In this document: one piece after another, positions 1-64,000 of the stretch
How positions within the stretch are numbered: the first letter of the stretch is position 1
Layout: each line of letters begins with the position of its first letter
Assembly (NCBI RefSeq): GCF_964355755.1
Contig: NC_092674.1
Coordinates: forward strand, 3,601,001-3,665,000
Reading direction: 5' to 3'
From: Antedon mediterranea
Lineage: Eukaryota; Echinodermata; Crinoidea; Comatulida; Antedonidae
Length of the DNA stretch: 64,000 nt
Program-made: the position numbers and the translations under genes
Notes under the pieces: generated by a model
What the model was told of the DNA's origin: nothing
The model's input: the letters and a program-made list of their open reading frames with translations, nothing else
The model's database searches: none

Positions 1-88
1 GTAAAACGCTCACTTTATATTAAAATGCCATAGAGGGCACACATGGAGCTATATACTGTAATAAAAGACATTAATGTATACAACTTAC

Positions 89-3000
89 ATCAAGATCTGT
101 ACCCATCAGGTTGTGCAACATACGACCAACATCTGTAAATAATAAGGAAGAACAATCGTTATAAATGCTATGACAATGAACAATTTTATCCAAATTAAAA
201 TAAATTACCATTGTTATCTCATAAATTACTATTATTCATTTTATTCATACTGTACTACACATGTACTAGTAGTAGTATTTAGTATCATTGTTTTTCTGTT
301 ATTGTTGATGGTTGTGTTCATTATTCATATTAAAATATTTACATAAAATCATTTCCATAATAAATAATTGTATAAATATTTAGAATAAAAATGGAAAAAA
401 AACTAGAGTATGGCTAAAAGAGAAAGAAACCTCAGATAGAAAAGGAAATTAATGTCAATAGAGGGGAAATTAATTTAAAAATGTGAGGTCACCTCACAGT
501 TTCAATACTACCAAATATAATACAGTTTACATACACACAGTACTGAGACTATGGAACTAATTGTTGTTTATAAATTGCATTAAAAAAAATTAACAAGTTT
601 CAACAGGAAAAAAGAGGTGGCAGTATACAAGTTTAACTTTTCTAATGTCAGAGTGTTGTAGCTATGTTGCAAAGTGTATTTATTTCACATCAAGAAAACA
701 GTAACAACATTAAAAATAGTGCTAAATTACATTACAATTAACATTTTGTTCAGAAATTGTTTTAATTGAAAATAGTTGTTTACAAAATCAGAGAATACAT
801 GGGATTGCTAAAACAATGGGAGAGCACCAGCATACATACTCTCATATACCCATGACCTTAAATTTAAGTTATGGTACTGTATCTATTGGAAGAATAGTAT
901 AGATATAGACTAAGCTATAATAACTGTGACCTAGACAAAATATAAAAAAAATAACTTCACCTAACAATAAAATGGACACGCAGAGTAACAAATGAACAAG
1001 TATAAATAAAAGCATTAACCAAAACATTAATTAAAGATAAATATAAATCTCACGATTGGTATAAGTGACTCTCTGGTGTCAACAGGAACGGCTGTGAAAT
1101 GCACCTAGTCTATCTAGTTGATACAGTAGATGTGATAGGTGCATACTAAAAACACACAATCAGTTGACATTTTAACGCTTAAATGGACGTTTTCAATAAC
1201 CTACTTCTAGATGTTAAAAAGCAAGGGTATTGCTTTACAATTAAACTCTAAGAAAAACAACAGTATAGCTTTACTACCTGCTATGAAACTGTTCAGTTTG
1301 TTTTAAAAAGTTAGGTAATGAAGTGTAAGGTACTTGGTAATTGGGCTTTTGTTGTCAAGCACTTGCGGAAATGTTAATCATACAGAAAACAAACACACGG
1401 AGAATCACGTCACAGGCATACCAAGGACACAGCGTTCTGGGGCTGTTTTGATTTCAAGGAAGTGGAGAAGGGATGAAAAGTAGGACCTTAGGATTGCTTG
1501 AGAACAGACAAGGAAAGGGAACAGAGAGGGATGAACAGAGTATAGGCTGAACAGAGAGGGGTACTAGAGTAGAGAGGAGGTACTCAAGAAGAAGAGAGAG
1601 GGTACAGTGCTAGAGAAGGAGTAACTACAGAAGGAGAGAGGGGGTACTAGAGAATAAGAGCGAGGGGGTACAGTACTAGAAAAAAAGAGGGGGTACTAGA
1701 GGAGTAACTAAATAAGGAGACCAGAAAAGACAAAGTAAAGGAAGAAAATAGTTTTTAGATTTAGATACGGTCTCTTTTGATATTGTGTAACTCCTGTGTA
1801 ATGGAAACAAACAAATTTATTAGGTAAAAATTAAAAACATACCATAATTAGAAGTACACAGATGATCATCATAGTATCCCTCTTCATTAATGGGAAACAT
1901 AAAATGTTCATGTTGCTGACCAAAAGAGGGCGTGCTTGGGCAGGTAAAAGAAGAATATATTGGTAGAGATAATCGTCTCAGATTAAAATCTCTTACAGCC
2001 GTCTTTGGAGTTTCGAGAGGCTGACTGTGACGACGAGCGACATCTGAAACTGTGTTATCGTTCTGCTCCTTTTTGAACCAGTTAAACGTTGGACTTGTTG
2101 GGCAAGTTTGGCTGTCTCTGGTTCGATTTTTTGATGTCGGGATGTTGATAGCATATGGTGGTATGTATTCAAATCCCAGAGGTTCTCTCAGAGTTTGTTT
2201 ATTCTCTTTAGTGCTATGTTCTTGGTCGGAAATACAAGTCTGTAGTTTTGGATTATGAAGCAGATTTCCTTCTATGAATGAATTATTTAACTCGGAAGTA
2301 ATGCTAGCAGGTGGTGCACTTTTGGAAAGAAATGTTGCACTGTTTGCTCTTGCACGTTGTCCTCTACTAATTGATGTTTTTCCTTCAGTCTCGCTTTCAA
2401 AACCATCATGGGTATTATCTGTTATATTGCAAAAGCTGATTTCTAAAGATGAGTCGCTTTCAGAAGTAACAGATATTGAATTATCCACCTCAAAATTCAT
2501 CAGCATCTCAAGCTGTTCAAATTCTTTGTCATCATCTAATGAGGTCATTTCCTCTTTCTCTACCAAAGCTAGAATTTCAGAACTGTTCAAGTTTTTATCA
2601 TGCTTATCAAACTTATTGTAGCAACTTGTGTCATCTTCTTCCTTTGAAGCTGCTGTGGGGCTTTTCAACATCTTCTTTTCCAATTTTGAAAATTCTAAGA
2701 AAAAGTAAAAAGAATTAATATTATACAAGTATAATACTGTACGTAGACATCACCAATAATATCACGACATAAATGTGTATAATGAATGTTCCAAAGTTCA
2801 ACATGTTCAATGTTGAACTTTGATGAACTTAATGTTATCTGGGTTTTTAGACTTGATACCTCATTATTTATTTTTTACTAATCAAATAGGCTTAGAAGGC
2901 ATTAGATGGGCATTTGAACACACGTACACATTTAACCTACTTTTAATTTAACTTTCTGTTATAGATCAACATAACATTGATTATTTTTTCTTGTCCACAT

Positions 3001-6000
3001 GGAATCATGGTTGACTACTATTAGTAGAAATGAAGTTATCAATATAATTGTCTCACTGACATAACATACTATACTGACATAAAATGTAACATACCATCAA
3101 CCATCTTGGTTTCAGAGGATGGCAGTTTTAAGAAGTCTGTCTTTTTCTTGATTGCTGACTGCTGAAATGTATCCAACTTAATAACTTGATGTTTTTCAAT
3201 TCCACTGCCACTTCTGTTAGCTTTAGAAAGCTGTGTTTCCTTGTCTTGATGAAAAGTTAAGTTACTCTTATTTCCTGATTTAGTATCCAAGATTGTCTCT
3301 TCAGAGTTTATAGTGATCGATATGTTTGATTCTGCCTCTTCACATGTTGAAGATCCTTCTACTGAAGATTCATCTGCATCTAAAAGAATATTTTTACTGA
3401 TCATTTGGCTTTCTTTTGCAATTTCGTTCCATATATCATTATTATCCTCTGTAAATTCGCTTGAATTCGGAGAGCAACTAAACTGCAAACTCTTGTGTTG
3501 AGATCCTTTCTCACTAGATATGTTATCATCCTCTGGTTGAAAATGTCTGTCATTGATATGTTCGTTCGATGGAATTACTTTAATCTGCAACTTAGGAGAT
3601 GTCTTGGTATTCACAACCACATTAGAAATACCTTTCACTTCTGTTGAGACATCTTGAAAGCATACATCTGTCAGTGCATTATCTTCATGTTCAAAGTTTG
3701 ATAAATCCTCCAGATTTTCAGATTCGATTGGATCCACATTATTAACAATTTTAGGTCTAGTAACTGGTTTCACAATCCTACAAGATGGTGGTGATTGTCC
3801 TTTTTTAATATTTACTTTATTAAATCCAAAGGAAGATTTACGACTGGTAGAATTTCTCTTTGTTTCTGATAAAGGTTTCTTGGATCCTGTTGAAAAGGTT
3901 TTTGTTAACTTTTGCTTTTCCAATTGAGGAATTGCCAATTTCTGCCCATAAGCAGGAAGGGTAGAGGAAAGAGGTCTTTGCTGTCTTTTACTTTTTGAAG
4001 GTCTAACAATTTGTTGACTGCTTCGGGTTACTTTAATAACTGAATCAGTTATCGATTTTATTGAAACTTGTGGAAATTTAAGTTTTGGTTTGGGAATAGT
4101 TTTGCTTGGCGGCCTAGGACTTGTAGGTATGACAACAGGGTTATTTGACATGTTAGGATTGGAAGGTGCTTGTTTGGGAATAGTTTTACTTGGTGGCCTA
4201 AGACTCCCAGGTTTGGCAACAGGTTTATTTGGCAACATGTTAGGATTGGAAGGTTCTAGTTTGCCAATGGTTTTACTTGGTAACATTTTACTGGAAGTGA
4301 CAGGTTTAATAATCTGTTTCTTCATTGGTAATTGTATTGTCCTTTTTTTGTCAAGTTTTCCATTTGAAGCTGTTGGTTGAACAATTTGACTATTGTGACT
4401 TCCAAAACTATCATTTTGTTTTACACTTTCACTATTATTTGGGTTTATTATTGAAAAATTCCGAGAAGAAAATCCAAATGTTTTCTTGCCTGTGGCAGCA
4501 TTGCCTGTGGCAGCAGTCAATAAAGATGTTAGTTGAGCAGACAGACCAGTAGGAACATCTGTAGACATTTGCTTTGAATTACTTCTATCAATTTTGTTAA
4601 ATCCAGGTATGTTTCTTGCTGTATCTGGTAATACTTTCTTGCTTGTAGTTGCCAATTTCACATGTGAAATTGCGACAGATGATGATGAGTGTTGAAGATT
4701 CGATTGAAGAGTAGTAATATCTGAGGATCCATTCATTTTCTTTGAGTTACTTTTATTAGGGGAAATTGTTGAATTTGTATTTGAAGGCGTAACCATCACA
4801 GAAGGTTGTTCTAGATTGGACTGAGTAGTAACAACAGAAGATCCTTTCATTTGCTTTAAATTACTTTGACCGACTCTGTTCAATCCTGGTATAGATCTTG
4901 TGGCATCAGCTGGTGGTGTATTTGTCGCTGTTCCATATTTTATTTTACTTAATGTCTGTTTTTCGTTTGATTCATTTTCAATTTCAATACTTTTTTTTCG
5001 CTCCAATAGTCGTGCAACCACACTCATCAATTCTTCTTTTCTTTGTTCCCCTTGTGCTGCAAATTTTTCTTTCACATCAGTTGTTGAAGGTTCTGTTCTT
5101 TTATACTCAATCCTATTGCATTTATTATAAACTGGTTGGTCTTTTGTATTTTCCATTATTTTACTGGTTGAATGAGCAACATTTGTTGTTTTAGAAATAT
5201 TTTCTTTCTTTATTGATTCATTAGACATGCCATCATTTTGGGAAAAATCATCTGTATTTGATAAAGTATTCTGGTCATCATTTGAAAATGGTTGGGATCT
5301 TTTTCGCAACACAATAGATTTTTTGTCCGACATCGGCTGAAGTTTTGACAATTTTGAAGCAGCAAGATTAGGCTTTAGTACTGAACGAGGTTTTAATCCC
5401 GAATTCTGCATTTTTGTAGTTAGCACTTTTAGATCTTTTTCTGGTTGCGTTCCAGAAGACTGGGGTAACTTTGAAGATATTATTGATGCAGGTTTTTCTG
5501 TTGAATAATTAAGCTTCAATGAAGATGACCTTTGAATTTTTGAATGTTCTAAGGACTTTCCTTTCAGTGATGTAGTAACTTGACTAAATGTTTGAGTTTC
5601 AGACTTCTCTGAATTAGGTATATAATTATACTTAGTAGTGACGTTTTTAAGAACAGGCTTCTCCAAAGTTCCTTCATTTCTATTCTTAGATACATCAGCA
5701 GATTTATGTCTTTGTATTTTTTGTGGTTGTTGAAGTGTTCTTTTGGGTGCATTCAACAGGTCTGACGGCACTTTTCCAGTAGATACCTGAGGTATCATCA
5801 TTTTAGATTTTCCACTAGGAATTGAACTTGTTGAAGCATGCATTGATGGAACTGAATCATTTTCAACGACAACAGGAGCAGGTTTCTTGAAAGTTGGTAA
5901 ACCGGATCTCTTAATGCGGGATTTTTCTGACAAAGAGAAAAACAAATAAACAAATGTTTGATATAATATATAATAAAATAACAAATACAGTACATTTCCA

Positions 6001-7114
6001 CAAATGACTTAAGATAAATAGGGAGTGAGTAAAGTTTATTATTATATTACATAATGGGCAGTGGCAAAACGCAGGGGATAAAGGCCCTTGATTTAGCACT
6101 CCTAAGGTGCCCTTTAATGCTGGGTTACATTGAACTGCTCAGGCTTTGGGACCCATTAAAGCTCTGGCGTTTAGCCAGTGACCGCCCATAGATGTTACGC
6201 CACTGGATGCCAGACTAGAAATAGTACTAGAATATGACAGCAGGGTTAAATTTTTTTATTTTTAGTTTTGATATTGTAAAAGTAACAACTTGCATTCATA
6301 CCTGGTATAAGACCACCTGCTACAGGAACACGACTCATTGGAATACTTGAAACCTTGTGTGGGACATTGGATACTTTCATGGTACACTCAATAGATTTTG
6401 CTCTATCATTTTTAGAAACTGACTGTTGATCCAGATCTTCACATTTCTTTCTTGCATCATCTGTTGAAATACAGTTTAATTATTGTTATTACATCTTTTC
6501 AAATATCGATACGCAATTTCACAAATATTGAATAGCACAGGATATTATAAAATATTACTAAACATTATGAATTTCAGTGATTAGAAAGAAAAATTAGAAT
6601 GCATTCAGAACATTATAGGACTCTTTTTGGCATCAATCTCAATATTTTTGCCTGTTCTGTATCAAATGTAATTTTCTGTAATTTCTTTGAATATCCTTTG
6701 GATGTACAGTACATAAAATGTAATTATAAATATTGCAATATCATTGGCAAAACACATGATACCATACTTTCTACTTAATATTATCATTATCACGAGTGAT
6801 GAGTGATTATAAAGCCATTACATACTATCATATTGCAATAAAAAAGTGAAACATACAGTATATTGCATGTAGCTCTCCATTAATAGACAAACAACACAAT
6901 CCCAATTAAATAGGTGTACAAATATTTTAAATAAACTGGTTAGATTTGGTGAACATAGTTAATGCTACAGGTTATAGTACAATATCACAATAATCCATTT
7001 ACAGCTAATAGATTATGGATACAACAAACTAATACATATAAAATAAATAATAATACTAACAATTGTTAAATATTAAATTTGAATTCCTTTACCTGAATTA
7101 CTCAATTCTTCCAT
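89..7114 (-). CDS. Unrecognised Ser/Lys-rich disordered protein, 5' part of gene (partial)
   Basis: I assembled five minus-strand exons that join in phase with GT..AG boundaries: 7114-7093 (start ATG, MEELSNS), 6460-6302, 5926-3095 (one 2.8-kb exon), 2694-1843 and 132-89. They encode 1,303 residues with no stop, so the gene continues beyond the left edge. I do not recognise the family. The protein is rich in Ser, Lys, Pro, Asn and Gln, with no predicted membrane segment or enzyme motif. The big exon has internal repeats: PPSKTIPK occurs twice, and a block with IPGLNRVGQ/IPGFNKIDR occurs twice. Near the N-terminus are SSIP (residues 45-48 and 94-97) and SGLP (68-71) in basic context, which resemble EB1-binding SxIP motifs. 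Exon 4 has an acidic patch (LDDDKEFEQLEMLMNFE). A microtubule plus-end role is only a guess; the exon structure is well supported. Confidence 0.72.
1490..1720. repeat. Purine-rich degenerate minisatellite in an intron
   Basis: The segment is a run of imperfect units built on GAGAGGGGGTACTAGAGAA with spacing of about 25-40 bases. It is almost purely A+G on the plus strand. It lies in the last intron seen of the unrecognised gene (133-1842); I see no exon elsewhere in that intron. Confidence 0.6.
6061..6207. repeat. MITE family 4 copy (GGCGTAAC termini)
   Basis: The right end carries GTTACGCCACTGG and the left end GCAGTGGCAAAACGC, an imperfect terminal inverted repeat. The inner stretch TATGGGCGGTCACTGG (reverse strand) matches the copy at 33,972-34,147. 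It lies in intron 2 of the unrecognised gene. Confidence 0.5.
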
Positions 7115-9309
7115 GACAGTGTCCAACAATAAATATTAAGTCGTCGTTTTCTCAATACACATGGCCTTGCCACACACAGTCATTCAGTCAACTATATTGA
7201 CAATAAAGACCTAAAAAACTCCTACTCAACTCTCGAACTTCTAAGCAAACAATATGAATTGTATTCCACACTAAACTGTGTATGGTTATAGATAGTAATC
7301 ACAATATACATATTGAAAGTATACATACGAGGCTCAACTTTGACCTGAATACGACATACAAGTCATATTGAGGATATAACGTCAGTTTTAGGCTTATTTA
7401 CGGATAATAACAATTTTAACAAGTGCTTCTCAGAATAATTAAATTAAAAAACAAATGACAGGAAGTGGAGTATTATTCAACAAAGAGTCACTTCACAACA
7501 ATTATCAACTTTAAAGGAAGCACGAATATTTACGGTTTTAAAAATAAAAATTGTAAAATATCTAGTGTCCAAGGTTCAGTATGTATTTCCTCTCTAGACA
7601 CGATTAGTTCACATTTCCCTAGATACAACATGTTTGCAGAACGATAACATTATTTTCCAATCAAAACAAACGAATCAAGTTGAATTGGAAAATGTACTGA
7701 TAACATTGGCAATCAACAATATTACAATTTATTACTTTATTAAATTGTAATAAAAAAAAAAATTTTAATACAATAAATATTAATAACAAATTAAATAAAA
7801 TAATAAAAATAAGCATTTAACATATGCCATAATATCCAAAACAAAAATTACTGCAATACATTAAACAATTACGATAGTTAAAATGATTAAAACTATGTTA
7901 CATGATCTAACTTAATAACTGTCGGTAAAATTTTAAAATAAAATAAATATAAAAGTGATGTTTGAAACTGATAAATCACTTATAAAAAAAAGTTTTAAAA
8001 AGTTAAAAATTACCTTCAGAAAATTTGTATCATTTTTAAAATTATTTTCTCCAAATATCAACTTCCAAGATCTGAAAAGGAACTCACAGTGTTTAAAACA
8101 ATAACATTATTGATTTGATTTGTTGTTCTTGCTTGAAAGGGCGTGCACTAAAGTGTTTTATGTTGTGGATGGGCGTGTCTGATTCAAATGTAATATTTTA
8201 TAACAAACATCCTATACTTACAGTACTAGAATCAGTTCAACACAAAATTCAGCGATTTTTGTTAATATATAGAATTAAAGATGTATTGTCCCCCTGAAAA
8301 AATAATTCTTAACATTTTTGTTGTTGAATATGCCATTTTAATTTTCACCTAATAAATATCCACTTTGACCAAAAATTGGATCGAAAAAAAATGTATATTT
8401 CCTAAAAAAATGTAATTTAAAGCAAGCCAGTCAATGGTTTTTTGGTTGAATTTAACCATTTATTTTGTCATTTTATAAGTGATAACATTAATTGTTCCCA
8501 TTTTTTTTTTCTACGAAAGTGAATAACTTGATTAAAACTAAAAAATAATCTATTCAAAGTCTGATTTTATTTTTCATGTTTTTGGGGACAATACATCATA
8601 TAAAAACATGAAGAAAAAAATGATAAAGGAGAAAACGCTATATTTCATGATATAATAAATTTTATTTACATTCAATCCTATTTCATATAGTATAGTATTT
8701 ATTGAACATTGCAGCATTCAGTATGTTTAGATAAGGTCAAGTTTTATTTCATCATAATACTGTTTGTCATAATTATCTAAATGTCAAAAGAATTTCAGAT
8801 ACTTAAACATCATAAAATGTTATCAATATAAATATTATTAAATAAATCATTTACCGTAACAGCCATTCACTAATATTTGGAAACCAAGAATATTTCACTT
8901 TGCCATAATCATTGCTAATATTTATAAATTAGTTTCATTATTATCGCCACTGACAAGTAAATTCTTAGATTCTTATACATCATTTTTAAATCAGCATTAT
9001 TCTAAATAATCATATTATATTTGTCATTATAGGATGCATTTATAACAATAGAATACATTTTCTTTATATTAATACAACACCATTCCATTAATACTTGAAT
9101 TGTTTTTATTAAAAGTTAATAGATAGATAGATGAATCATTTTAAATGTTATCACTACAATTATCGATATTTTGATGTTCAGTTCCTTAACTTTTTCCTAG
9201 GCACTTTTCTTGTTAAAAGATTAAAAAACTTATTTTGCAAAAGGCCCCATTACAATTTATTTCACCATGCACATTTCAATTACTGTATCCACTAGAGATG
9301 GCACAACAC
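7115..9309. other. Intergenic: 5' flank of the unrecognised gene, one MITE
   Basis: AT-rich spacer between the start of the unrecognised gene and the 3' end of agmatinase copy A. It should hold the promoter of the former, but I see no clear TATA or GC box. The only recognisable item is a MITE family 3 copy at 8,276-8,605. Short open frames here show no splice support or family resemblance. Confidence 0.6.
8276..8605. repeat. MITE family 3 copy (AAAGATGTATTGTCCCCCTG termini)
   Basis: The left end reads AAAGATGTATTGTCCCCCTG and the right end TTTTTGGGGACAATACATC, a terminal inverted repeat. The interior has GTAATTTAAAGC and TTTTTTGGTTGAATTTA, both shared with copies at about 35,030-35,240 and 36,915-37,182. 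No coding capacity. Confidence 0.7.
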
Positions 9310-12300
9310 TTAGAACTGCTGCTGTGAAGTGACATCATAGTACTTTACACCAGGTAGAACGCATAGCATCTCAAAAAGGAGATTAGCAGCGATCAGAGCG
9401 GTTGTACCAAGAGGATCGTAAGGTGGTGAAACCTCAACTAAATCACAACCAACCAGATTTAGTCCCTTTAATCCTCGGATTATCTCTAGAGCCTGTATTA
9501 TACTTAATCCAGCCACTTCAGGTGTACCTGGGAAAAAAAATTTTCATTTACAATAGAACCCTTCTTTCGGACGGACACTCCAATTCAGAGGACACCTCTT
9601 TTAAAGTACACTTTCCAATGAAATGAACAGCAATGTATATTTTAACACTAAGGGCAACTCTACCCAGGGAACGCTGCTATGGGTCACTTTGTTGGGTCCT
9701 GAAGGTGTCTCTTAAGCTTGGTTCCCACTAGAACGTAACGCAAGGACGTAAACGCAACGCAAGCGTTTTAACCAATGACAAGCGAAGTTATAGACAGTTA
9801 GCAATCACAAGCGAATAAGCCATCGCTTGTGATTGGTCAATTCACTTGCGTTGCGTCGCTAGTGGGAACCAAGCATTAATAGGAGTTTTACTGTATTTCA
9901 GTCCACTAACTCTGTCGTCTGTCTGTATGCCACCTTGGAAAGAGAAATCCTGAAGATTAGCTATTCTACTAGTAGTTACACAGGGTTAGGTGTAAATGAG
10001 TGGAGCTGTACAGTAGCTTGGTGGTTCGTGCTTGCCTTCCAATCCCAAGGTCCGGGGTTCAATCCTGACCTGACTTTGATATGACTCTTTCAAGTCCACT
10101 CCCTAAGCCTCAAATGAGACTTAGTTTATAAGCATGATAAATTATAAAATAGGTTATCCAATCTGTAATTGGCAAGTTACTCCCTGTTGGATGCATATGA
10201 AATAAAAAAATATAAATAAATAAATAATGTTAATGTTGAGATACGCTGCTCTTGGCTGGTTTTTGCATTATATGTTTAGAAAGTAAGTGCAAACTTGAAT
10301 AACTCCACCACAATTTAGCAAACTACTCACCAGTTCCAGGAGCAATAGAAGGGTCCAAAGCATCAATATCGAAGCTGAGATAAACTGGTCCATCGCCCAT
10401 CTTTTCTTGTACTTGCACCATCAATGGTTCTAGAGACTTATGCCAACAGTCTCTACCCGTAACAACTCGAAACCCCTACGTGGATTAAAATAAACGTCAA
10501 TTTATTTCGGTATAAATAAAACAAACAACCACCCAAACTAAAAGCATGGTACTCAATTTACAAAAATATAGTTTAAAAAATATGGGCTGTACACAAAAAT
10601 CATCAAACATTTAAACACATTTCAATAGGCAATAAAATAGATAATATAACATTAAAAGATGAAATACCAAAATCCATATTACAAATTACCTAAAATTCAC
10701 ACGTTTGAGAGTACCTATTGCACAGTAAAAAAAAAAGGCATAAAATCATCATTCATTTAAGAAAGAGAGAGAGGGGAGTTGGGGTTCGGGGTTTTAGTAG
10801 CAAATCTCCTTAATTTTTTATTATACTACTATGCTACTCACAAACAATTTCATTTTTATTCATTCATAGAAAAGTCAGAAAGGAACAAAATACTGCATAA
10901 TGTAATATGACCTTTAATCATTTGTAACTCTTAGAATTTATTCTCCTTTAAATCTCTTTTGAAGAAACATCTCTCTCTCTCTAATATTATTTCTTAATTA
11001 TCCTTCTTACATAGTAGGCCTAATGTATATTTATATATATATTTATTTTTTATATCTTTGTTTTATTTTGTATTTACCGTTTGTTATTGTCCCTAATGAT
11101 CACCATATGCTGGATGGGTCACCCTCATTAAATATTGTTCCAATAAAAAAAAAAATAAAAATAATTTTTTCACCTGTTCTAAGCCCCATTTGTTTTCATA
11201 GATGTCATTGGATGGTCCACGTATTCCAATCTGAACGGTCTTTTTCGGATCAAAAAGATTTTCATCAAATGCTCGTTTGAATGGCGTTCCATGAGCTATT
11301 TTTTCCCCGAGCATTGTGTCTTGTGTGTCGTTATGAGCATCTACATGCACAAGGCCGACCGGACCATATTTATCCTGTCATTTGTAAAAAAGTTAAAGAA
11401 TATCTCATTTCATTTCTGGTCACTAGCATAGGCTAAACCACTGAACATGATTTGAACACACACAAATTAATGCTCTATCGCTATCTTTGATTTGAACATG
11501 TCATTACTGGATCTTTGATTTGAACACAGTATAACACTGTGTGATGGGTTTGTCACACGAAAGTGAGTCCTCTAGAGAGAAAGAGAGGAGATGAATAAAG
11601 ATGGACGACAACTACAACATGTTTTGTTATTTTATTATTGTTGGTTTCAGCCTAACGAGCGAGCCCGTAACAACTGTCTTTGATTTAAACACTGCCTTTG
11701 ATTTGAATACTGTGCAAACACTGTCTTTGATTTGAACACAGTAAAGGAAAGTCTTAATTTGAACACAGTAAATCTTATCAATATACTTACAGCAACAGCT
11801 CGCAAAACTGGATATGTCAAAGTGTGGTCACCACCCATTGTTAACGTTTTGCACCCATTAGCTATTAGCTTCTTATAGTACTCTGTTATCATATCACAAG
11901 TCTTTGGCAGGTTGTACACATTGATGTTAACATCTCCTATGTCACCAACCTGCAGGGATTCAAATGGTGCCGCACCTGTGAAATAAAAACAAACATTTTA
12001 GATGCAGTCTTTTTTTATTTTTAAAATCATAAACACTTATCTTATTTATTGTGTTTAGATTTCTGAGGTTATATCCAGAATTGGCATACTTTAGAGTTAC
12101 CAATTTATAATTTTACCTGTGTCTGGGTTGCACAATCGTATCATCGGCGATTCCGTGCGGATCTGCCGAGGACCAAATCTAGTACCGGATCGATTTGATA
12201 CACCGATGTCAAGTGGAATTCCGACAAAACATACATCAAGATCTAAAAAGACAAACAGATTTTATTTATTTATTTACAAATTAATTTTGTTGAATTTTTT

Positions 12301-12738
12301 TATTTCATACACAGTGCCAATTACAGGATGGATAAACTATTTTATACCGTACGTGCTTATAAACATTTAAGGCATAGGAAGTGGAGTTGAAAGAGTTTAT
12401 GACTTACAACCCTGGGACTAGGTCATCTTGGGATTAAAAGACAAGCATGTTAACCCCAAGGTACACTTCAAGTACACCAACACGGTATATATATATCTGC
12501 AGACAGTACTGTTTCGATCTTATTAGATCTCGATATATATATATTTTTTAAGGTAATGCAGTATATACTAGATATGGACTAGGCTATGAATACTTACCAT
12601 CAGTGGTCTTGTGAATAGGTAATCGGAACATCGATGCAATCCCGCCAGCTCTCGGCATATCATTACCAGTTAGAGGGCGGTTAAACTCACTGCTCCTATT
12701 TGAAGATGTTGAATAAAATAACGATCTGCCAGCACAAC
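9310..12738 (-). CDS. AGMAT: Agmatinase-like ureohydrolase, copy A (exons 2-7; first exon not found)
   Basis: Arginase/agmatinase family enzyme; agmatinases hydrolyse agmatine to putrescine and urea at a dinuclear manganese centre. Six minus-strand exons join in phase: 12738-12598, 12242-12117, 11975-11791, 11374-11174, 10475-10331 and 9527-9310 (stop TAA at 9312-9310), about 338 residues. Ligand motifs are intact: GGDH, HVDAHNDT, and SFDIDALDPSIAPGTGTPE. Exon lengths and phases match copy B (29,232-33,004) except that exon 2 is six bases shorter and the C-terminus has an extra TSQQQF. In exon 4, 8 of 62 residues differ from copy B. I could not find an exon encoding the start codon and mitochondrial presequence upstream of 12,738. 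The copy may therefore be 5'-truncated, use an unseen distant exon, or be a pseudogene, although its six exons have no frameshift or stop. Confidence 0.85.
9714..9877. repeat. MITE family 1 copy (TTAAGCTTGGTTCCCACTAG termini)
   Basis: Begins TTAAGCTTGGTTCCCACTAG and ends CTAGTGGGAACCAAGC. Most of the element is self-complementary, with CAATCACAAGCGAATAAGCC near the centre. It is located in the last intron of agmatinase copy A. Other copies are at 30,362-30,552, 31,071-31,309, 35,675-35,859, 54,808-55,312 (three) and 62,812-62,946. Confidence 0.8.
10004..10228 (+). repeat. tRNA-derived SINE, family A
   Basis: A pol III A-box-like stretch (TAGCTTGGTGGTTCGTGC) is followed about 35 bases later by a B-box (GGGGTTCAATCCTG). 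A non-tRNA body and an A-rich AAATAAATAAATAA tail follow. A diverged fragment sharing CCCAATCCCAAGGTCC lies at 50,404-50,476. Located in an intron of agmatinase copy A. Confidence 0.65.
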
Positions 12739-13129
12739 CTGTTATTCAAATTATTCAGAAATTATCTGTTACAAATGTGTGAAAAATGGGGCTGAACTCC
12801 ACAAAAACAGATACCCACTAAACATTTTAGTGACTAAAAAGAGGTCTCATGGTCGAAAAAATAAAATTGTGGTACTGGTAGATTATAAACAATAGAGTGT
12901 GCTATATTATTTTAAACATTTATATAGAGGGCGCTATATAAAGGAAAAAAATCTGGAATTTACAAATGAATATTACCATAACATTGTTTTGATTGATCAA
13001 TTTAATAATTTATTCAAAAAGTAATTCTGTGTAGGCCTAGGATGCTAGGTAGTAGACAGTCTACTGTTATTAGGCAATAAGAGATTGATTTATTATATCA
13101 TGAAAGATTTATTTTATGATACCTGGTCC

Positions 13130-13225
13130 GGTGTAAGATTTAAATCTGTCCGGTGTTTGAAAGTGTCCACTGGACAATTTTCAGCATTGAATATTGTAAT
13201 ACTAGCTGTTGAAAATGGCCGCAAC
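13130..13225 (-). repeat. Block shared with the upstream region of agmatinase copy B
   Basis: On the minus strand this segment contains CAATGCTGAAAATTGTCC, a GGACACTTT core and AATCTTACACCGG. The region 28,335-28,430 on the plus strand has the same order (CCAATGCTGAAAAGTGTCC, GGACACTTTTGA, CAATCTTACACCGG). Both lie upstream of an agmatinase gene in the same relative orientation, so the block is either part of the duplicated unit or a dispersed repeat. Confidence 0.55.
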
Positions 13226-13519
13226 CACCCGGGCAGCTTTCATCGATAAAAAAGTAGGACCATCGAGACATCGACATCATATTAACCCCGTAAAAACTAG
13301 GGCACTGGACGTTCACCAACTCCCGTTAGGGTAATTATAATTCCTTAGAATACCAACTTGAATCGCAAAATATCAAGTGGATTGAAATAAATATTACTAT
13401 TATTATATCTGGAGACATATAGTCTAATCAAATTAAATTGTTTGTTTTTGATTGAGTATATACAACCTGTTGTCAATTTGAAGTAAATCGACAACTTGAA
13501 AAATATATAGCCTACTGTA

Positions 13520-13830
13520 TTATTATTTCGAGGGAATGAATATCACTAAATCATATAGGCATAGGGCCTACCTATTTCGTTATCTCGAAATATTATTTCA
13601 TTCGAAATTCGAATTACTACTTCGCGAGAGAACGAAATAATTTCCCTCGAAATTATTTCGTTCTCTCGATCATCATCATCATCATCATCATCATTCCTTG
13701 TCTCGAAGTAGTAATTCGTTTTTTATATTATTCAGTTCTTGAAATCTTATTTTGTTCTCCCTAAATATATTCGTTCCCTCAAAATATTTTTCAGTTCTCA
13801 AAATATTATTTTGTAATATTCATAATACTG
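13520..13830. repeat. Degenerate ATTATTTCGTTCTCTCGA repeat region with an ATC run
   Basis: Multiple imperfect copies of ATTATTTCGTTCTCTCGA occur in both orientations, including CGAAATTCGAATTACTACTT and its complement. A pure ATC microsatellite lies at about 13,669-13,693. No gene is seen in 12,739-16,864 apart from this, the fold-back element and an LTR-like segment. Confidence 0.6.
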
Positions 13831-14334
13831 CTACTAATTTAATAATATCAACTGATAACAAAAGTTCTTTAAACAAGTAAGTTCGTCATTGTTAAAGTCA
13901 GTTCTTTTTCATTATATTTTTTTCACAGATGCCTGATTTTTGTTTTTATTTAATAAAACATTGAATTGGTTAGTCACAATATTTGCTTTGTTTCTAGAGA
14001 CTTTACATTATTTATTTATTTATCTAAAATACATTTGAAAAATATTGTTGATGCATATTACCAAAAAATATTTGTTTTTTATATTTTATATGGCAAAATA
14101 AACACCTTAATTGCGCATCATAATTATTCGTTCACTCAAGGGTATTTCGGTTTTTTGTTTTTTTCGAATATTAGGGTATTTCGTTCCCAATACAAACAGT
14201 CCAATACCGTTATACATCAAATTCATAGAATAATGGCTTATATTGAAATGAAGCGTTTAAAACGTCTTTGCCACAATGTCTGTACATGCAGCTGAGTTTA
14301 AAAAATCGCGGTTGTATTTTTGTTTTATATGGAC

Positions 14335-15330
14335 ATATAAACATAGAAACCACCAGCTAATACCAGAAATACCAACAGCTTATGTATCAATTTTTAAAAT
14401 CAACACCAGCTAATTTAGAACGGTCAGCAGATAATGTAGTAACGAAAATTGCCTCACAGCTAATGTTGAAAATATTGTATAATTTAAAAACCTGTCTACA
14501 TCATGTGAAAATGCATTTCTTTACTTACCGGTAGCTATCCATCTATCCACGTCTCGTAAGTGACCAACCAACAACCACTTCTAGTAAGTAACCACCTCTA
14601 TTGAACGACCACCGTCTCTGATAATCGCCCACCATCTCTTAACGACCACACCACTCGTCAAGGACGAGCTATTTTAAAGGACCACCACCTCGGCTTCTCA
14701 TAATCAACCTCATGACGGACTACCTCTCTTAACGACCACGCCTAAAGTGTCGACCTCTCTATAAAAAAAAAACGTCCACCTCTCCACTGGGACCACTTCT
14801 CATAATCGACTACCATCCGTAACGACCACCTTTCGCAAATTACCACCTCTATTGAGGTGGTCACTTACGGGAGGTGTAGTCGGTAAAAGAAGTGGTCGTC
14901 TACGAGCGGTGGTAGTTTATGAAAAGCAGTCCCTTATGAGAGGAGGTTACCCCTTCAGGAAGTTGTCCATTGTGAGAAGCGGTCCTTTAACAGAGGTAGT
15001 CCCTTTTAAATATTAAAGGTGGTCGCTAACAAGGGTAGTTGCTTACGATCAGAGTGCTACGTTTTGAAAGCCGATCACTTACGAGAGGTGGATAGACTGA
15101 CAGCTAAACTAAGTAGAGAAATACATTTGCACATGATTTAGACATTTAGGTTTATAAAATATATAATTATTATTTTATTAGCTGGCGATATTAACTACAT
15201 CAGCTGTGAGGCAATTTTCGTTACTTCATTACCTGTTAAGTTGTATATTAGCTAATGTTGATTTTTATTTAATAAATAACTGTTGGTGTTTCTACATTAG
15301 CTAGTTCTAGGTTTTACTACATGGGTGGAT
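14335..15330. repeat. Fold-back (palindromic) element about 1 kb long
   Basis: Two arms of about 270 bases are imperfect reverse complements. The left arm has CCAGCTAATACCAG, ACGAAAATTGCCTCACAGCT and CTATCCATCTATCCACGTCT; the right arm carries their complements in mirrored order. Between them, degenerate units of GACCACCTCTCGTAAGC fill the left half and their complement the right half. The centre is near 14,853 (CCACCTCTATTGAGGTGG). The whole segment could form one long hairpin. No coding capacity. Confidence 0.8.
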
Positions 15331-16195
15331 TTGACAGTTTCGACGACATTTGCTGCCGTTTTCTACACTAGCGGTTTTGAACAGGGACTAGTGTAAAGGA
15401 AATGCCACAAGTTGTGTTTTTTTATTTTTTTTTATTTATTGTTTTGTGTACTAAAGTGGCAGCATAATCAGTATTTATTTTTACCAGATGTCCAGCAAGG
15501 GTAATGTCCCATAACTCAGGCCACAATTGTCAGGTCAACCTCAAAACAGCGGCTCTCGGGAGATATTAATTACCGGTAGTCGTGTTAACTGTCATCTGTT
15601 ATTTGTCAGGAGAAGGGGTGCGAACTTGCCATATCTCAAATTAAGGTTACGCTTACCATGAATATGATTTCATTACAAGAATTATATACCACAGTATGTT
15701 ACGTAATTTAATTCTCTTATTTTAAAAAATAACTAAATAAATTAGTATATGATTCTAGTATAAGTATTATAAAAAATGTTTCTATTTAATATACAGGGAG
15801 CGGGGGTTGCCTCATAGCCTGAACGGTTTTAATACGAACTTATGTACTATAATATTATTTTACGTAGATTACTATTTAATATTATTTTATTTATTTAACA
15901 ACATATTTATATAGGATTATACACAATCAAGTAGAAATATACTTGTTTTGCATTGTGGTCCTGTCGACAAAAACGGATACAAATTTAAATACAATTTCAA
16001 TTAATATTATAATATAATTTGAGATGAACTTATAATATGTAATAAAGAATAACTATATGATTATATTTTATACTCCTATCTGAATGTGCTATTTATTGTG
16101 TAATAGAACGACTGAAGCGTTTACCAATAAGAGTATCTTCGAAATTTAATTTAATAAATGGCATTTCCCTCCAATAGTTTTTTTCTCTCATTTTT

Positions 16196-16640
16196 TGTGT
16201 ACTTGCCACTGTAATAAATTACCATTCCCTAACCATGAACATTCTAGAATAAGATGTTTACATTTAAGACATCATGTATAATTAATATAATAACAATCAG
16301 GAACATTCCAGTATGCTATTAATAGAAACTGTAATCAAATAGAATAAGAAGTATAAAGAATGATATAGAAGGATAGGAACATCTTGTATATAAAGGGATG
16401 TAAAACTATTGTCATGTTGTTGGATATTAGAGGTTGGATATTAGATTGTAAAAGTTATTGTGAAGCTGTTGTTTAAAATGCTTACTGGGTTGTTGAAAGT
16501 TGAAGTTGATTGAAATTAAAGATTTGTTTTTGAGTTATTTTACAACTTTGTGAATTTGGTGTGTATACTTTTATGTCACAAGGGAGTTTCTAAAGTATTT
16601 TCAACCGCTCGGAAACATACGTAAAAGGAGTTCGTGACAT
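16196..16640 (+). other. LTR-like or promoter-like segment upstream of the Ginger gene
   Basis: The stretch begins near TGTGTACTTGCC and ends near TTCGTGACA. It contains a TATA-box-like TATATAAAGG at about 16,387 followed by AT-rich sequence. It could be a solo Gypsy-type LTR or simply the promoter and 5' leader of the integrase gene starting at 16,865. I found no second copy in the window, so this is weakly supported. Confidence 0.3.
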
Positions 16641-16864
16641 CCACTTAAGGCACAAAGTTTAAATTATAGGCCTACACCTGACAAAACTGTTTGCTCTTTC
16701 TTCTAATCGGCAATTGGTTAAAACAAATGTAGCAAGAAGCTGATTGGCTCAATGTTTGTTCAAAACCTCCTACATTTAAAAAATCATTCACTTTGCTTGC
16801 AAAGTTCCAATCACGGTGTTGTTCGTTACAATCTGCCTTCTTTCTATTTTTACTTATTATCATT

Positions 16865-19800
16865 ATGGCCGATCATGAGTTTGATGCCTTGAGAAACTAT
16901 CTACAAAACAACGTTTATCCTGTAAATTATTCTGAAATATTAAAACGAAGTTTGCGACGGAAAGCCAAGAACTTTACAATTCTTCGTGATATCTTGTATT
17001 ACAAACAACATTCTGGTAGATTGTTGCGTGTATTGTTACCGAAAGAAAAAAACGAAGTGTTAAACAGTATCCATAAGCAGGCACATGGTGGTCACTTGGG
17101 TGTCAACAAAACGTAAGTTTAAAGTTTGTCAATTAAATAATATTTAAGCTTCGATAAGTTTCTGGGTGACTTTAAAACTGTTTATATGTTTGGCCAGGTG
17201 GAATGCCATCCTGAGATGAGTATTAGTAATTAGTACAGCATTGTTTTTAAATGATTTTATACGTAATTTTACTTTCTGTGGACCACAGAATTCGAAACAA
17301 ATGATTAAATGAATGAATTAAATGAATAATAACTAATACTTATCAATTGAAAAATGTATAATGACCGTGTACATTATGAAGTTAGTATTTTATATATAGA
17401 TTCAAACATATTTTTATACCTCCATGAATGAAAAATATGTTAAGTCGATAATAATTTCTACTCAATATATTATCGCAATTAATTGTATAAATATATTGAA
17501 GTTGAACATAAAATACCACATGTAAAAAATACAAAACATATATTGGCATTCAATAATTAATCAAAAATGTTCCGAATATGAGCACTGTTTCAATAATTTG
17601 ACAGATTATTATTATATAATTTACACAGTGCTACACAACGCATATATCTTTAGTTCAAAATTAAGATATCTCTTTTAATAAAGATAGATTATTTCAATTG
17701 AAAACTAAGATGTCTTACTTTTTAAAAGAAATATCTATGTTAATAGATATTTTTTTGTAGGCTTATTACACCTCGAAAAACCAAGAAGAATACAGTACAA
17801 CTAGCTCTATCTATAATAGTAATGTTTTAGTTTTATAACAGTTCATATACGGTACTCTACACGTGCCCACTGCATAACTAACACAGAAAAAAATCCACTT
17901 GTGATATTCCGAATGGGACAAGAATCTTCCATTCTAAATATCTTGGTAAGTAAGTAATATAGAGATATCCCTCATGAGAGATATCTTAGTTTTAAATAGT
18001 GATACAAATACTTCCCGAATGAAAACTTATTCAGGTCTTGGTATAATAAATATGTTCAATATTAGTTGCTCATTCATAATGCAAAAAGCCATATCAGTAT
18101 TAACTTTCGTTCGTTTAAAATGTATACTTATGAAAGAAAACACAATTTGACAAAAAAAAAGGTAAGGAAGAAGACTTTTATTATGTAACTTTAAAGTGGA
18201 TTATTACATTTTTTTTTAGGGAATACTTCTTTAAAAAAAACGCATTTTCAATAACAAAACTAGTTTCCAATCCCCCGGTAATGGAGTAAAACCACCTGCA
18301 GCTTATGTAATGAAAAAAATTAACACCATGTAGAACGATCAACAACGAATGTAGGAACGAAAATTGCATCCCAGCTAATGTAGGACTATCGCCAGCTAAT
18401 GTAGAAAATATATATTTTACAAACCTAAATGTCTAAATCATGTGCAAATGCATCTGTTTACTTAGCTATCCATCTATCCACGTCTCGTAACCGACCAACT
18501 TTCTAAAACGACCACACATCGTAAGCAACCAACTCTTTTAAGGGACCGTTTCTCATAATCGACTTCCTCTCTCGTAACGACAACTTTTTTGGGTGACCAC
18601 CTCTATTAAACGGCCATCGTCTCTGTTAAGGGATCGCTTCCCATAATCGACCAACTATTGTAAGTGATCACATCCTCTCATTATGGACCGCTTCTCATAA
18701 TCGACCACCTCTCGTAGTAAGCGACCACCTCTCTTAACAACCACAACTCTCGTAAGCGACCGCTTTTTATTTTCGACCGCCTCTCGTAAGTGATGATCTC
18801 TTTTAGAAGACCACCATATCTCTAAATGGACCGCTTCTCATAATATACCAACTCTTGTATAAATCACCTCTCTTAAGTGACCACTTCTAATAAACGACCT
18901 CTCTGTTAGGAGACCGCTTCTCATAATCGATCACATATCGTAAGCGACCACCTCCCTTATCGACCACATCTTTCGTAAGTGACCACCTATTTTAAAGGAC
19001 CACTACCTCTCGCAATCTACCATTGTGGCTCACTAAAAAGTACCCGGTTTCCTTAATAGGGTGTCCTCTACATTTTAAAAATAAATAAATTTAACCAGTA
19101 TGTAGTGTTAAAACGTATATATTTCCCCTTGTTTATTTTTAAAAAAAAGTGGCGATTTTTATATCTACTCTGTCGCACATTCACCAAGCGTACACAATAA
19201 TTCTAGTAGGACAATTAATTATTTATACTTTTCAAGTTAGTTTTTTATTGCCTGAGTGAATTATTACCAGATTGAGGGCGTAGTTATTTTGTATGGGAGG
19301 CTGCACTCAATTTGAAGTTTATATGGGGGTATTTAGAATGTAAACACGGTACAATCAGGGAGATGTAAATCTCCCTGGTACAATGTGACACGGAATCATC
19401 ACGGACTGATGGACATTTTTCATAGAAGGTATCTTTTCCCTTTTCAATATTCATTTATCATTGTCAAATAAAAAAACTAGAAACATAGATAAATATTAAA
19501 AGTTAATTAATCAGTTGTGCCCAGTGCTTGCCTTAAACGAAAAGTTAAAATATATGGAACGCCAAACTGTAATGTTATTATAATGCATTGATGAGAATGG
19601 TGATGTGAACTGCGGTAATAAATAATAAATAATATTAAAAAACAAAATAAAATTAAAATATTTAAAGAATCCATAATACAGTTTTAAGGTCAATAGTAAA
19701 CCTACAAAGAGATTGAATATCATCAATACAATAAACACATTTTTTTTTTTTTTTAACAGTTGGAAAAAGATACGCGAAAGGTATTATTGGAAGGGGTCAT

Positions 19801-22688
19801 TTGATGGTGTTCGTAATTTTATAGCCGCCTGTGATCAGTGCCAACGGAAAGAAGTTTTAAAAAAAGCAAAAGTGCCACTTCAACCTATACCCGTAACAGA
19901 TACTGCTTTCAGACAGATCGGTATGGATATTGTTGGGCCTTTGGTAAAGACAGAAAATGGTAAGGTATCTCATGACAAATTACTGAAAAACAAAAATGCT
20001 GTGACTGGATAAAAAAGCTAAATCAAAACGTAAAAGTAAAAAGCAAGAAGACATGAATGAAATACGTTCAGAAAACTTTGTAATTCATTCTTCAGGGCCT
20101 AAAATTACAGTTAATAATTAGTTCTGTTCGGCCTTTATTGTAATAGGGCTGAACTTAAATTTATTATTGTAAAGGCACAAGCGCAATTTCTGTGAGGTTT
20201 CTTGAAATTGTTAACTAAACTAAAATTATGACAGTTCTCTTTTTTACACTGTCAACAAAAACTAGATTTACCAAGAATCAGATGCTCTTATTATTGTCAC
20301 CGGATTTACATCGATTATGGCTATACTGTAATAATCTTTATTTCTGCCTGTTTTAATTTGATCCAAACCATGACTGGGGTAATACTGTTCAGCGCATAGA
20401 GGTTTTACAACATTAGGCGCTATGTAAATCCACGATATTATTATTGTTCTTGTTCTTATTATATTTATTGATATTAATATTGTTATTATTATTGTTATTT
20501 CATTCGTACAGTTCGGGTGTTGTACATCTCATCATGACATTTTGACACTACTATTATTACGGCTTATTATATTATTATTTGCTGTGTTTCAGGTAATCGG
20601 TACTTACTTGTATTTACGGAGTACCTTACCAAATGGGTGGAAGCTGATGCAATTCCAGATAAATCTGCTAAAACAGTGCTGAGATCTTTTATTGATTTTG
20701 TCTGCAGACATGGAACACCTTCTATATTGATTACAGACCAGGGTAGAGAGTTTTGTAATGAGCTGAATGACAGCTTCTGTAAGCTGATTGGGGTAGACCA
20801 CAGAGTTGCCTCACCATACCATCCTCAAACAGGCGGGCAAACGGAGCGCTTTAACAGAACACTTTGCACAATGCTTATGACGTTGACCAACGCAGACCAA
20901 AATGACTGGGATATACAACTCCCATACGTGTTGTTTGCCTACAGAACATCCGAGCACAAGTCTACGAAATGTGACCCATTCTCATTAGTTTACGGTAGAA
21001 AGGCTGTGTTGCCTGTAGAATTACGTATTCCCATCGTTTCGTCTAATAAAGATGACATATCCGGAACTGTTCCTTTAAAAATAAGAGTGGACGCTTTTTT
21101 GAAACTCAAAGATTCAAGGAGAAAGGCATCAGAAAATATCAAAAAAGCACAGAAAAAGCAAAAACATTATCATGATGCTGGTGTTAAAAGCAACACGTAC
21201 TATGCAGGAGATCAAGTGCTCTTGCAGAATTCCAGAAATTTGTCAAGAAAGGGAGGCAAACTTAATGCTCGATGGACTGGTCCATATATTATAGAAAAAG
21301 TCCTCACTCACAATACATATCGACTAAAAGGAAGAAGGGCTATTGTTAACGGAAACAAGATCAGACATTACAAGTCCGATAAAACAACCTCTTTGAACTG
21401 TCCATCATCAAGCACTAAACAGAAATGTAATACCAATGATAAGCATCTCCCTCCAAAGAAACGAAAGCGAACGCCAGACATCCCACCTGAAGTAACGCAC
21501 CATGATAACATACCTACATCCAAGAATGGTGATATCACACCGGATGATCACATTATTAACATACCTACATCCAAGAATGTTGATGATAACGATAACAGAC
21601 CTACATCCAAGAATTATGATATCACACCGGATGATCACATTAACATACCTACATCCAAGAACGATGATATCACACTGGATAATCACGATAACATACCTAC
21701 ATTAGACAATGATAATGTCGCACCGGATGATGACCATGACAACAGTAGGCCTGTATCTGATAGTGATGTGGTATACCTCAACACGAAAACTTCAAGAAAG
21801 TTATTCTTTCCTGTCGATGCCAATTGGCAGCTTGAAAAGGCAGCACCATTTGGTATCAATGTCAAAAATTTTCACAAAACTCACTTAAAATGTGAAATGG
21901 ACAAGGCAGCCAGGCCTACTAAAGTTGTTAATATGAGAGGGGACGGCAACTGTCTTTTTAGGGCTTTGAGTTATATTCTCTTTGGTGTCCAGAACTACCA
22001 TGTAGTTGTACGGGATTACATACTAAACTATATGTCCATGAACAAAAACCTATTTGAAAAAATTGAATCCAGATCATTTGAACGATACGTGGAAGACACG
22101 AGAATGGGGGAATATGGGACATGGGGTTCGGACATCGAAATCATGGCATTTGCGACCATGTCAAATACGAATGTTTATGTTTACAGTAAATATGGAAGAA
22201 GGAAAGGGCTTCCACATTATGAATGGTTGAAATATGCACCAATAAGTAATCAGTTTGGTGATTTAGTATCTGAAAGAAACATCTACCTATCAAACTTATG
22301 TGCACACTTTGAGCCTGTCCTGGATGTAGACAAGAAAACTTATGACGCTGAATTAAAATACACTCGTACACCATACGCACCAATCAAAAACCACCTTGCA
22401 CGGAAATACTGGGATATTGTATCCGATGTGACCCTCAATGCTGCTCTGGTAGATAATTACGAAGATGAAGCGGTAATGCGTTCCGAAGGCATTATGGACG
22501 TTATATACGTATCTGAATTCACGGACACACATTATGACATTGAAGCAGTCAACCATCTAAAAGATGATATCGATCCAAATATATTCAATTTGCTTTGTGA
22601 CATGGAACATTTCCCGGAAAGGATTCATCAGAGCAACAATGAAGTACCTGGACAATTATATGTTGATTCATACAACGTCACTCTTTAA
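16865..22688 (+). CDS. Ginger1-type transposase: Gypsy-like integrase fused to OTU cysteine protease
   Basis: Three exons join in phase: 16865-17112, 19760-19959 and 20593-22688 (stop 22686-22688), giving 847 intact residues. Ginger1 elements are cut-and-paste DNA transposons whose transposase resembles Gypsy integrases and may carry a C-terminal OTU or Ulp1 protease. Seen here: VYPVNYSEILKRSLRRKAKN and ILYYK (YPYY region); an HHCC zinc finger (HKQAHGGH, then C107-x2-C110); a DDE core with D139 (GMDIVGP), D198 (ITDQG) and E234 (GQTERFNR), 35 residues between the last two; and GPY at 379-381 (RWTGPY). An Asn/Asp-rich linker with NIPTSKN repeats follows (about 455-530). The OTU domain is at about 595-725, with GDGNCLFRALS (D600, C603) and AHFEPV (H721). 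Intron 1 holds a fold-back fragment and intron 2 a SINE tail. I did not identify the TIRs or target duplications, so it may be a transposon or a domesticated gene. Confidence 0.88.
18285..19050. repeat. Half copy of the fold-back element, inside Ginger intron 1
   Basis: This matches the left arm and left core of the 14,335-15,330 element: CACCTGCAGCTTATGTA, ACGAAAATTGCATCCCAGCT and CTATCCATCTATCCACGTCT, then many units of GACCACCTCTCGTAAGC. It stops near 19,030 without the mirrored half. It lies between exons 1 and 2 of the transposase gene on the same strand. Confidence 0.75.
20358..20445 (+). repeat. SINE family B 3' tail fragment in Ginger intron 2
   Basis: Contains GGGGTAATACTGTTCAGCGC and CAACATTAGGCGCTATGTAA followed by a TTATT-rich tail. 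The same 3' body occurs at 36,001-36,050 and 56,370-56,445. Confidence 0.65.
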
Positions 22689-22800
22689 CTGTAGGCCTAC
22701 CTATGACCGGTAATCTCAACATACACAGAAGCATTAAATGGTGAAAAGGGTATTTGTTTACCTTATAGAGGTAAGTTTCGTTAATGCTTTGATTTTTTAC

Positions 22801-23084
22801 AGGTGCTTCCGTCAAGAGGAGATTGTCGGCTTTGTCTGAAACTCATCGACGAAGAAATACCAATTGCATTTGTCGGACCAGAAAGAAGAACATAGATTCA
22901 CCACAGCGGCTAATTAAAGCGTCACCATCTTTCATTGAATCAACGGAAGACGAATATCTGAGCATAAGTACGTCAAAGGCTCAAGGGGTCTAATGGCAGG
23001 TAACAACAGATCAAATACAGTGTGTCCAGTGTAAACATGCAATGATGTGTCATGCGCCCTGCTTTGATCGCTACAAGGATTAAA
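22801..23084 (+). pseudogene. Possible piggyBac transposase C-terminal zinc-binding tail, broken
   Basis: After an acceptor-like TTTTTTACAG, one frame from 22,805 reads about 60 codons, meets a TAA at about 22,991, and continues in the same frame to a second stop at about 23,083. The distal part reads IQCVQCKHAMMCHAPCFDRY, resembling the cysteine-rich end of piggyBac-type transposases (CxxC..LC..PCF..Y). The overlapping frame from 22,803 gives a short CRLC motif. No catalytic domain is nearby. Alternatively this is an extra 3' exon or decayed tail belonging to the Ginger element. Confidence 0.35.
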
Positions 23085-23826
23085 AAATTAATTAAAAAGC
23101 AGATTGTATAAAAGAATAACGCGACTAAAGGTCCGGTAAGGTAAAAGTACGTGAATTAGATTGTAACTAGTGTTTATTTTTATTGTATTTTTATGTTTAA
23201 AAAACTTTTTCATATTTACAACTCATATGATTCTGTTTCATAATGTTATGCAATTTTCTTCTATAATATGTTTTCTTTGGTCAAAGGGGCACATACAAAC
23301 GTGCAACCTACCCTCGCTATGATCATCAACCTTGACGTGGTAGCGAGGCTTGCGTGCTTCCAATGTATTGGTAGCCAGACCAATGATGATCAATAACAAA
23401 GTAAAATAAATACAAACACACTTACTGAAACAAGTTTTAATAGCAATAAATAAATAAATAAATAAATATTTTTCTGTAACTATTGTTCATTATTATTACA
23501 CTATTATTATTTTATCCTGTTAATATAAGTAATGATCAATGATATATAATTTATGTTTACAAAACTCGTTCATATTTACAACTCATTCTGACAAGACAAC
23601 AACATTTAATATTTTTGTAATTCACAATTCATACATTTATTTGTAATGTATTCATGAATTTGCTTTTCCTTCATCCAATCTACATAGTAGATATATGAAA
23701 CTATTGTTCTAACCACGTGACTATGTAGCATAGAACATTAATTCTAAACCGCCCGGTAATATACTGAAATTTAATTAATTAATTTGAAACGATAAAGATG
23801 AGGAAATCTGTGAGAATGAGTTAAAG

Positions 23827-23900
23827 TCGCCCCAACCGAGACTCGAACTCGGACCGCCTGCTTGATATGCAGATGTCCTAACCGTTAGACCACTGGGGCT
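23827..23900 (-). tRNA. tRNA-like core, Glu-like body with apparent AUC anticodon
   Basis: Read on the minus strand it has a seven-base acceptor stem (AGCCCCA with TGGGGCG, first pair mismatched), a D-arm with TGGTCTAACGGTTAGGA, an anticodon arm CTGC-ATATCAA-GCAG, and a T-arm with GAGTTCGAGTCTC. The seven-base loop puts A-T-C at positions 34-36, an Asp-reading anticodon rarely used in eukaryotes. The body resembles tRNA-Glu. It sits inside a duplicated repeat, so a SINE head or pseudogene is more likely than a working tRNA. Confidence 0.45.
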
Positions 23901-24092
23901 TTCACGGTTCGAACTCGATTGGATAGCGACTCTTTAACATTCTCGGCGTGGTACGGCGGAACAGCACTAGTCCTCAGTTGTAAACACAACAGGCATAGAA
24001 ATAAATTCCAAACCGCCCGGTGATACACTGAAAATGATTTAATTAATTTTTGAAACGATAAAGATGAGGAAATCTGAGAGAATGAGAAAAAG

Positions 24093-24166
24093 TCGCCCCA
24101 ACCGAGGCTCGAACTCGGACCGTCGGCTTGATATGCAGTTGCCCTAACCATTAGACCACTGGGGCT
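24093..24166 (-). tRNA. Second tRNA-like core, degraded
   Basis: Same body as the core at 23,827-23,900 with the same ATATCAA loop, but the 3' side of the anticodon stem reads GCCG and no longer pairs fully with CTGC. It is probably a pseudogene within the tandem repeat. Confidence 0.4.
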
Positions 24167-24239
24167 TTCATGGTATTGTTCTTTAACTCGACCGGATAAC
24201 GACCCTTTAACATTCTCGGCGTGGTACGGTTGGAACACA

Positions 24240-24240
<1 letters not shown>

Positions 24241-24275
<35 letters not shown>
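24241..24275. repeat. AT dinucleotide microsatellite
   Basis: Nearly pure TA repeat. A second AT tract at 24,315-24,340 is flanked by GTACATTATTGTAAATATAA and its reverse complement, so 24,288-24,382 forms a hairpin. Confidence 0.85.
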
Positions 24276-24278
<3 letters not shown>

Positions 24279-25139
24279 CAGTAACAAGTGTACATTATTG
24301 TAAATATAACAAATACATATATATTATATATATATATATATGTATATGTATTTGTTATATTTACAATAATGTACACTTGTTACTGAACTATGGAGAATTT
24401 TTTTTTTTCGAAATAAAAGAAGAATGAATGAATGAATTTATTTTCAATCTTTCTACATAACAACAAATATATAGTATAACAGGGGAGTAGCGGAAAAGCA
24501 AAAGTAAAGTAAATTTGAACCAGCCAAACATGTATGAAACATTATCCAGTAAGCACATTTTATAAGAAGCTTTTGTTTATTAAAATGGGTTTCTCTGAAA
24601 TTCCAGAAGTTTATTAAACATTGAAAATAACACAATCGCCTTTAAACAAAATGCTGTTCAAAAAAAGAATCGGTTGAAGCAAGCGTTCTTATAACATCCG
24701 ATAAAATGAAGGTTCAATAAAGTAGCCCTATTAACAAATGTATGAGGTCTCAGGCCTATCCCATATTAATTATTTTTATAGATACATTAATTTTAAGATT
24801 CCAGATACCGAATTGTTGTTTTTTTACATAACAAGTCATTTTTTCTTTGAATATAAATTCTGATTTAAGGACAAAATACTAAAATAAATACTTACACCAA
24901 AGGTGCATAAAAACGTGTTGATGTGGCGCTATATCGATGTCATTATCTTTGCATTCACCCTAGACGCACATAGTGTGACACCCCTACCATATTCTCGATG
25001 TGACGATCAATGTACCAATTAACATAATACTTCAGTAAAACTGATTATGTTTTTTCAAGAGATCAGCTATATCGTGTTGATTATAAAAAGGTGCAACTTT
25101 TAATTGATTGGGGATTAAACAAGTAAACTATTTATTCTT

Positions 25140-28100
25140 CTTGTCTTTACTCGTACAAAATAATATAACGGTCGCTAATTGGAAGTGTTTAAACTAAAGT
25201 GATCTATAATTGGAAGAGGACCCGTACAATTACTTGTTTTTTATCACATGATTATAAACTATTTATTCTTTTTGTCTTAACTAGTATTTATTCTTCTTGT
25301 CTTTATTCATACAAAATAATATAACGGTCGCTAAATGGAAGTGTCTTAAAGTAAAGTGACCTTTAATTGGAAAAGGACCAGTACAATTACTTATTTTTTA
25401 TCACATGATTAAAATCTATTTATTCTTCTTGTCTGTACTCATACAAAATAATATAACGGTCGCTAATTGGAAGTGTCTTAAAGTAAAGTGATCTTTAATT
25501 GGAAGAGGACCAGTACAATTACTTGTTTTTTATCACATGATTAAAATCTATTTATTCTTCTTGTCTGTACTCATACAAAATAATATAACGGTCGCTAAAT
25601 GGAAGTGTCTTAAAGTAAAGTGATCTTTCATTGGAAGAGGACCAGTACAATTACTTGTTTTTTATCACATGATTAAAATCTATTTATTCTTCTAATTGTC
25701 TGTACTCATACAAAATAATATAACGGTCGCTAATTGGAGGTGTCTTACAGTAAAGTGACCTTTAATTGGAAGAGGACCAGTACAATTACTTATTTTATAT
25801 CACATGATTATAAACTATTTATGCTTCTTGTTTTTATTCATAAAAAATAATATAACGGTCGCTAATTGGAAGTGTTTTAAAGTAAAGTGATCTTTCATTG
25901 GAAGAGGACCAGTACAATTACTTGTTTTTTATCACATGAATAAAATCTATTTATTCTTCTTGTCTGTACTCATACAAAATAATATAACGGTCGCTAAATG
26001 GAAGTGTCTTACAGTAAAGTGACCTTTAATTGGAAGAGGACCAGTACAATTACTTATTTTTTATCACATGATTAAAATCTATTTATTCTTCTTGTCTGTA
26101 CTCATACAAAATAATATAACGGTCGCTAATTGGAAGTGTCTTAAAGTAAAGTGATCTTTAATTGGAAGAGGACCAGTACAATTACTTGTTTTTTATCACA
26201 TGATTAAAATCTATTTATTCTTCTAATTGTCTGTACTCATACAAAATAATATAACGGTCGCTAATTGGAGGTGTCTTACAGTAAAGTGACCTTTAATTGG
26301 AAGAGGACCAGTACAATTACTTATTTTATATCACATGATTATAAACTATTTATGCTTCTTGTTTTTATTCATAAAAAATAATATAACGGTCGCTAATTGG
26401 AAGTGTCTTAAAGTAAAGTGATCTTTCATTGGAAGAGGACCAGTACAATTACTTGTTTTTTATCACATGATTAAAATCTATTTATTCTTCTTGTCTGTAC
26501 TCATACAAAATAATATAACGGTCGCTAATTGGAAGTGTCTTACATTAAAGTGACCTTTAATTGGAAGAGTACCCGTACAATTACTTATTTTATATTACAT
26601 GATTATAAACTATTTATTATTCTTGTCTTTATTCATACAAAATAATATAACGGTCGCTAAATGGAAGTTTCTTGAAGTAAAGTGACCTTTAATTGGAAGA
26701 GGACCAGTACAATTACTTATTTTTTATCACATGATTAAAATCTATTTATTATTCTTGTCTGTACTCATACAAAATAATATAACGGTCGCTAATTGGAAGT
26801 GTCTTAAAGTAAAGTGATCTTTAATTGGAAGAGGACCAGTACAATTACTTGTTTTTTTATCACATGATTAAAATCTATTTATTCTTCTTGTCTGTACTCA
26901 TACAAAATAATATAACGGTCGCTAAATGGAAGTGTCTTAAAGTAAAGTGATCTTTCATTGGAAGAGGACCAGTACAATTACTTGTTTTTTATTACATGAT
27001 TAAAATCTATTTATTCTTCTAATTGTCTGTACTCATACAAAATAATATAACGGTCGCTAATTGGAAGTGTCTTAAAGTAAAGTGATCTTTAATTGGAAGA
27101 AGACCAGTACAATTACTTATTTTATATCACATGATTATAAACTATTTATGCTTCATGTTTTTATTCATAAAAAATAATATAACGGTCGCTAATTGGAAGT
27201 GTCTTAAAGTAAAGTTATCTTTCATTGGAAGAGGACCAGTACAATTACTTGTTTTTTATCACATGATTAAAATCTATTTATTCTTCTTGTCTGTACTCAT
27301 ACAAAATAATATAACGGTCGCTAATTGGAAGTGTCTTACAGTAAAGTGACCTTTAATTGGAAGAGGACCAGTACAATTACTTGTTTTTTATCACATGATT
27401 AAAATCTATTTATTCTTCTTGTCTGTACTCATACAAAACAATATAACGGTCGCTAATTGGAAGTGTCTTAAAGTAAAGTGATCTTTAATTGAAAGAGGAC
27501 CAGTACAATTACTTGTTTTTTTGTCATATGATTAAAATCTATTTATTATTCTTGCCTTTATTCATACAAAATAATATAACGGTCGCTAATTGGAAGTGTT
27601 TAAATTAAAGTGATCTTTAATTGGAAGAGGACCAGTACAATTACTTGTTTTTTATCACATGATTAAAATCTATTTATTCTTCTTGTTTCTATTCATACAA
27701 AACAATAATAACGGTCGCTAATTGGAAGTGTTTAAATTTAAGTGATCTTTAATTGGAAGAGGACCAGTACAATTACTTGTTTTTTATCACATGATTATAA
27801 ACTATTTATTATTCTTGTCTTTACTCATACAAAATAATAAAACGGTCGCTAATTGGAAGTGTTTAATTTTAAGTGATCTTTAATTGGAAGAGGACCAGTA
27901 CAATTACTTGTTTTTTGTCACATGATTAAAAACTATTATTACTCTTGTCTTTACTCATACAAAACAATAAAAATGGTCGCTAATTGGAAGTGTCTAAACT
28001 AAAGTGTTCTTTAATTGGAAGAGGACCAGTATAATTACTTGTTTTTATTACATGATTATTATTATATTGTTATTTATTCTTCTTGTCTTTATTCATACCA

Positions 28101-28150
28101 AATAATATAATGGTCGCTAATTGGAGGTGTTTTAAGCCAAGTTATCTTTG
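25140..28150. repeat. Satellite of about 23 copies of a 132-bp unit
   Basis: The landmark ATAACGGTCGCTAATTGGAA recurs at about 25165, 25321, 25453, 25585, 25720, 25852, 25984, 26116, 26251, 26383, 26515, 26647, 26779, 26912, 27047, 27179, 27311, 27443, 27576, 27708, 27839, 27970 and 28107. Most spacings are 132 bases. Three units carry a TCTAATTGTC insertion giving 135, each followed by a variant with ATGCTTC and TTTTTATTCATAAAAAATAA. Each unit has two related halves, one around TAATTGGAAGTGTC and one around TAATTGGAAGAGGACC. Outer copies at both ends are more diverged. No coding capacity. Confidence 0.95.
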
Positions 28151-29231
28151 AAAAATAAAAACTAGTTTGGCATTATTAACAAATAGTGGTCGTTAAAAAA
28201 AGACAAGTGCATGCGCAATCACGATCAAAACCTGAATCTCAAATCTCAACCACGGACGGTATTCAATCCAAGGGTCAGACATTATTAAACGCGCCGGACA
28301 GCATTAAATTGTTGGAAAACGCCCGCGAACCCGTTGAAACATGCAATTGGACATTATCCAATGCTGAAAAGTGTCCACCCGGACACTTTTGAATGATGGA
28401 CACATTTCAATCTTACACCGGCCCAGACGAGTTCAATAGGCCTACTAGGCCTAGTGGTAGTACTGTAGTAGAGTAGGTAGCCTAGCTAGGCCTAAACTAC
28501 TACTAGCGTAGATATACTATTACTACACTAGCCTAGGAGGCCTAGGAAGCCTAGGCTAGATAGATAGAGTAGAGGTCAGCTGCTGTACTACATCACGCGC
28601 AAACGGTATTAATGTAATAAATATTAGTTGCCTACCTTGTAAAGAAGAGCTTGAACTTACACTTTTTTGTGCAACTAAACCTAGTCCACGAAGTAACTTG
28701 TACATCTTTCTTTTTTGGTGAACACACATAAATACATACACACGTACCGAGTACAGCAAAGGATTTAACCAGGCGCGCGAACGTTGAATGTTAAGAATAG
28801 GGTTTTTTCCCAGGGAAAATATGGGCGGCCGTTGGAGAAAAATAAACAAATCGCGTTTAGAACAATACGTGGTATTCAGGTGTACAGTGCATGTAGGAAT
28901 TGTTTATTGATAGCCTTGGTAGAAAGTTTTTCTGTTAAATCAATCTATCTGTGAAGAAATCTGAAAATAACAACGGATTGCCGAACAATGCTTCTCCCTG
29001 ACCTAGCTATACCATAGAGCTATACAATTTTTATTTTATATATTAATACTATTGTCCATAATACAATTGCAGAGACTGATTAATTTTGTGCCCCAACGAA
29101 CCAGTAGTCATTAGTAAATCACGTGTTTAATGAATTAGCTCTTACAATTCACATTACAGGGGCGCAAACTGTAGGTTAGGAAGTCGTGGAATACATTGAC
29201 CTTTTAATTTATATCAAATTGTATTAGCACA

Positions 29232-32200
29232 ATGTTTAAAGGAGGCCTAGTTTGTGCAAGTGTGTCTACTCGATGTTTTAGCCGTTTTGTAGCATCGAAC
29301 GTGGAATTAAGCACCGGCTTGGCTTCGGCTACTAGACGTTGCAAATCGACGAAGGGTAGGTAACACAACATGCTTTTTATTGTATATAAATTCATTCAAC
29401 TTAGAATCATGGGCGTATAAAAATTATACTGCCGTACGGCCGAATAATAATACTGTCTGCAGCTCAGCAGTATGGCCACGTTGAGATCGAGTCGAGCCTG
29501 TGACTAAATTCCTCTCTTGACACTGGTTACTATCCAGTGGTGGACCGAGTGTTATAGGTGAATATACGTTCCCCTCTTCCTAAAAAAAGTTAAATATCCC
29601 CACGGCGGTGACTCGGAGTGATAGGTGTACCCTATACCCAACTAACGCTGCGTTAAATATTATTTATTTGTTGGAGAGACACACCTTACCGGTGACAGCG
29701 TTTGTTTAATGCTTTTGTCTTTCCTCGGCCTCGTGTCTTGTTTTTCATATATATATATATATATATTTTTTTATGTTTTTTTTGTAATTATTATTTTATG
29801 TTTATTGCCGAAATGAATAAAATAAAAATAATTTTATTATACAGGTTTTGCAAGGCTATCTCCATCATTATGTTATTCAACTTCTTCAAAACGTGGCAGT
29901 GAGTTTAACCGCCCTTTAACGGGCAATGATATGCCGAGACCTGGCGGGATTGCATCGATGTTCAGGCTACCCATCCACGAAAACACTGATGGTAATTTTA
30001 CGTTATCTAAATGTAGTCTGACAAGTGTAGATTTATTATATAACGCACGCAAATGCGGTCAATATACGTACTGTTAATCTATTATGCAACAGCTGTACAT
30101 GTAAATCATTATTTATAGGCTAGTCTATTACCGTACAGAAGTAACTTAACTTTCTTTTAAATATGTTCAGATCTTGACGTATGTTTTGTTGGGATTCCAC
30201 TTGATATCGGCGTTGCAAACCGATCCGGTACCAGGTTTGGACCGCGTCAGATCCGCACGGAATCACCGATGATACGACTGTGTAACCCTGATACAGGTAG
30301 GCCTACGAGGTTATTTAAGACGTGATTCATTCTGGGAGAGGCAGCCTTCAACCCACACTCTAAAGCTTGATTCCCACTAGAGGAAGCAACGCAAGGACGT
30401 AACGCAACGCAAAGTGATTTGATCAATCTCGCCTCAAGCGATGGATTATTCTAACAGTCGCGTGTGATTGGTCAACTCGCTTGCGTTTCGTCTTGTACGG
30501 TCTTGTCCTTGCGTTACGTCTCAGCTGGTCTCAGTTGGAACCGAGCTTAATACCGGTACTGCACATTGAATCCAGCGAATACTGACGTCCTTCATATGGA
30601 ACCCCATTCATTCATCCTGCATAGGCCTTCTTCTTCTTCTCTAGTATGTCTACATAAAGCTCTATATACTATCAAAGTTTGATGTGATGTGCCCATATAT
30701 GGACATGATGATGTTATATCACTACCATATTTGGGCATATCACTATCTTATTTAGGTACATCACGGTGTAGAAAGAGCTTTAGAACATGCATGATAACAA
30801 TACATTGGTTATTTTTCACAGGTGCGGCACCATTTGAATCGCTGCAGGTCGGTGACGTAGGAGATGTCAACATCAATGTGTACAACCTGCCGAAAGCTTG
30901 TGATGATATAACAGCCCACTATAAGAAGCTGATAGCTAATGGGTGTAAAACGTTAACAATGGGTGGCGACCACACGCTGGCATACCCTGTCTTACGAGCT
31001 ATTGGGGTAACGCTTTGATAACTAGCTTAGCTCTTTTGGTATAATACGCAAACAACATGTTTTCTCTGAAAAGGCTGGTTCCCACTAGAACGCAACCCAA
31101 GGACGTAAACGCAAGGTATCGACGACGCAAATTGCCGTGAAAAACATAACACTGCGTGTCGTCAAAGATGGGAAACTCAGTGTTTCTACTTACTGCGTAC
31201 GTTGCAAAATATTAAAATTAAACTTGTCGTAAGAGGATGCGAAACTTTTTTCTCACGTCGCATCGGTCACGTTGTGGCAAAATTTATTTTCTAGTGGGAA
31301 CCAAGCTTTACGCATTATATGAACACTAAAAATATTCGTGATGCGCTTACGTTTGTTATGCGTTTACGTTTGTTATGCGTTTACATTTACGTTCGTAATG
31401 CGTTTACGTTTACATTCGTAATGAGTTAACGTTTTTAATGCGTTTACGCTTGTTATGCGTTTACGTTCGTATGTGTTTACGTTCGTAATTAGTTTACGTT
31501 CGTGATGCGTTTACGTTTGTGACGAGTTTACGTTTGTTATGCGTTTACGTTCGTGATGAGTTTACATTCGTGATGCGTTTACGTTTGTGATGCGTTTACG
31601 TTTGTGATGCGTTTATGTTTGTGATGCGTTTACGTTCGTGATGCGTTAACTTTGCAGAGAACCTAGTTTTAGTGTTCTAGTACCGTACCGTACCTAATCC
31701 TTTACCCGTGATTTAGTTGTTCTGATAGTTTGCCATATAGATATTTACTTTAGATTTTTTTCAGGATAAATATGGGCCGGTCGGACTCGTTCACATTGAC
31801 GCACACAATGACACCGAAGACACGATGTGTGGAGAGAAGATCACTCACGGAACACCGTTCAAAAGAGCTTTTGATGACAACTTAATCGATCCAAAACGAT
31901 CAATCCAGATAGGCCTACGTGGGCCCTCAAATGATATATATGAACACCAATGGGCCTTAGAAAAGGTAAGCAAGGAGAATAAGATACAACCTGTTTTCCA
32001 TCAGACTATCTATTCGCGCCAATCGGACATTGACGAGCTCTCTGATTGGTTGGAACATTTTTCCTCGCGTCATACAAACATACAAATATCAATACATTAT
32101 AATAATATGCGAATAAATCAAGAAGTCAGTCATTGAATTGACAAAGATCAGATAAACATGAGAAACCTCAATCCTCTTCCCACATTTTCTAACGACATGA

Positions 32201-33004
32201 ATCTTGTCGTTACGACAAAAAGTCCTCCATCTGGTTAACCAGATGTTGGTCTTCCTTTCTGACAAATCGTCGTTGTCTAGTCAGCGTCCGCCAAATCCAC
32301 CATCACTCGCTTAGCAATTTATCGTACTCGTAGATCTCGCGGATTTCATGGAATTTTTTAAGCATGTTTATAATTTACTGTACTTTAGGGGTTTCGAGTT
32401 GTTACCGGAAAAGAGTGTTGGCATAAGTCTCTAGAACCATTGATGGTGGAAGTGCGAGAAATGATGGGCGATGGACCAGTCTATCTCAGCTTTGATATTG
32501 ATTCTCTAGACCCGTCTATTGCTCCGGGAACTGGTAAGTAGAAATCTAACACATGACGCTGAGCTCCGGAGATCAAAGGTTTATTTGTGGCTGCGACACG
32601 ATCCCTTAACACACAGTGTGCCGCGGAGAGTATGTACACATAGTAGACCTAACAGTACTTTTGATATTTGTCGCAGCCAGACATAAGACCAAAGGACTGT
32701 TGCATTAATTTTATTAACAAATTATTGTTGGTTTATCAAAAGTAGCATATATTCTTTATTGTCTCTGAAGCTTTCTAATAAACAAAAAATGTATTTATTT
32801 ACAGGTACACCTGAAATTGCTGGATTAAATATAATACAAGCATTAGAGATAATCCGAGGATTAAAGGGACTTAATCTGGTTGGTTGTGATTTAGTCGAGG
32901 TTTCACCACCTTACGATCCTCTTGGTACAACCGCTCTGATCGCTGCTAATCTTCTCTTTGAGATGTTGTGTGTTCTACCTGGTGTCAAGTACTATGATGT
33001 CTAA
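29232..33004 (+). CDS. AGMAT: Agmatinase-like ureohydrolase, copy B, mitochondrial
   Basis: Agmatinases of the arginase family hydrolyse agmatine to putrescine and urea. Seven exons join in phase: 29232-29355, 29845-29991, 30171-30296, 30822-31006, 31765-31965, 32389-32533 and 32805-33004, giving 375 residues, close to the usual animal length. Exon 1 (MFKGGLVCASVSTRCFSRF...) is rich in Arg, Ser and Ala with few acids, as expected of a mitochondrial presequence. Metal-ligand motifs: GGDH (180-183), HIDAHND (D206, H208, D210) and SFDIDSLDP (D297, D299), then SIAPGTGTPE. Substrate specificity cannot be read from sequence; guanidinobutyrase or another guanidino substrate is possible. It is the divergent partner of copy A. 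Introns 3 and 4 carry MITEs and a minisatellite. Confidence 0.92.
30362..30552. repeat. MITE family 1 copy in agmatinase B intron 3
   Basis: Starts AAAGCTTGATTCCCACTAG and ends near GTTGGAACCGAGCTTAA, with AACGCAAGGACGTAACGCAA inside. It is more diverged than the copies at 9,714 and 35,675. Confidence 0.7.
30651..30784. repeat. MITE family 2 copy in agmatinase B intron 3
   Basis: Contains AAAGCTCTATATACTATCAA, TGTGCCCATATATGGACATG, and ends GTGTAGAAAGAGCTTTA. This is a diverged member of the AAGCTCTGTCTACACTATC inverted-repeat family that is abundant in the SBNO introns. Confidence 0.65.
31071..31309. repeat. MITE family 1 copy in agmatinase B intron 4
   Basis: Begins GGCTGGTTCCCACTAGAACG and ends CTAGTGGGAACCAAGCTTTA. 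The interior is longer and diverged from other copies. Confidence 0.65.
31335..31650. repeat. Minisatellite of about 15 bp in agmatinase B intron 4
   Basis: About twenty imperfect units built on ATGCGTTTACGTTTGTG, alternating TTTGTG, TTCGTG and TTCGTA endings. It directly follows the MITE at 31,071-31,309. Confidence 0.85.
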
Positions 33005-34309
33005 GTACAACACTAAGACCGGTCAGAGATTTTTAAAAGACTTTAGGTTAACTATTGAACAACTCTCCGTATTAGGCCTACCAGTATCCGGCAAAATATG
33101 TCTATAGGCGTATGTAGAATTTGGTTTAGCAAGAAATGTAGTATTATTACTTACATATTCCCTGACATAACTAGGCCTACTCGTTATTTACAGGGCCGCC
33201 GGGAGAATCGAAGTGCGAAAATTGACAATAATTCGTCATCGTTTCTTATAAGGGAAAAAATGTTATTGCAATTAAAGTATAATCACAAACAACAACCAAT
33301 ATTACTCATTTTATTTCATCTTATTAATAGAGGGTGACCCTAAACAGCGTATGCCGACAATCTTGATGAGTTATGATAAGTGTCTGTGTGTGTGACAGTG
33401 GCTGTGTGTATACTAGAGTACACACCGGGCTAACCCAATTGATAATCGTATAACTCCCTATTTAAACTACAAAATAAATAATGTACTAAATCAGCACTGC
33501 TGACTCTTATGGCAGCCCCTGCATCTAGTATCTGCCTCATACGTATTGGCTTATGACTTTCCTCTGGTCAAGGTGGGCACTGGACGAGAGAAGCCCTGAT
33601 CAATGTTAGGACCAATCAAGGTGCTTTAAAATAGTCCTGGCTTTGTTGTTAGTGTTAGTGGCGGTAATTATCGCTGTTGGTTTCGATTGAATAAAATAAA
33701 AAAAATAAATAAAATAAAAAGTAATTTATTTTGGAAGGTCATTCCAAAGAATAGCAGCTGACCAGGAAAGGCGCGTTGTCCATATTGGCCTCAGTAAAAC
33801 CTCTGAAGATGACCTCAGTCAGTGTGGCTTGTATGAAGAAATAATGTCGGATAGAAATGTTGGAGCCATGTTATGAAGTGATTTAACTGTGATGAGGAAA
33901 ATCTTGTACATTACTCTTTTTTCAACTGGCAACCACCAATGTAGCTGTTCCAATACCGGTGTTATGTTGTGACATCATTGGCGTAACTGCTATGGGCGCT
34001 CACTGGTTAAACCCAGGGGCCCCGGATGTCCAGCGGAAAAAACAGGCATTGTCGAAAAGACTAAAAACACCCGAGACCTCCAGCGTTGAAGGGCCACTTG
34101 GGTTTCTAAGCTAGGGGCCTCAGACCTCTGTGTTACGCCACTGTGTGACATACTGGGAGGATGCGAAGAACCAGACGGGAATAAAGACAATAAATAATCA
34201 TGCTAGCTATTACGCCACCAACGTTTGAGGGCTAATCGATATCGATCTTTGATAATCGAATTACTAGAGTATTGGACACACAGATAGGCCCACTACAAAT
34301 AGTCTTACA
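33005..34309. other. Spacer between agmatinase B and the HNMT-like gene
   Basis: Contains the 3' flank of agmatinase B, an A/T-rich tail (AATAAAATAAAAAAAATAAA near 33,690) that looks like the end of a dispersed repeat, and a MITE family 4 copy at 33,972-34,147. The last 160 bases should include the HNMT-like promoter; no TATA box is obvious. Confidence 0.5.
33972..34147. repeat. MITE family 4 copy
   Basis: Starts TTGGCGTAACTGCTATGGGC and ends GTGTTACGCCACTGTG, a terminal inverted repeat around GGCGTAAC. It shares the TATGGGCG.TCACTGG stretch with the copy at 6,061-6,207. Confidence 0.6.
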
Positions 34310-36430
34310 ATGGCGACAACCATTCGTTCCATTTCAGAGGATTCGGAATATTATGCAAAAAGTTTTAAGATTATAAAACCACAGTTGACAAGGATTCAAG
34401 CAGATCTAGATAAAATATTTGAAAAAACAATTCCGAAAAAAGTAATCGTCCGAGAGAGAGGTCTTAAAGTTCTCGGAATCGGAAGTGGATCCGGTAAGAT
34501 TCTTACATTTTTTAAATCAAATTTCAGAATTATTAAATCATTTTGTGAGTATTTGTTACCAAAGGATTGCTAGAAAAAATACTAAATTGTTGGACTTCAA
34601 ACACCACAAAGTGATCACCGCGTCGACTGGAAACCAGGCTTAAGTGGTTTTGGGATAACAAAAAACTAACATCGTTCTCGCGTACAACGCTGTTGTTATT
34701 AAGTACTTATTTTAGCTTAAAGAAATGTTCATTTAGATTATTATTTGGGCGTATTTAACGCCTTTTTCCAATATTGTTTTGATCAAATATCTTTCCGGAC
34801 TTTATTTTAACCTAGTTAAACAATCCTTTTGTTTGTATATTTGACAGGCTTGCCACCTTTGGAACGGTGGCACTCACAAACTGTGTTAAAAAAACACAAA
34901 AACAATCAAAAAATTATCTCTGAATCTTTCACACCAAAGTCATTCCCCGTCCGTTTTCGGTTTTTGATGTTGATGGCCTACTGTAACCCTCTAAATAACA
35001 TTCCGCTATGACGTCATTCGTGGGATTCGAAAAAAATATTTACCTGAAAAAACTGTAATTTAAAGCAAAAATGGACCAGCCACCGGGTTTTTGGTTGAAT
35101 TTAACCATGTATTATGTTATTTCATAGGTGAAAATATTGTTTCCTTTCGTTTTTTTCTATGGAATTGATTAACCTTATTAAAACTACAAAATAACCTATT
35201 CTAACTTTTTATGTTTTTGGTGGACAATGCATCTTTAAAACTTTCTTTAAAGGTGAACTCGAGTTAAAACATACACTACAGCTTTTACGCACCTTTCCAC
35301 AAATATCACTGACGTCGATAGAGCCTGTACCAGATCACCTAGACGAATACAAACAGTTAGTAGCCAAAGAAGCCGACACGTTGAAGAGCGTCACCTATGA
35401 CTGGAGACAACAAACTTTGGACCAATACCGACACGAGGTTGGCGCCTCTAAGAAATATGACGTCATCGTATCCATCAATAGCGTGTATTACTTCGATGAC
35501 GTAGAAGATTCGATGATATACCTACGTGATATTTTAGAAGATGATGGAATTCTTATAATTGTTCTCGTATCAGGTAATTACTAATTATTTTACAAGATTT
35601 TCTCACTAATTAAGGGTGTGTGGCGCAGTGAGATCGAGGTTCGAATCCAACTCTCGCCGCATTGTTAGTATCCTTAAAGCTTGGTTCCCACTAGCGACGC
35701 AACACAAGGACGTAACGCAACGCAAGTGAATTGACCAATCACAAGCGATGGCTTATTCGCTTGTGATTGCTAACCGTCTATAACTTCGCTTATCATTGGT
35801 TAAAACGCTTGCGTTGCGTTTACGTCCTTGCGTTACGTTCTAGTGGGAACCAAGCTTAAACAAGATACTTTACTTACGTTTGCCTATCTCCACCCTGGTA
35901 TATAAATGGGTACCCGGTTAGATCAAGACACAACTTTGCGCTGATTACTAGCTGCATTTGGGAGATGTTTCTATACGTGTTTGATGCAAACAATTACCGG
36001 GGTAATAATGTTCAGCGCTTAGAAGTTTCACAACACTATTTTGCTCAATTAATTTCATTATTTTATAGAAAATGGTATGACATACAGGCTATGGGATCGT
36101 TTTCCTCATTTGTATGACGCGTCTCACTTCCATCGTATTTGCTCACTTCATCTACTCGACGTATTACAAAAGTGTAACATTAAATACGACAGTGAGCGCA
36201 TACGCAGTGACGTTGACCTCACGGAATGTTTTATAGAGGGCTCAGAAGATGGGCAATATTTACTCGATTTTGTGAGTCACGTGATTGACCTGCGTGGTAG
36301 TACATCGCCGGAATGTTATTCAGAATTTGTGTCTTTCTTGAAAGAGTCTACCCGAAAAGATTCTACGGAAGAAAATGGTGTACGATGGGTGTTCGTTACC
36401 GAGCAAGAAGTACTATATATACACAAGTAA
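34310..36430 (+). CDS. HNMT: Histamine N-methyltransferase-like SAM-dependent methyltransferase
   Basis: Three exons join in phase: 34310-34493, 35253-35573 and 36069-36430, giving 288 residues, almost the length of vertebrate HNMT (292). HNMT transfers a methyl group from S-adenosylmethionine to the imidazole of histamine in the cytosol. Seen here: N-terminal MATTIRSISEDSEYYAKSFK, aligning with the HNMT start; the SAM-binding loop VLGIGSGSGE (54-63); IEPVPDHLDEYKQLVAKEA after the second strand; INSVYYFDDV in the motif region; and the C-terminal FIEGSEDGQYLLDF stretch. Some positions that I recall contacting histamine in the human enzyme appear changed (for example IQMLYY is INSVYY here), so the substrate may be another small amine. 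Intron 1 carries a MITE family 3 copy; intron 2 carries a SINE with a MITE inserted in it. Confidence 0.88.
35025..35240. repeat. MITE family 3 copy in HNMT-like intron 1
   Basis: Shares CTGTAATTTAAAGC, TTTTTGGTTGAATTTAACCA and the right end TTTTTGGTGGACAATGCATC with the copies at 8,276 and 36,915. The left terminus is degraded. Confidence 0.6.
35610..36055 (+). repeat. SINE family B copy interrupted by a MITE family 1 element
   Basis: tRNA-derived: GTGTGGCGCAGTGAGATC, then a B-box GAGGTTCGAATCC. A family 1 MITE (35,675-35,859) follows, and then the SINE body resumes with TAAATGGGTACCCGGTTAGA, ACTTTGCGCTGATTACTAGC and GGGGTAATAATGTTCAGCGC. The uninterrupted copy at 56,190-56,445 gives the same order without the MITE. 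Confidence 0.75.
35675..35859. repeat. MITE family 1 copy nested in a SINE
   Basis: Begins AAAGCTTGGTTCCCACTAGC and ends CTAGTGGGAACCAAGCTTAA. The interior matches the reverse complement of the copy at 54,985-55,169 closely. The host SINE sequence on either side defines its ends. Confidence 0.85.
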
Positions 36431-36504
36431 CCCAGCATATCACGTAAGAGGTTGAGGTATGTCGTGCCATACAGTCATATCTATACGGTGCGCCTTAACT
36501 ATAG

Positions 36505-36722
36505 GCTACGGTGCGTTTTAACTATACGGCGTGTCGTGACTATACGACGTGTCGTAAATATACGGCGTGTCGTAACTATACGGCGTGTCGTAACTATACG
36601 GCGTGTCGTAACCATACGGCGTGTCGTGACCATACGGCGTGTCGTGACTATACGGCGTGTCGTAAATTTACGGCGTGTTGTAAATTTACGGCGTGTCGTG
36701 ACTATACGGCGTGTCATAATTA
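36505..36722. repeat. 18-bp minisatellite between two convergent genes
   Basis: About twelve near-identical units of ACTATACGGCGTGTCGTA. Because 18 is a multiple of three, open frames run through it on both strands, but these have no splice or family support. It lies just past the HNMT-like stop codon at 36,430. Confidence 0.95.
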
Positions 36723-36914
36723 AACTTCAGCTGGAATGGTAAAACAAATAAAAAACGCTCGAAAATAAAAACCAATAACTAAATGAGACTAGAGAGTATG
36801 TCTCTGTAATGGCTATCAAAAATGTTTAAAAAACGATGCAAAAACCAGTTATGTAAAAAAGTATTAATTTAATAAAAGGCTACCATACTATATTAAAAGT
36901 TATATTTGATACAT

Positions 36915-37182
36915 TAAAGATATATTGCCTCCCTGAAAGAATAATTTTTTTTAAATCGACTAAAAAAATAGTTGAGTTGAAAAAACTGTAATTTAAAGAA
37001 AAAACAGTCAAATTGGCTGCCAGCCGATGGATTTTTGGTTGAATTTACTGTTTATTTTGTGATTTTATAAGTAAAAAAAGCATAACTGTTTTGGGTTTTT
37101 TTCTACAGAACTTTGTTAAAACTACAAAATATGATTTTATTCATTTTCATGTTTTTGGGGACAATATACAGTATCTTTAACA
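36915..37182. repeat. MITE family 3 copy at the 3' end of the SBNO gene
   Basis: Left end AAAGATATATTGCCTCCCTG, interior CTGTAATTTAAAG and TTTTTGGTTGAATTTA, right end TTTTTGGGGACAATATACAG. It ends about 70 bases from the SBNO stop codon. Together with the minisatellite it fills the 36,431-37,249 spacer between the convergent HNMT-like and SBNO genes. Confidence 0.7.
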
Positions 37183-37249
37183 AAGCAGCATTTGCATGAT
37201 ATAATTCAATATTATCAGTTTTCAAGGTTTTAAAACAATCTTCTGAACA

Positions 37250-40200
37250 TCAAGTGAGGCAGTTATCAATATGTTTATTTATATCAGCGTTACTTGTTCC
37301 TGTACCAAAAACTTTTTCGCACATCGGGCAAGTAATTTTGCTTTCGGTTTGTTTATTAAAACTGCCTTGTATACTCATCTGTTTCGGCTTCTTCGTTGGT
37401 TGAGATTTCATCCCCGTTTCGTTCGGTAAAGGACGTTTTTGCCGTATGGTCGGTAGACTAACACTGCTTGAGCTATCAGCACTTGCGCTACACAATAAAG
37501 CCTCTGTTCCTTTACCTGACTCAATTTCTTTTACACCATTTACAATCGTCTCTTTGGTTACGGCACCAGTAAGTGGCTTAAAGAAATTCTTAATTGTCAT
37601 GGGTGGTGTCATAGCTTTACTTAAATATTTAGCATCGACTGGAGATACAGGCTCTTCTGTTAAAACTAATATGGATGACGGATTGCTGGATGCTTGCACA
37701 ACACAACCACTTTTATCACTCACCTAAAACACAAAATTAAAACAAATTCTAACCTGCATCATCGCATATTTGATTTGTAATGAGCTTTGATTATACACAA
37801 TAAATGATATTGCATTTCTTTCTTGAAAATTTTAAAAAAGCTAATTATCGACAAATTAAAAAACTTTCAGAGATTTTACAATGATATTCTTTACAGAAAA
37901 CATTTTTAAGATCTGTCTACACTATCAAACTACAGTAGTTTGACGAAAAGTGTAATGTGCCCAAATATGGTAGTGATATACCCATACATGGTAGTTTTAT
38001 GACATCATCATGTTCATATATGGGCACATCACACTTCTTTTTGTCACATAAAGTTTGATAGTGTAGAAAGAGCTGAAGAATATAAAACATTTTTTTTTAT
38101 TCTTGTTTAAAGAGATTTCAATGTATAATAGAAAAATAGCCCTTGTTTTTCGATATCTATGTTGTGGCCATTCTAGAAGAACACAAAGTCAAATATGTAC
38201 ATTTATTTAATTTGAGAAAAAATTAAAATATAATTACATCATACTTCTTACCAGTTGTAGTTGTTCCAAGTGTTTTTGCTCAGAAATTGCCGCTTTTGCG
38301 ACATCCATCAGAATCGCCGGATACCGCATTCCTACTAGTTTCTTGCCGTTATCCAGCTTAACACGTACTACACGGAGATTACATTGCGCTTTACTGCAAC
38401 AAATTAAAACTTTCTAAAACCAAATTCCCAAAACCGCCAAGGAAAATGCAAGGGAAAAATAAACACCCAGAGAAACGGCCTAACTAATTACAGTTTTTAT
38501 GTTTCAGTTTTTCAATGTATGTAATTAAATTATTAGCCTATAAATAATTATAATCATTATTAGTACATACACATAAACTATGAGAAGTAATCAATTTGAT
38601 TTATCACATTAATCAACACAAACACACCCTTCAGTAAAATTAATTCCACATTTTTCGAAATTCAAAACCGACATTGAGACAAATAAATCAATACCCTATG
38701 CATCAATCTGTTATTACTTGATAATATCAATTATAATAATAAATATCTATAAAGGGTAATTACATCAAACATAACTTTTCTGTATAAACCAATGTCAAAC
38801 AGATATATAAATAAAAATAAAATGTACATTAGTAGTAGGCTTACTTTAATACTAGTGACATGATAATATTAATTATAAAATATAAGGTTATTACACCAAA
38901 AATTAACTTTTTTGTTTAAACAGATGTTAAAACTGCACAAATATTATAAATGAATATACAATTCACACTCAAAACGTCAAAATATTTTCAAATCTTACCT
39001 CAGTTGCAATCTGCTAGCATGTGAAGTAACAGTATTCTCTAACGTTGACATATGTGTTAATATACCACCGCACAATAGATCCATTCTGTAGCAACGAGAG
39101 CCAACTAAGAGAAAAACATTTTTTCGATGAGCAGTAACGGTAATAAAAATATAGAATCTGTTATATCTTTATGACCATTTAGACACAGCGTGGAGCGAAC
39201 GGGCGGTTTCCACTCAGGATAGATACAGATTTTAAGTAGGACAAGTTAGGCGGTTTTTCGCTTAGTGTATGTTTAAATTGGCCTTTAGAGGATGAAATTG
39301 ATAGGAAAGGTAAAACTTCTCCTCAAATAATGAAAATAAAGTGGCCAATAAGTAGCTTACCCATACAAGAGTCACCATGTTTACAATGCGGGCCATGGAC
39401 ACAATGATCTTTGAAACATTCATACAACAAATTCCAACCAACCTCTGAAAAAGATTCAAAAATACTACTTAACAAAAACAGATTTTATTTACTATCATAT
39501 GTGAACAAAATTTTGATTTTCTTAAGCTCTGTCTACACTATCAAACTTGATGTGACAAAAAAATGTGATGTGCCCATATATGGAAACGATGATGTTATAT
39601 CACTACCATAATTGGGCACATCACAGTTTGTTTTTTCTAACTAGTTTGAGAGTGTAGACAGAGCTTTAAACTCTTTTGCACTTATTTTAACACTTAGTAT
39701 GTTACAATGGTTTCCTGGGGACATGGACCTAAATTGGTATCATTGGCGTTATTACAGAAACAAAATGTTCTAAAGGCATACTTAAGGGGTGGCTTAAATG
39801 TTTTGAGTCAATTGGCTCAAGGAACTTTAGGTTTAGAATACCAAAAAAAAGTGTATAGGTCGGTAGTTTAGATAACTTACCAGCTTTTTCTTTGGTAACT
39901 TTGTAATACTTAGTAAATAGTTCAGTCTTTTCTTCATCGAATCCAGACACACCAGTATTGGGCCTAAGAAATATAAAACAATACAAAATCATAGTACAAA
40001 TTCTTTTTTTTGTGTCAAAACTTTTAATCTTTTTTCTACTTTTTATCAGAGAATTGTGTTGTAAGTGCTTTTTTCTGTTGGTGCAATCTTCTGTGTATTT
40101 TTATTGTTATATACAGTATATATATGATGATATTCCAGTTTTTCAAAACAAATTTCTGTTAATCCTTTTTAATGGACAAATAAAGATACTATGACTATGA

Positions 40201-43200
40201 CTTCTAAACTGACCTGGCAATTTTAAACAGATGCGTAGAGTTCAGTTTCTGCGTGGCTAACAAATACATGAACTGGCCATGAGGATTTCTACGACGTGAA
40301 CAGTAAAACCCGTCATTGTCACCGCTATGGTTTTCAAGACGTTCCTGAGCTCTTTCCCAACTCATACCACGATCAACTCTTAATTTATAATGCCTGACAG
40401 AAAAAATATAAATAAATATCCTTTCATTTTAATTAATGTGCCCTCAACACAAATGCTGAAAAATTTATTTCATTTATTTGTTTAAAAAAAAACGAAAAAA
40501 GAGTGCACGTGTGTAAAATTAACCTGGTGAAAATTCATAAATACAGGTTGATTCTTTTAAGACATCATCAGCTTGCCATACTTACATAGTCTTAATGTTG
40601 GTCTGAGCAGATTTAAATACTTCTGTTGGTTCTTCTACCATCTGAATGGAAGGAGCAATGATGTCCACCAAACCTTCATTATACCTATATATAATATAAT
40701 AAAAAATTAATAGATTTTTATAAAATCTGGAAAAGTATATTATTTTCTATAAAAATAAACACTTGAAACAAGTTATGGGCTAGAAAACAGTCTACAGTTA
40801 ACTAGCCTGGTGAGTAGGTAAGAGAAAACAAAAAAATGTTACCTGCCCTCCTTCTTAGCGGCAGCAATGACTGCTTGAAGACTTTCCGAGAAATAGCGAA
40901 ATATTAGGTTCTGCATATCAACAGCCAAGCCCAATATTCTGTTTAGAAATTTACCAACATCGCCAGTATCTTTGTCATTGACTTTGGTGGCAAGTGATGT
41001 TGTATCGAGCAGGGCCATCAGATCAAGACATTCCTATGAACAAAAATCAACAAATTAAGCTTTAACATTATGTTGTGATAGTACTGTATACAGTAATATA
41101 CAAAAATACTACATATGGTGTCCCCTTAAGGCCAATTTACACAGACGAGGGGTAACAGTAATAAAAATATAGAATCTATATGTTATTCCTTATGACCATT
41201 TAAACACAACGCGGAGCGGACGGGTGGTTTCCGCTCCGGATAGATACAGATTCTACGTGGAACAAGCTACGCGGTTTTCTTCTTACCTTTACCGCTCATT
41301 TGTGTAAATTGGTCTTTCAAAGGTTCTACTGTATAAAATATAGTATACTTACAGTATAGAATGGAGTACAGATTAGCATACGAATAGCTTGGCTTGAATT
41401 AGCTAAACATTGCCAATGAAGAACATACAAGAAAGAGAACGTGTTACTTACCATCATTTGTGCATTAAATTCGGAGAATACCATCTTTTCATTTTTCATA
41501 ATGTTATCTAAGGAGACCCCATTGGCGATGTGATTCTGAAAAAAAAGGTAATACAGTAGTATAATAATCATAATCACAATCCTCGTGTCACTATAACTAA
41601 TAGTTATTAGTGCTCAATCACACATCACTATAATACCCCTTTCACAAAAAACTCACCTGGGCTCCCACAATACAAAACGCAGGTGTTGAATGAGTGAAAG
41701 TGGTATAACATTAAAATAAAATCACTATCATGATCATCGTTATCATAAACTTGATTTAAATAAATGCCAGATGTGCCTACAGGGCTACTGGAACAACATT
41801 AAATCCTATAATCTATAGTCTTAAGCTCTGTCTACACTATTAAACTAGTTTGACAAAAACAGTGTGATGTGCCTAAATATGGACATCATCATGTCCATAT
41901 AAAGGCACATCACATTTTTTCACACATAAAGTTTGATAGTGTAGACAGAGCTTATCACACTTTAACCAGCCCATATCTTCACCATTTATCAATAGAACAA
42001 ATTAATAAAAAGAAGCTTACATTACATATTGCAAAATACATGTTCCTAAGTGCAGCACGGCCATATTGTGTGTCAAAGTTGAACTTGCTAAGGTCAGCTC
42101 CAGAGGCCGCTCTTCGGTCACCTTTAGTTAGAGCCCCTAGCGACTCTAAACGCTTAGCGACTGCAGAAGCAAATCTTCGTTCACCACCGAGGTTTGTCGT
42201 GATAAGTTTATACAACGGACCACTAAAGTTTGATAAATATATATATTATTTGTTTAGATGACATTATGTTTCTTTGAACCAAATAAATATTATTTATAGA
42301 ATAGAGCCTCTATTAAGGGGACACCTTTAGGACCCAACAAATTATCCCCTTAATAGAAGTGTCCACTGAACAGGAGTTGACTGTAGTGTTAAAACATATA
42401 CTGTCATCCTTTGAATCACAAGAAAGTTTCTGAAGAGGACTATCCAACGTCTGATAGCCTAAAGCTCTGTCTACACTATCAAACTAGTTTGACAAAAAAA
42501 GTGTGAGGTGCCTAAATATGGTAGTAATATAACCATATATGGGCACATAACATTTTTTTTGTCACCTAAAGTTTGATGGTGTAGACAGAGCTTTACCTGC
42601 TTTGATTGGCTCTGTGTGAACGTCCCATTTGCTGTACGGCTTTATCAGCTGACCAGGGTAGCTCCATTGTAATGTGAACTCGTTTACACTGATTCGCTAC
42701 TCTCTTATCAGCATGTAAAGATATTCCTGCAAAAAAGTACAATCCCTTTATTATAAAATGGCAATTTAGCAACATGACACCGAGCTCGACTTGCCAAGAT
42801 AGGCTATCACAGTCTTTGATTGTTTCAAAGCTAGAGGTAAACCCTTTGATCTGGATGAGCTCATCGTCCTGTTGTTAGATTGCCTTTATTATAATACACC
42901 AAACATTTAACTGCAATAACAATAATGACAATAAAGATATTTATCAAATTCAATTAAATATGGACTGACCAGTACTAGCAGCATCTGATATGATAGCTAT
43001 CAATTTGGTTCCATTCATAAAACTATTTCTCTGAAACAAGATGAAAACAAGGTTTAATCTTGTATATCGAATAATTAATCTCTGTTTACACCATCGAATT
43101 TTATGCGACAAAAAAATGTGATGTGCCCATATATGGACACGACGACATCATATCACTACAGACTAAAAAATTGTAATACGAACCTCCTGTACATTAAGGC

Positions 43201-46200
43201 TTTCGAGCTGACTTGTGTCACCTGACCTAGTCTCGTACTTGAACCCATCCTTACCGTGAACGACACGACCTTTCCTACCAGTCATCTCGGCCACTTTGCT
43301 CGGACCACCAAACTTGTCAATGATCTCATCTAAGGGACTATAACAAATAAATGTTATCCTCAATAAATTATTTTCTTTGAGATTATTTTAGATTGATCGA
43401 TTGTAATATTTCATAGTTCTACACAAACCTGTTTGGTAAACCAATTTTGCCAGCAAAACTGATTAGAAGCTCTTTGGCTGTATTACTCCATTCGTCTGTC
43501 CGTACCTCACACTTCTGAGGTGTCTGAAACAAAGAAATAATATTTACATTTGTTGTCACATAAAGTTTGATAGTGTAGACAGAGCTTTAAAAATGACTTT
43601 ATGGGAGTGGTGTTGTTTTTTGTCATTAGAAAAAAAATCCTGACATGGGAATCGGTAGCATAACATTTTAAACATGAAGCTAAAACTTCCCTTAATATGA
43701 CAAAACTCATTAACCATATCCAAATAAAATAAAAACTGCGATATACTGAATGTATTAAAACTAAAGTATCTATTATTTATTTGAGTTATTAGGAAATATT
43801 ATTGTAATGATGTTTTGTAATTAAAGAGAAAAAAGCGGACAAACTAATTGTTTATTTAACTTACTGATAAGTTGATATCTGTCGGAAAATATTCAGAAAC
43901 AAAGTGTACAAAGATTTCCTTAGCAGTTGAGACAAAGTCTGTGAGTTGAGAATCTTTTCTTTGGAGTTCACTGTCTAGACTTGCCTACAAAGAGCAACAT
44001 GTAGTTACGTAATCAATATAATGGTTATTTACAATGTTCAGGATCAGAGAAAACAAAAATGATGAGAGAGACAAAAGTTGAGACTCACAAATAATAATTT
44101 TTGGGTGGGGGGGGGGGGGAAGTACACATTTATCTAACTTATGTATTAATTAATACAGAACGAACAATGGCTAGACAGGTAAGTGACTGGAGGAGATTAG
44201 AAGAGCATAATTTAGCATACTCCAGATGGAAAAAAGTTTAATGATGAAGTTGGCAATCAAAACACTAACCTCGCCAGTTGTTTGAAGACCAATCACAACG
44301 CAGCAACCACTTTCCAGAGCTGCTTTTGTTTCTTTTACAATAGTTGGCACTTTGACACCCATACTGTGAAAACAGATTTAATGAAGGTACTTACTTCAGG
44401 CTATATAACAATGATTTGGGAATACAGTATATCCCCTATTAAGGGGATACCTTCAAGATAGGGATGTTTCTTGAATAGGGGTTGATGCCTTAAATAGAAA
44501 AGTGGTCCCTTTAGGGGTGTCTCTTAGATAGGGGTTGAAGCCTTTTATGGGAAAGTGACGCCTTTCATGGGAAAGTAGTCCTCTTAGGGGTGTCCCAGAG
44601 TCGGTCGAGATTGTACTATATTAGGATTCCTGATGTGTATAGTCATCCATATTTCAAACTCAATTCATTACCAGATTTGCTTAAAGAACCGTTGGTGAGC
44701 TGACCAAAATAAGGACCATATCTTGGAGTTGCCGGTGTTGGTTCTCTCCAATGCTGATTGTAGAGATCTTCTTAATTCATTCCTACAAAAACAAGCGGAA
44801 TAATGACTTAGTATACAAAAAAAAATTAGAACGATAAACATTCATTTTGTCACAAATCAACAACAAATGCTTTCAAAAGTACATATCATTATCAACTACA
44901 AACTATCACATGAATGGTGACCCCTGTTTGTCATGATTTCATTTCCATGACTTTTGGGATCGCCTGAGGAACCTCCTGGTAATTGTTCTATATATGAGAA
45001 TTGAGAATAACATATTTAAAAAAATACTAAATCAACAGATAATTTGTAATACTTGTAACTTAAACACATGATTCTCAGTGCTTGTTTTATATTTTTAAAT
45101 AACATTTCATCATAATACTTTATATATTTAAGATGACTTGGTTTATATTTTAATGTCATATTTATTTTTTGTAATGTGAATTTATTTTAATATTGTAAAT
45201 TCAACAATGCATTGAATTTGAATTAGTATCCTACCATATATGAACCGAAGTGTTGTACATCTTAACTTGTTCATCAGTAAGTTCACACTCTACCGTACTA
45301 AACTCAGCCTGTTTAAAACTAAGTCCTCTCGACACATACTTTCCAGACGTCTTCATTTCCATTGCTAATAACTCGGCAATACCTTTGGAAAAAAGTTTCA
45401 AAATCTATCAATAAATATTATTATCAATATTATGTACATTAGAATACTTCAGTAGAACTAGCTATTTTATAAAAGTTTTATTTTGTTTGATGTTTTTCCT
45501 AATATATTTGAATAAAATCAAACAAAATTTGCACAATATCTGCATTCTAAAAAAAAACCAGTTTTAATTTTTTTTAATGATTTTCCTAATAAATTAAAAT
45601 CAAATTAAAATCAATCTGCATTCTAACTCAAAAAAACACAAATGATTATTTGATAGCTTACCAAGACCTCGTCTATTGATAGCGTCATTGAATTGTGCAA
45701 ATGTTTTAAAAGCTGTACCGTCTCCCCACATGCCAAGCCGCTCCATGAAAGCCTGTAAAAATACAACAACTGGTTTAGTTAAAATAACTGTATACAGTAA
45801 TATCCTGTGGGGATGTCCATGGTGTTAAAACGTATATTTTCTCTTGTTCATATCTCAGGAGAGTGTCCTCTTAATAGAGGTGTCCCTGAATAGGGGTGTT
45901 CCAAAAGAAGGGTTTTTATTTTAATGTATAATATCACATTATATAATATGAAAGAAGATTTTTTTCTAGGTTTCCGACTATAGGAAAATTATTATTATTA
46001 AGAGATGGAACAATTCTGTCCTTCTATAACACTGACAATGCATTTTAAGGGTAGCCATACCATGTTTTTGACATCACTGACACCTGTTGCGCTACAGTAT
46101 ACGACACGTGCCTTTGGCAGTAACCTACAAAACATTAAAATAAATGAACATTAAGTGTACGACAAATCTTTCAAAGGTCTTTTATAAATTTAATACATTT

Positions 46201-49200
46201 TAATTTGATCAATAAAAATAAAATAAATACCTTTGTATTGAGGCTACTGCTAGTGCAACTTTGGTAGAATTCTTTTCGTTTCCCTAACAAAACAAAGAAA
46301 AAGCAGAAATATAATTACAAATATAATATAAGACTAAATATGATAAAATTTAGAATCAGACGGTAAGAAAACTTACAGGAATGAAATGTTTCGCTTTATG
46401 GCATTCATCAAATATTAAACAGCCATCAAATGAGTCTTTTCCACCGCACCATTTAATTAACTGATCTAAACGAGACTGTTTGTTGCTATTAAATGCTCCT
46501 AAATAAAAAAAGAAAAAAATAATTTCTTTAATATTTCTTTATGTTTCATCAACAGCATAAACAGGCCCGTAGCCAGGGGGGTTTTTATGGTTCGGGCGAA
46601 CCCCCCCTTTACAGCGAACCCCCCTTAACCGACTGCGAACCCCCATCCCCGACATGCCCAATACCTCACCCTCATCTCCAAAAATCCTCCAAATACGTGC
46701 CCCACAGTACAAAAAGTTGTTTGTAAATTGAAAAATTCGTAAACTTGTTCGTGAACCTTCTTCTCTGTATGAGCGTCAACTAGCGATACGTGTCTAAATT
46801 TCTAAAAGCTGCAAATGAATTGCCGATTTTAACCTGAAAAATAAATGTTTGGTCCCTGCATCTAACATGATATTGACGTGTCTCATAGCGAGCTGGGACA
46901 CGAACGATTCATACAAAGGACACCGCCAGACAACTGCGTACTTATAATTGTTTAGATCACTGGCAGTCAGGCAGCATGCATAAAGTATATAGCCTTCCGA
47001 CGTACATCAGTATTTATGTGTGACTATGAAGTATAATGTATCATAGAGGATTATAGTGAATATTAATATTTTACACTATAATATCTATGGTATCAAGTAC
47101 TGTACACATTATGGCATCTGATTATTTTTTTCTAGACCACCAGCCGATACGTACTAAAATGTATCAATATCACCTATTTACATATTTATATTCCTCAACA
47201 ATTGCTGTAAATAAATATTATAGATAGAGCTGGGTCATTCCATGTCAAATCACCCAATGGGTTAAACCCTACTTTCTTCAAATTTGCTCAAATTTGGTTT
47301 TTGGGTTAATTTTAGCTAAAAAACCTGAAATTTTTAATTTGAGCGCTGTACGACCAACGGTTCGCGCGCTACGCGCCGTCGTTTCTTCGCGATTTTGCGC
47401 AAAATCGACGAGGCGGGCTATACTTAAATGACCGTATCTCCGTAACGTGTGGACCGATTTTGTTGTGACCGGTATCTTTGGAAAGCTAATTGTTAAAGCT
47501 ATCCAAATCTTCTATTTACTTTTGAGATAGAACTATTTAAAAGATGTATAACTTATTCTATTCCATTTGACCTTGTGGGACAAATTTTTTTTAGATGAAA
47601 TTTTGTGAAAATTATCTCCTACATGATATTTACATAATATAAAAAAATTGGAGATATATTATTTTTTGTTTGCTTTCTAGCTCATTTCAAAGTTGGCTTA
47701 CTTCAACAATTCTGGTATTTCTATACAGTGAAGATGTATTGTCGACATTATATCACTACCAAATTTACCTCTTAATACTATCAGGGAGTTGTTATTATTC
47801 TAATAACAACTCCCTGCATACTATGGGTGTCACTGTCAGATTATTTATAAGACTAACAATGCTTTAATTATATTTTCATGCTCCATACAAAACAATTTAA
47901 CTCAATATAACTGCATGATTTATAGGGCTATAATTACGTAAAATTGTAGTAACGTTTTAAAATTGCATACAACGGCAGCTAGGCGGCATGAACCGGGGCA
48001 AGTGGTATTTTTATGCAATGACTACTACTACTTGCCCCAACCAATGTATCGTCACCCCGGTCCATGCCGTTTATAACGTAATTATAGACTTATAAATCAT
48101 GAGGTTATGTTGCATTTTTTATAAGAACGTAAAATTGTAGAATGTTTTAAAATTGCATATAATAATAATAATATTTATTCGGCAAAAGTTCATAAAGTAC
48201 AAATGGCAGCTAGACGGCATGGACCGGGGCAAGTGGTATTTTTCTGAAATGAGTGGACCCTACTTGCCCTAACCCATGTATCATCACCCCGGTCCATGCC
48301 GTTTATAATGTAATTATAGCCCTATATATCATGCATTTATATTGCATTTTTTACAAAAACGTAAAATTGTAGTAACGTTTTAAAATTGCATAAAATGGCA
48401 GCTAGACGGCATGGACCGGGGCAAGTGGTATTTTTCTGAAATGAGTGGACCCTAATTGCCCTAACCCATGTATCATCACCCCGGTCCATGCTGTTTATAA
48501 TGTAATTATAGCCCTATATATCATGCATTTATATTGCATTTTTTATTAAAAAAATTTAAATTGTAGTAACGTTTTAAAATTGCATAAAATGGCAGCTAGA
48601 CGGCATGGACCGGGCCAATTGGTATTTTTATGCATTGACTACTACTACTTGCCCCAACCAATGTATCGTCACCCCGGTCCATGCCGTTTATAACATAATT
48701 ATAGTCTTATAAATCATGTGGTTATATTGCATTTTTTACAAAAACGTAAAATTGTAGTAACGTTTTAAAATTGCATAAAATGGCAGCTAGACGGCATGGA
48801 CCAGGGCAAGTGGTATTTTTATGCAATGACTGGACCCTACTTGCCCCAACCCATGTATCGTCACCCCGGTCCATGCCGTTTTATAACGTAATTATAGCCC
48901 TATAAATTTATGCAGTTATATTGCATTTTTTATAAAAACGTTAAAATTGTAGTAATGTTTTAAAATTGCATAAAATGGCAGCTAGACGGCATGGACCGGG
49001 GCAAGTGGTATTTTCACTTGAAATGACTGGACCCTACTTGCCCCAACCCACGTATCGTCACCCCTGTCCATGCCGTTTATAACGTAATTATAGCCTAATT
49101 ATGAGTGAAGAAATAAGTGAACAAAATACAATGAACAAAAATGTAAAATAATGATGAACAGCAAAGAACAATCAATGTTTTCAAAGTTATCATCAAACAA

Positions 49201-52200
49201 AAAAAAATGATTCAATTTGCTTGAAAGTGTGAAAAGAGTGCCATAAACTGATGGTACATCCTTGGCTAACCAGTCAAATGGTGTCCAGATGTTTACCTAA
49301 GTAATAATTATTTTGTATGGAGCATGAAAATATAATTAAAGCATTGTTATAGTCTTAAATAATCTGACAGTGACACCCATAGTATTAAGAGGTAAATTTG
49401 GTAGTGATATAATGTCGACAATACATCTACACTGTATAGAAATACCAGAATTGTTGAAGTAAGCCAATTTTGAAATGAGCTAGAAAGCAAACAAAAAATA
49501 ATATATCTCCAATTTTTTTATATTATGTAAATATCATGTAGGAGATAATTTTCACAAAATTTCATCTAAAAAAAATTTGTCCCACAAGGTCAAATCCTAG
49601 GTCAAATGGAATAGAATAAGTTATACATCTTTTAAATAGTTCTATCTCAAAAGTAAATAGAAGATTTGGATAGCTTTAACAATTAGCTTTCCAAAGATAC
49701 ATGTCACCACAAAATCGGTCCACACGTTACCGAGATACGGTCATTTAAGTATAGCCCACCGCGTCGATTTTGCGCAAAATCGCGAAGAAACGATGGCGCG
49801 TAGCGCGCGAACCGTTGGTCGCATGGCGCTCAAATTAAAAATTTCAGTTTTTTTAGCTAAATAAAAATAACCCCAAAACCAAATTTGAGCAAATTTGAAG
49901 AAAGTAGGGTTTAAAATGTCATTTTTTTTGGGTGATTTGGTATGGAATGACCCAGCTAGCAAATAGCATTTGCCTTCACCCAGTGTGCTTTTTTCGGGGC
50001 TGCTCCTAGATGTACGTTCGCATTGAACTTGAACGCAAAACAAAATACGGAGTAAATGATCAAACAATCGGCGGTTTCGCACAGACCACGTGCATCTAAC
50101 ATACGGCAACAAATAGTTATCGTCCTTTAAATTATCGACGTGTTTGAGGAGGAGGAAAAAAGTATGATCTTTTTGCTCATTGGTAACATGCTGCACGAGA
50201 GTGTCTTTTCCGGCCATCTAGAGGTGTCATTTAACAAAATTCGCTTCGCATCAGGCCCCAGCCCAGGGGGGGGGGGGGGTTGACCCAAATATTTAGTGTC
50301 CGAACCCCACCTTGACAGATCCTGGCTACGGCCCTGATAAACCAAGCAAATTTGTTACAAAATATCATATATGTCAAAAATCTTTTACAATATATTATTT
50401 GTATTGGTGCTGCAGTGACCATGCTTTCCCAATCCCAAGGTCCATGGTTGATTAAATCTCAACTGTCTCAAATAAGCCCTTATTTATACTTTATTATCCA
50501 CAACTTTGTATGTATAGTCGTACAAGACCAAACATGTCTTTTTATGTAAATTTCCCAGGATAGCTACCGTTGAATTCATTCCCTATCCTTCTTAAAGGTG
50601 GCAAACATATACAAAAGATGTTCTACAAAAAACAAAGTCCTATTGGGAGTGAAAGTCACAAAAACAAAATCCAATTTGAGCAATTTGCACATTCTGACCT
50701 CCTTTCTGGACAGATGACACTAACGTTGCATATGTACTGAATATCACGCCTTCCTTAAAGTCAGATGGTAAACCAAACACTCTGAAATAAGGACAGTAAA
50801 AATGGCAAATAAGAAAATGAAAAGAGACTAAAATCGAGCAAAACTAATAAGATGATGATAATGATGAAGATTAAAAATATGAATTAATGATGAAAGAATA
50901 TATACAGTACCTTGTTTCCTTGTCAAGCTGTTTACATCCCTCAATAACTTTAATGTAACAACTTAGATCACTCAGATCTCTGAAATGGCATAAATAATAA
51001 AAATAAGAATACTGCATACGCAAGTATTAAAAATTGTTCAGCTTTCATGACATATTTAAGATCCTAACTCCAACTAAAATAAAATTCCTTGACTATTGGA
51101 CAAAATATTAAATACAAAAATGTTGAGAGCAGTATATAGACCTCTGTGCATCTACTTTTAGATCAGATGAAATGCTAAACCAAATGTGCCTTGTGCGACC
51201 TCGAATATAGTTGTCCAAAATGATTCCAGCAATCTGAAATAAATTCATTTTTATATTTACTTATTTGTAAAATCTAAAATGATGCAGAAAAATTGTAACA
51301 TTGATTGATTTTACAATATATAACCTATAAAGCTCTGTCTACACTATCAAACTAGTTTGACAAAAAGTGTGATGTGCCCAAATATAGTGGTGATATTACA
51401 TCATCATGTCCATATATAGGCACATCACTTTTTTTTTGTCACATAAAGTTTGACAGTGTAGACATAGCTTTACTGTACACTCTTCATCTCAACGTAAATA
51501 ATTATGTGCAGAACAAATTCATGGCATCTGATTGGTCAATAGTATGTCTATATTTTGAACCATGACCCTCAATCCGGTCAATATTTTGTATACTATTCCT
51601 TACCTGTCGTCCCTTTCCTACCCCTGCAGCATCACCAATAAAGAACCCTGCTCTGCACCCAGATGAAAGCACCGTTTGGTGCTTCTGACACTAAAAAAAA
51701 TAAATACTTATTACAATACTTACTTAAGCTCTGTGTACACGATCAAACTAGTTATAATGTCATCGTGTCCATATATGGGCACATCACATTTTAGTCACAT
51801 AAAGTTTGATAGTGTAGACAGCACTTACGAGAGTGTTAGAATTTAGTCACAACTTTTATATTCCGTAAGTGTTTATTTAGTAACACTCTATCAGGCCTGA
51901 CTCTATCACACAATCTTTATTCTCACTCGAGTAGGTTTTACACAACTCACAGCATATAGAATACCCTGTAACTGCAGGTTGCTCAATTTTCCTGATTTCA
52001 CTAGTTCTTCTGGTAAAGAGTCTTGGAGGTTATAGGTCGGAGGTGGTAAAGCAAGGTCCTACAAAAAAAAACACATTTTTTTTTATGCGAAAAATGTTCT
52101 TCGTAGTGCATAATAAAGAACTACTACACTATTTTAAAGAGTAGGTGGTCGTTTCCCCTCTCCCCTGTTAATCTGGGTAGAGGATGAACTGTTGCCGTAG

Positions 52201-53446
52201 ACGGCCCAATCCTAATCAATTTTTAATAATTTAAATTTAATGTTTAGTTATCATCAATTGGTAACACAAGAATTACTTAGTATACATACTTTTTCTGATT
52301 TAAAGACCCATTAACACTAGAACGATAACGATCGGCGATAAATAGATAAACATACATTTTTCTTGCATAAAACAAAAGAAATTAGAACATTTTTTGTTCT
52401 AGAACTATAGGATAATCATTTATGCTGTCTTTGATAAAATGATTTTTTTTTTAAATCCAATCGAATGACGTCATGATCAATAAAAACAATGAAATTATTG
52501 TATTGTCACGATATTATTACTCTTACATGTGAAAATATCGTTTTAGTATCCTAAAGATGAAAACTTTTTAAATTTCCTTTGTTTCAGGTATGAAAAATGC
52601 ATATTTATCGTCGACCGTTACAGGCCAAGTGTAAATGGGCCTTTACTGTACGCTTAACATTTATAGATTTAACAATAAAAAAGTACTTACTGCTAAAGAC
52701 GCTGCCTCTACTATAGCTCCAGGGTGTGGTTTAGCTTCTGGAATAATTGCTGATGGCTCGTATTTTGCGAAGACTTCTTCACTGAAATCAATCGATGGAA
52801 AATAAAAATAATGGAAAAATCAGGGACCAAACTGCACTATGTACTATAGTATGCTGTTAACAATGAGAACAATTTTTCAAATGTAAAACAGTGTGTTATA
52901 ATATTCCCCTTGTGGGCTTATACCGAATATATCTCATCAACAGAATGTGTACAATTTTAACTTTATGCTTGTTATACCAAGGCAATCTAACAACAAGATG
53001 CTGAACTCTGGCGATCAAAGGGTTAATCTGTTACACAGACAAGATCAGTTAAATGTTGTCTCTAACAGACAACATGCCGCAAAGAATATGTACATAGTAC
53101 AGTACTGTTGGTATTTGTCGCAGCCAGACATAAGATCAAAGGACTGTTATATGAGTTCCTATCTTGTTGGCAATATTGTGGTTGTTAGATTATACCTCAT
53201 CATTTCTTCAGCAGTTGAAGTTCTTTCTGGGTCGTCAATATTAGCAACTTGATTTAAAATTGCATTTGGAATGGTGCTACCAGGAATAACGCCTGGAGCC
53301 ATTGTCCCATATTGCATTAAGCCAGGTTTCACACCATTTGCCATTCCGTGTGCTGTTGTTCCCGGTTTCATGTTGTCAGATGTCATTCCATGCATCCTCA
53401 TTCCGTGTTGAGTTCCATTTGCCGCTTCATATTTTGTTTGATTCAT
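37250..53446 (-). CDS. SBNO: Strawberry notch (SBNO) family helicase-like protein with C-terminal UBZ4 finger
   Basis: Twenty-nine minus-strand exons join in phase to 1,222 residues: 53446-53196, 52781-52691, 52058-51951, 51690-51604, 51233-51142, 50979-50911, 50781-50699, 46498-46377, 46283-46231, 46124-46061, 45752-45662, 45382-45235, 44782-44672, 44363-44270, 43984-43865, 43523-43429, 43337-43184, 43030-42970, 42726-42597, 42222-42021, 41535-41452, 41033-40843, 40684-40586, 40393-40214, 39963-39881, 39444-39361, 39104-38999, 38393-38252, 37723-37250. SBNO proteins are nuclear SF2 helicase-like regulators. Motifs: GDAAGVGKG (about 169), DECH (291-294), SATG (330), [15 protein letters not shown] (about 570) and [15 protein letters not shown] (about 653). 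The N-terminus before the helicase is short (about 90 residues, Gly/Met-rich). Unusually, the last exon holds a PIP-like MTIKNFFKP and a UBZ4 finger [15 protein letters not shown] 5'-UTR intron may end at TTTTTCAG just before the ATG. Confidence 0.92.
37905..38075. repeat. MITE family 2 copy in SBNO intron 28
   Basis: Runs from GATCTGTCTACACTATCAAA through ATGTGCCCAAATATGG and CATATATGGGCACATCACAC to GTTTGATAGTGTAGAAAGAG, a self-complementary element. Confidence 0.75.
39524..39668. repeat. MITE family 2 copy in SBNO intron 25
   Basis: Left end AAGCTCTGTCTACACTATCA, right end GAGTGTAGACAGAGCTTTA; TGTGCCCATATATGG inside. One of the best-preserved copies. Confidence 0.85.
41821..41953. repeat. 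MITE family 2 copy in SBNO intron 20
   Basis: Left end AAGCTCTGTCTACACTATTA, right end TTTGATAGTGTAGACAGAGC; hairpin-forming interior with GACATCATCATGTCC. Confidence 0.85.
42305..42385. repeat. Short degenerate repeat, GAAGTGTCC word family
   Basis: Contains CTCTATTAAGGGGACACC and CCCCTTAATAGAAGTGTCC, mirrored words. Related stretches occur at about 9,545-9,712, 44,428-44,605, 45,795-45,915 and 62,765-62,812. Confidence 0.55.
42461..42593. repeat. MITE family 2 copy in SBNO intron 19
   Basis: Left end AAAGCTCTGTCTACACTATC, right end TTTGATGGTGTAGACAGAGC. It directly abuts the donor end of exon 42726-42597. Confidence 0.85.
43079..43161. repeat. MITE family 2 fragment in SBNO intron 17
   Basis: Left half only: CTCTGTTTACACCATCGAAT, then GTGATGTGCCCATATATGGA. 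A separate right-end fragment lies at 43,551-43,591 (CATAAAGTTTGATAGTGTAG) in intron 15. Confidence 0.6.
44428..44605. repeat. Degenerate GGGGTGTCC repeat cluster in SBNO intron 13
   Basis: Repeated words CTATTAAGGGGATACCTTCA, AATAGGGGTTGA and CCTTTAGGGGTGTCTCTTAG in tandem with variable spacing. It belongs to the same short-word family as 42,305-42,385. Confidence 0.55.
47228..49965. mobile_element. Long-TIR (about 660 bp) fold-back element with tandem core
   Basis: The left arm (about 47,228-47,900) begins AGCTGGGTCATTCCATGTCA. The right arm (about 49,305-49,965) ends GGAATGACCCAGCT. Mirrored landmarks include TTCAAATTTGCTCAAATTTG, GGAGATATATTATTTTTTGT and CATGCTCCATACAAAA. The left arm has one extra hairpin (GGGAGTTGTTATTATTCTAA and its partner, about 47,785-47,815). 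The core between the arms is a tandem array. No open frame of note. Confidence 0.85.
47940..49110. repeat. Six tandem units of about 193 bp with internal palindrome
   Basis: The landmark GACGGCATGGACCGGGGCAA recurs at about 47,983 (variant), 48,213, 48,405, 48,599, 48,790 and 48,985, spacing 191-195 after the first unit (230, with a short insertion). Each unit also has CACCCCGGTCCATGCCGT about 80 bases on, the reverse complement of the landmark, so every unit can fold into a hairpin. TTTTAAAATTGCATAAAATG joins the units. Confidence 0.9.
51331..51472. repeat. MITE family 2 copy in SBNO intron 4
   Basis: Left end AAAGCTCTGTCTACACTATC, right end AAGTTTGACAGTGTAGACAT; TGTGATGTGCCCAAATAT inside. 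Confidence 0.8.
51724..51829. repeat. Short MITE family 2 copy in SBNO intron 3
   Basis: Left end TTAAGCTCTGTGTACACGAT, right end GTTTGATAGTGTAGACAGCA, with a deleted interior. Confidence 0.75.
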
Positions 53447-54807
53447 TTTGTCACTGAAAAACAAATGCACTGCTTCATCTACTTATTTTATTTTTATTTA
53501 TTATAATTTATATATATTATTAATATTAAACTTTGTTTAATGAGGGCGACTCATAACAGCCGAGACTGATATGAATGGTACAGCAGAGACTACGTATCCC
53601 TACTGGTGGTAAGCCTAGACCTAAATAAATAAGAGTACAGTATATCGGGTACAATACGTGGAAGCCCGGGCCTGGCTGGGCGCATAAATGGTCTGGCTGA
53701 GCCTTTTGTCAGCCTCTCTCACCGGCTAGCCTACCAACTCGATAAGGATCCCCTACTGTATTCACCTACCTACGCCTTGCCTCAATAGCCTATACCTTGT
53801 ATACATACATATAAACCTACCTACTTATTAGTTATATTGAATAACTGCGATCTATATTTAATATTATTCTATTTTAAAAATCATTTTAAAAATTACGACA
53901 AGCCCAGGCAGAAGAAAAACAAAAACACGTCGTGTTTGTGTCTGTCTCGCGCGCTAATGACGACACATTGACCCATGAAGTAATAGCCAATCAGATTCAT
54001 CACTTGTCTTCTTTCACGGAACTTAACTCTGATTGGACCAAAGTAATTTTTAGGTTTAGAAAATTAGATTTGTTTAGTGAGTTTAGTAAAATGTGTTCCT
54101 GTCCCTTCACTAAATAAACCAACATAAACAAGTATTTTCTCTGAAGTAATACGTATTCACAAACTTAAAAGAATTGAAATATATGCCATTTAAATGTTGA
54201 AATAAAAGAAAGTTTCTTGTGAGGATCGAGCTAAGCGAATAAATAAGAATTGACTTAAGTAACGAATGCTTTTGTATTATAGGAATTGGATTGATTTAAA
54301 CTTACCAATTAAGCATATCGGAAACTTAACCTAGGTCGCTTATCTTGAATTATAGACAAAGCTCAGTAAGTTTACTGTTAATATGGGATATTAATTACAG
54401 TAAACTCATAGTAAACCACAGTTATCTACTAACAATTTGACCGGGGTCACTGGAAAACTTTAGTATGGAGCGCCGAAGCTGTCAAATAAGCCCTTTCGTA
54501 GAAAGTATGCACTGCACTGGAGTTTCACATACTATTCTTCTTATTGATAAATATATACTTTTTTATCATCAATTGCCTTGTCATAAATTTTACTTGAATG
54601 TATTATGTTTACCTCATTTTCTTGAAGGAAAAAATATATGTTAAGTTGAATTGAATTGAATTGAATAGTTTTAAAAGCTGCACAGCTGATTTTATTCATT
54701 ATGGCAGTATTCAAATTTCCAATACCGCCCTCTCTATTGTTATCTCAGTAACTTAAAAATAGAAAATAAAATACTACTCGGGTTGGCACGGTATTTACCT
54801 TTAAAAG

Positions 54808-55312
54808 TATGTTTCCCACTAGGACGCAACGCAAGGACGTAGACACAACGCAAGCGAGTTGATCAATGACAAGCGACAGTTCGAATAATACATCGCTAGT
54901 TATTGATCAAATCTCTAAAGCTTTACGGTGCGTTACGTCGATGTGTTGCGTCTCTATAGTGAGAACCAAGCATTAACACCTAATAAAGCTTGTTCCCACT
55001 ATGACGCAACGCAAGGACGTAAACGCAACGCAAGCGTTTTAACCAATGACAAGCGAAGTTATAGACAGTTAGCAATCACAAGCGAATAAGCCATCGCTTG
55101 TGATTGGTCAATTCATTTGCGTTGCGTTACGTCCTTGTGTTGCGTCGCTAGTGGGAACCACGCTTAATAAAGCTTGTTCCCACTATGACGCAACGACGTA
55201 GACACAACGCAAGCGATTTGACCGATGACAAGCGACAGTTTGAATAATAGATCGCATGAAAATCCTTACGTTACGTCGATGCGCTGCGTCTCTAGTGGGA
55301 ATCAAGCGTTAA
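54808..55312. repeat. Three MITE family 1 copies in a row
   Basis: Copies at about 54,808-54,976, 54,985-55,169 and 55,169-55,312. Each begins near TTCCCACTA.GACGCAACG and ends near TAGTGGGAACCAAGC. The middle copy is closest to the one at 35,675-35,859; the outer two share GACGTAGACACAACGCAAGC and are closer to each other. Confidence 0.85.
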
Positions 55313-56189
55313 CATGAAATAAGGGCGCACATAAGAATATTCGTAATTGCCAAATGAACAAAAAACGCAGAGAAAGAGCTTATAACTGTATAAATTAAAG
55401 TGATTGAGAGATGAGCCATAATTTCCGGTCTTAATGGATTTAAGACGAGAACTGATGGCAGGATACGTTGATCAAGTATTATTAACATACTACATGCTAG
55501 GTTCAAAACCGAAGCGCTTTAAGTGGATATAGCCGTACACTTAGCGAACACTTTACGGAGATTTACGACAACATTATGATGATAAAAATTGAGGGAACAA
55601 GTTGGGATAAAATAGATCAACTGCGTTAGGCTGATGCAAGTTGATATTAGAGACACAAAGTTCAAATCATCTGAGGCCTAACACGATGTTTATACCGCAA
55701 CCTTTCCCAGTTTAACATAGCTAGGCCTACTGATTTACACCCTAAAAAACTATTTAGGTAATTCACTTTAATCTTAATTTCTTATTTAATACATTACTGT
55801 TTTTCAAAAGATTACTGATGCCACTTATATAATATTTCATTGCAAAGTTTAAAGTTTATCTGATCACAATTATCTTTTTATCTAAGAAATGGTTTAAACC
55901 ATATAGTGTTGCGCAACAAATTCGATATCAATATTTAAGAGGACGATTTTTGAAATTGAATTTCGAAGAATCGTTTTGGAATATAGGACTATATGCTCAT
56001 AATCAATAGGTTATTATAGTTGACTGTGGATATTCCAAGAATACCGTTTGTAAAATTGTTAATATTAAAATGTTAATCAATTTTAGAAGGCCCCGGGCAC
56101 TTATTGTATCACTATTGTCCTTGTCACGTTACTTGAAATTTGAACAGTTGACGCACAGTATAAGCTCTGTTACATTGGACGTTCCCGTT

Positions 56190-56445
56190 TTAAGGGCTTG
56201 TGACGCAGTGTGTTGGACGTTCGACTACCGATCGTGAGATCGAGGTTCGAATCCAACTCTTGCCGCATTGCTTTTATCCTTACTTTACTTTACTTCCGTT
56301 TGCCTCTGTATAAATGGGAACCCGGTTAGATAAAGACCAACTTTGCGCTGATTACTAGCTGCATTATGTGGGTAATAATGTTCAGCGCTTAGAGGTTTCA
56401 CAACATTAGGCGCTATATAAATCCAGGATATTATTATTATTATTA
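56190..56445 (+). repeat. tRNA-derived SINE, family B, uninterrupted copy
   Basis: tRNA-like head GGGCTTGTGACGCAGTGTGT...TTGGACG with a B-box GAGGTTCGAATCC. The body has TAAATGGGAACCCGGTTAGA and ACTTTGCGCTGATTACTAGC. The 3' part is CAACATTAGGCGCTATATAA followed by a (TTA)n tail. Confidence 0.8.
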
Positions 56446-57850
56446 TTATTTTAAAATATGATTTTAAAACACCACTTTCCACAACCTTTAAGTAAGCGAT
56501 TATATCATAATTGATCCCCATCAACTCCCCTCCTCCCCACACTATTTAGCTCATTTTTGTTCAGACACAGGCTTTCTCAGCTACTGTAGGCCTAAATATT
56601 ATTTCTCATTCTGTTTCATCCATACTTCTCATCGTTTACCAATTTCTTGTGATAAACGTTACTTTATTTTTTTTCAAAAATATCCTAAATAACTTTTGTC
56701 GTGCGCAGCACATTGTCATTATGCGGACAGGCCTACACACAGTATTGTACACCCGATTATGCAGCTGTCAGTAGATATAGTATCTATATGACTTGCAATA
56801 ATCGGTTAGACTCTATCTACTGACAGCTACAGAACCTAATGTATCTGAAGTAAATGCCGTTCTATGAGTATAAAATACCTCTGAGATAATTACGGTAGCG
56901 TTTTATATGTTTTTTTTTCTACGCTGTCATTTACACGGTAGATTTCATGAGCAGTGTCACCTTTTTGCGACCTCCGACTGATTTAACTTTGTATTTAACA
57001 TTCGCAATATGTCAGTATTTTAAATAGGATTTGTAACTACGATATCTAGCTGTAGGCTACGTTTTTCTTAAACGTGAATTCTGTGCCATAAAGTCTTAGA
57101 GCTAAAGTTGTAATCGTCTAACCTAATTACTTAGCGAAAAGAGAGGGCTGCTGGTGATGTGTTTTATTTTATCATTTTAGTCTAAAAATACAGTTTACAG
57201 TGTCGGATTTTAACGTGAAATGATAGGTATATTAAAGACGCTCAGCCTAGCTCACAAAACATCTATTTTGTACATACCTCGGGCCACCCTAAATGCTGAT
57301 AATTAAAATGAACACGATATATGACATCCGGTGGTGTGAAGTCCAGCACTTTGTTTTACCCTTTTTAGGCCCTGTCGGCAGCCCCAGCCCCGCCTAAAAT
57401 CACATACGTATTAACTTTTGTATAGAATGGATGTGAGTGATTGTAGTTGGCAGAGTCCAATAAACGGGCGCCTGACGAACCAGTCGAGCCACGGTCAACC
57501 CAGCAGGGATGAATCCAAAATCCAGTCACCGAGAAAGGCCTAGGATTAATCCAATAATTAAGACAGGCATTAACATTGTATACGCGACAGACTAGAATGA
57601 GAAACTATTAAAGCCCGTCTTTGATCGGCGCGCCAAAACAAGTGGTTTACATTCTTCCTATCGTCTGCCCACATCTCAAAGTTTCTAATTTTATAGTCAT
57701 ATTGAAGGGTTTATGTTACTGATGCTTCGCCAAGTACCACAAGATTTGTTGACGATGGTTTAATGATCTGGAGTACACAGCATACAATCAACATTCCTAT
57801 GTCAATACGTTATGTCACTTTATCACCGTTATGTCACTTGTATCAAATTA

Positions 57851-57990
57851 TCGTTTCGTAATATTTATTCAACCAAAAAATAGTACATATTTTATTTAAC
57901 ATACATTTTAACATAACATTTCCCCCTTTTTTTGGTTAGGATCTGGTTTCGAAGTAATAAACTTGTCTCAATCAGACCCCTCACAAAACA
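57851..57990 (+). repeat. Direct repeat copy 1, upstream of the chordin-like promoter
   Basis: Shares AAAAAATAGTACATATTTTA, TTTAACATACAT and GGTTAGGATCTGGTTT with copy 2 at 58,671-58,820. The copies differ by small indels and substitutions. Confidence 0.8.
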
Positions 57991-58460
57991 ATATATTATA
58001 AATAGTTTAATAAGGAAAAAGGTAAACGCCATATTTAAACTTCAAATTATATAGAAGTAAGTATGAAAAAAAAATATTATTACCATTTACAATGAGTTCT
58101 GGAAATAGTTTATTAATAAGATATGTATTTTATTCCTATGTTTAATCTATATTTGGTTTGTTGACAAAAGACTCAAAGTTTCGGTATAGATTTAAAAGTT
58201 TTTAACAAATTGAACCAGGGGAAGATTGAACACATACGAACAATCATTACATTAGTATTTATCAGCTACGCGCCTTTATCTTACCTGTTCTAATTGTAAC
58301 TACAAAACTCCAACTATACGATTTTATGATTACTGATATCTGATAATAAAACGCCTTTGCTCCCATTACCTACCGACCTAAAACTATCTAACTAATTATC
58401 AATTTAAATTCAAATCGTTCACTGATATTAATTATTTTTAGATTACAATTACAACATAGT

Positions 58461-58488
58461 GGGCGTGTTCAGTTGGTTTGATATAAAA
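58461..58488 (+). promoter_or_regulatory. Putative promoter of the chordin-like gene (GC box and TATA box)
   Basis: GGGCGTG at 58,461 and GATATAAAAG at 58,479-58,488 precede, by roughly 25-30 bases, a stretch that ends in a strong splice donor (CACAATGTAAGT at 58,586). A start site near 58,510 and a non-coding first exon to 58,591 would fit. This is inference from motif order. Confidence 0.45.
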
Positions 58489-58509
58489 GACGATGGTTGG
58501 TTAAGCGAC

Positions 58510-58591
58510 GACACAGTCACTAGACGACCGCTTGGTGGTGTACAACGAATTGTCTCTGGATTTTTATATCGAGGATCAGATATAACACAAT
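58510..58591 (+). other. Putative 5' untranslated exon of the chordin-like gene
   Basis: Lies downstream of a TATA box and ends at a consensus donor GTAAGTACC beginning at 58,592. It has no long open frame. The next supported exon begins after TTATTTCAG at 62,581, giving an intron of about 4 kb. The start position is estimated. Confidence 0.4.
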
Positions 58592-58670
58592 GTAAGTACC
58601 CGGTGTATTTCATTTATAAATAACAGTAACTTTCTTTCGTAGGAGCATTGCCTGGGACATTTATTATTTT

Positions 58671-58820
58671 GTGTTTCGTTATATTTATTCAATCAAAAAA
58701 TAGTACATATTTTATTTAACATACATATTTAACATAACATTTTTCCCCTTTTTATTTGGTTAGGATCTGGTTTAGAAGTTAAGTAGTAAACTTGTCTTAG
58801 TAGAAACTTCACAAAACATA
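58671..58820 (+). repeat. Direct repeat copy 2, downstream of the chordin-like first exon
   Basis: Second copy of the repeat at 57,851-57,990, same orientation, about 820 bases away. The pair brackets the proposed promoter and first exon. Confidence 0.8.
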
Positions 58821-59726
58821 GGCCGTTGGCCCGAATACAGCAATATAAAAAATAATAATAAATAACAGAAACAATAATAACGTTATCCATTTTGTAATTC
58901 TTTAATTGTAAATATTTTATACGCCCATCATTATATATTATATTTTATTATATTATATTATTATATATTTTAAAACAAAATTGTATTAGTGAATGTTTTG
59001 TTGATTTCGATTTTTTTGTTATGATTAGTAATTGTCATAATGATATCGCTGTTGTATATATTACTTTAAGTAGTTAAATTGTTTAAAAAAATACTTAATT
59101 TCAGTCATTGTATTTTAATTGATTGCAAATAAAGATACCATGAATAATAATATATAAACTCTAGGAGTATTATAGCACATGAGATCTTAAAATAAGCATC
59201 CTCCACGTTGTTGAAATTTGGTAAAAATGTATTGTGATTTTAAAAAAAAATAGGCTGAAAGATTGGAATGAATTTGGTTGCAAAATATGAGAATCAATTT
59301 ATTAAACTTTCTTGTTACAAAAATAATTGTGTTTTTTAGATTAATTAAAATAACTTTAGGGCATATCCTAGATTTTTCCATCTATCATAATTTTATATCA
59401 CAAAAATAAAGGATAAGTTTTATAATTAAATTTTTGTATAAACGAGAAAATAAATATAACTGATACCCAAATTAGTCAAAGTACTGAAGTTGTATTTTCA
59501 TTCCAAATAAACATTTTAAAATGTATGTATGTCCGGCAAATTTTTAAATCCAAAAAAATGTATATAGATTTTGCAGGTAGAAGATTACTTTTTTGGGTAA
59601 AATTATTTGTTGTGTTTAGAAATAGTCTCTCACAAAAATACCTTAAATTTAACCAGAAATGGTCATTAACGGCTCTGTGAAGATATTGTTTAACAATCAT
59701 TGAAATACATCTATGTCAAATTTCTT

Positions 59727-60031
59727 AAGCTCTGTCTATCAAACTTTATGAGACAAAAAAATGTGATGTGCCCATATATGGACACGATGACATCATATCG
59801 TACCATATTGGAGCATAGGACAATCATACATGATCACATCACACTTTTCTTGTCAAACTAGTTTGATAGTGTAGAGATCTTAAAGCTCTGTAAACTATCA
59901 AATGTTATGTGACAAAAAAACGCGATGTGCCCATATATGGACAGTGACACGATGACATCATATCACTACCATATTAAGCATATCACTATCATATTTGTCA
60001 AACTAGTTTGATAGTGTAGACAGAGCTTTAA
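59727..60031. repeat. Two adjacent MITE family 2 copies
   Basis: The first (about 59,727-59,880) runs from TTAAGCTCTGTCTATCAAAC to TTTGATAGTGTAGAGATCTT. The second (about 59,881-60,031) runs from AAAGCTCTGTAAACTATCAA to GATAGTGTAGACAGAGCTTT. Both contain TGTGCCCATATATGGACA. Confidence 0.8.
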
Positions 60032-62469
60032 AAAGGGGTTTACCCGTTGTTTCTGCGGCTCTGCTTGGTCGAACCTATGAGTTGCCGTCGTCAGACTGTC
60101 AACGGACATAACGCAGACAGCATTATACAAAACGCTTGTAAACAGCACTGGACGCATTGTGTACAGGCGACGCGTTGATAACAAACACTTAAGATGAAGT
60201 GGCTACATTACAAAAGCGACGGCGATAATGATACTGTGATTACATGCGTGATTTAATTAAACGAGGATAGTACATCATAACAATACTGTCTAACGCCTCA
60301 TGCGGTGTCCGTTTTGGCTAGGCGAGAGTTCACCTAGACTTGCTTGCGCCTTTTTTTTTAAGCAAGTCAGTAATGCAGCCTTTAATTTGGCGACGGTTCT
60401 TGATGTCTAATGCATAACAATTGTCCAGCTTTTAAATTCCTATACTATTTGGCGCTTTAACCATTAACTACTACTACGACAAAGCATAAACAGTTTTCGT
60501 TAAATATTTGATCGACAAGCCACAATGATGACACTGGTTAATAAAAATTAGACATTTATTTTTGTTACTATAGGCTTCTCTCAACCATGTCAAATATAAA
60601 CGTCACTGTCCCTTTAAGTTAAGTGGTCTTTTCCACGTATGTGTGCTAATAAATCGCTGATATAGCATAGTTGTTATGTTATTTAGAACAATTTATATAG
60701 AAAAGCGGTATCAAAAACGCCACTGTCCCTTTAATTCAGAATAACCTGTTGACTGTGTAACCGAGTACGTATTTAACGCATGCGTACTAGATAGTAAGTA
60801 TAAGTATGAGTGATATTTATATTCTCGTTTATGTTCAAATCTAATTATAAAAACTTTTTCCGTATTTTGTAGTAGCTATATCGACAAAATTAGTCGCCTT
60901 TAAGTAAGTTACTTAATTATTTCACGCATGCGTGTTTAGGCCTACTCCAAAATGTGAAATGCAAATTATATTGACCGCTTTTACATTTTCTATAAACATT
61001 CTGGGTAAAACTTTCAGTCGCCAGGGTAAAAATATAGTCATATCTACCTATACCTATAATTTAAATAAATGTCTCGATGTGTATCCTGTCGTATAAACTG
61101 CGTGACAAAATAAAAATACGCCGCGCGTGCGTGTCAGTGAAAACATTCAAAAGGTGCCTTTTTAAGGATTATTGCAAATTGTTGCTCACTTATGTGTGAA
61201 TGTAATTATTAAAATCTATCAAGTACAGCGCCCTCCCTGTTGTCAAGAGTAATGTAAGCGAAATTCCAACATTCCACCTGTATCGAGAAACGAAAGATGT
61301 CATTTAAAAGTGATGCAACTTGCTGAAAGTATTCAGTAACATTTCTGCAATACGGTGTCACATTGTGATGTGTATTTTAAAGTTATGGTTAGTCTAGGCT
61401 TACAGTGTAACATGTGATACATTAACACTGTATTACAGAATTAGCATATGATATACTGGGTAAATTATTACTGGTCAACGAAACTATATACAGTAATCAA
61501 AGTGATACAGTCTTTCTTCGTATGACTTTTATCCAATCATAATGTTTGATATGGAACGCGCACTTCGTCACATTTCCATACACTAATTATTACACAATGT
61601 ATGTGCTCTCACGCCCTTCATAATCCGTGACAATTTCATTATAAAAAATTAATTCGTAGATGAAAAAACACACATTTTGGTAAGGGAATCTTTCATTTCT
61701 ACTGAATTCTAATGAATCAGTTGATGACGTCAAAAACATATTGGTCAGCATTCCGAGAGACGTATCCGTCTCTCAATGGTTTTCTTTTCGTGTGAGTACC
61801 ATGGTAACCTGACGCGTTACTACAAGCGACAACCGCTTGTGACGTGCTACGTGAAACTTAAAGCCTTCTTTTTTGCTCATTTTATATATTTTGACAAAAG
61901 ATGTCAAAATGAATAAATCTTTCACACTTAATAAATCAAATGCAGTATTGGTTGTAGACATAGCTCGTGGCTTTAATAGCTTTACGTAGCGACAAGACAA
62001 TTTAACAATCTGGGCACGCGCTACCAAAACCAGTAAACCGTTAAATGATTAATGAATATTCATTAATTTGTTATGAGATCAAGACGCGATAGACGACAGT
62101 GATTAATGATAATGAATTCGGTCGGCCAACAAGTGACCGGTTGGTCTGTAAGTCCGTTAGTCACTTTCGGTTACTCTCATTTGTTTGATGGAAATCCTGA
62201 GATGATCTGATACTGGTGTTTTTTTTTTGTGTCTGCATCTTTTATTTATGCAATTGATTTTGAAACTATGAACGTCCGTTTCCGAAATAAAAAAGTAAAA
62301 TGTAATGTATAGTAGAGCTAGTCAATCGATATATAAATATTGGTTCCCATATCACCAGGACGGTAAATATCCGTGCCACAACCAAACACCCGGTAGGTTC
62401 GTTACGGTGGTCAGTAGGCCTGCAATTGTTATATTAATGTGACATTAGAAACGTGTAATAACTCTTCGA

Positions 62470-62476
<7 letters not shown>

Positions 62477-62557
<81 letters not shown>
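62477..62557. repeat. AT dinucleotide microsatellite
   Basis: About forty TA units, interrupted once by CATA, ending some 20 bases before the acceptor of the signal-peptide exon. Open frames through it are artefacts. Confidence 0.95.
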
Positions 62558-62594
62558 CACAATAATATTATTTATTTCAGTGTGTAAACTAAAG

Positions 62595-63860
62595 ATGGAT
62601 ATCTTATCGACATACGTACAGTTGCTAATATGCATCGTCATCAATGGCAAGGTACTGTCACATAACCACGCAAAAGGTAAGCACTATATTCAGTGTGCTG
62701 TTATAGGTACGGCCGTCGGAAGAACACGTTTGGTCGACGATTGTCAGTCTGAATTAACTTTACGGTATGACCCCTATTAAGGAGATACCTTAAGAGAATC
62801 CAGTGTTCCTTTAAGCTTGGTTCCCACCAGGGCGCAAAGCAAGGACGTAAGCCAGCGCAAGCGAGTTGACTAATGACAAGCGACATTGCGAATAATCCAT
62901 CGCTTGTGATTGGTCAACTCACTTCCTTGTGTTGCGTCTCTATATATTATGGGCACATCACATTTTCTTGTCATATCAATTTTGATAGTGTGGACAGAGC
63001 TTTAAACCACGAAATAGACGGGAATAACTCATTCTCTACCAGAAGTAGTCGGTGACCATAATAAGATGACGTCATAGACAAATGTCATATTTACATCATC
63101 AAACGCTGAGCACTCTTGATCTAACGAAACACCATTGTTTCTCCTGGGAAGATATTTATCAAAATTTACAATTACTTATCTACGATTCATTATCTCGACA
63201 TTTTAGTAAAATAAACCTTTCATTGTTTAAATTGTAAGCACATTTTGATCCCAAATATCAAAAGTCGATTGAACTTAAATGAGAAAAATCAACTTTGATC
63301 CGTAATATATTAAAAGATTGAATCGGCACGTTTTAATCGGTTTCTTAAAAACATAAACCGATCGATTTATAAAGATTTTTCAGTTGAGTCGTCTGACAGA
63401 CTAAAAGTTGTCCGACTAGATGTTTTTTTCTCTCTCACGTGTGACAAAATGCATTGGTTGGACTTGCCCCAAGAGCTGAAGTATTATACGCATGAAACGC
63501 CATATGTGCCAAAATATTTGTCTTTTACTATATTAAGTCGAAACACAGTCTAGTACTCGAGAGCCTATACTATATATCATTGGAATAATAGAACCTATTC
63601 ATTGGTATGCAAAGTTATGATAATATAATTTATATTCTATGAATGGTCACTTATTTTAGGAGTGTGTAGTATGGGTCGGGATACGTATTCTGTGGGATCC
63701 AGTTGGCATCCGTACTTTGTACAAAGTGGTTTAGATTACTGTACGTTATGCACGTGTTTGCATCAAGATGACGTCAGCTGTCAGCGTATACAATGCCCCG
63801 ATGTGACGTTATGTGAGAGCGTAAAAAGTATCGCCGGTCAATGTTGCAAGCAGTGCACAG
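62595..63860 (+). CDS. CHRDL: Chordin-like protein, N-terminal exons (partial)
   Basis: Two exons join in phase: 62595-62676 (exon body from 62,581; ATG at 62,595) and 63660-63860, which ends in phase at a GTGGGG donor, so the gene continues past the window. Exon 1 encodes a signal peptide (MDILSTYVQLLICIVING, then KVLSHNHAKG). Exon 2 encodes one complete von Willebrand factor type C domain with ten cysteines: SSWHPYFVQSGLDYCTLCTC, then SC, IQCP, LC, GQCCKQC. The WHPY..xxGLxYCxxCxC pattern is typical of chordin-like proteins (CHRDL1/2), secreted BMP antagonists that bind BMP ligands through such domains. Kielin/crossveinless-type proteins are an alternative until downstream exons are seen. 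The intron between the exons holds MITE family 1 and 2 copies. Confidence 0.82.
62812..63004. repeat. Abutting MITE family 1 and family 2 copies in a chordin-like intron
   Basis: A family 1 copy (about 62,812-62,946: TTTAAGCTTGGTTCCCACCA... to TTGTGTTGCGTCTCTA) is cut off on its right and joins a family 2 right half (about 62,943-63,004: TTATGGGCACATCACATT... to ATAGTGTGGACAGAGCTTTA). Confidence 0.7.
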
Positions 63861-64000
63861 GTGGGGTAACGGACTGCTGCCTCTTGCAAGCTGAATATCA
63901 CATTGATTCCTCCTCACCCTCGTACCCTCTCACACCAATCCTTCCCCTATACGCATTGTATATTTCGATGTTCTGTAAATGTACTGTAGTCGCCACCAAT
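63861..64000 (+). other. Intron start at the right edge
   Basis: Begins with the donor of the VWC exon. No further exon is visible in the remaining 140 bases. Confidence 0.6.

Follow-up and report, generated by a model that had tools for sequence, protein, structure and literature searches.

The window, i.e., the whole 64,000-nucleotide stretch of Antedon mediterranea DNA analysed here, contains on its minus strand a long gene of the strawberry notch (SBNO) type, the last exon of which encodes a C-terminal tail with a candidate UBZ-type zinc finger and two PIP-like motifs. The features of the locus are as follows, with the basis of each assignment in brackets.

37250..53446, minus strand: whole SBNO-type coding region (hand-built splice model, 29 exons, 1222 aa)
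45235..52781, minus strand: exons 2–12 with the AAA_34 domain, residues 102–415 (PF13872, 410 bits, profile positions 1–306 of 306)
40586..43337, minus strand: exons 17–23 with the Helicase_C_4 domain, residues 561–841 (PF13871, 356 bits, profile positions 2–271 of 271)
38999..40393, minus strand: exons 24–27 with the SBNO alpha/beta domain, residues 877–986 (PF25373, 80 bits)
38252..38393, minus strand: exon 28, end of the part common to sister gene B, with the donor GTAAGA (splice model)
37250..37723, minus strand: exon 29, 157-aa tail, residues 1066–1222 (phase-0 junction, codon usage)
37568..37603, minus strand: first PIP-like motif, residues 1106–1117, non-canonical, with a Pol eta-like flank (comparison with Pol eta PIP2)
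37358..37381, minus strand: second PIP-like motif QMSIQGSF, residues 1180–1187 (translation)
37259..37330, minus strand: candidate UBZ-type finger CPMC-x15-H-IDN-C, residues 1197–1220 (Pfam, PDB sequence search, fold model)
37136..37141, minus strand: poly(A) signal AATAAA, 3' of the stop codon (sequence)

In the manually built splice model all 28 introns are of the GT...AG type and the joined reading frame is free of internal stops. The initiating ATG is located directly 3' of an acceptor-like CAG, so a 5' non-coding exon upstream of it is likely. AAA_34, Helicase_C_4, and the SBNO alpha/beta domain were found in one protein, all far above the Pfam cut-off, and the membership in the SBNO family proposed in the preliminary description is supported by these three family domains. 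The translation of the AAA_34 region includes the Walker A motif GVGKGR, the DECH box, and the SAT motif, and the predicted ATPase motifs are intact, namely, GVGKGR, DECH, and the motif VI arginines in QQMGRSHR.

The last exon was previously claimed to continue the SBNO frame, and this holds in the splice model: exon 29 follows exon 28 (end at 38252) in phase 0 and adds 157 aa and a stop codon. When the codon score was trained on exons 1–28, the tail obtained a log-odds of 0.184 per codon in its own frame versus at most 0.062 in the other five frames, and none of the 348 overlapping intron samples taken as background reached the score of the tail (maximum 0.053). It is very improbable that the exon at 37723–37250 is part of another gene which was wrongly joined to the SBNO model. 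In favour of such an error, translation past the donor of exon 28 would likewise terminate early, as an in-frame TAA follows five codons; however, the exon 28/29 junction is GT...AG and in phase 0, the first ATG of the tail frame appears only at tail residue 38, the AATAAA signal follows the stop codon of the tail, and the neighbouring open frames at 30000–37249 all lie on the opposite strand, with no minus-strand open frame of at least 80 codons in this interval. Five other open frames (four on the plus strand at 30683–36430 and one inside intron 7) were scanned with Pfam, where two matched the arginase family, one matched a methyltransferase family under the cut-off, and two matched nothing.

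The tail finger possesses all four zinc ligands (C-x2-C ... H-x3-C) together with the helix aspartate (H-x-D). It was initially designated as a canonical RAD18-type UBZ4, and this designation holds for the UBZ ligands and for the helix INKHIDNCL, which resembles RAD18 and Pol kappa with the H-x-D aspartate included, but not for the spacing C-x2-C-x15-H-x3-C, since the central gap is x11 in RAD18, x14 in Pol kappa, and x15 in FAAP20. The FAAP20 UBZ with its identical spacing is also the best match in both PDB sequence and Foldseek searches, while it lacks the H-x-D aspartate present in the window finger. The pattern C..C.{8,18}H.D.C occurred at a rate of 0.0001 when the tail was shuffled 20,000 times.

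Profile scores of the finger depend on the scope of the scan. For PF18112 (Zn-C2H2_12) the full-length protein gave 20.3 bits at residues 1196–1218, which is under the cut-off of 23.2, and the tail scanned alone gave 23.5 bits, while in the six-frame search of the 354-Mb genome (18 contigs), which scores the best candidates only, the finger was second among the 7 matches listed with 25.7 bits (E 0.0097), above the cut-off and with no stop codon inside. In 14 control prokaryote genomes the same profile found weak matches in 3, none of them above the cut-off. For PF15750 the tail scan resulted in 21.6 bits, under the cut-off of 25, and in the genome scan the finger was second among the 5 matches listed with 26.5 bits (E 0.003), exceeding the cut-off solely through read-through of the gene's own stop codon.

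When the last 59 residues were compared with PDB sequences, 14 distinct sequences were found at E<=10, with FAAP20 (E 0.011), Pol kappa (0.016), and RAD18 (0.034) as the best matches. Nine of the 14 belong to UBZ-finger proteins, i.e., FAAP20 (two sequences), Pol kappa, RAD18 (two), WRNIP1, FAN1, which we take to be known for its UBZ finger, and TAX1BP1 (two); the remaining five are TRIM30, KREPA2, TOC75, RNF8, and B-129. The full-length protein matched FAAP20 alone, at E 0.62 and 0.65.

A model of the last 45 residues in isolation shows a helix next to short strands joined by two bridges, in line with the bba fold of solved UBZs, with a mean pLDDT of 75 and pTM of 0.43, the block pLDDT across the finger being 85–88. 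The top 17 of 94 Foldseek matches of this model were all UBZ chains, with FAAP20 as the best one (0.6–0.7 A rmsd over 26 columns), and among the best 50 of the 94 the isolated finger was most like those of FAAP20, NDP52, TAX1BP1, and RAD18, none of these 50 matches reaching E<=0.001. The WRNIP1 finger was recovered both among PDB sequence matches and by Foldseek; the Z values in VIA-align of the finger model were at most 3.5, too low to weigh. Folded as a whole without an alignment, the 157-aa tail had a mean pLDDT of 40 with no sheet in the finger, which was not confident in this model. UBZ fingers are found in autophagy receptors as well; fingers of these receptors, which are not known to be PCNA readers, are among the closest fold matches. 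According to sequence comparison and the isolated model, the C-terminal finger is a good UBZ candidate, which would be expected to bind ubiquitin.

Two PIP-like motifs are present in the tail as described earlier, both of them non-canonical and a weaker line of evidence than the finger. The stretch MTIKNFF starts at residue 1107, exactly where it was originally placed, while QMSIQGSF, assigned before to about residue 1188, in fact starts at residue 1180. The tail has no match to the canonical PIP consensus Qxx[LIM]xx[FY][FYW] (PMC5295019), and the sole canonical match in the whole protein is found at residue 811 within the Helicase_C_4 region. The second motif retains Gln and Ile with one aromatic residue only and is preceded by the basic KKPK. 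In shuffled tails [ILM]..FF occurred in 1.1% and Q..[ILM]...[FYW] in 2.5% of cases.

A likeness overlooked in the preliminary description is that the first motif is identical to human Pol eta PIP2 MQTLESFFKPLT at 7 of 12 positions, FFKPLT included; at least 7 identities were observed in 10 of 20,000 tail shuffles, the comparison having been picked after the motif was seen. As read from its sequence, the motif has the alternative first residue, the hydrophobic residue at position 4, and the aromatics at positions 7–8 of the non-canonical Pol eta-type PIP. As reported in PMC5295019, Pol eta contacts PCNA via PIPs plus UBZ, and its PIP2 peptide, though without Gln at position 1, has a value of 0.40 uM for PCNA (Table 1 therein). 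According to PMC8016126, bypass of a thymine dimer lesion in HeLa extract was lowered by a Pol eta peptide that ends like PIP2, and the effect of the Pol eta UBZ on this bypass was minimal. No PDB chain was found with a 38-aa query of the PIP region, which is not surprising given the shortness of the motif.

PCNA and Y-family polymerases are encoded in the same genome, where PCNA was represented by 3 exon matches at one place and the Y-family polymerases by 10 exon matches at four places. A UBZ-type finger with x14 spacing lies 3.5 kb past one Y-family polymerase exon, and this gene is probably Pol kappa. The FFKPLT-coding DNA pattern was also tried genome-wide as a pointer to the Pol eta tail and was rejected, as it gave 26 matches versus 25 for the reversed control, none of them near the four Y-family places.

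The AAA_34 domain had 19 exon matches in the genome at three places, 5 in the window and 7 in each of two adjacent SBNO genes, designated A and B, which are located on the same strand of contig C3 (C3:39122-80470). Over about 107 residues of the helicase core, the identity between genes A and B amounts to 81%, while the window gene is 60% identical to A and 65% to B. In an unrooted tree built with five of the eight viral loci described below, A and B form a pair (support 0.99), which is joined by the window gene (0.98); since this pairing stands apart from the window gene, the latter is not a recent copy of A or B. The window gene encodes an SF2 ATPase that represents a divergent member of the SBNO family, with the two other SBNO genes of the genome as its paralogs.

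Gene B, for which a separate splice model was built, has the stretch with KLVG in common with the window gene; in this model it reaches a stop 34 residues after KLVG and has no tail. The C-terminus of gene A was looked for on contig C3 and not found. A scan that recovers the window finger and allows overlapping matches found no finger pattern in the three minus-strand frames of C3:33001-86300; for gene A this means no pattern in the minus-strand frames of C3:33001-60800, from which an intron-split finger would escape, and no match to PF18112 or PF15750 at gene A was among the genome-wide matches listed.

Relatives of the motor were also found in viral contigs. The 744-aa motor region of the window protein gave no match in the viral contigs, and the three-row helicase-core alignment matched 18 stretches there, from which 8 loci (L015–L022) were confirmed. 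Their cores are 55–59% identical to the window gene, the first row of the alignment, in seven of the eight loci and 35% identical in one; for the five loci compared over about 107 core residues the identity is 56–59%. Seven of the eight sit within open frames of more than 2000 codons, the open frames read in all eight are free of a UBZ-type pattern, and one canonical PIP match was noted, in L020. Phage polyvalent proteins with strawberry-notch-like ATPases have already been described (PMC5512222); these are very large proteins in which the ATPase is embedded. We infer that the eight viral loci are of this polyvalent-protein type, which agrees with their large frames. In contigs of prokaryote genomes 193 pattern matches were obtained, none of which was confirmed as a relative, and this reflects the limits of the scan rather than absence, because bacteria and phages are known to contain strawberry-notch-like ATPases (PMC5512222).

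Among the cellular systems, SBNO1 and SBNO2, Drosophila Sno, and Arabidopsis FORGETTER1 have AAA_34, Helicase_C_4, and SBNO alpha/beta in common with the window protein, which differs by the additional 157-aa tail with the UBZ-type finger and PIP-like motifs. Human SBNO1 and SBNO2 are not known to carry a UBZ; invertebrate records are sometimes named FORGETTER 1-like. The tails of Y-family polymerases eta and kappa likewise combine a PIP-type motif with UBZ, where FFKPLT is as in Pol eta and the finger spacing is near that of Pol kappa, but the window protein is a helicase-like motor without a polymerase domain. Joining of an enzyme to PCNA- and/or ubiquitin-binding motifs is typical for ZRANB3 (an SNF2 protein with an NZF finger), SNM1A, SPRTN, and WRNIP1, which, however, belong to enzyme families other than SBNO. 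FGT1, as described in PMC5040591, has a PHD finger. In the literature searched, no report was found that brings strawberry notch or SBNO together with UBZ, or strawberry-notch with ubiquitin.

According to these data, the union of motor, UBZ-type finger, and PIP-like motifs in one predicted protein is an architecture well supported at the level of sequence. Such motif content makes recruitment to ubiquitinated PCNA plausible and suggests a role in DNA damage tolerance or at stalled replication forks. It can be proposed that weak docking on PCNA is provided by the Pol eta-like PIP motif, with possible help from the second one, that the UBZ finger adds affinity once PCNA or a neighbour is ubiquitinated, and that the SBNO motor would thereby be concentrated at stalled forks and gaps, where ATP-driven translocation on DNA or chromatin may remodel the fork or clear nucleosomes and proteins. 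The logic of ZRANB3 resembles this mechanism. We see an even chance that the divergent SBNO paralog works as a clamp-guided motor of this kind. The FFKPLT common to the first motif and the Pol eta PIP and the lack of a tail in gene B speak for a role in damage tolerance. The more specific suggestion that an old separate SBNO clade, retained in this lineage together with the other SBNO genes, serves specifically as a fork motor that the Pol eta-like PIP and UBZ bring to ubiquitinated PCNA is tentative and rather doubtful; if true, it would connect DNA damage tolerance directly with the SBNO family.

The main and serious rival to the clamp-guided motor is a ubiquitin-reading chromatin or transcription factor. 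Here the finger would be a true ubiquitin reader in a co-activator like the known SBNO proteins and FORGETTER1, recognizing histones modified with ubiquitin or some other protein of chromatin, and the PIP-like motifs would be incidental or would bind something else. The position of these motifs outside the canonical consensus and the presence of autophagy-receptor fingers among the closest fold matches are consistent with such a co-activator, and so is what has been published on the family: FGT1 is found at promoters and together with chromatin remodelers (PMC5040591), while in the mouse Sbno1 makes contact with RNA polymerase II, and its loss affects DNA breaks and genome stability at least partly via Yeats4 expression (PMC12289961). 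Against it stand the FFKPLT likeness to the PIP of Pol eta, a polymerase that uses PIPs and UBZ together for PCNA (PMC5295019), and the position of the window gene well apart from the C3 pair of SBNO genes in the tree. We consider the co-activator less probable than the clamp-guided motor. It is unlikely, and less probable still, that the tail is a recent and weakly constrained extension, with a structural C2HC or decayed UBZ finger and motifs that have no PCNA role. The very low confidence of the whole-tail model, which was folded without an alignment, is as for a disordered tail, the Pfam scores of the finger straddle the cut-offs, and the whole-genome search with the tail as a query revealed no second copy among the matches listed; but none of the four zinc ligands is missing, the helix aspartate is present too, the finger ranks second among the 7 PF18112 matches listed genome-wide, and the codon usage of the exon is coding-like.

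The question is of importance because SBNO proteins are, in our judgement, conserved motors with a poorly known biochemical task; they have been described as Notch and chromatin co-factors (PMC5040591). For a paralog equipped with its own motifs for ubiquitin and for the clamp, the site of action would be concrete and open to test, and the genome-stability phenotypes of SBNO would have a direct alternative to the transcriptional explanation presented in PMC12289961.

Several repeated elements were observed in and around the gene. Just downstream of it, at 36519–36719, there is a tandem repeat of an 18-bp unit in 11.2 copies with the consensus TAACTATACGGCGTGTCG. Within window positions 46400–50700, intron 7 (50698–46499) contains a large near-palindromic insert with four pairs of inverted arms of 53–263 nt, 93–99% complementary, which flank a 192-bp tandem array of 4.6 copies at 48201–49095; this insert looks like a foldback-type mobile element. 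Introns 3, 4, 15, 19, 20, 25, and 28 carry a repeated short MITE-like element, recognized by eye, with ends like GCTCTGTCTACACTATCAAACT, whose reverse complement is found nearby in several cases.
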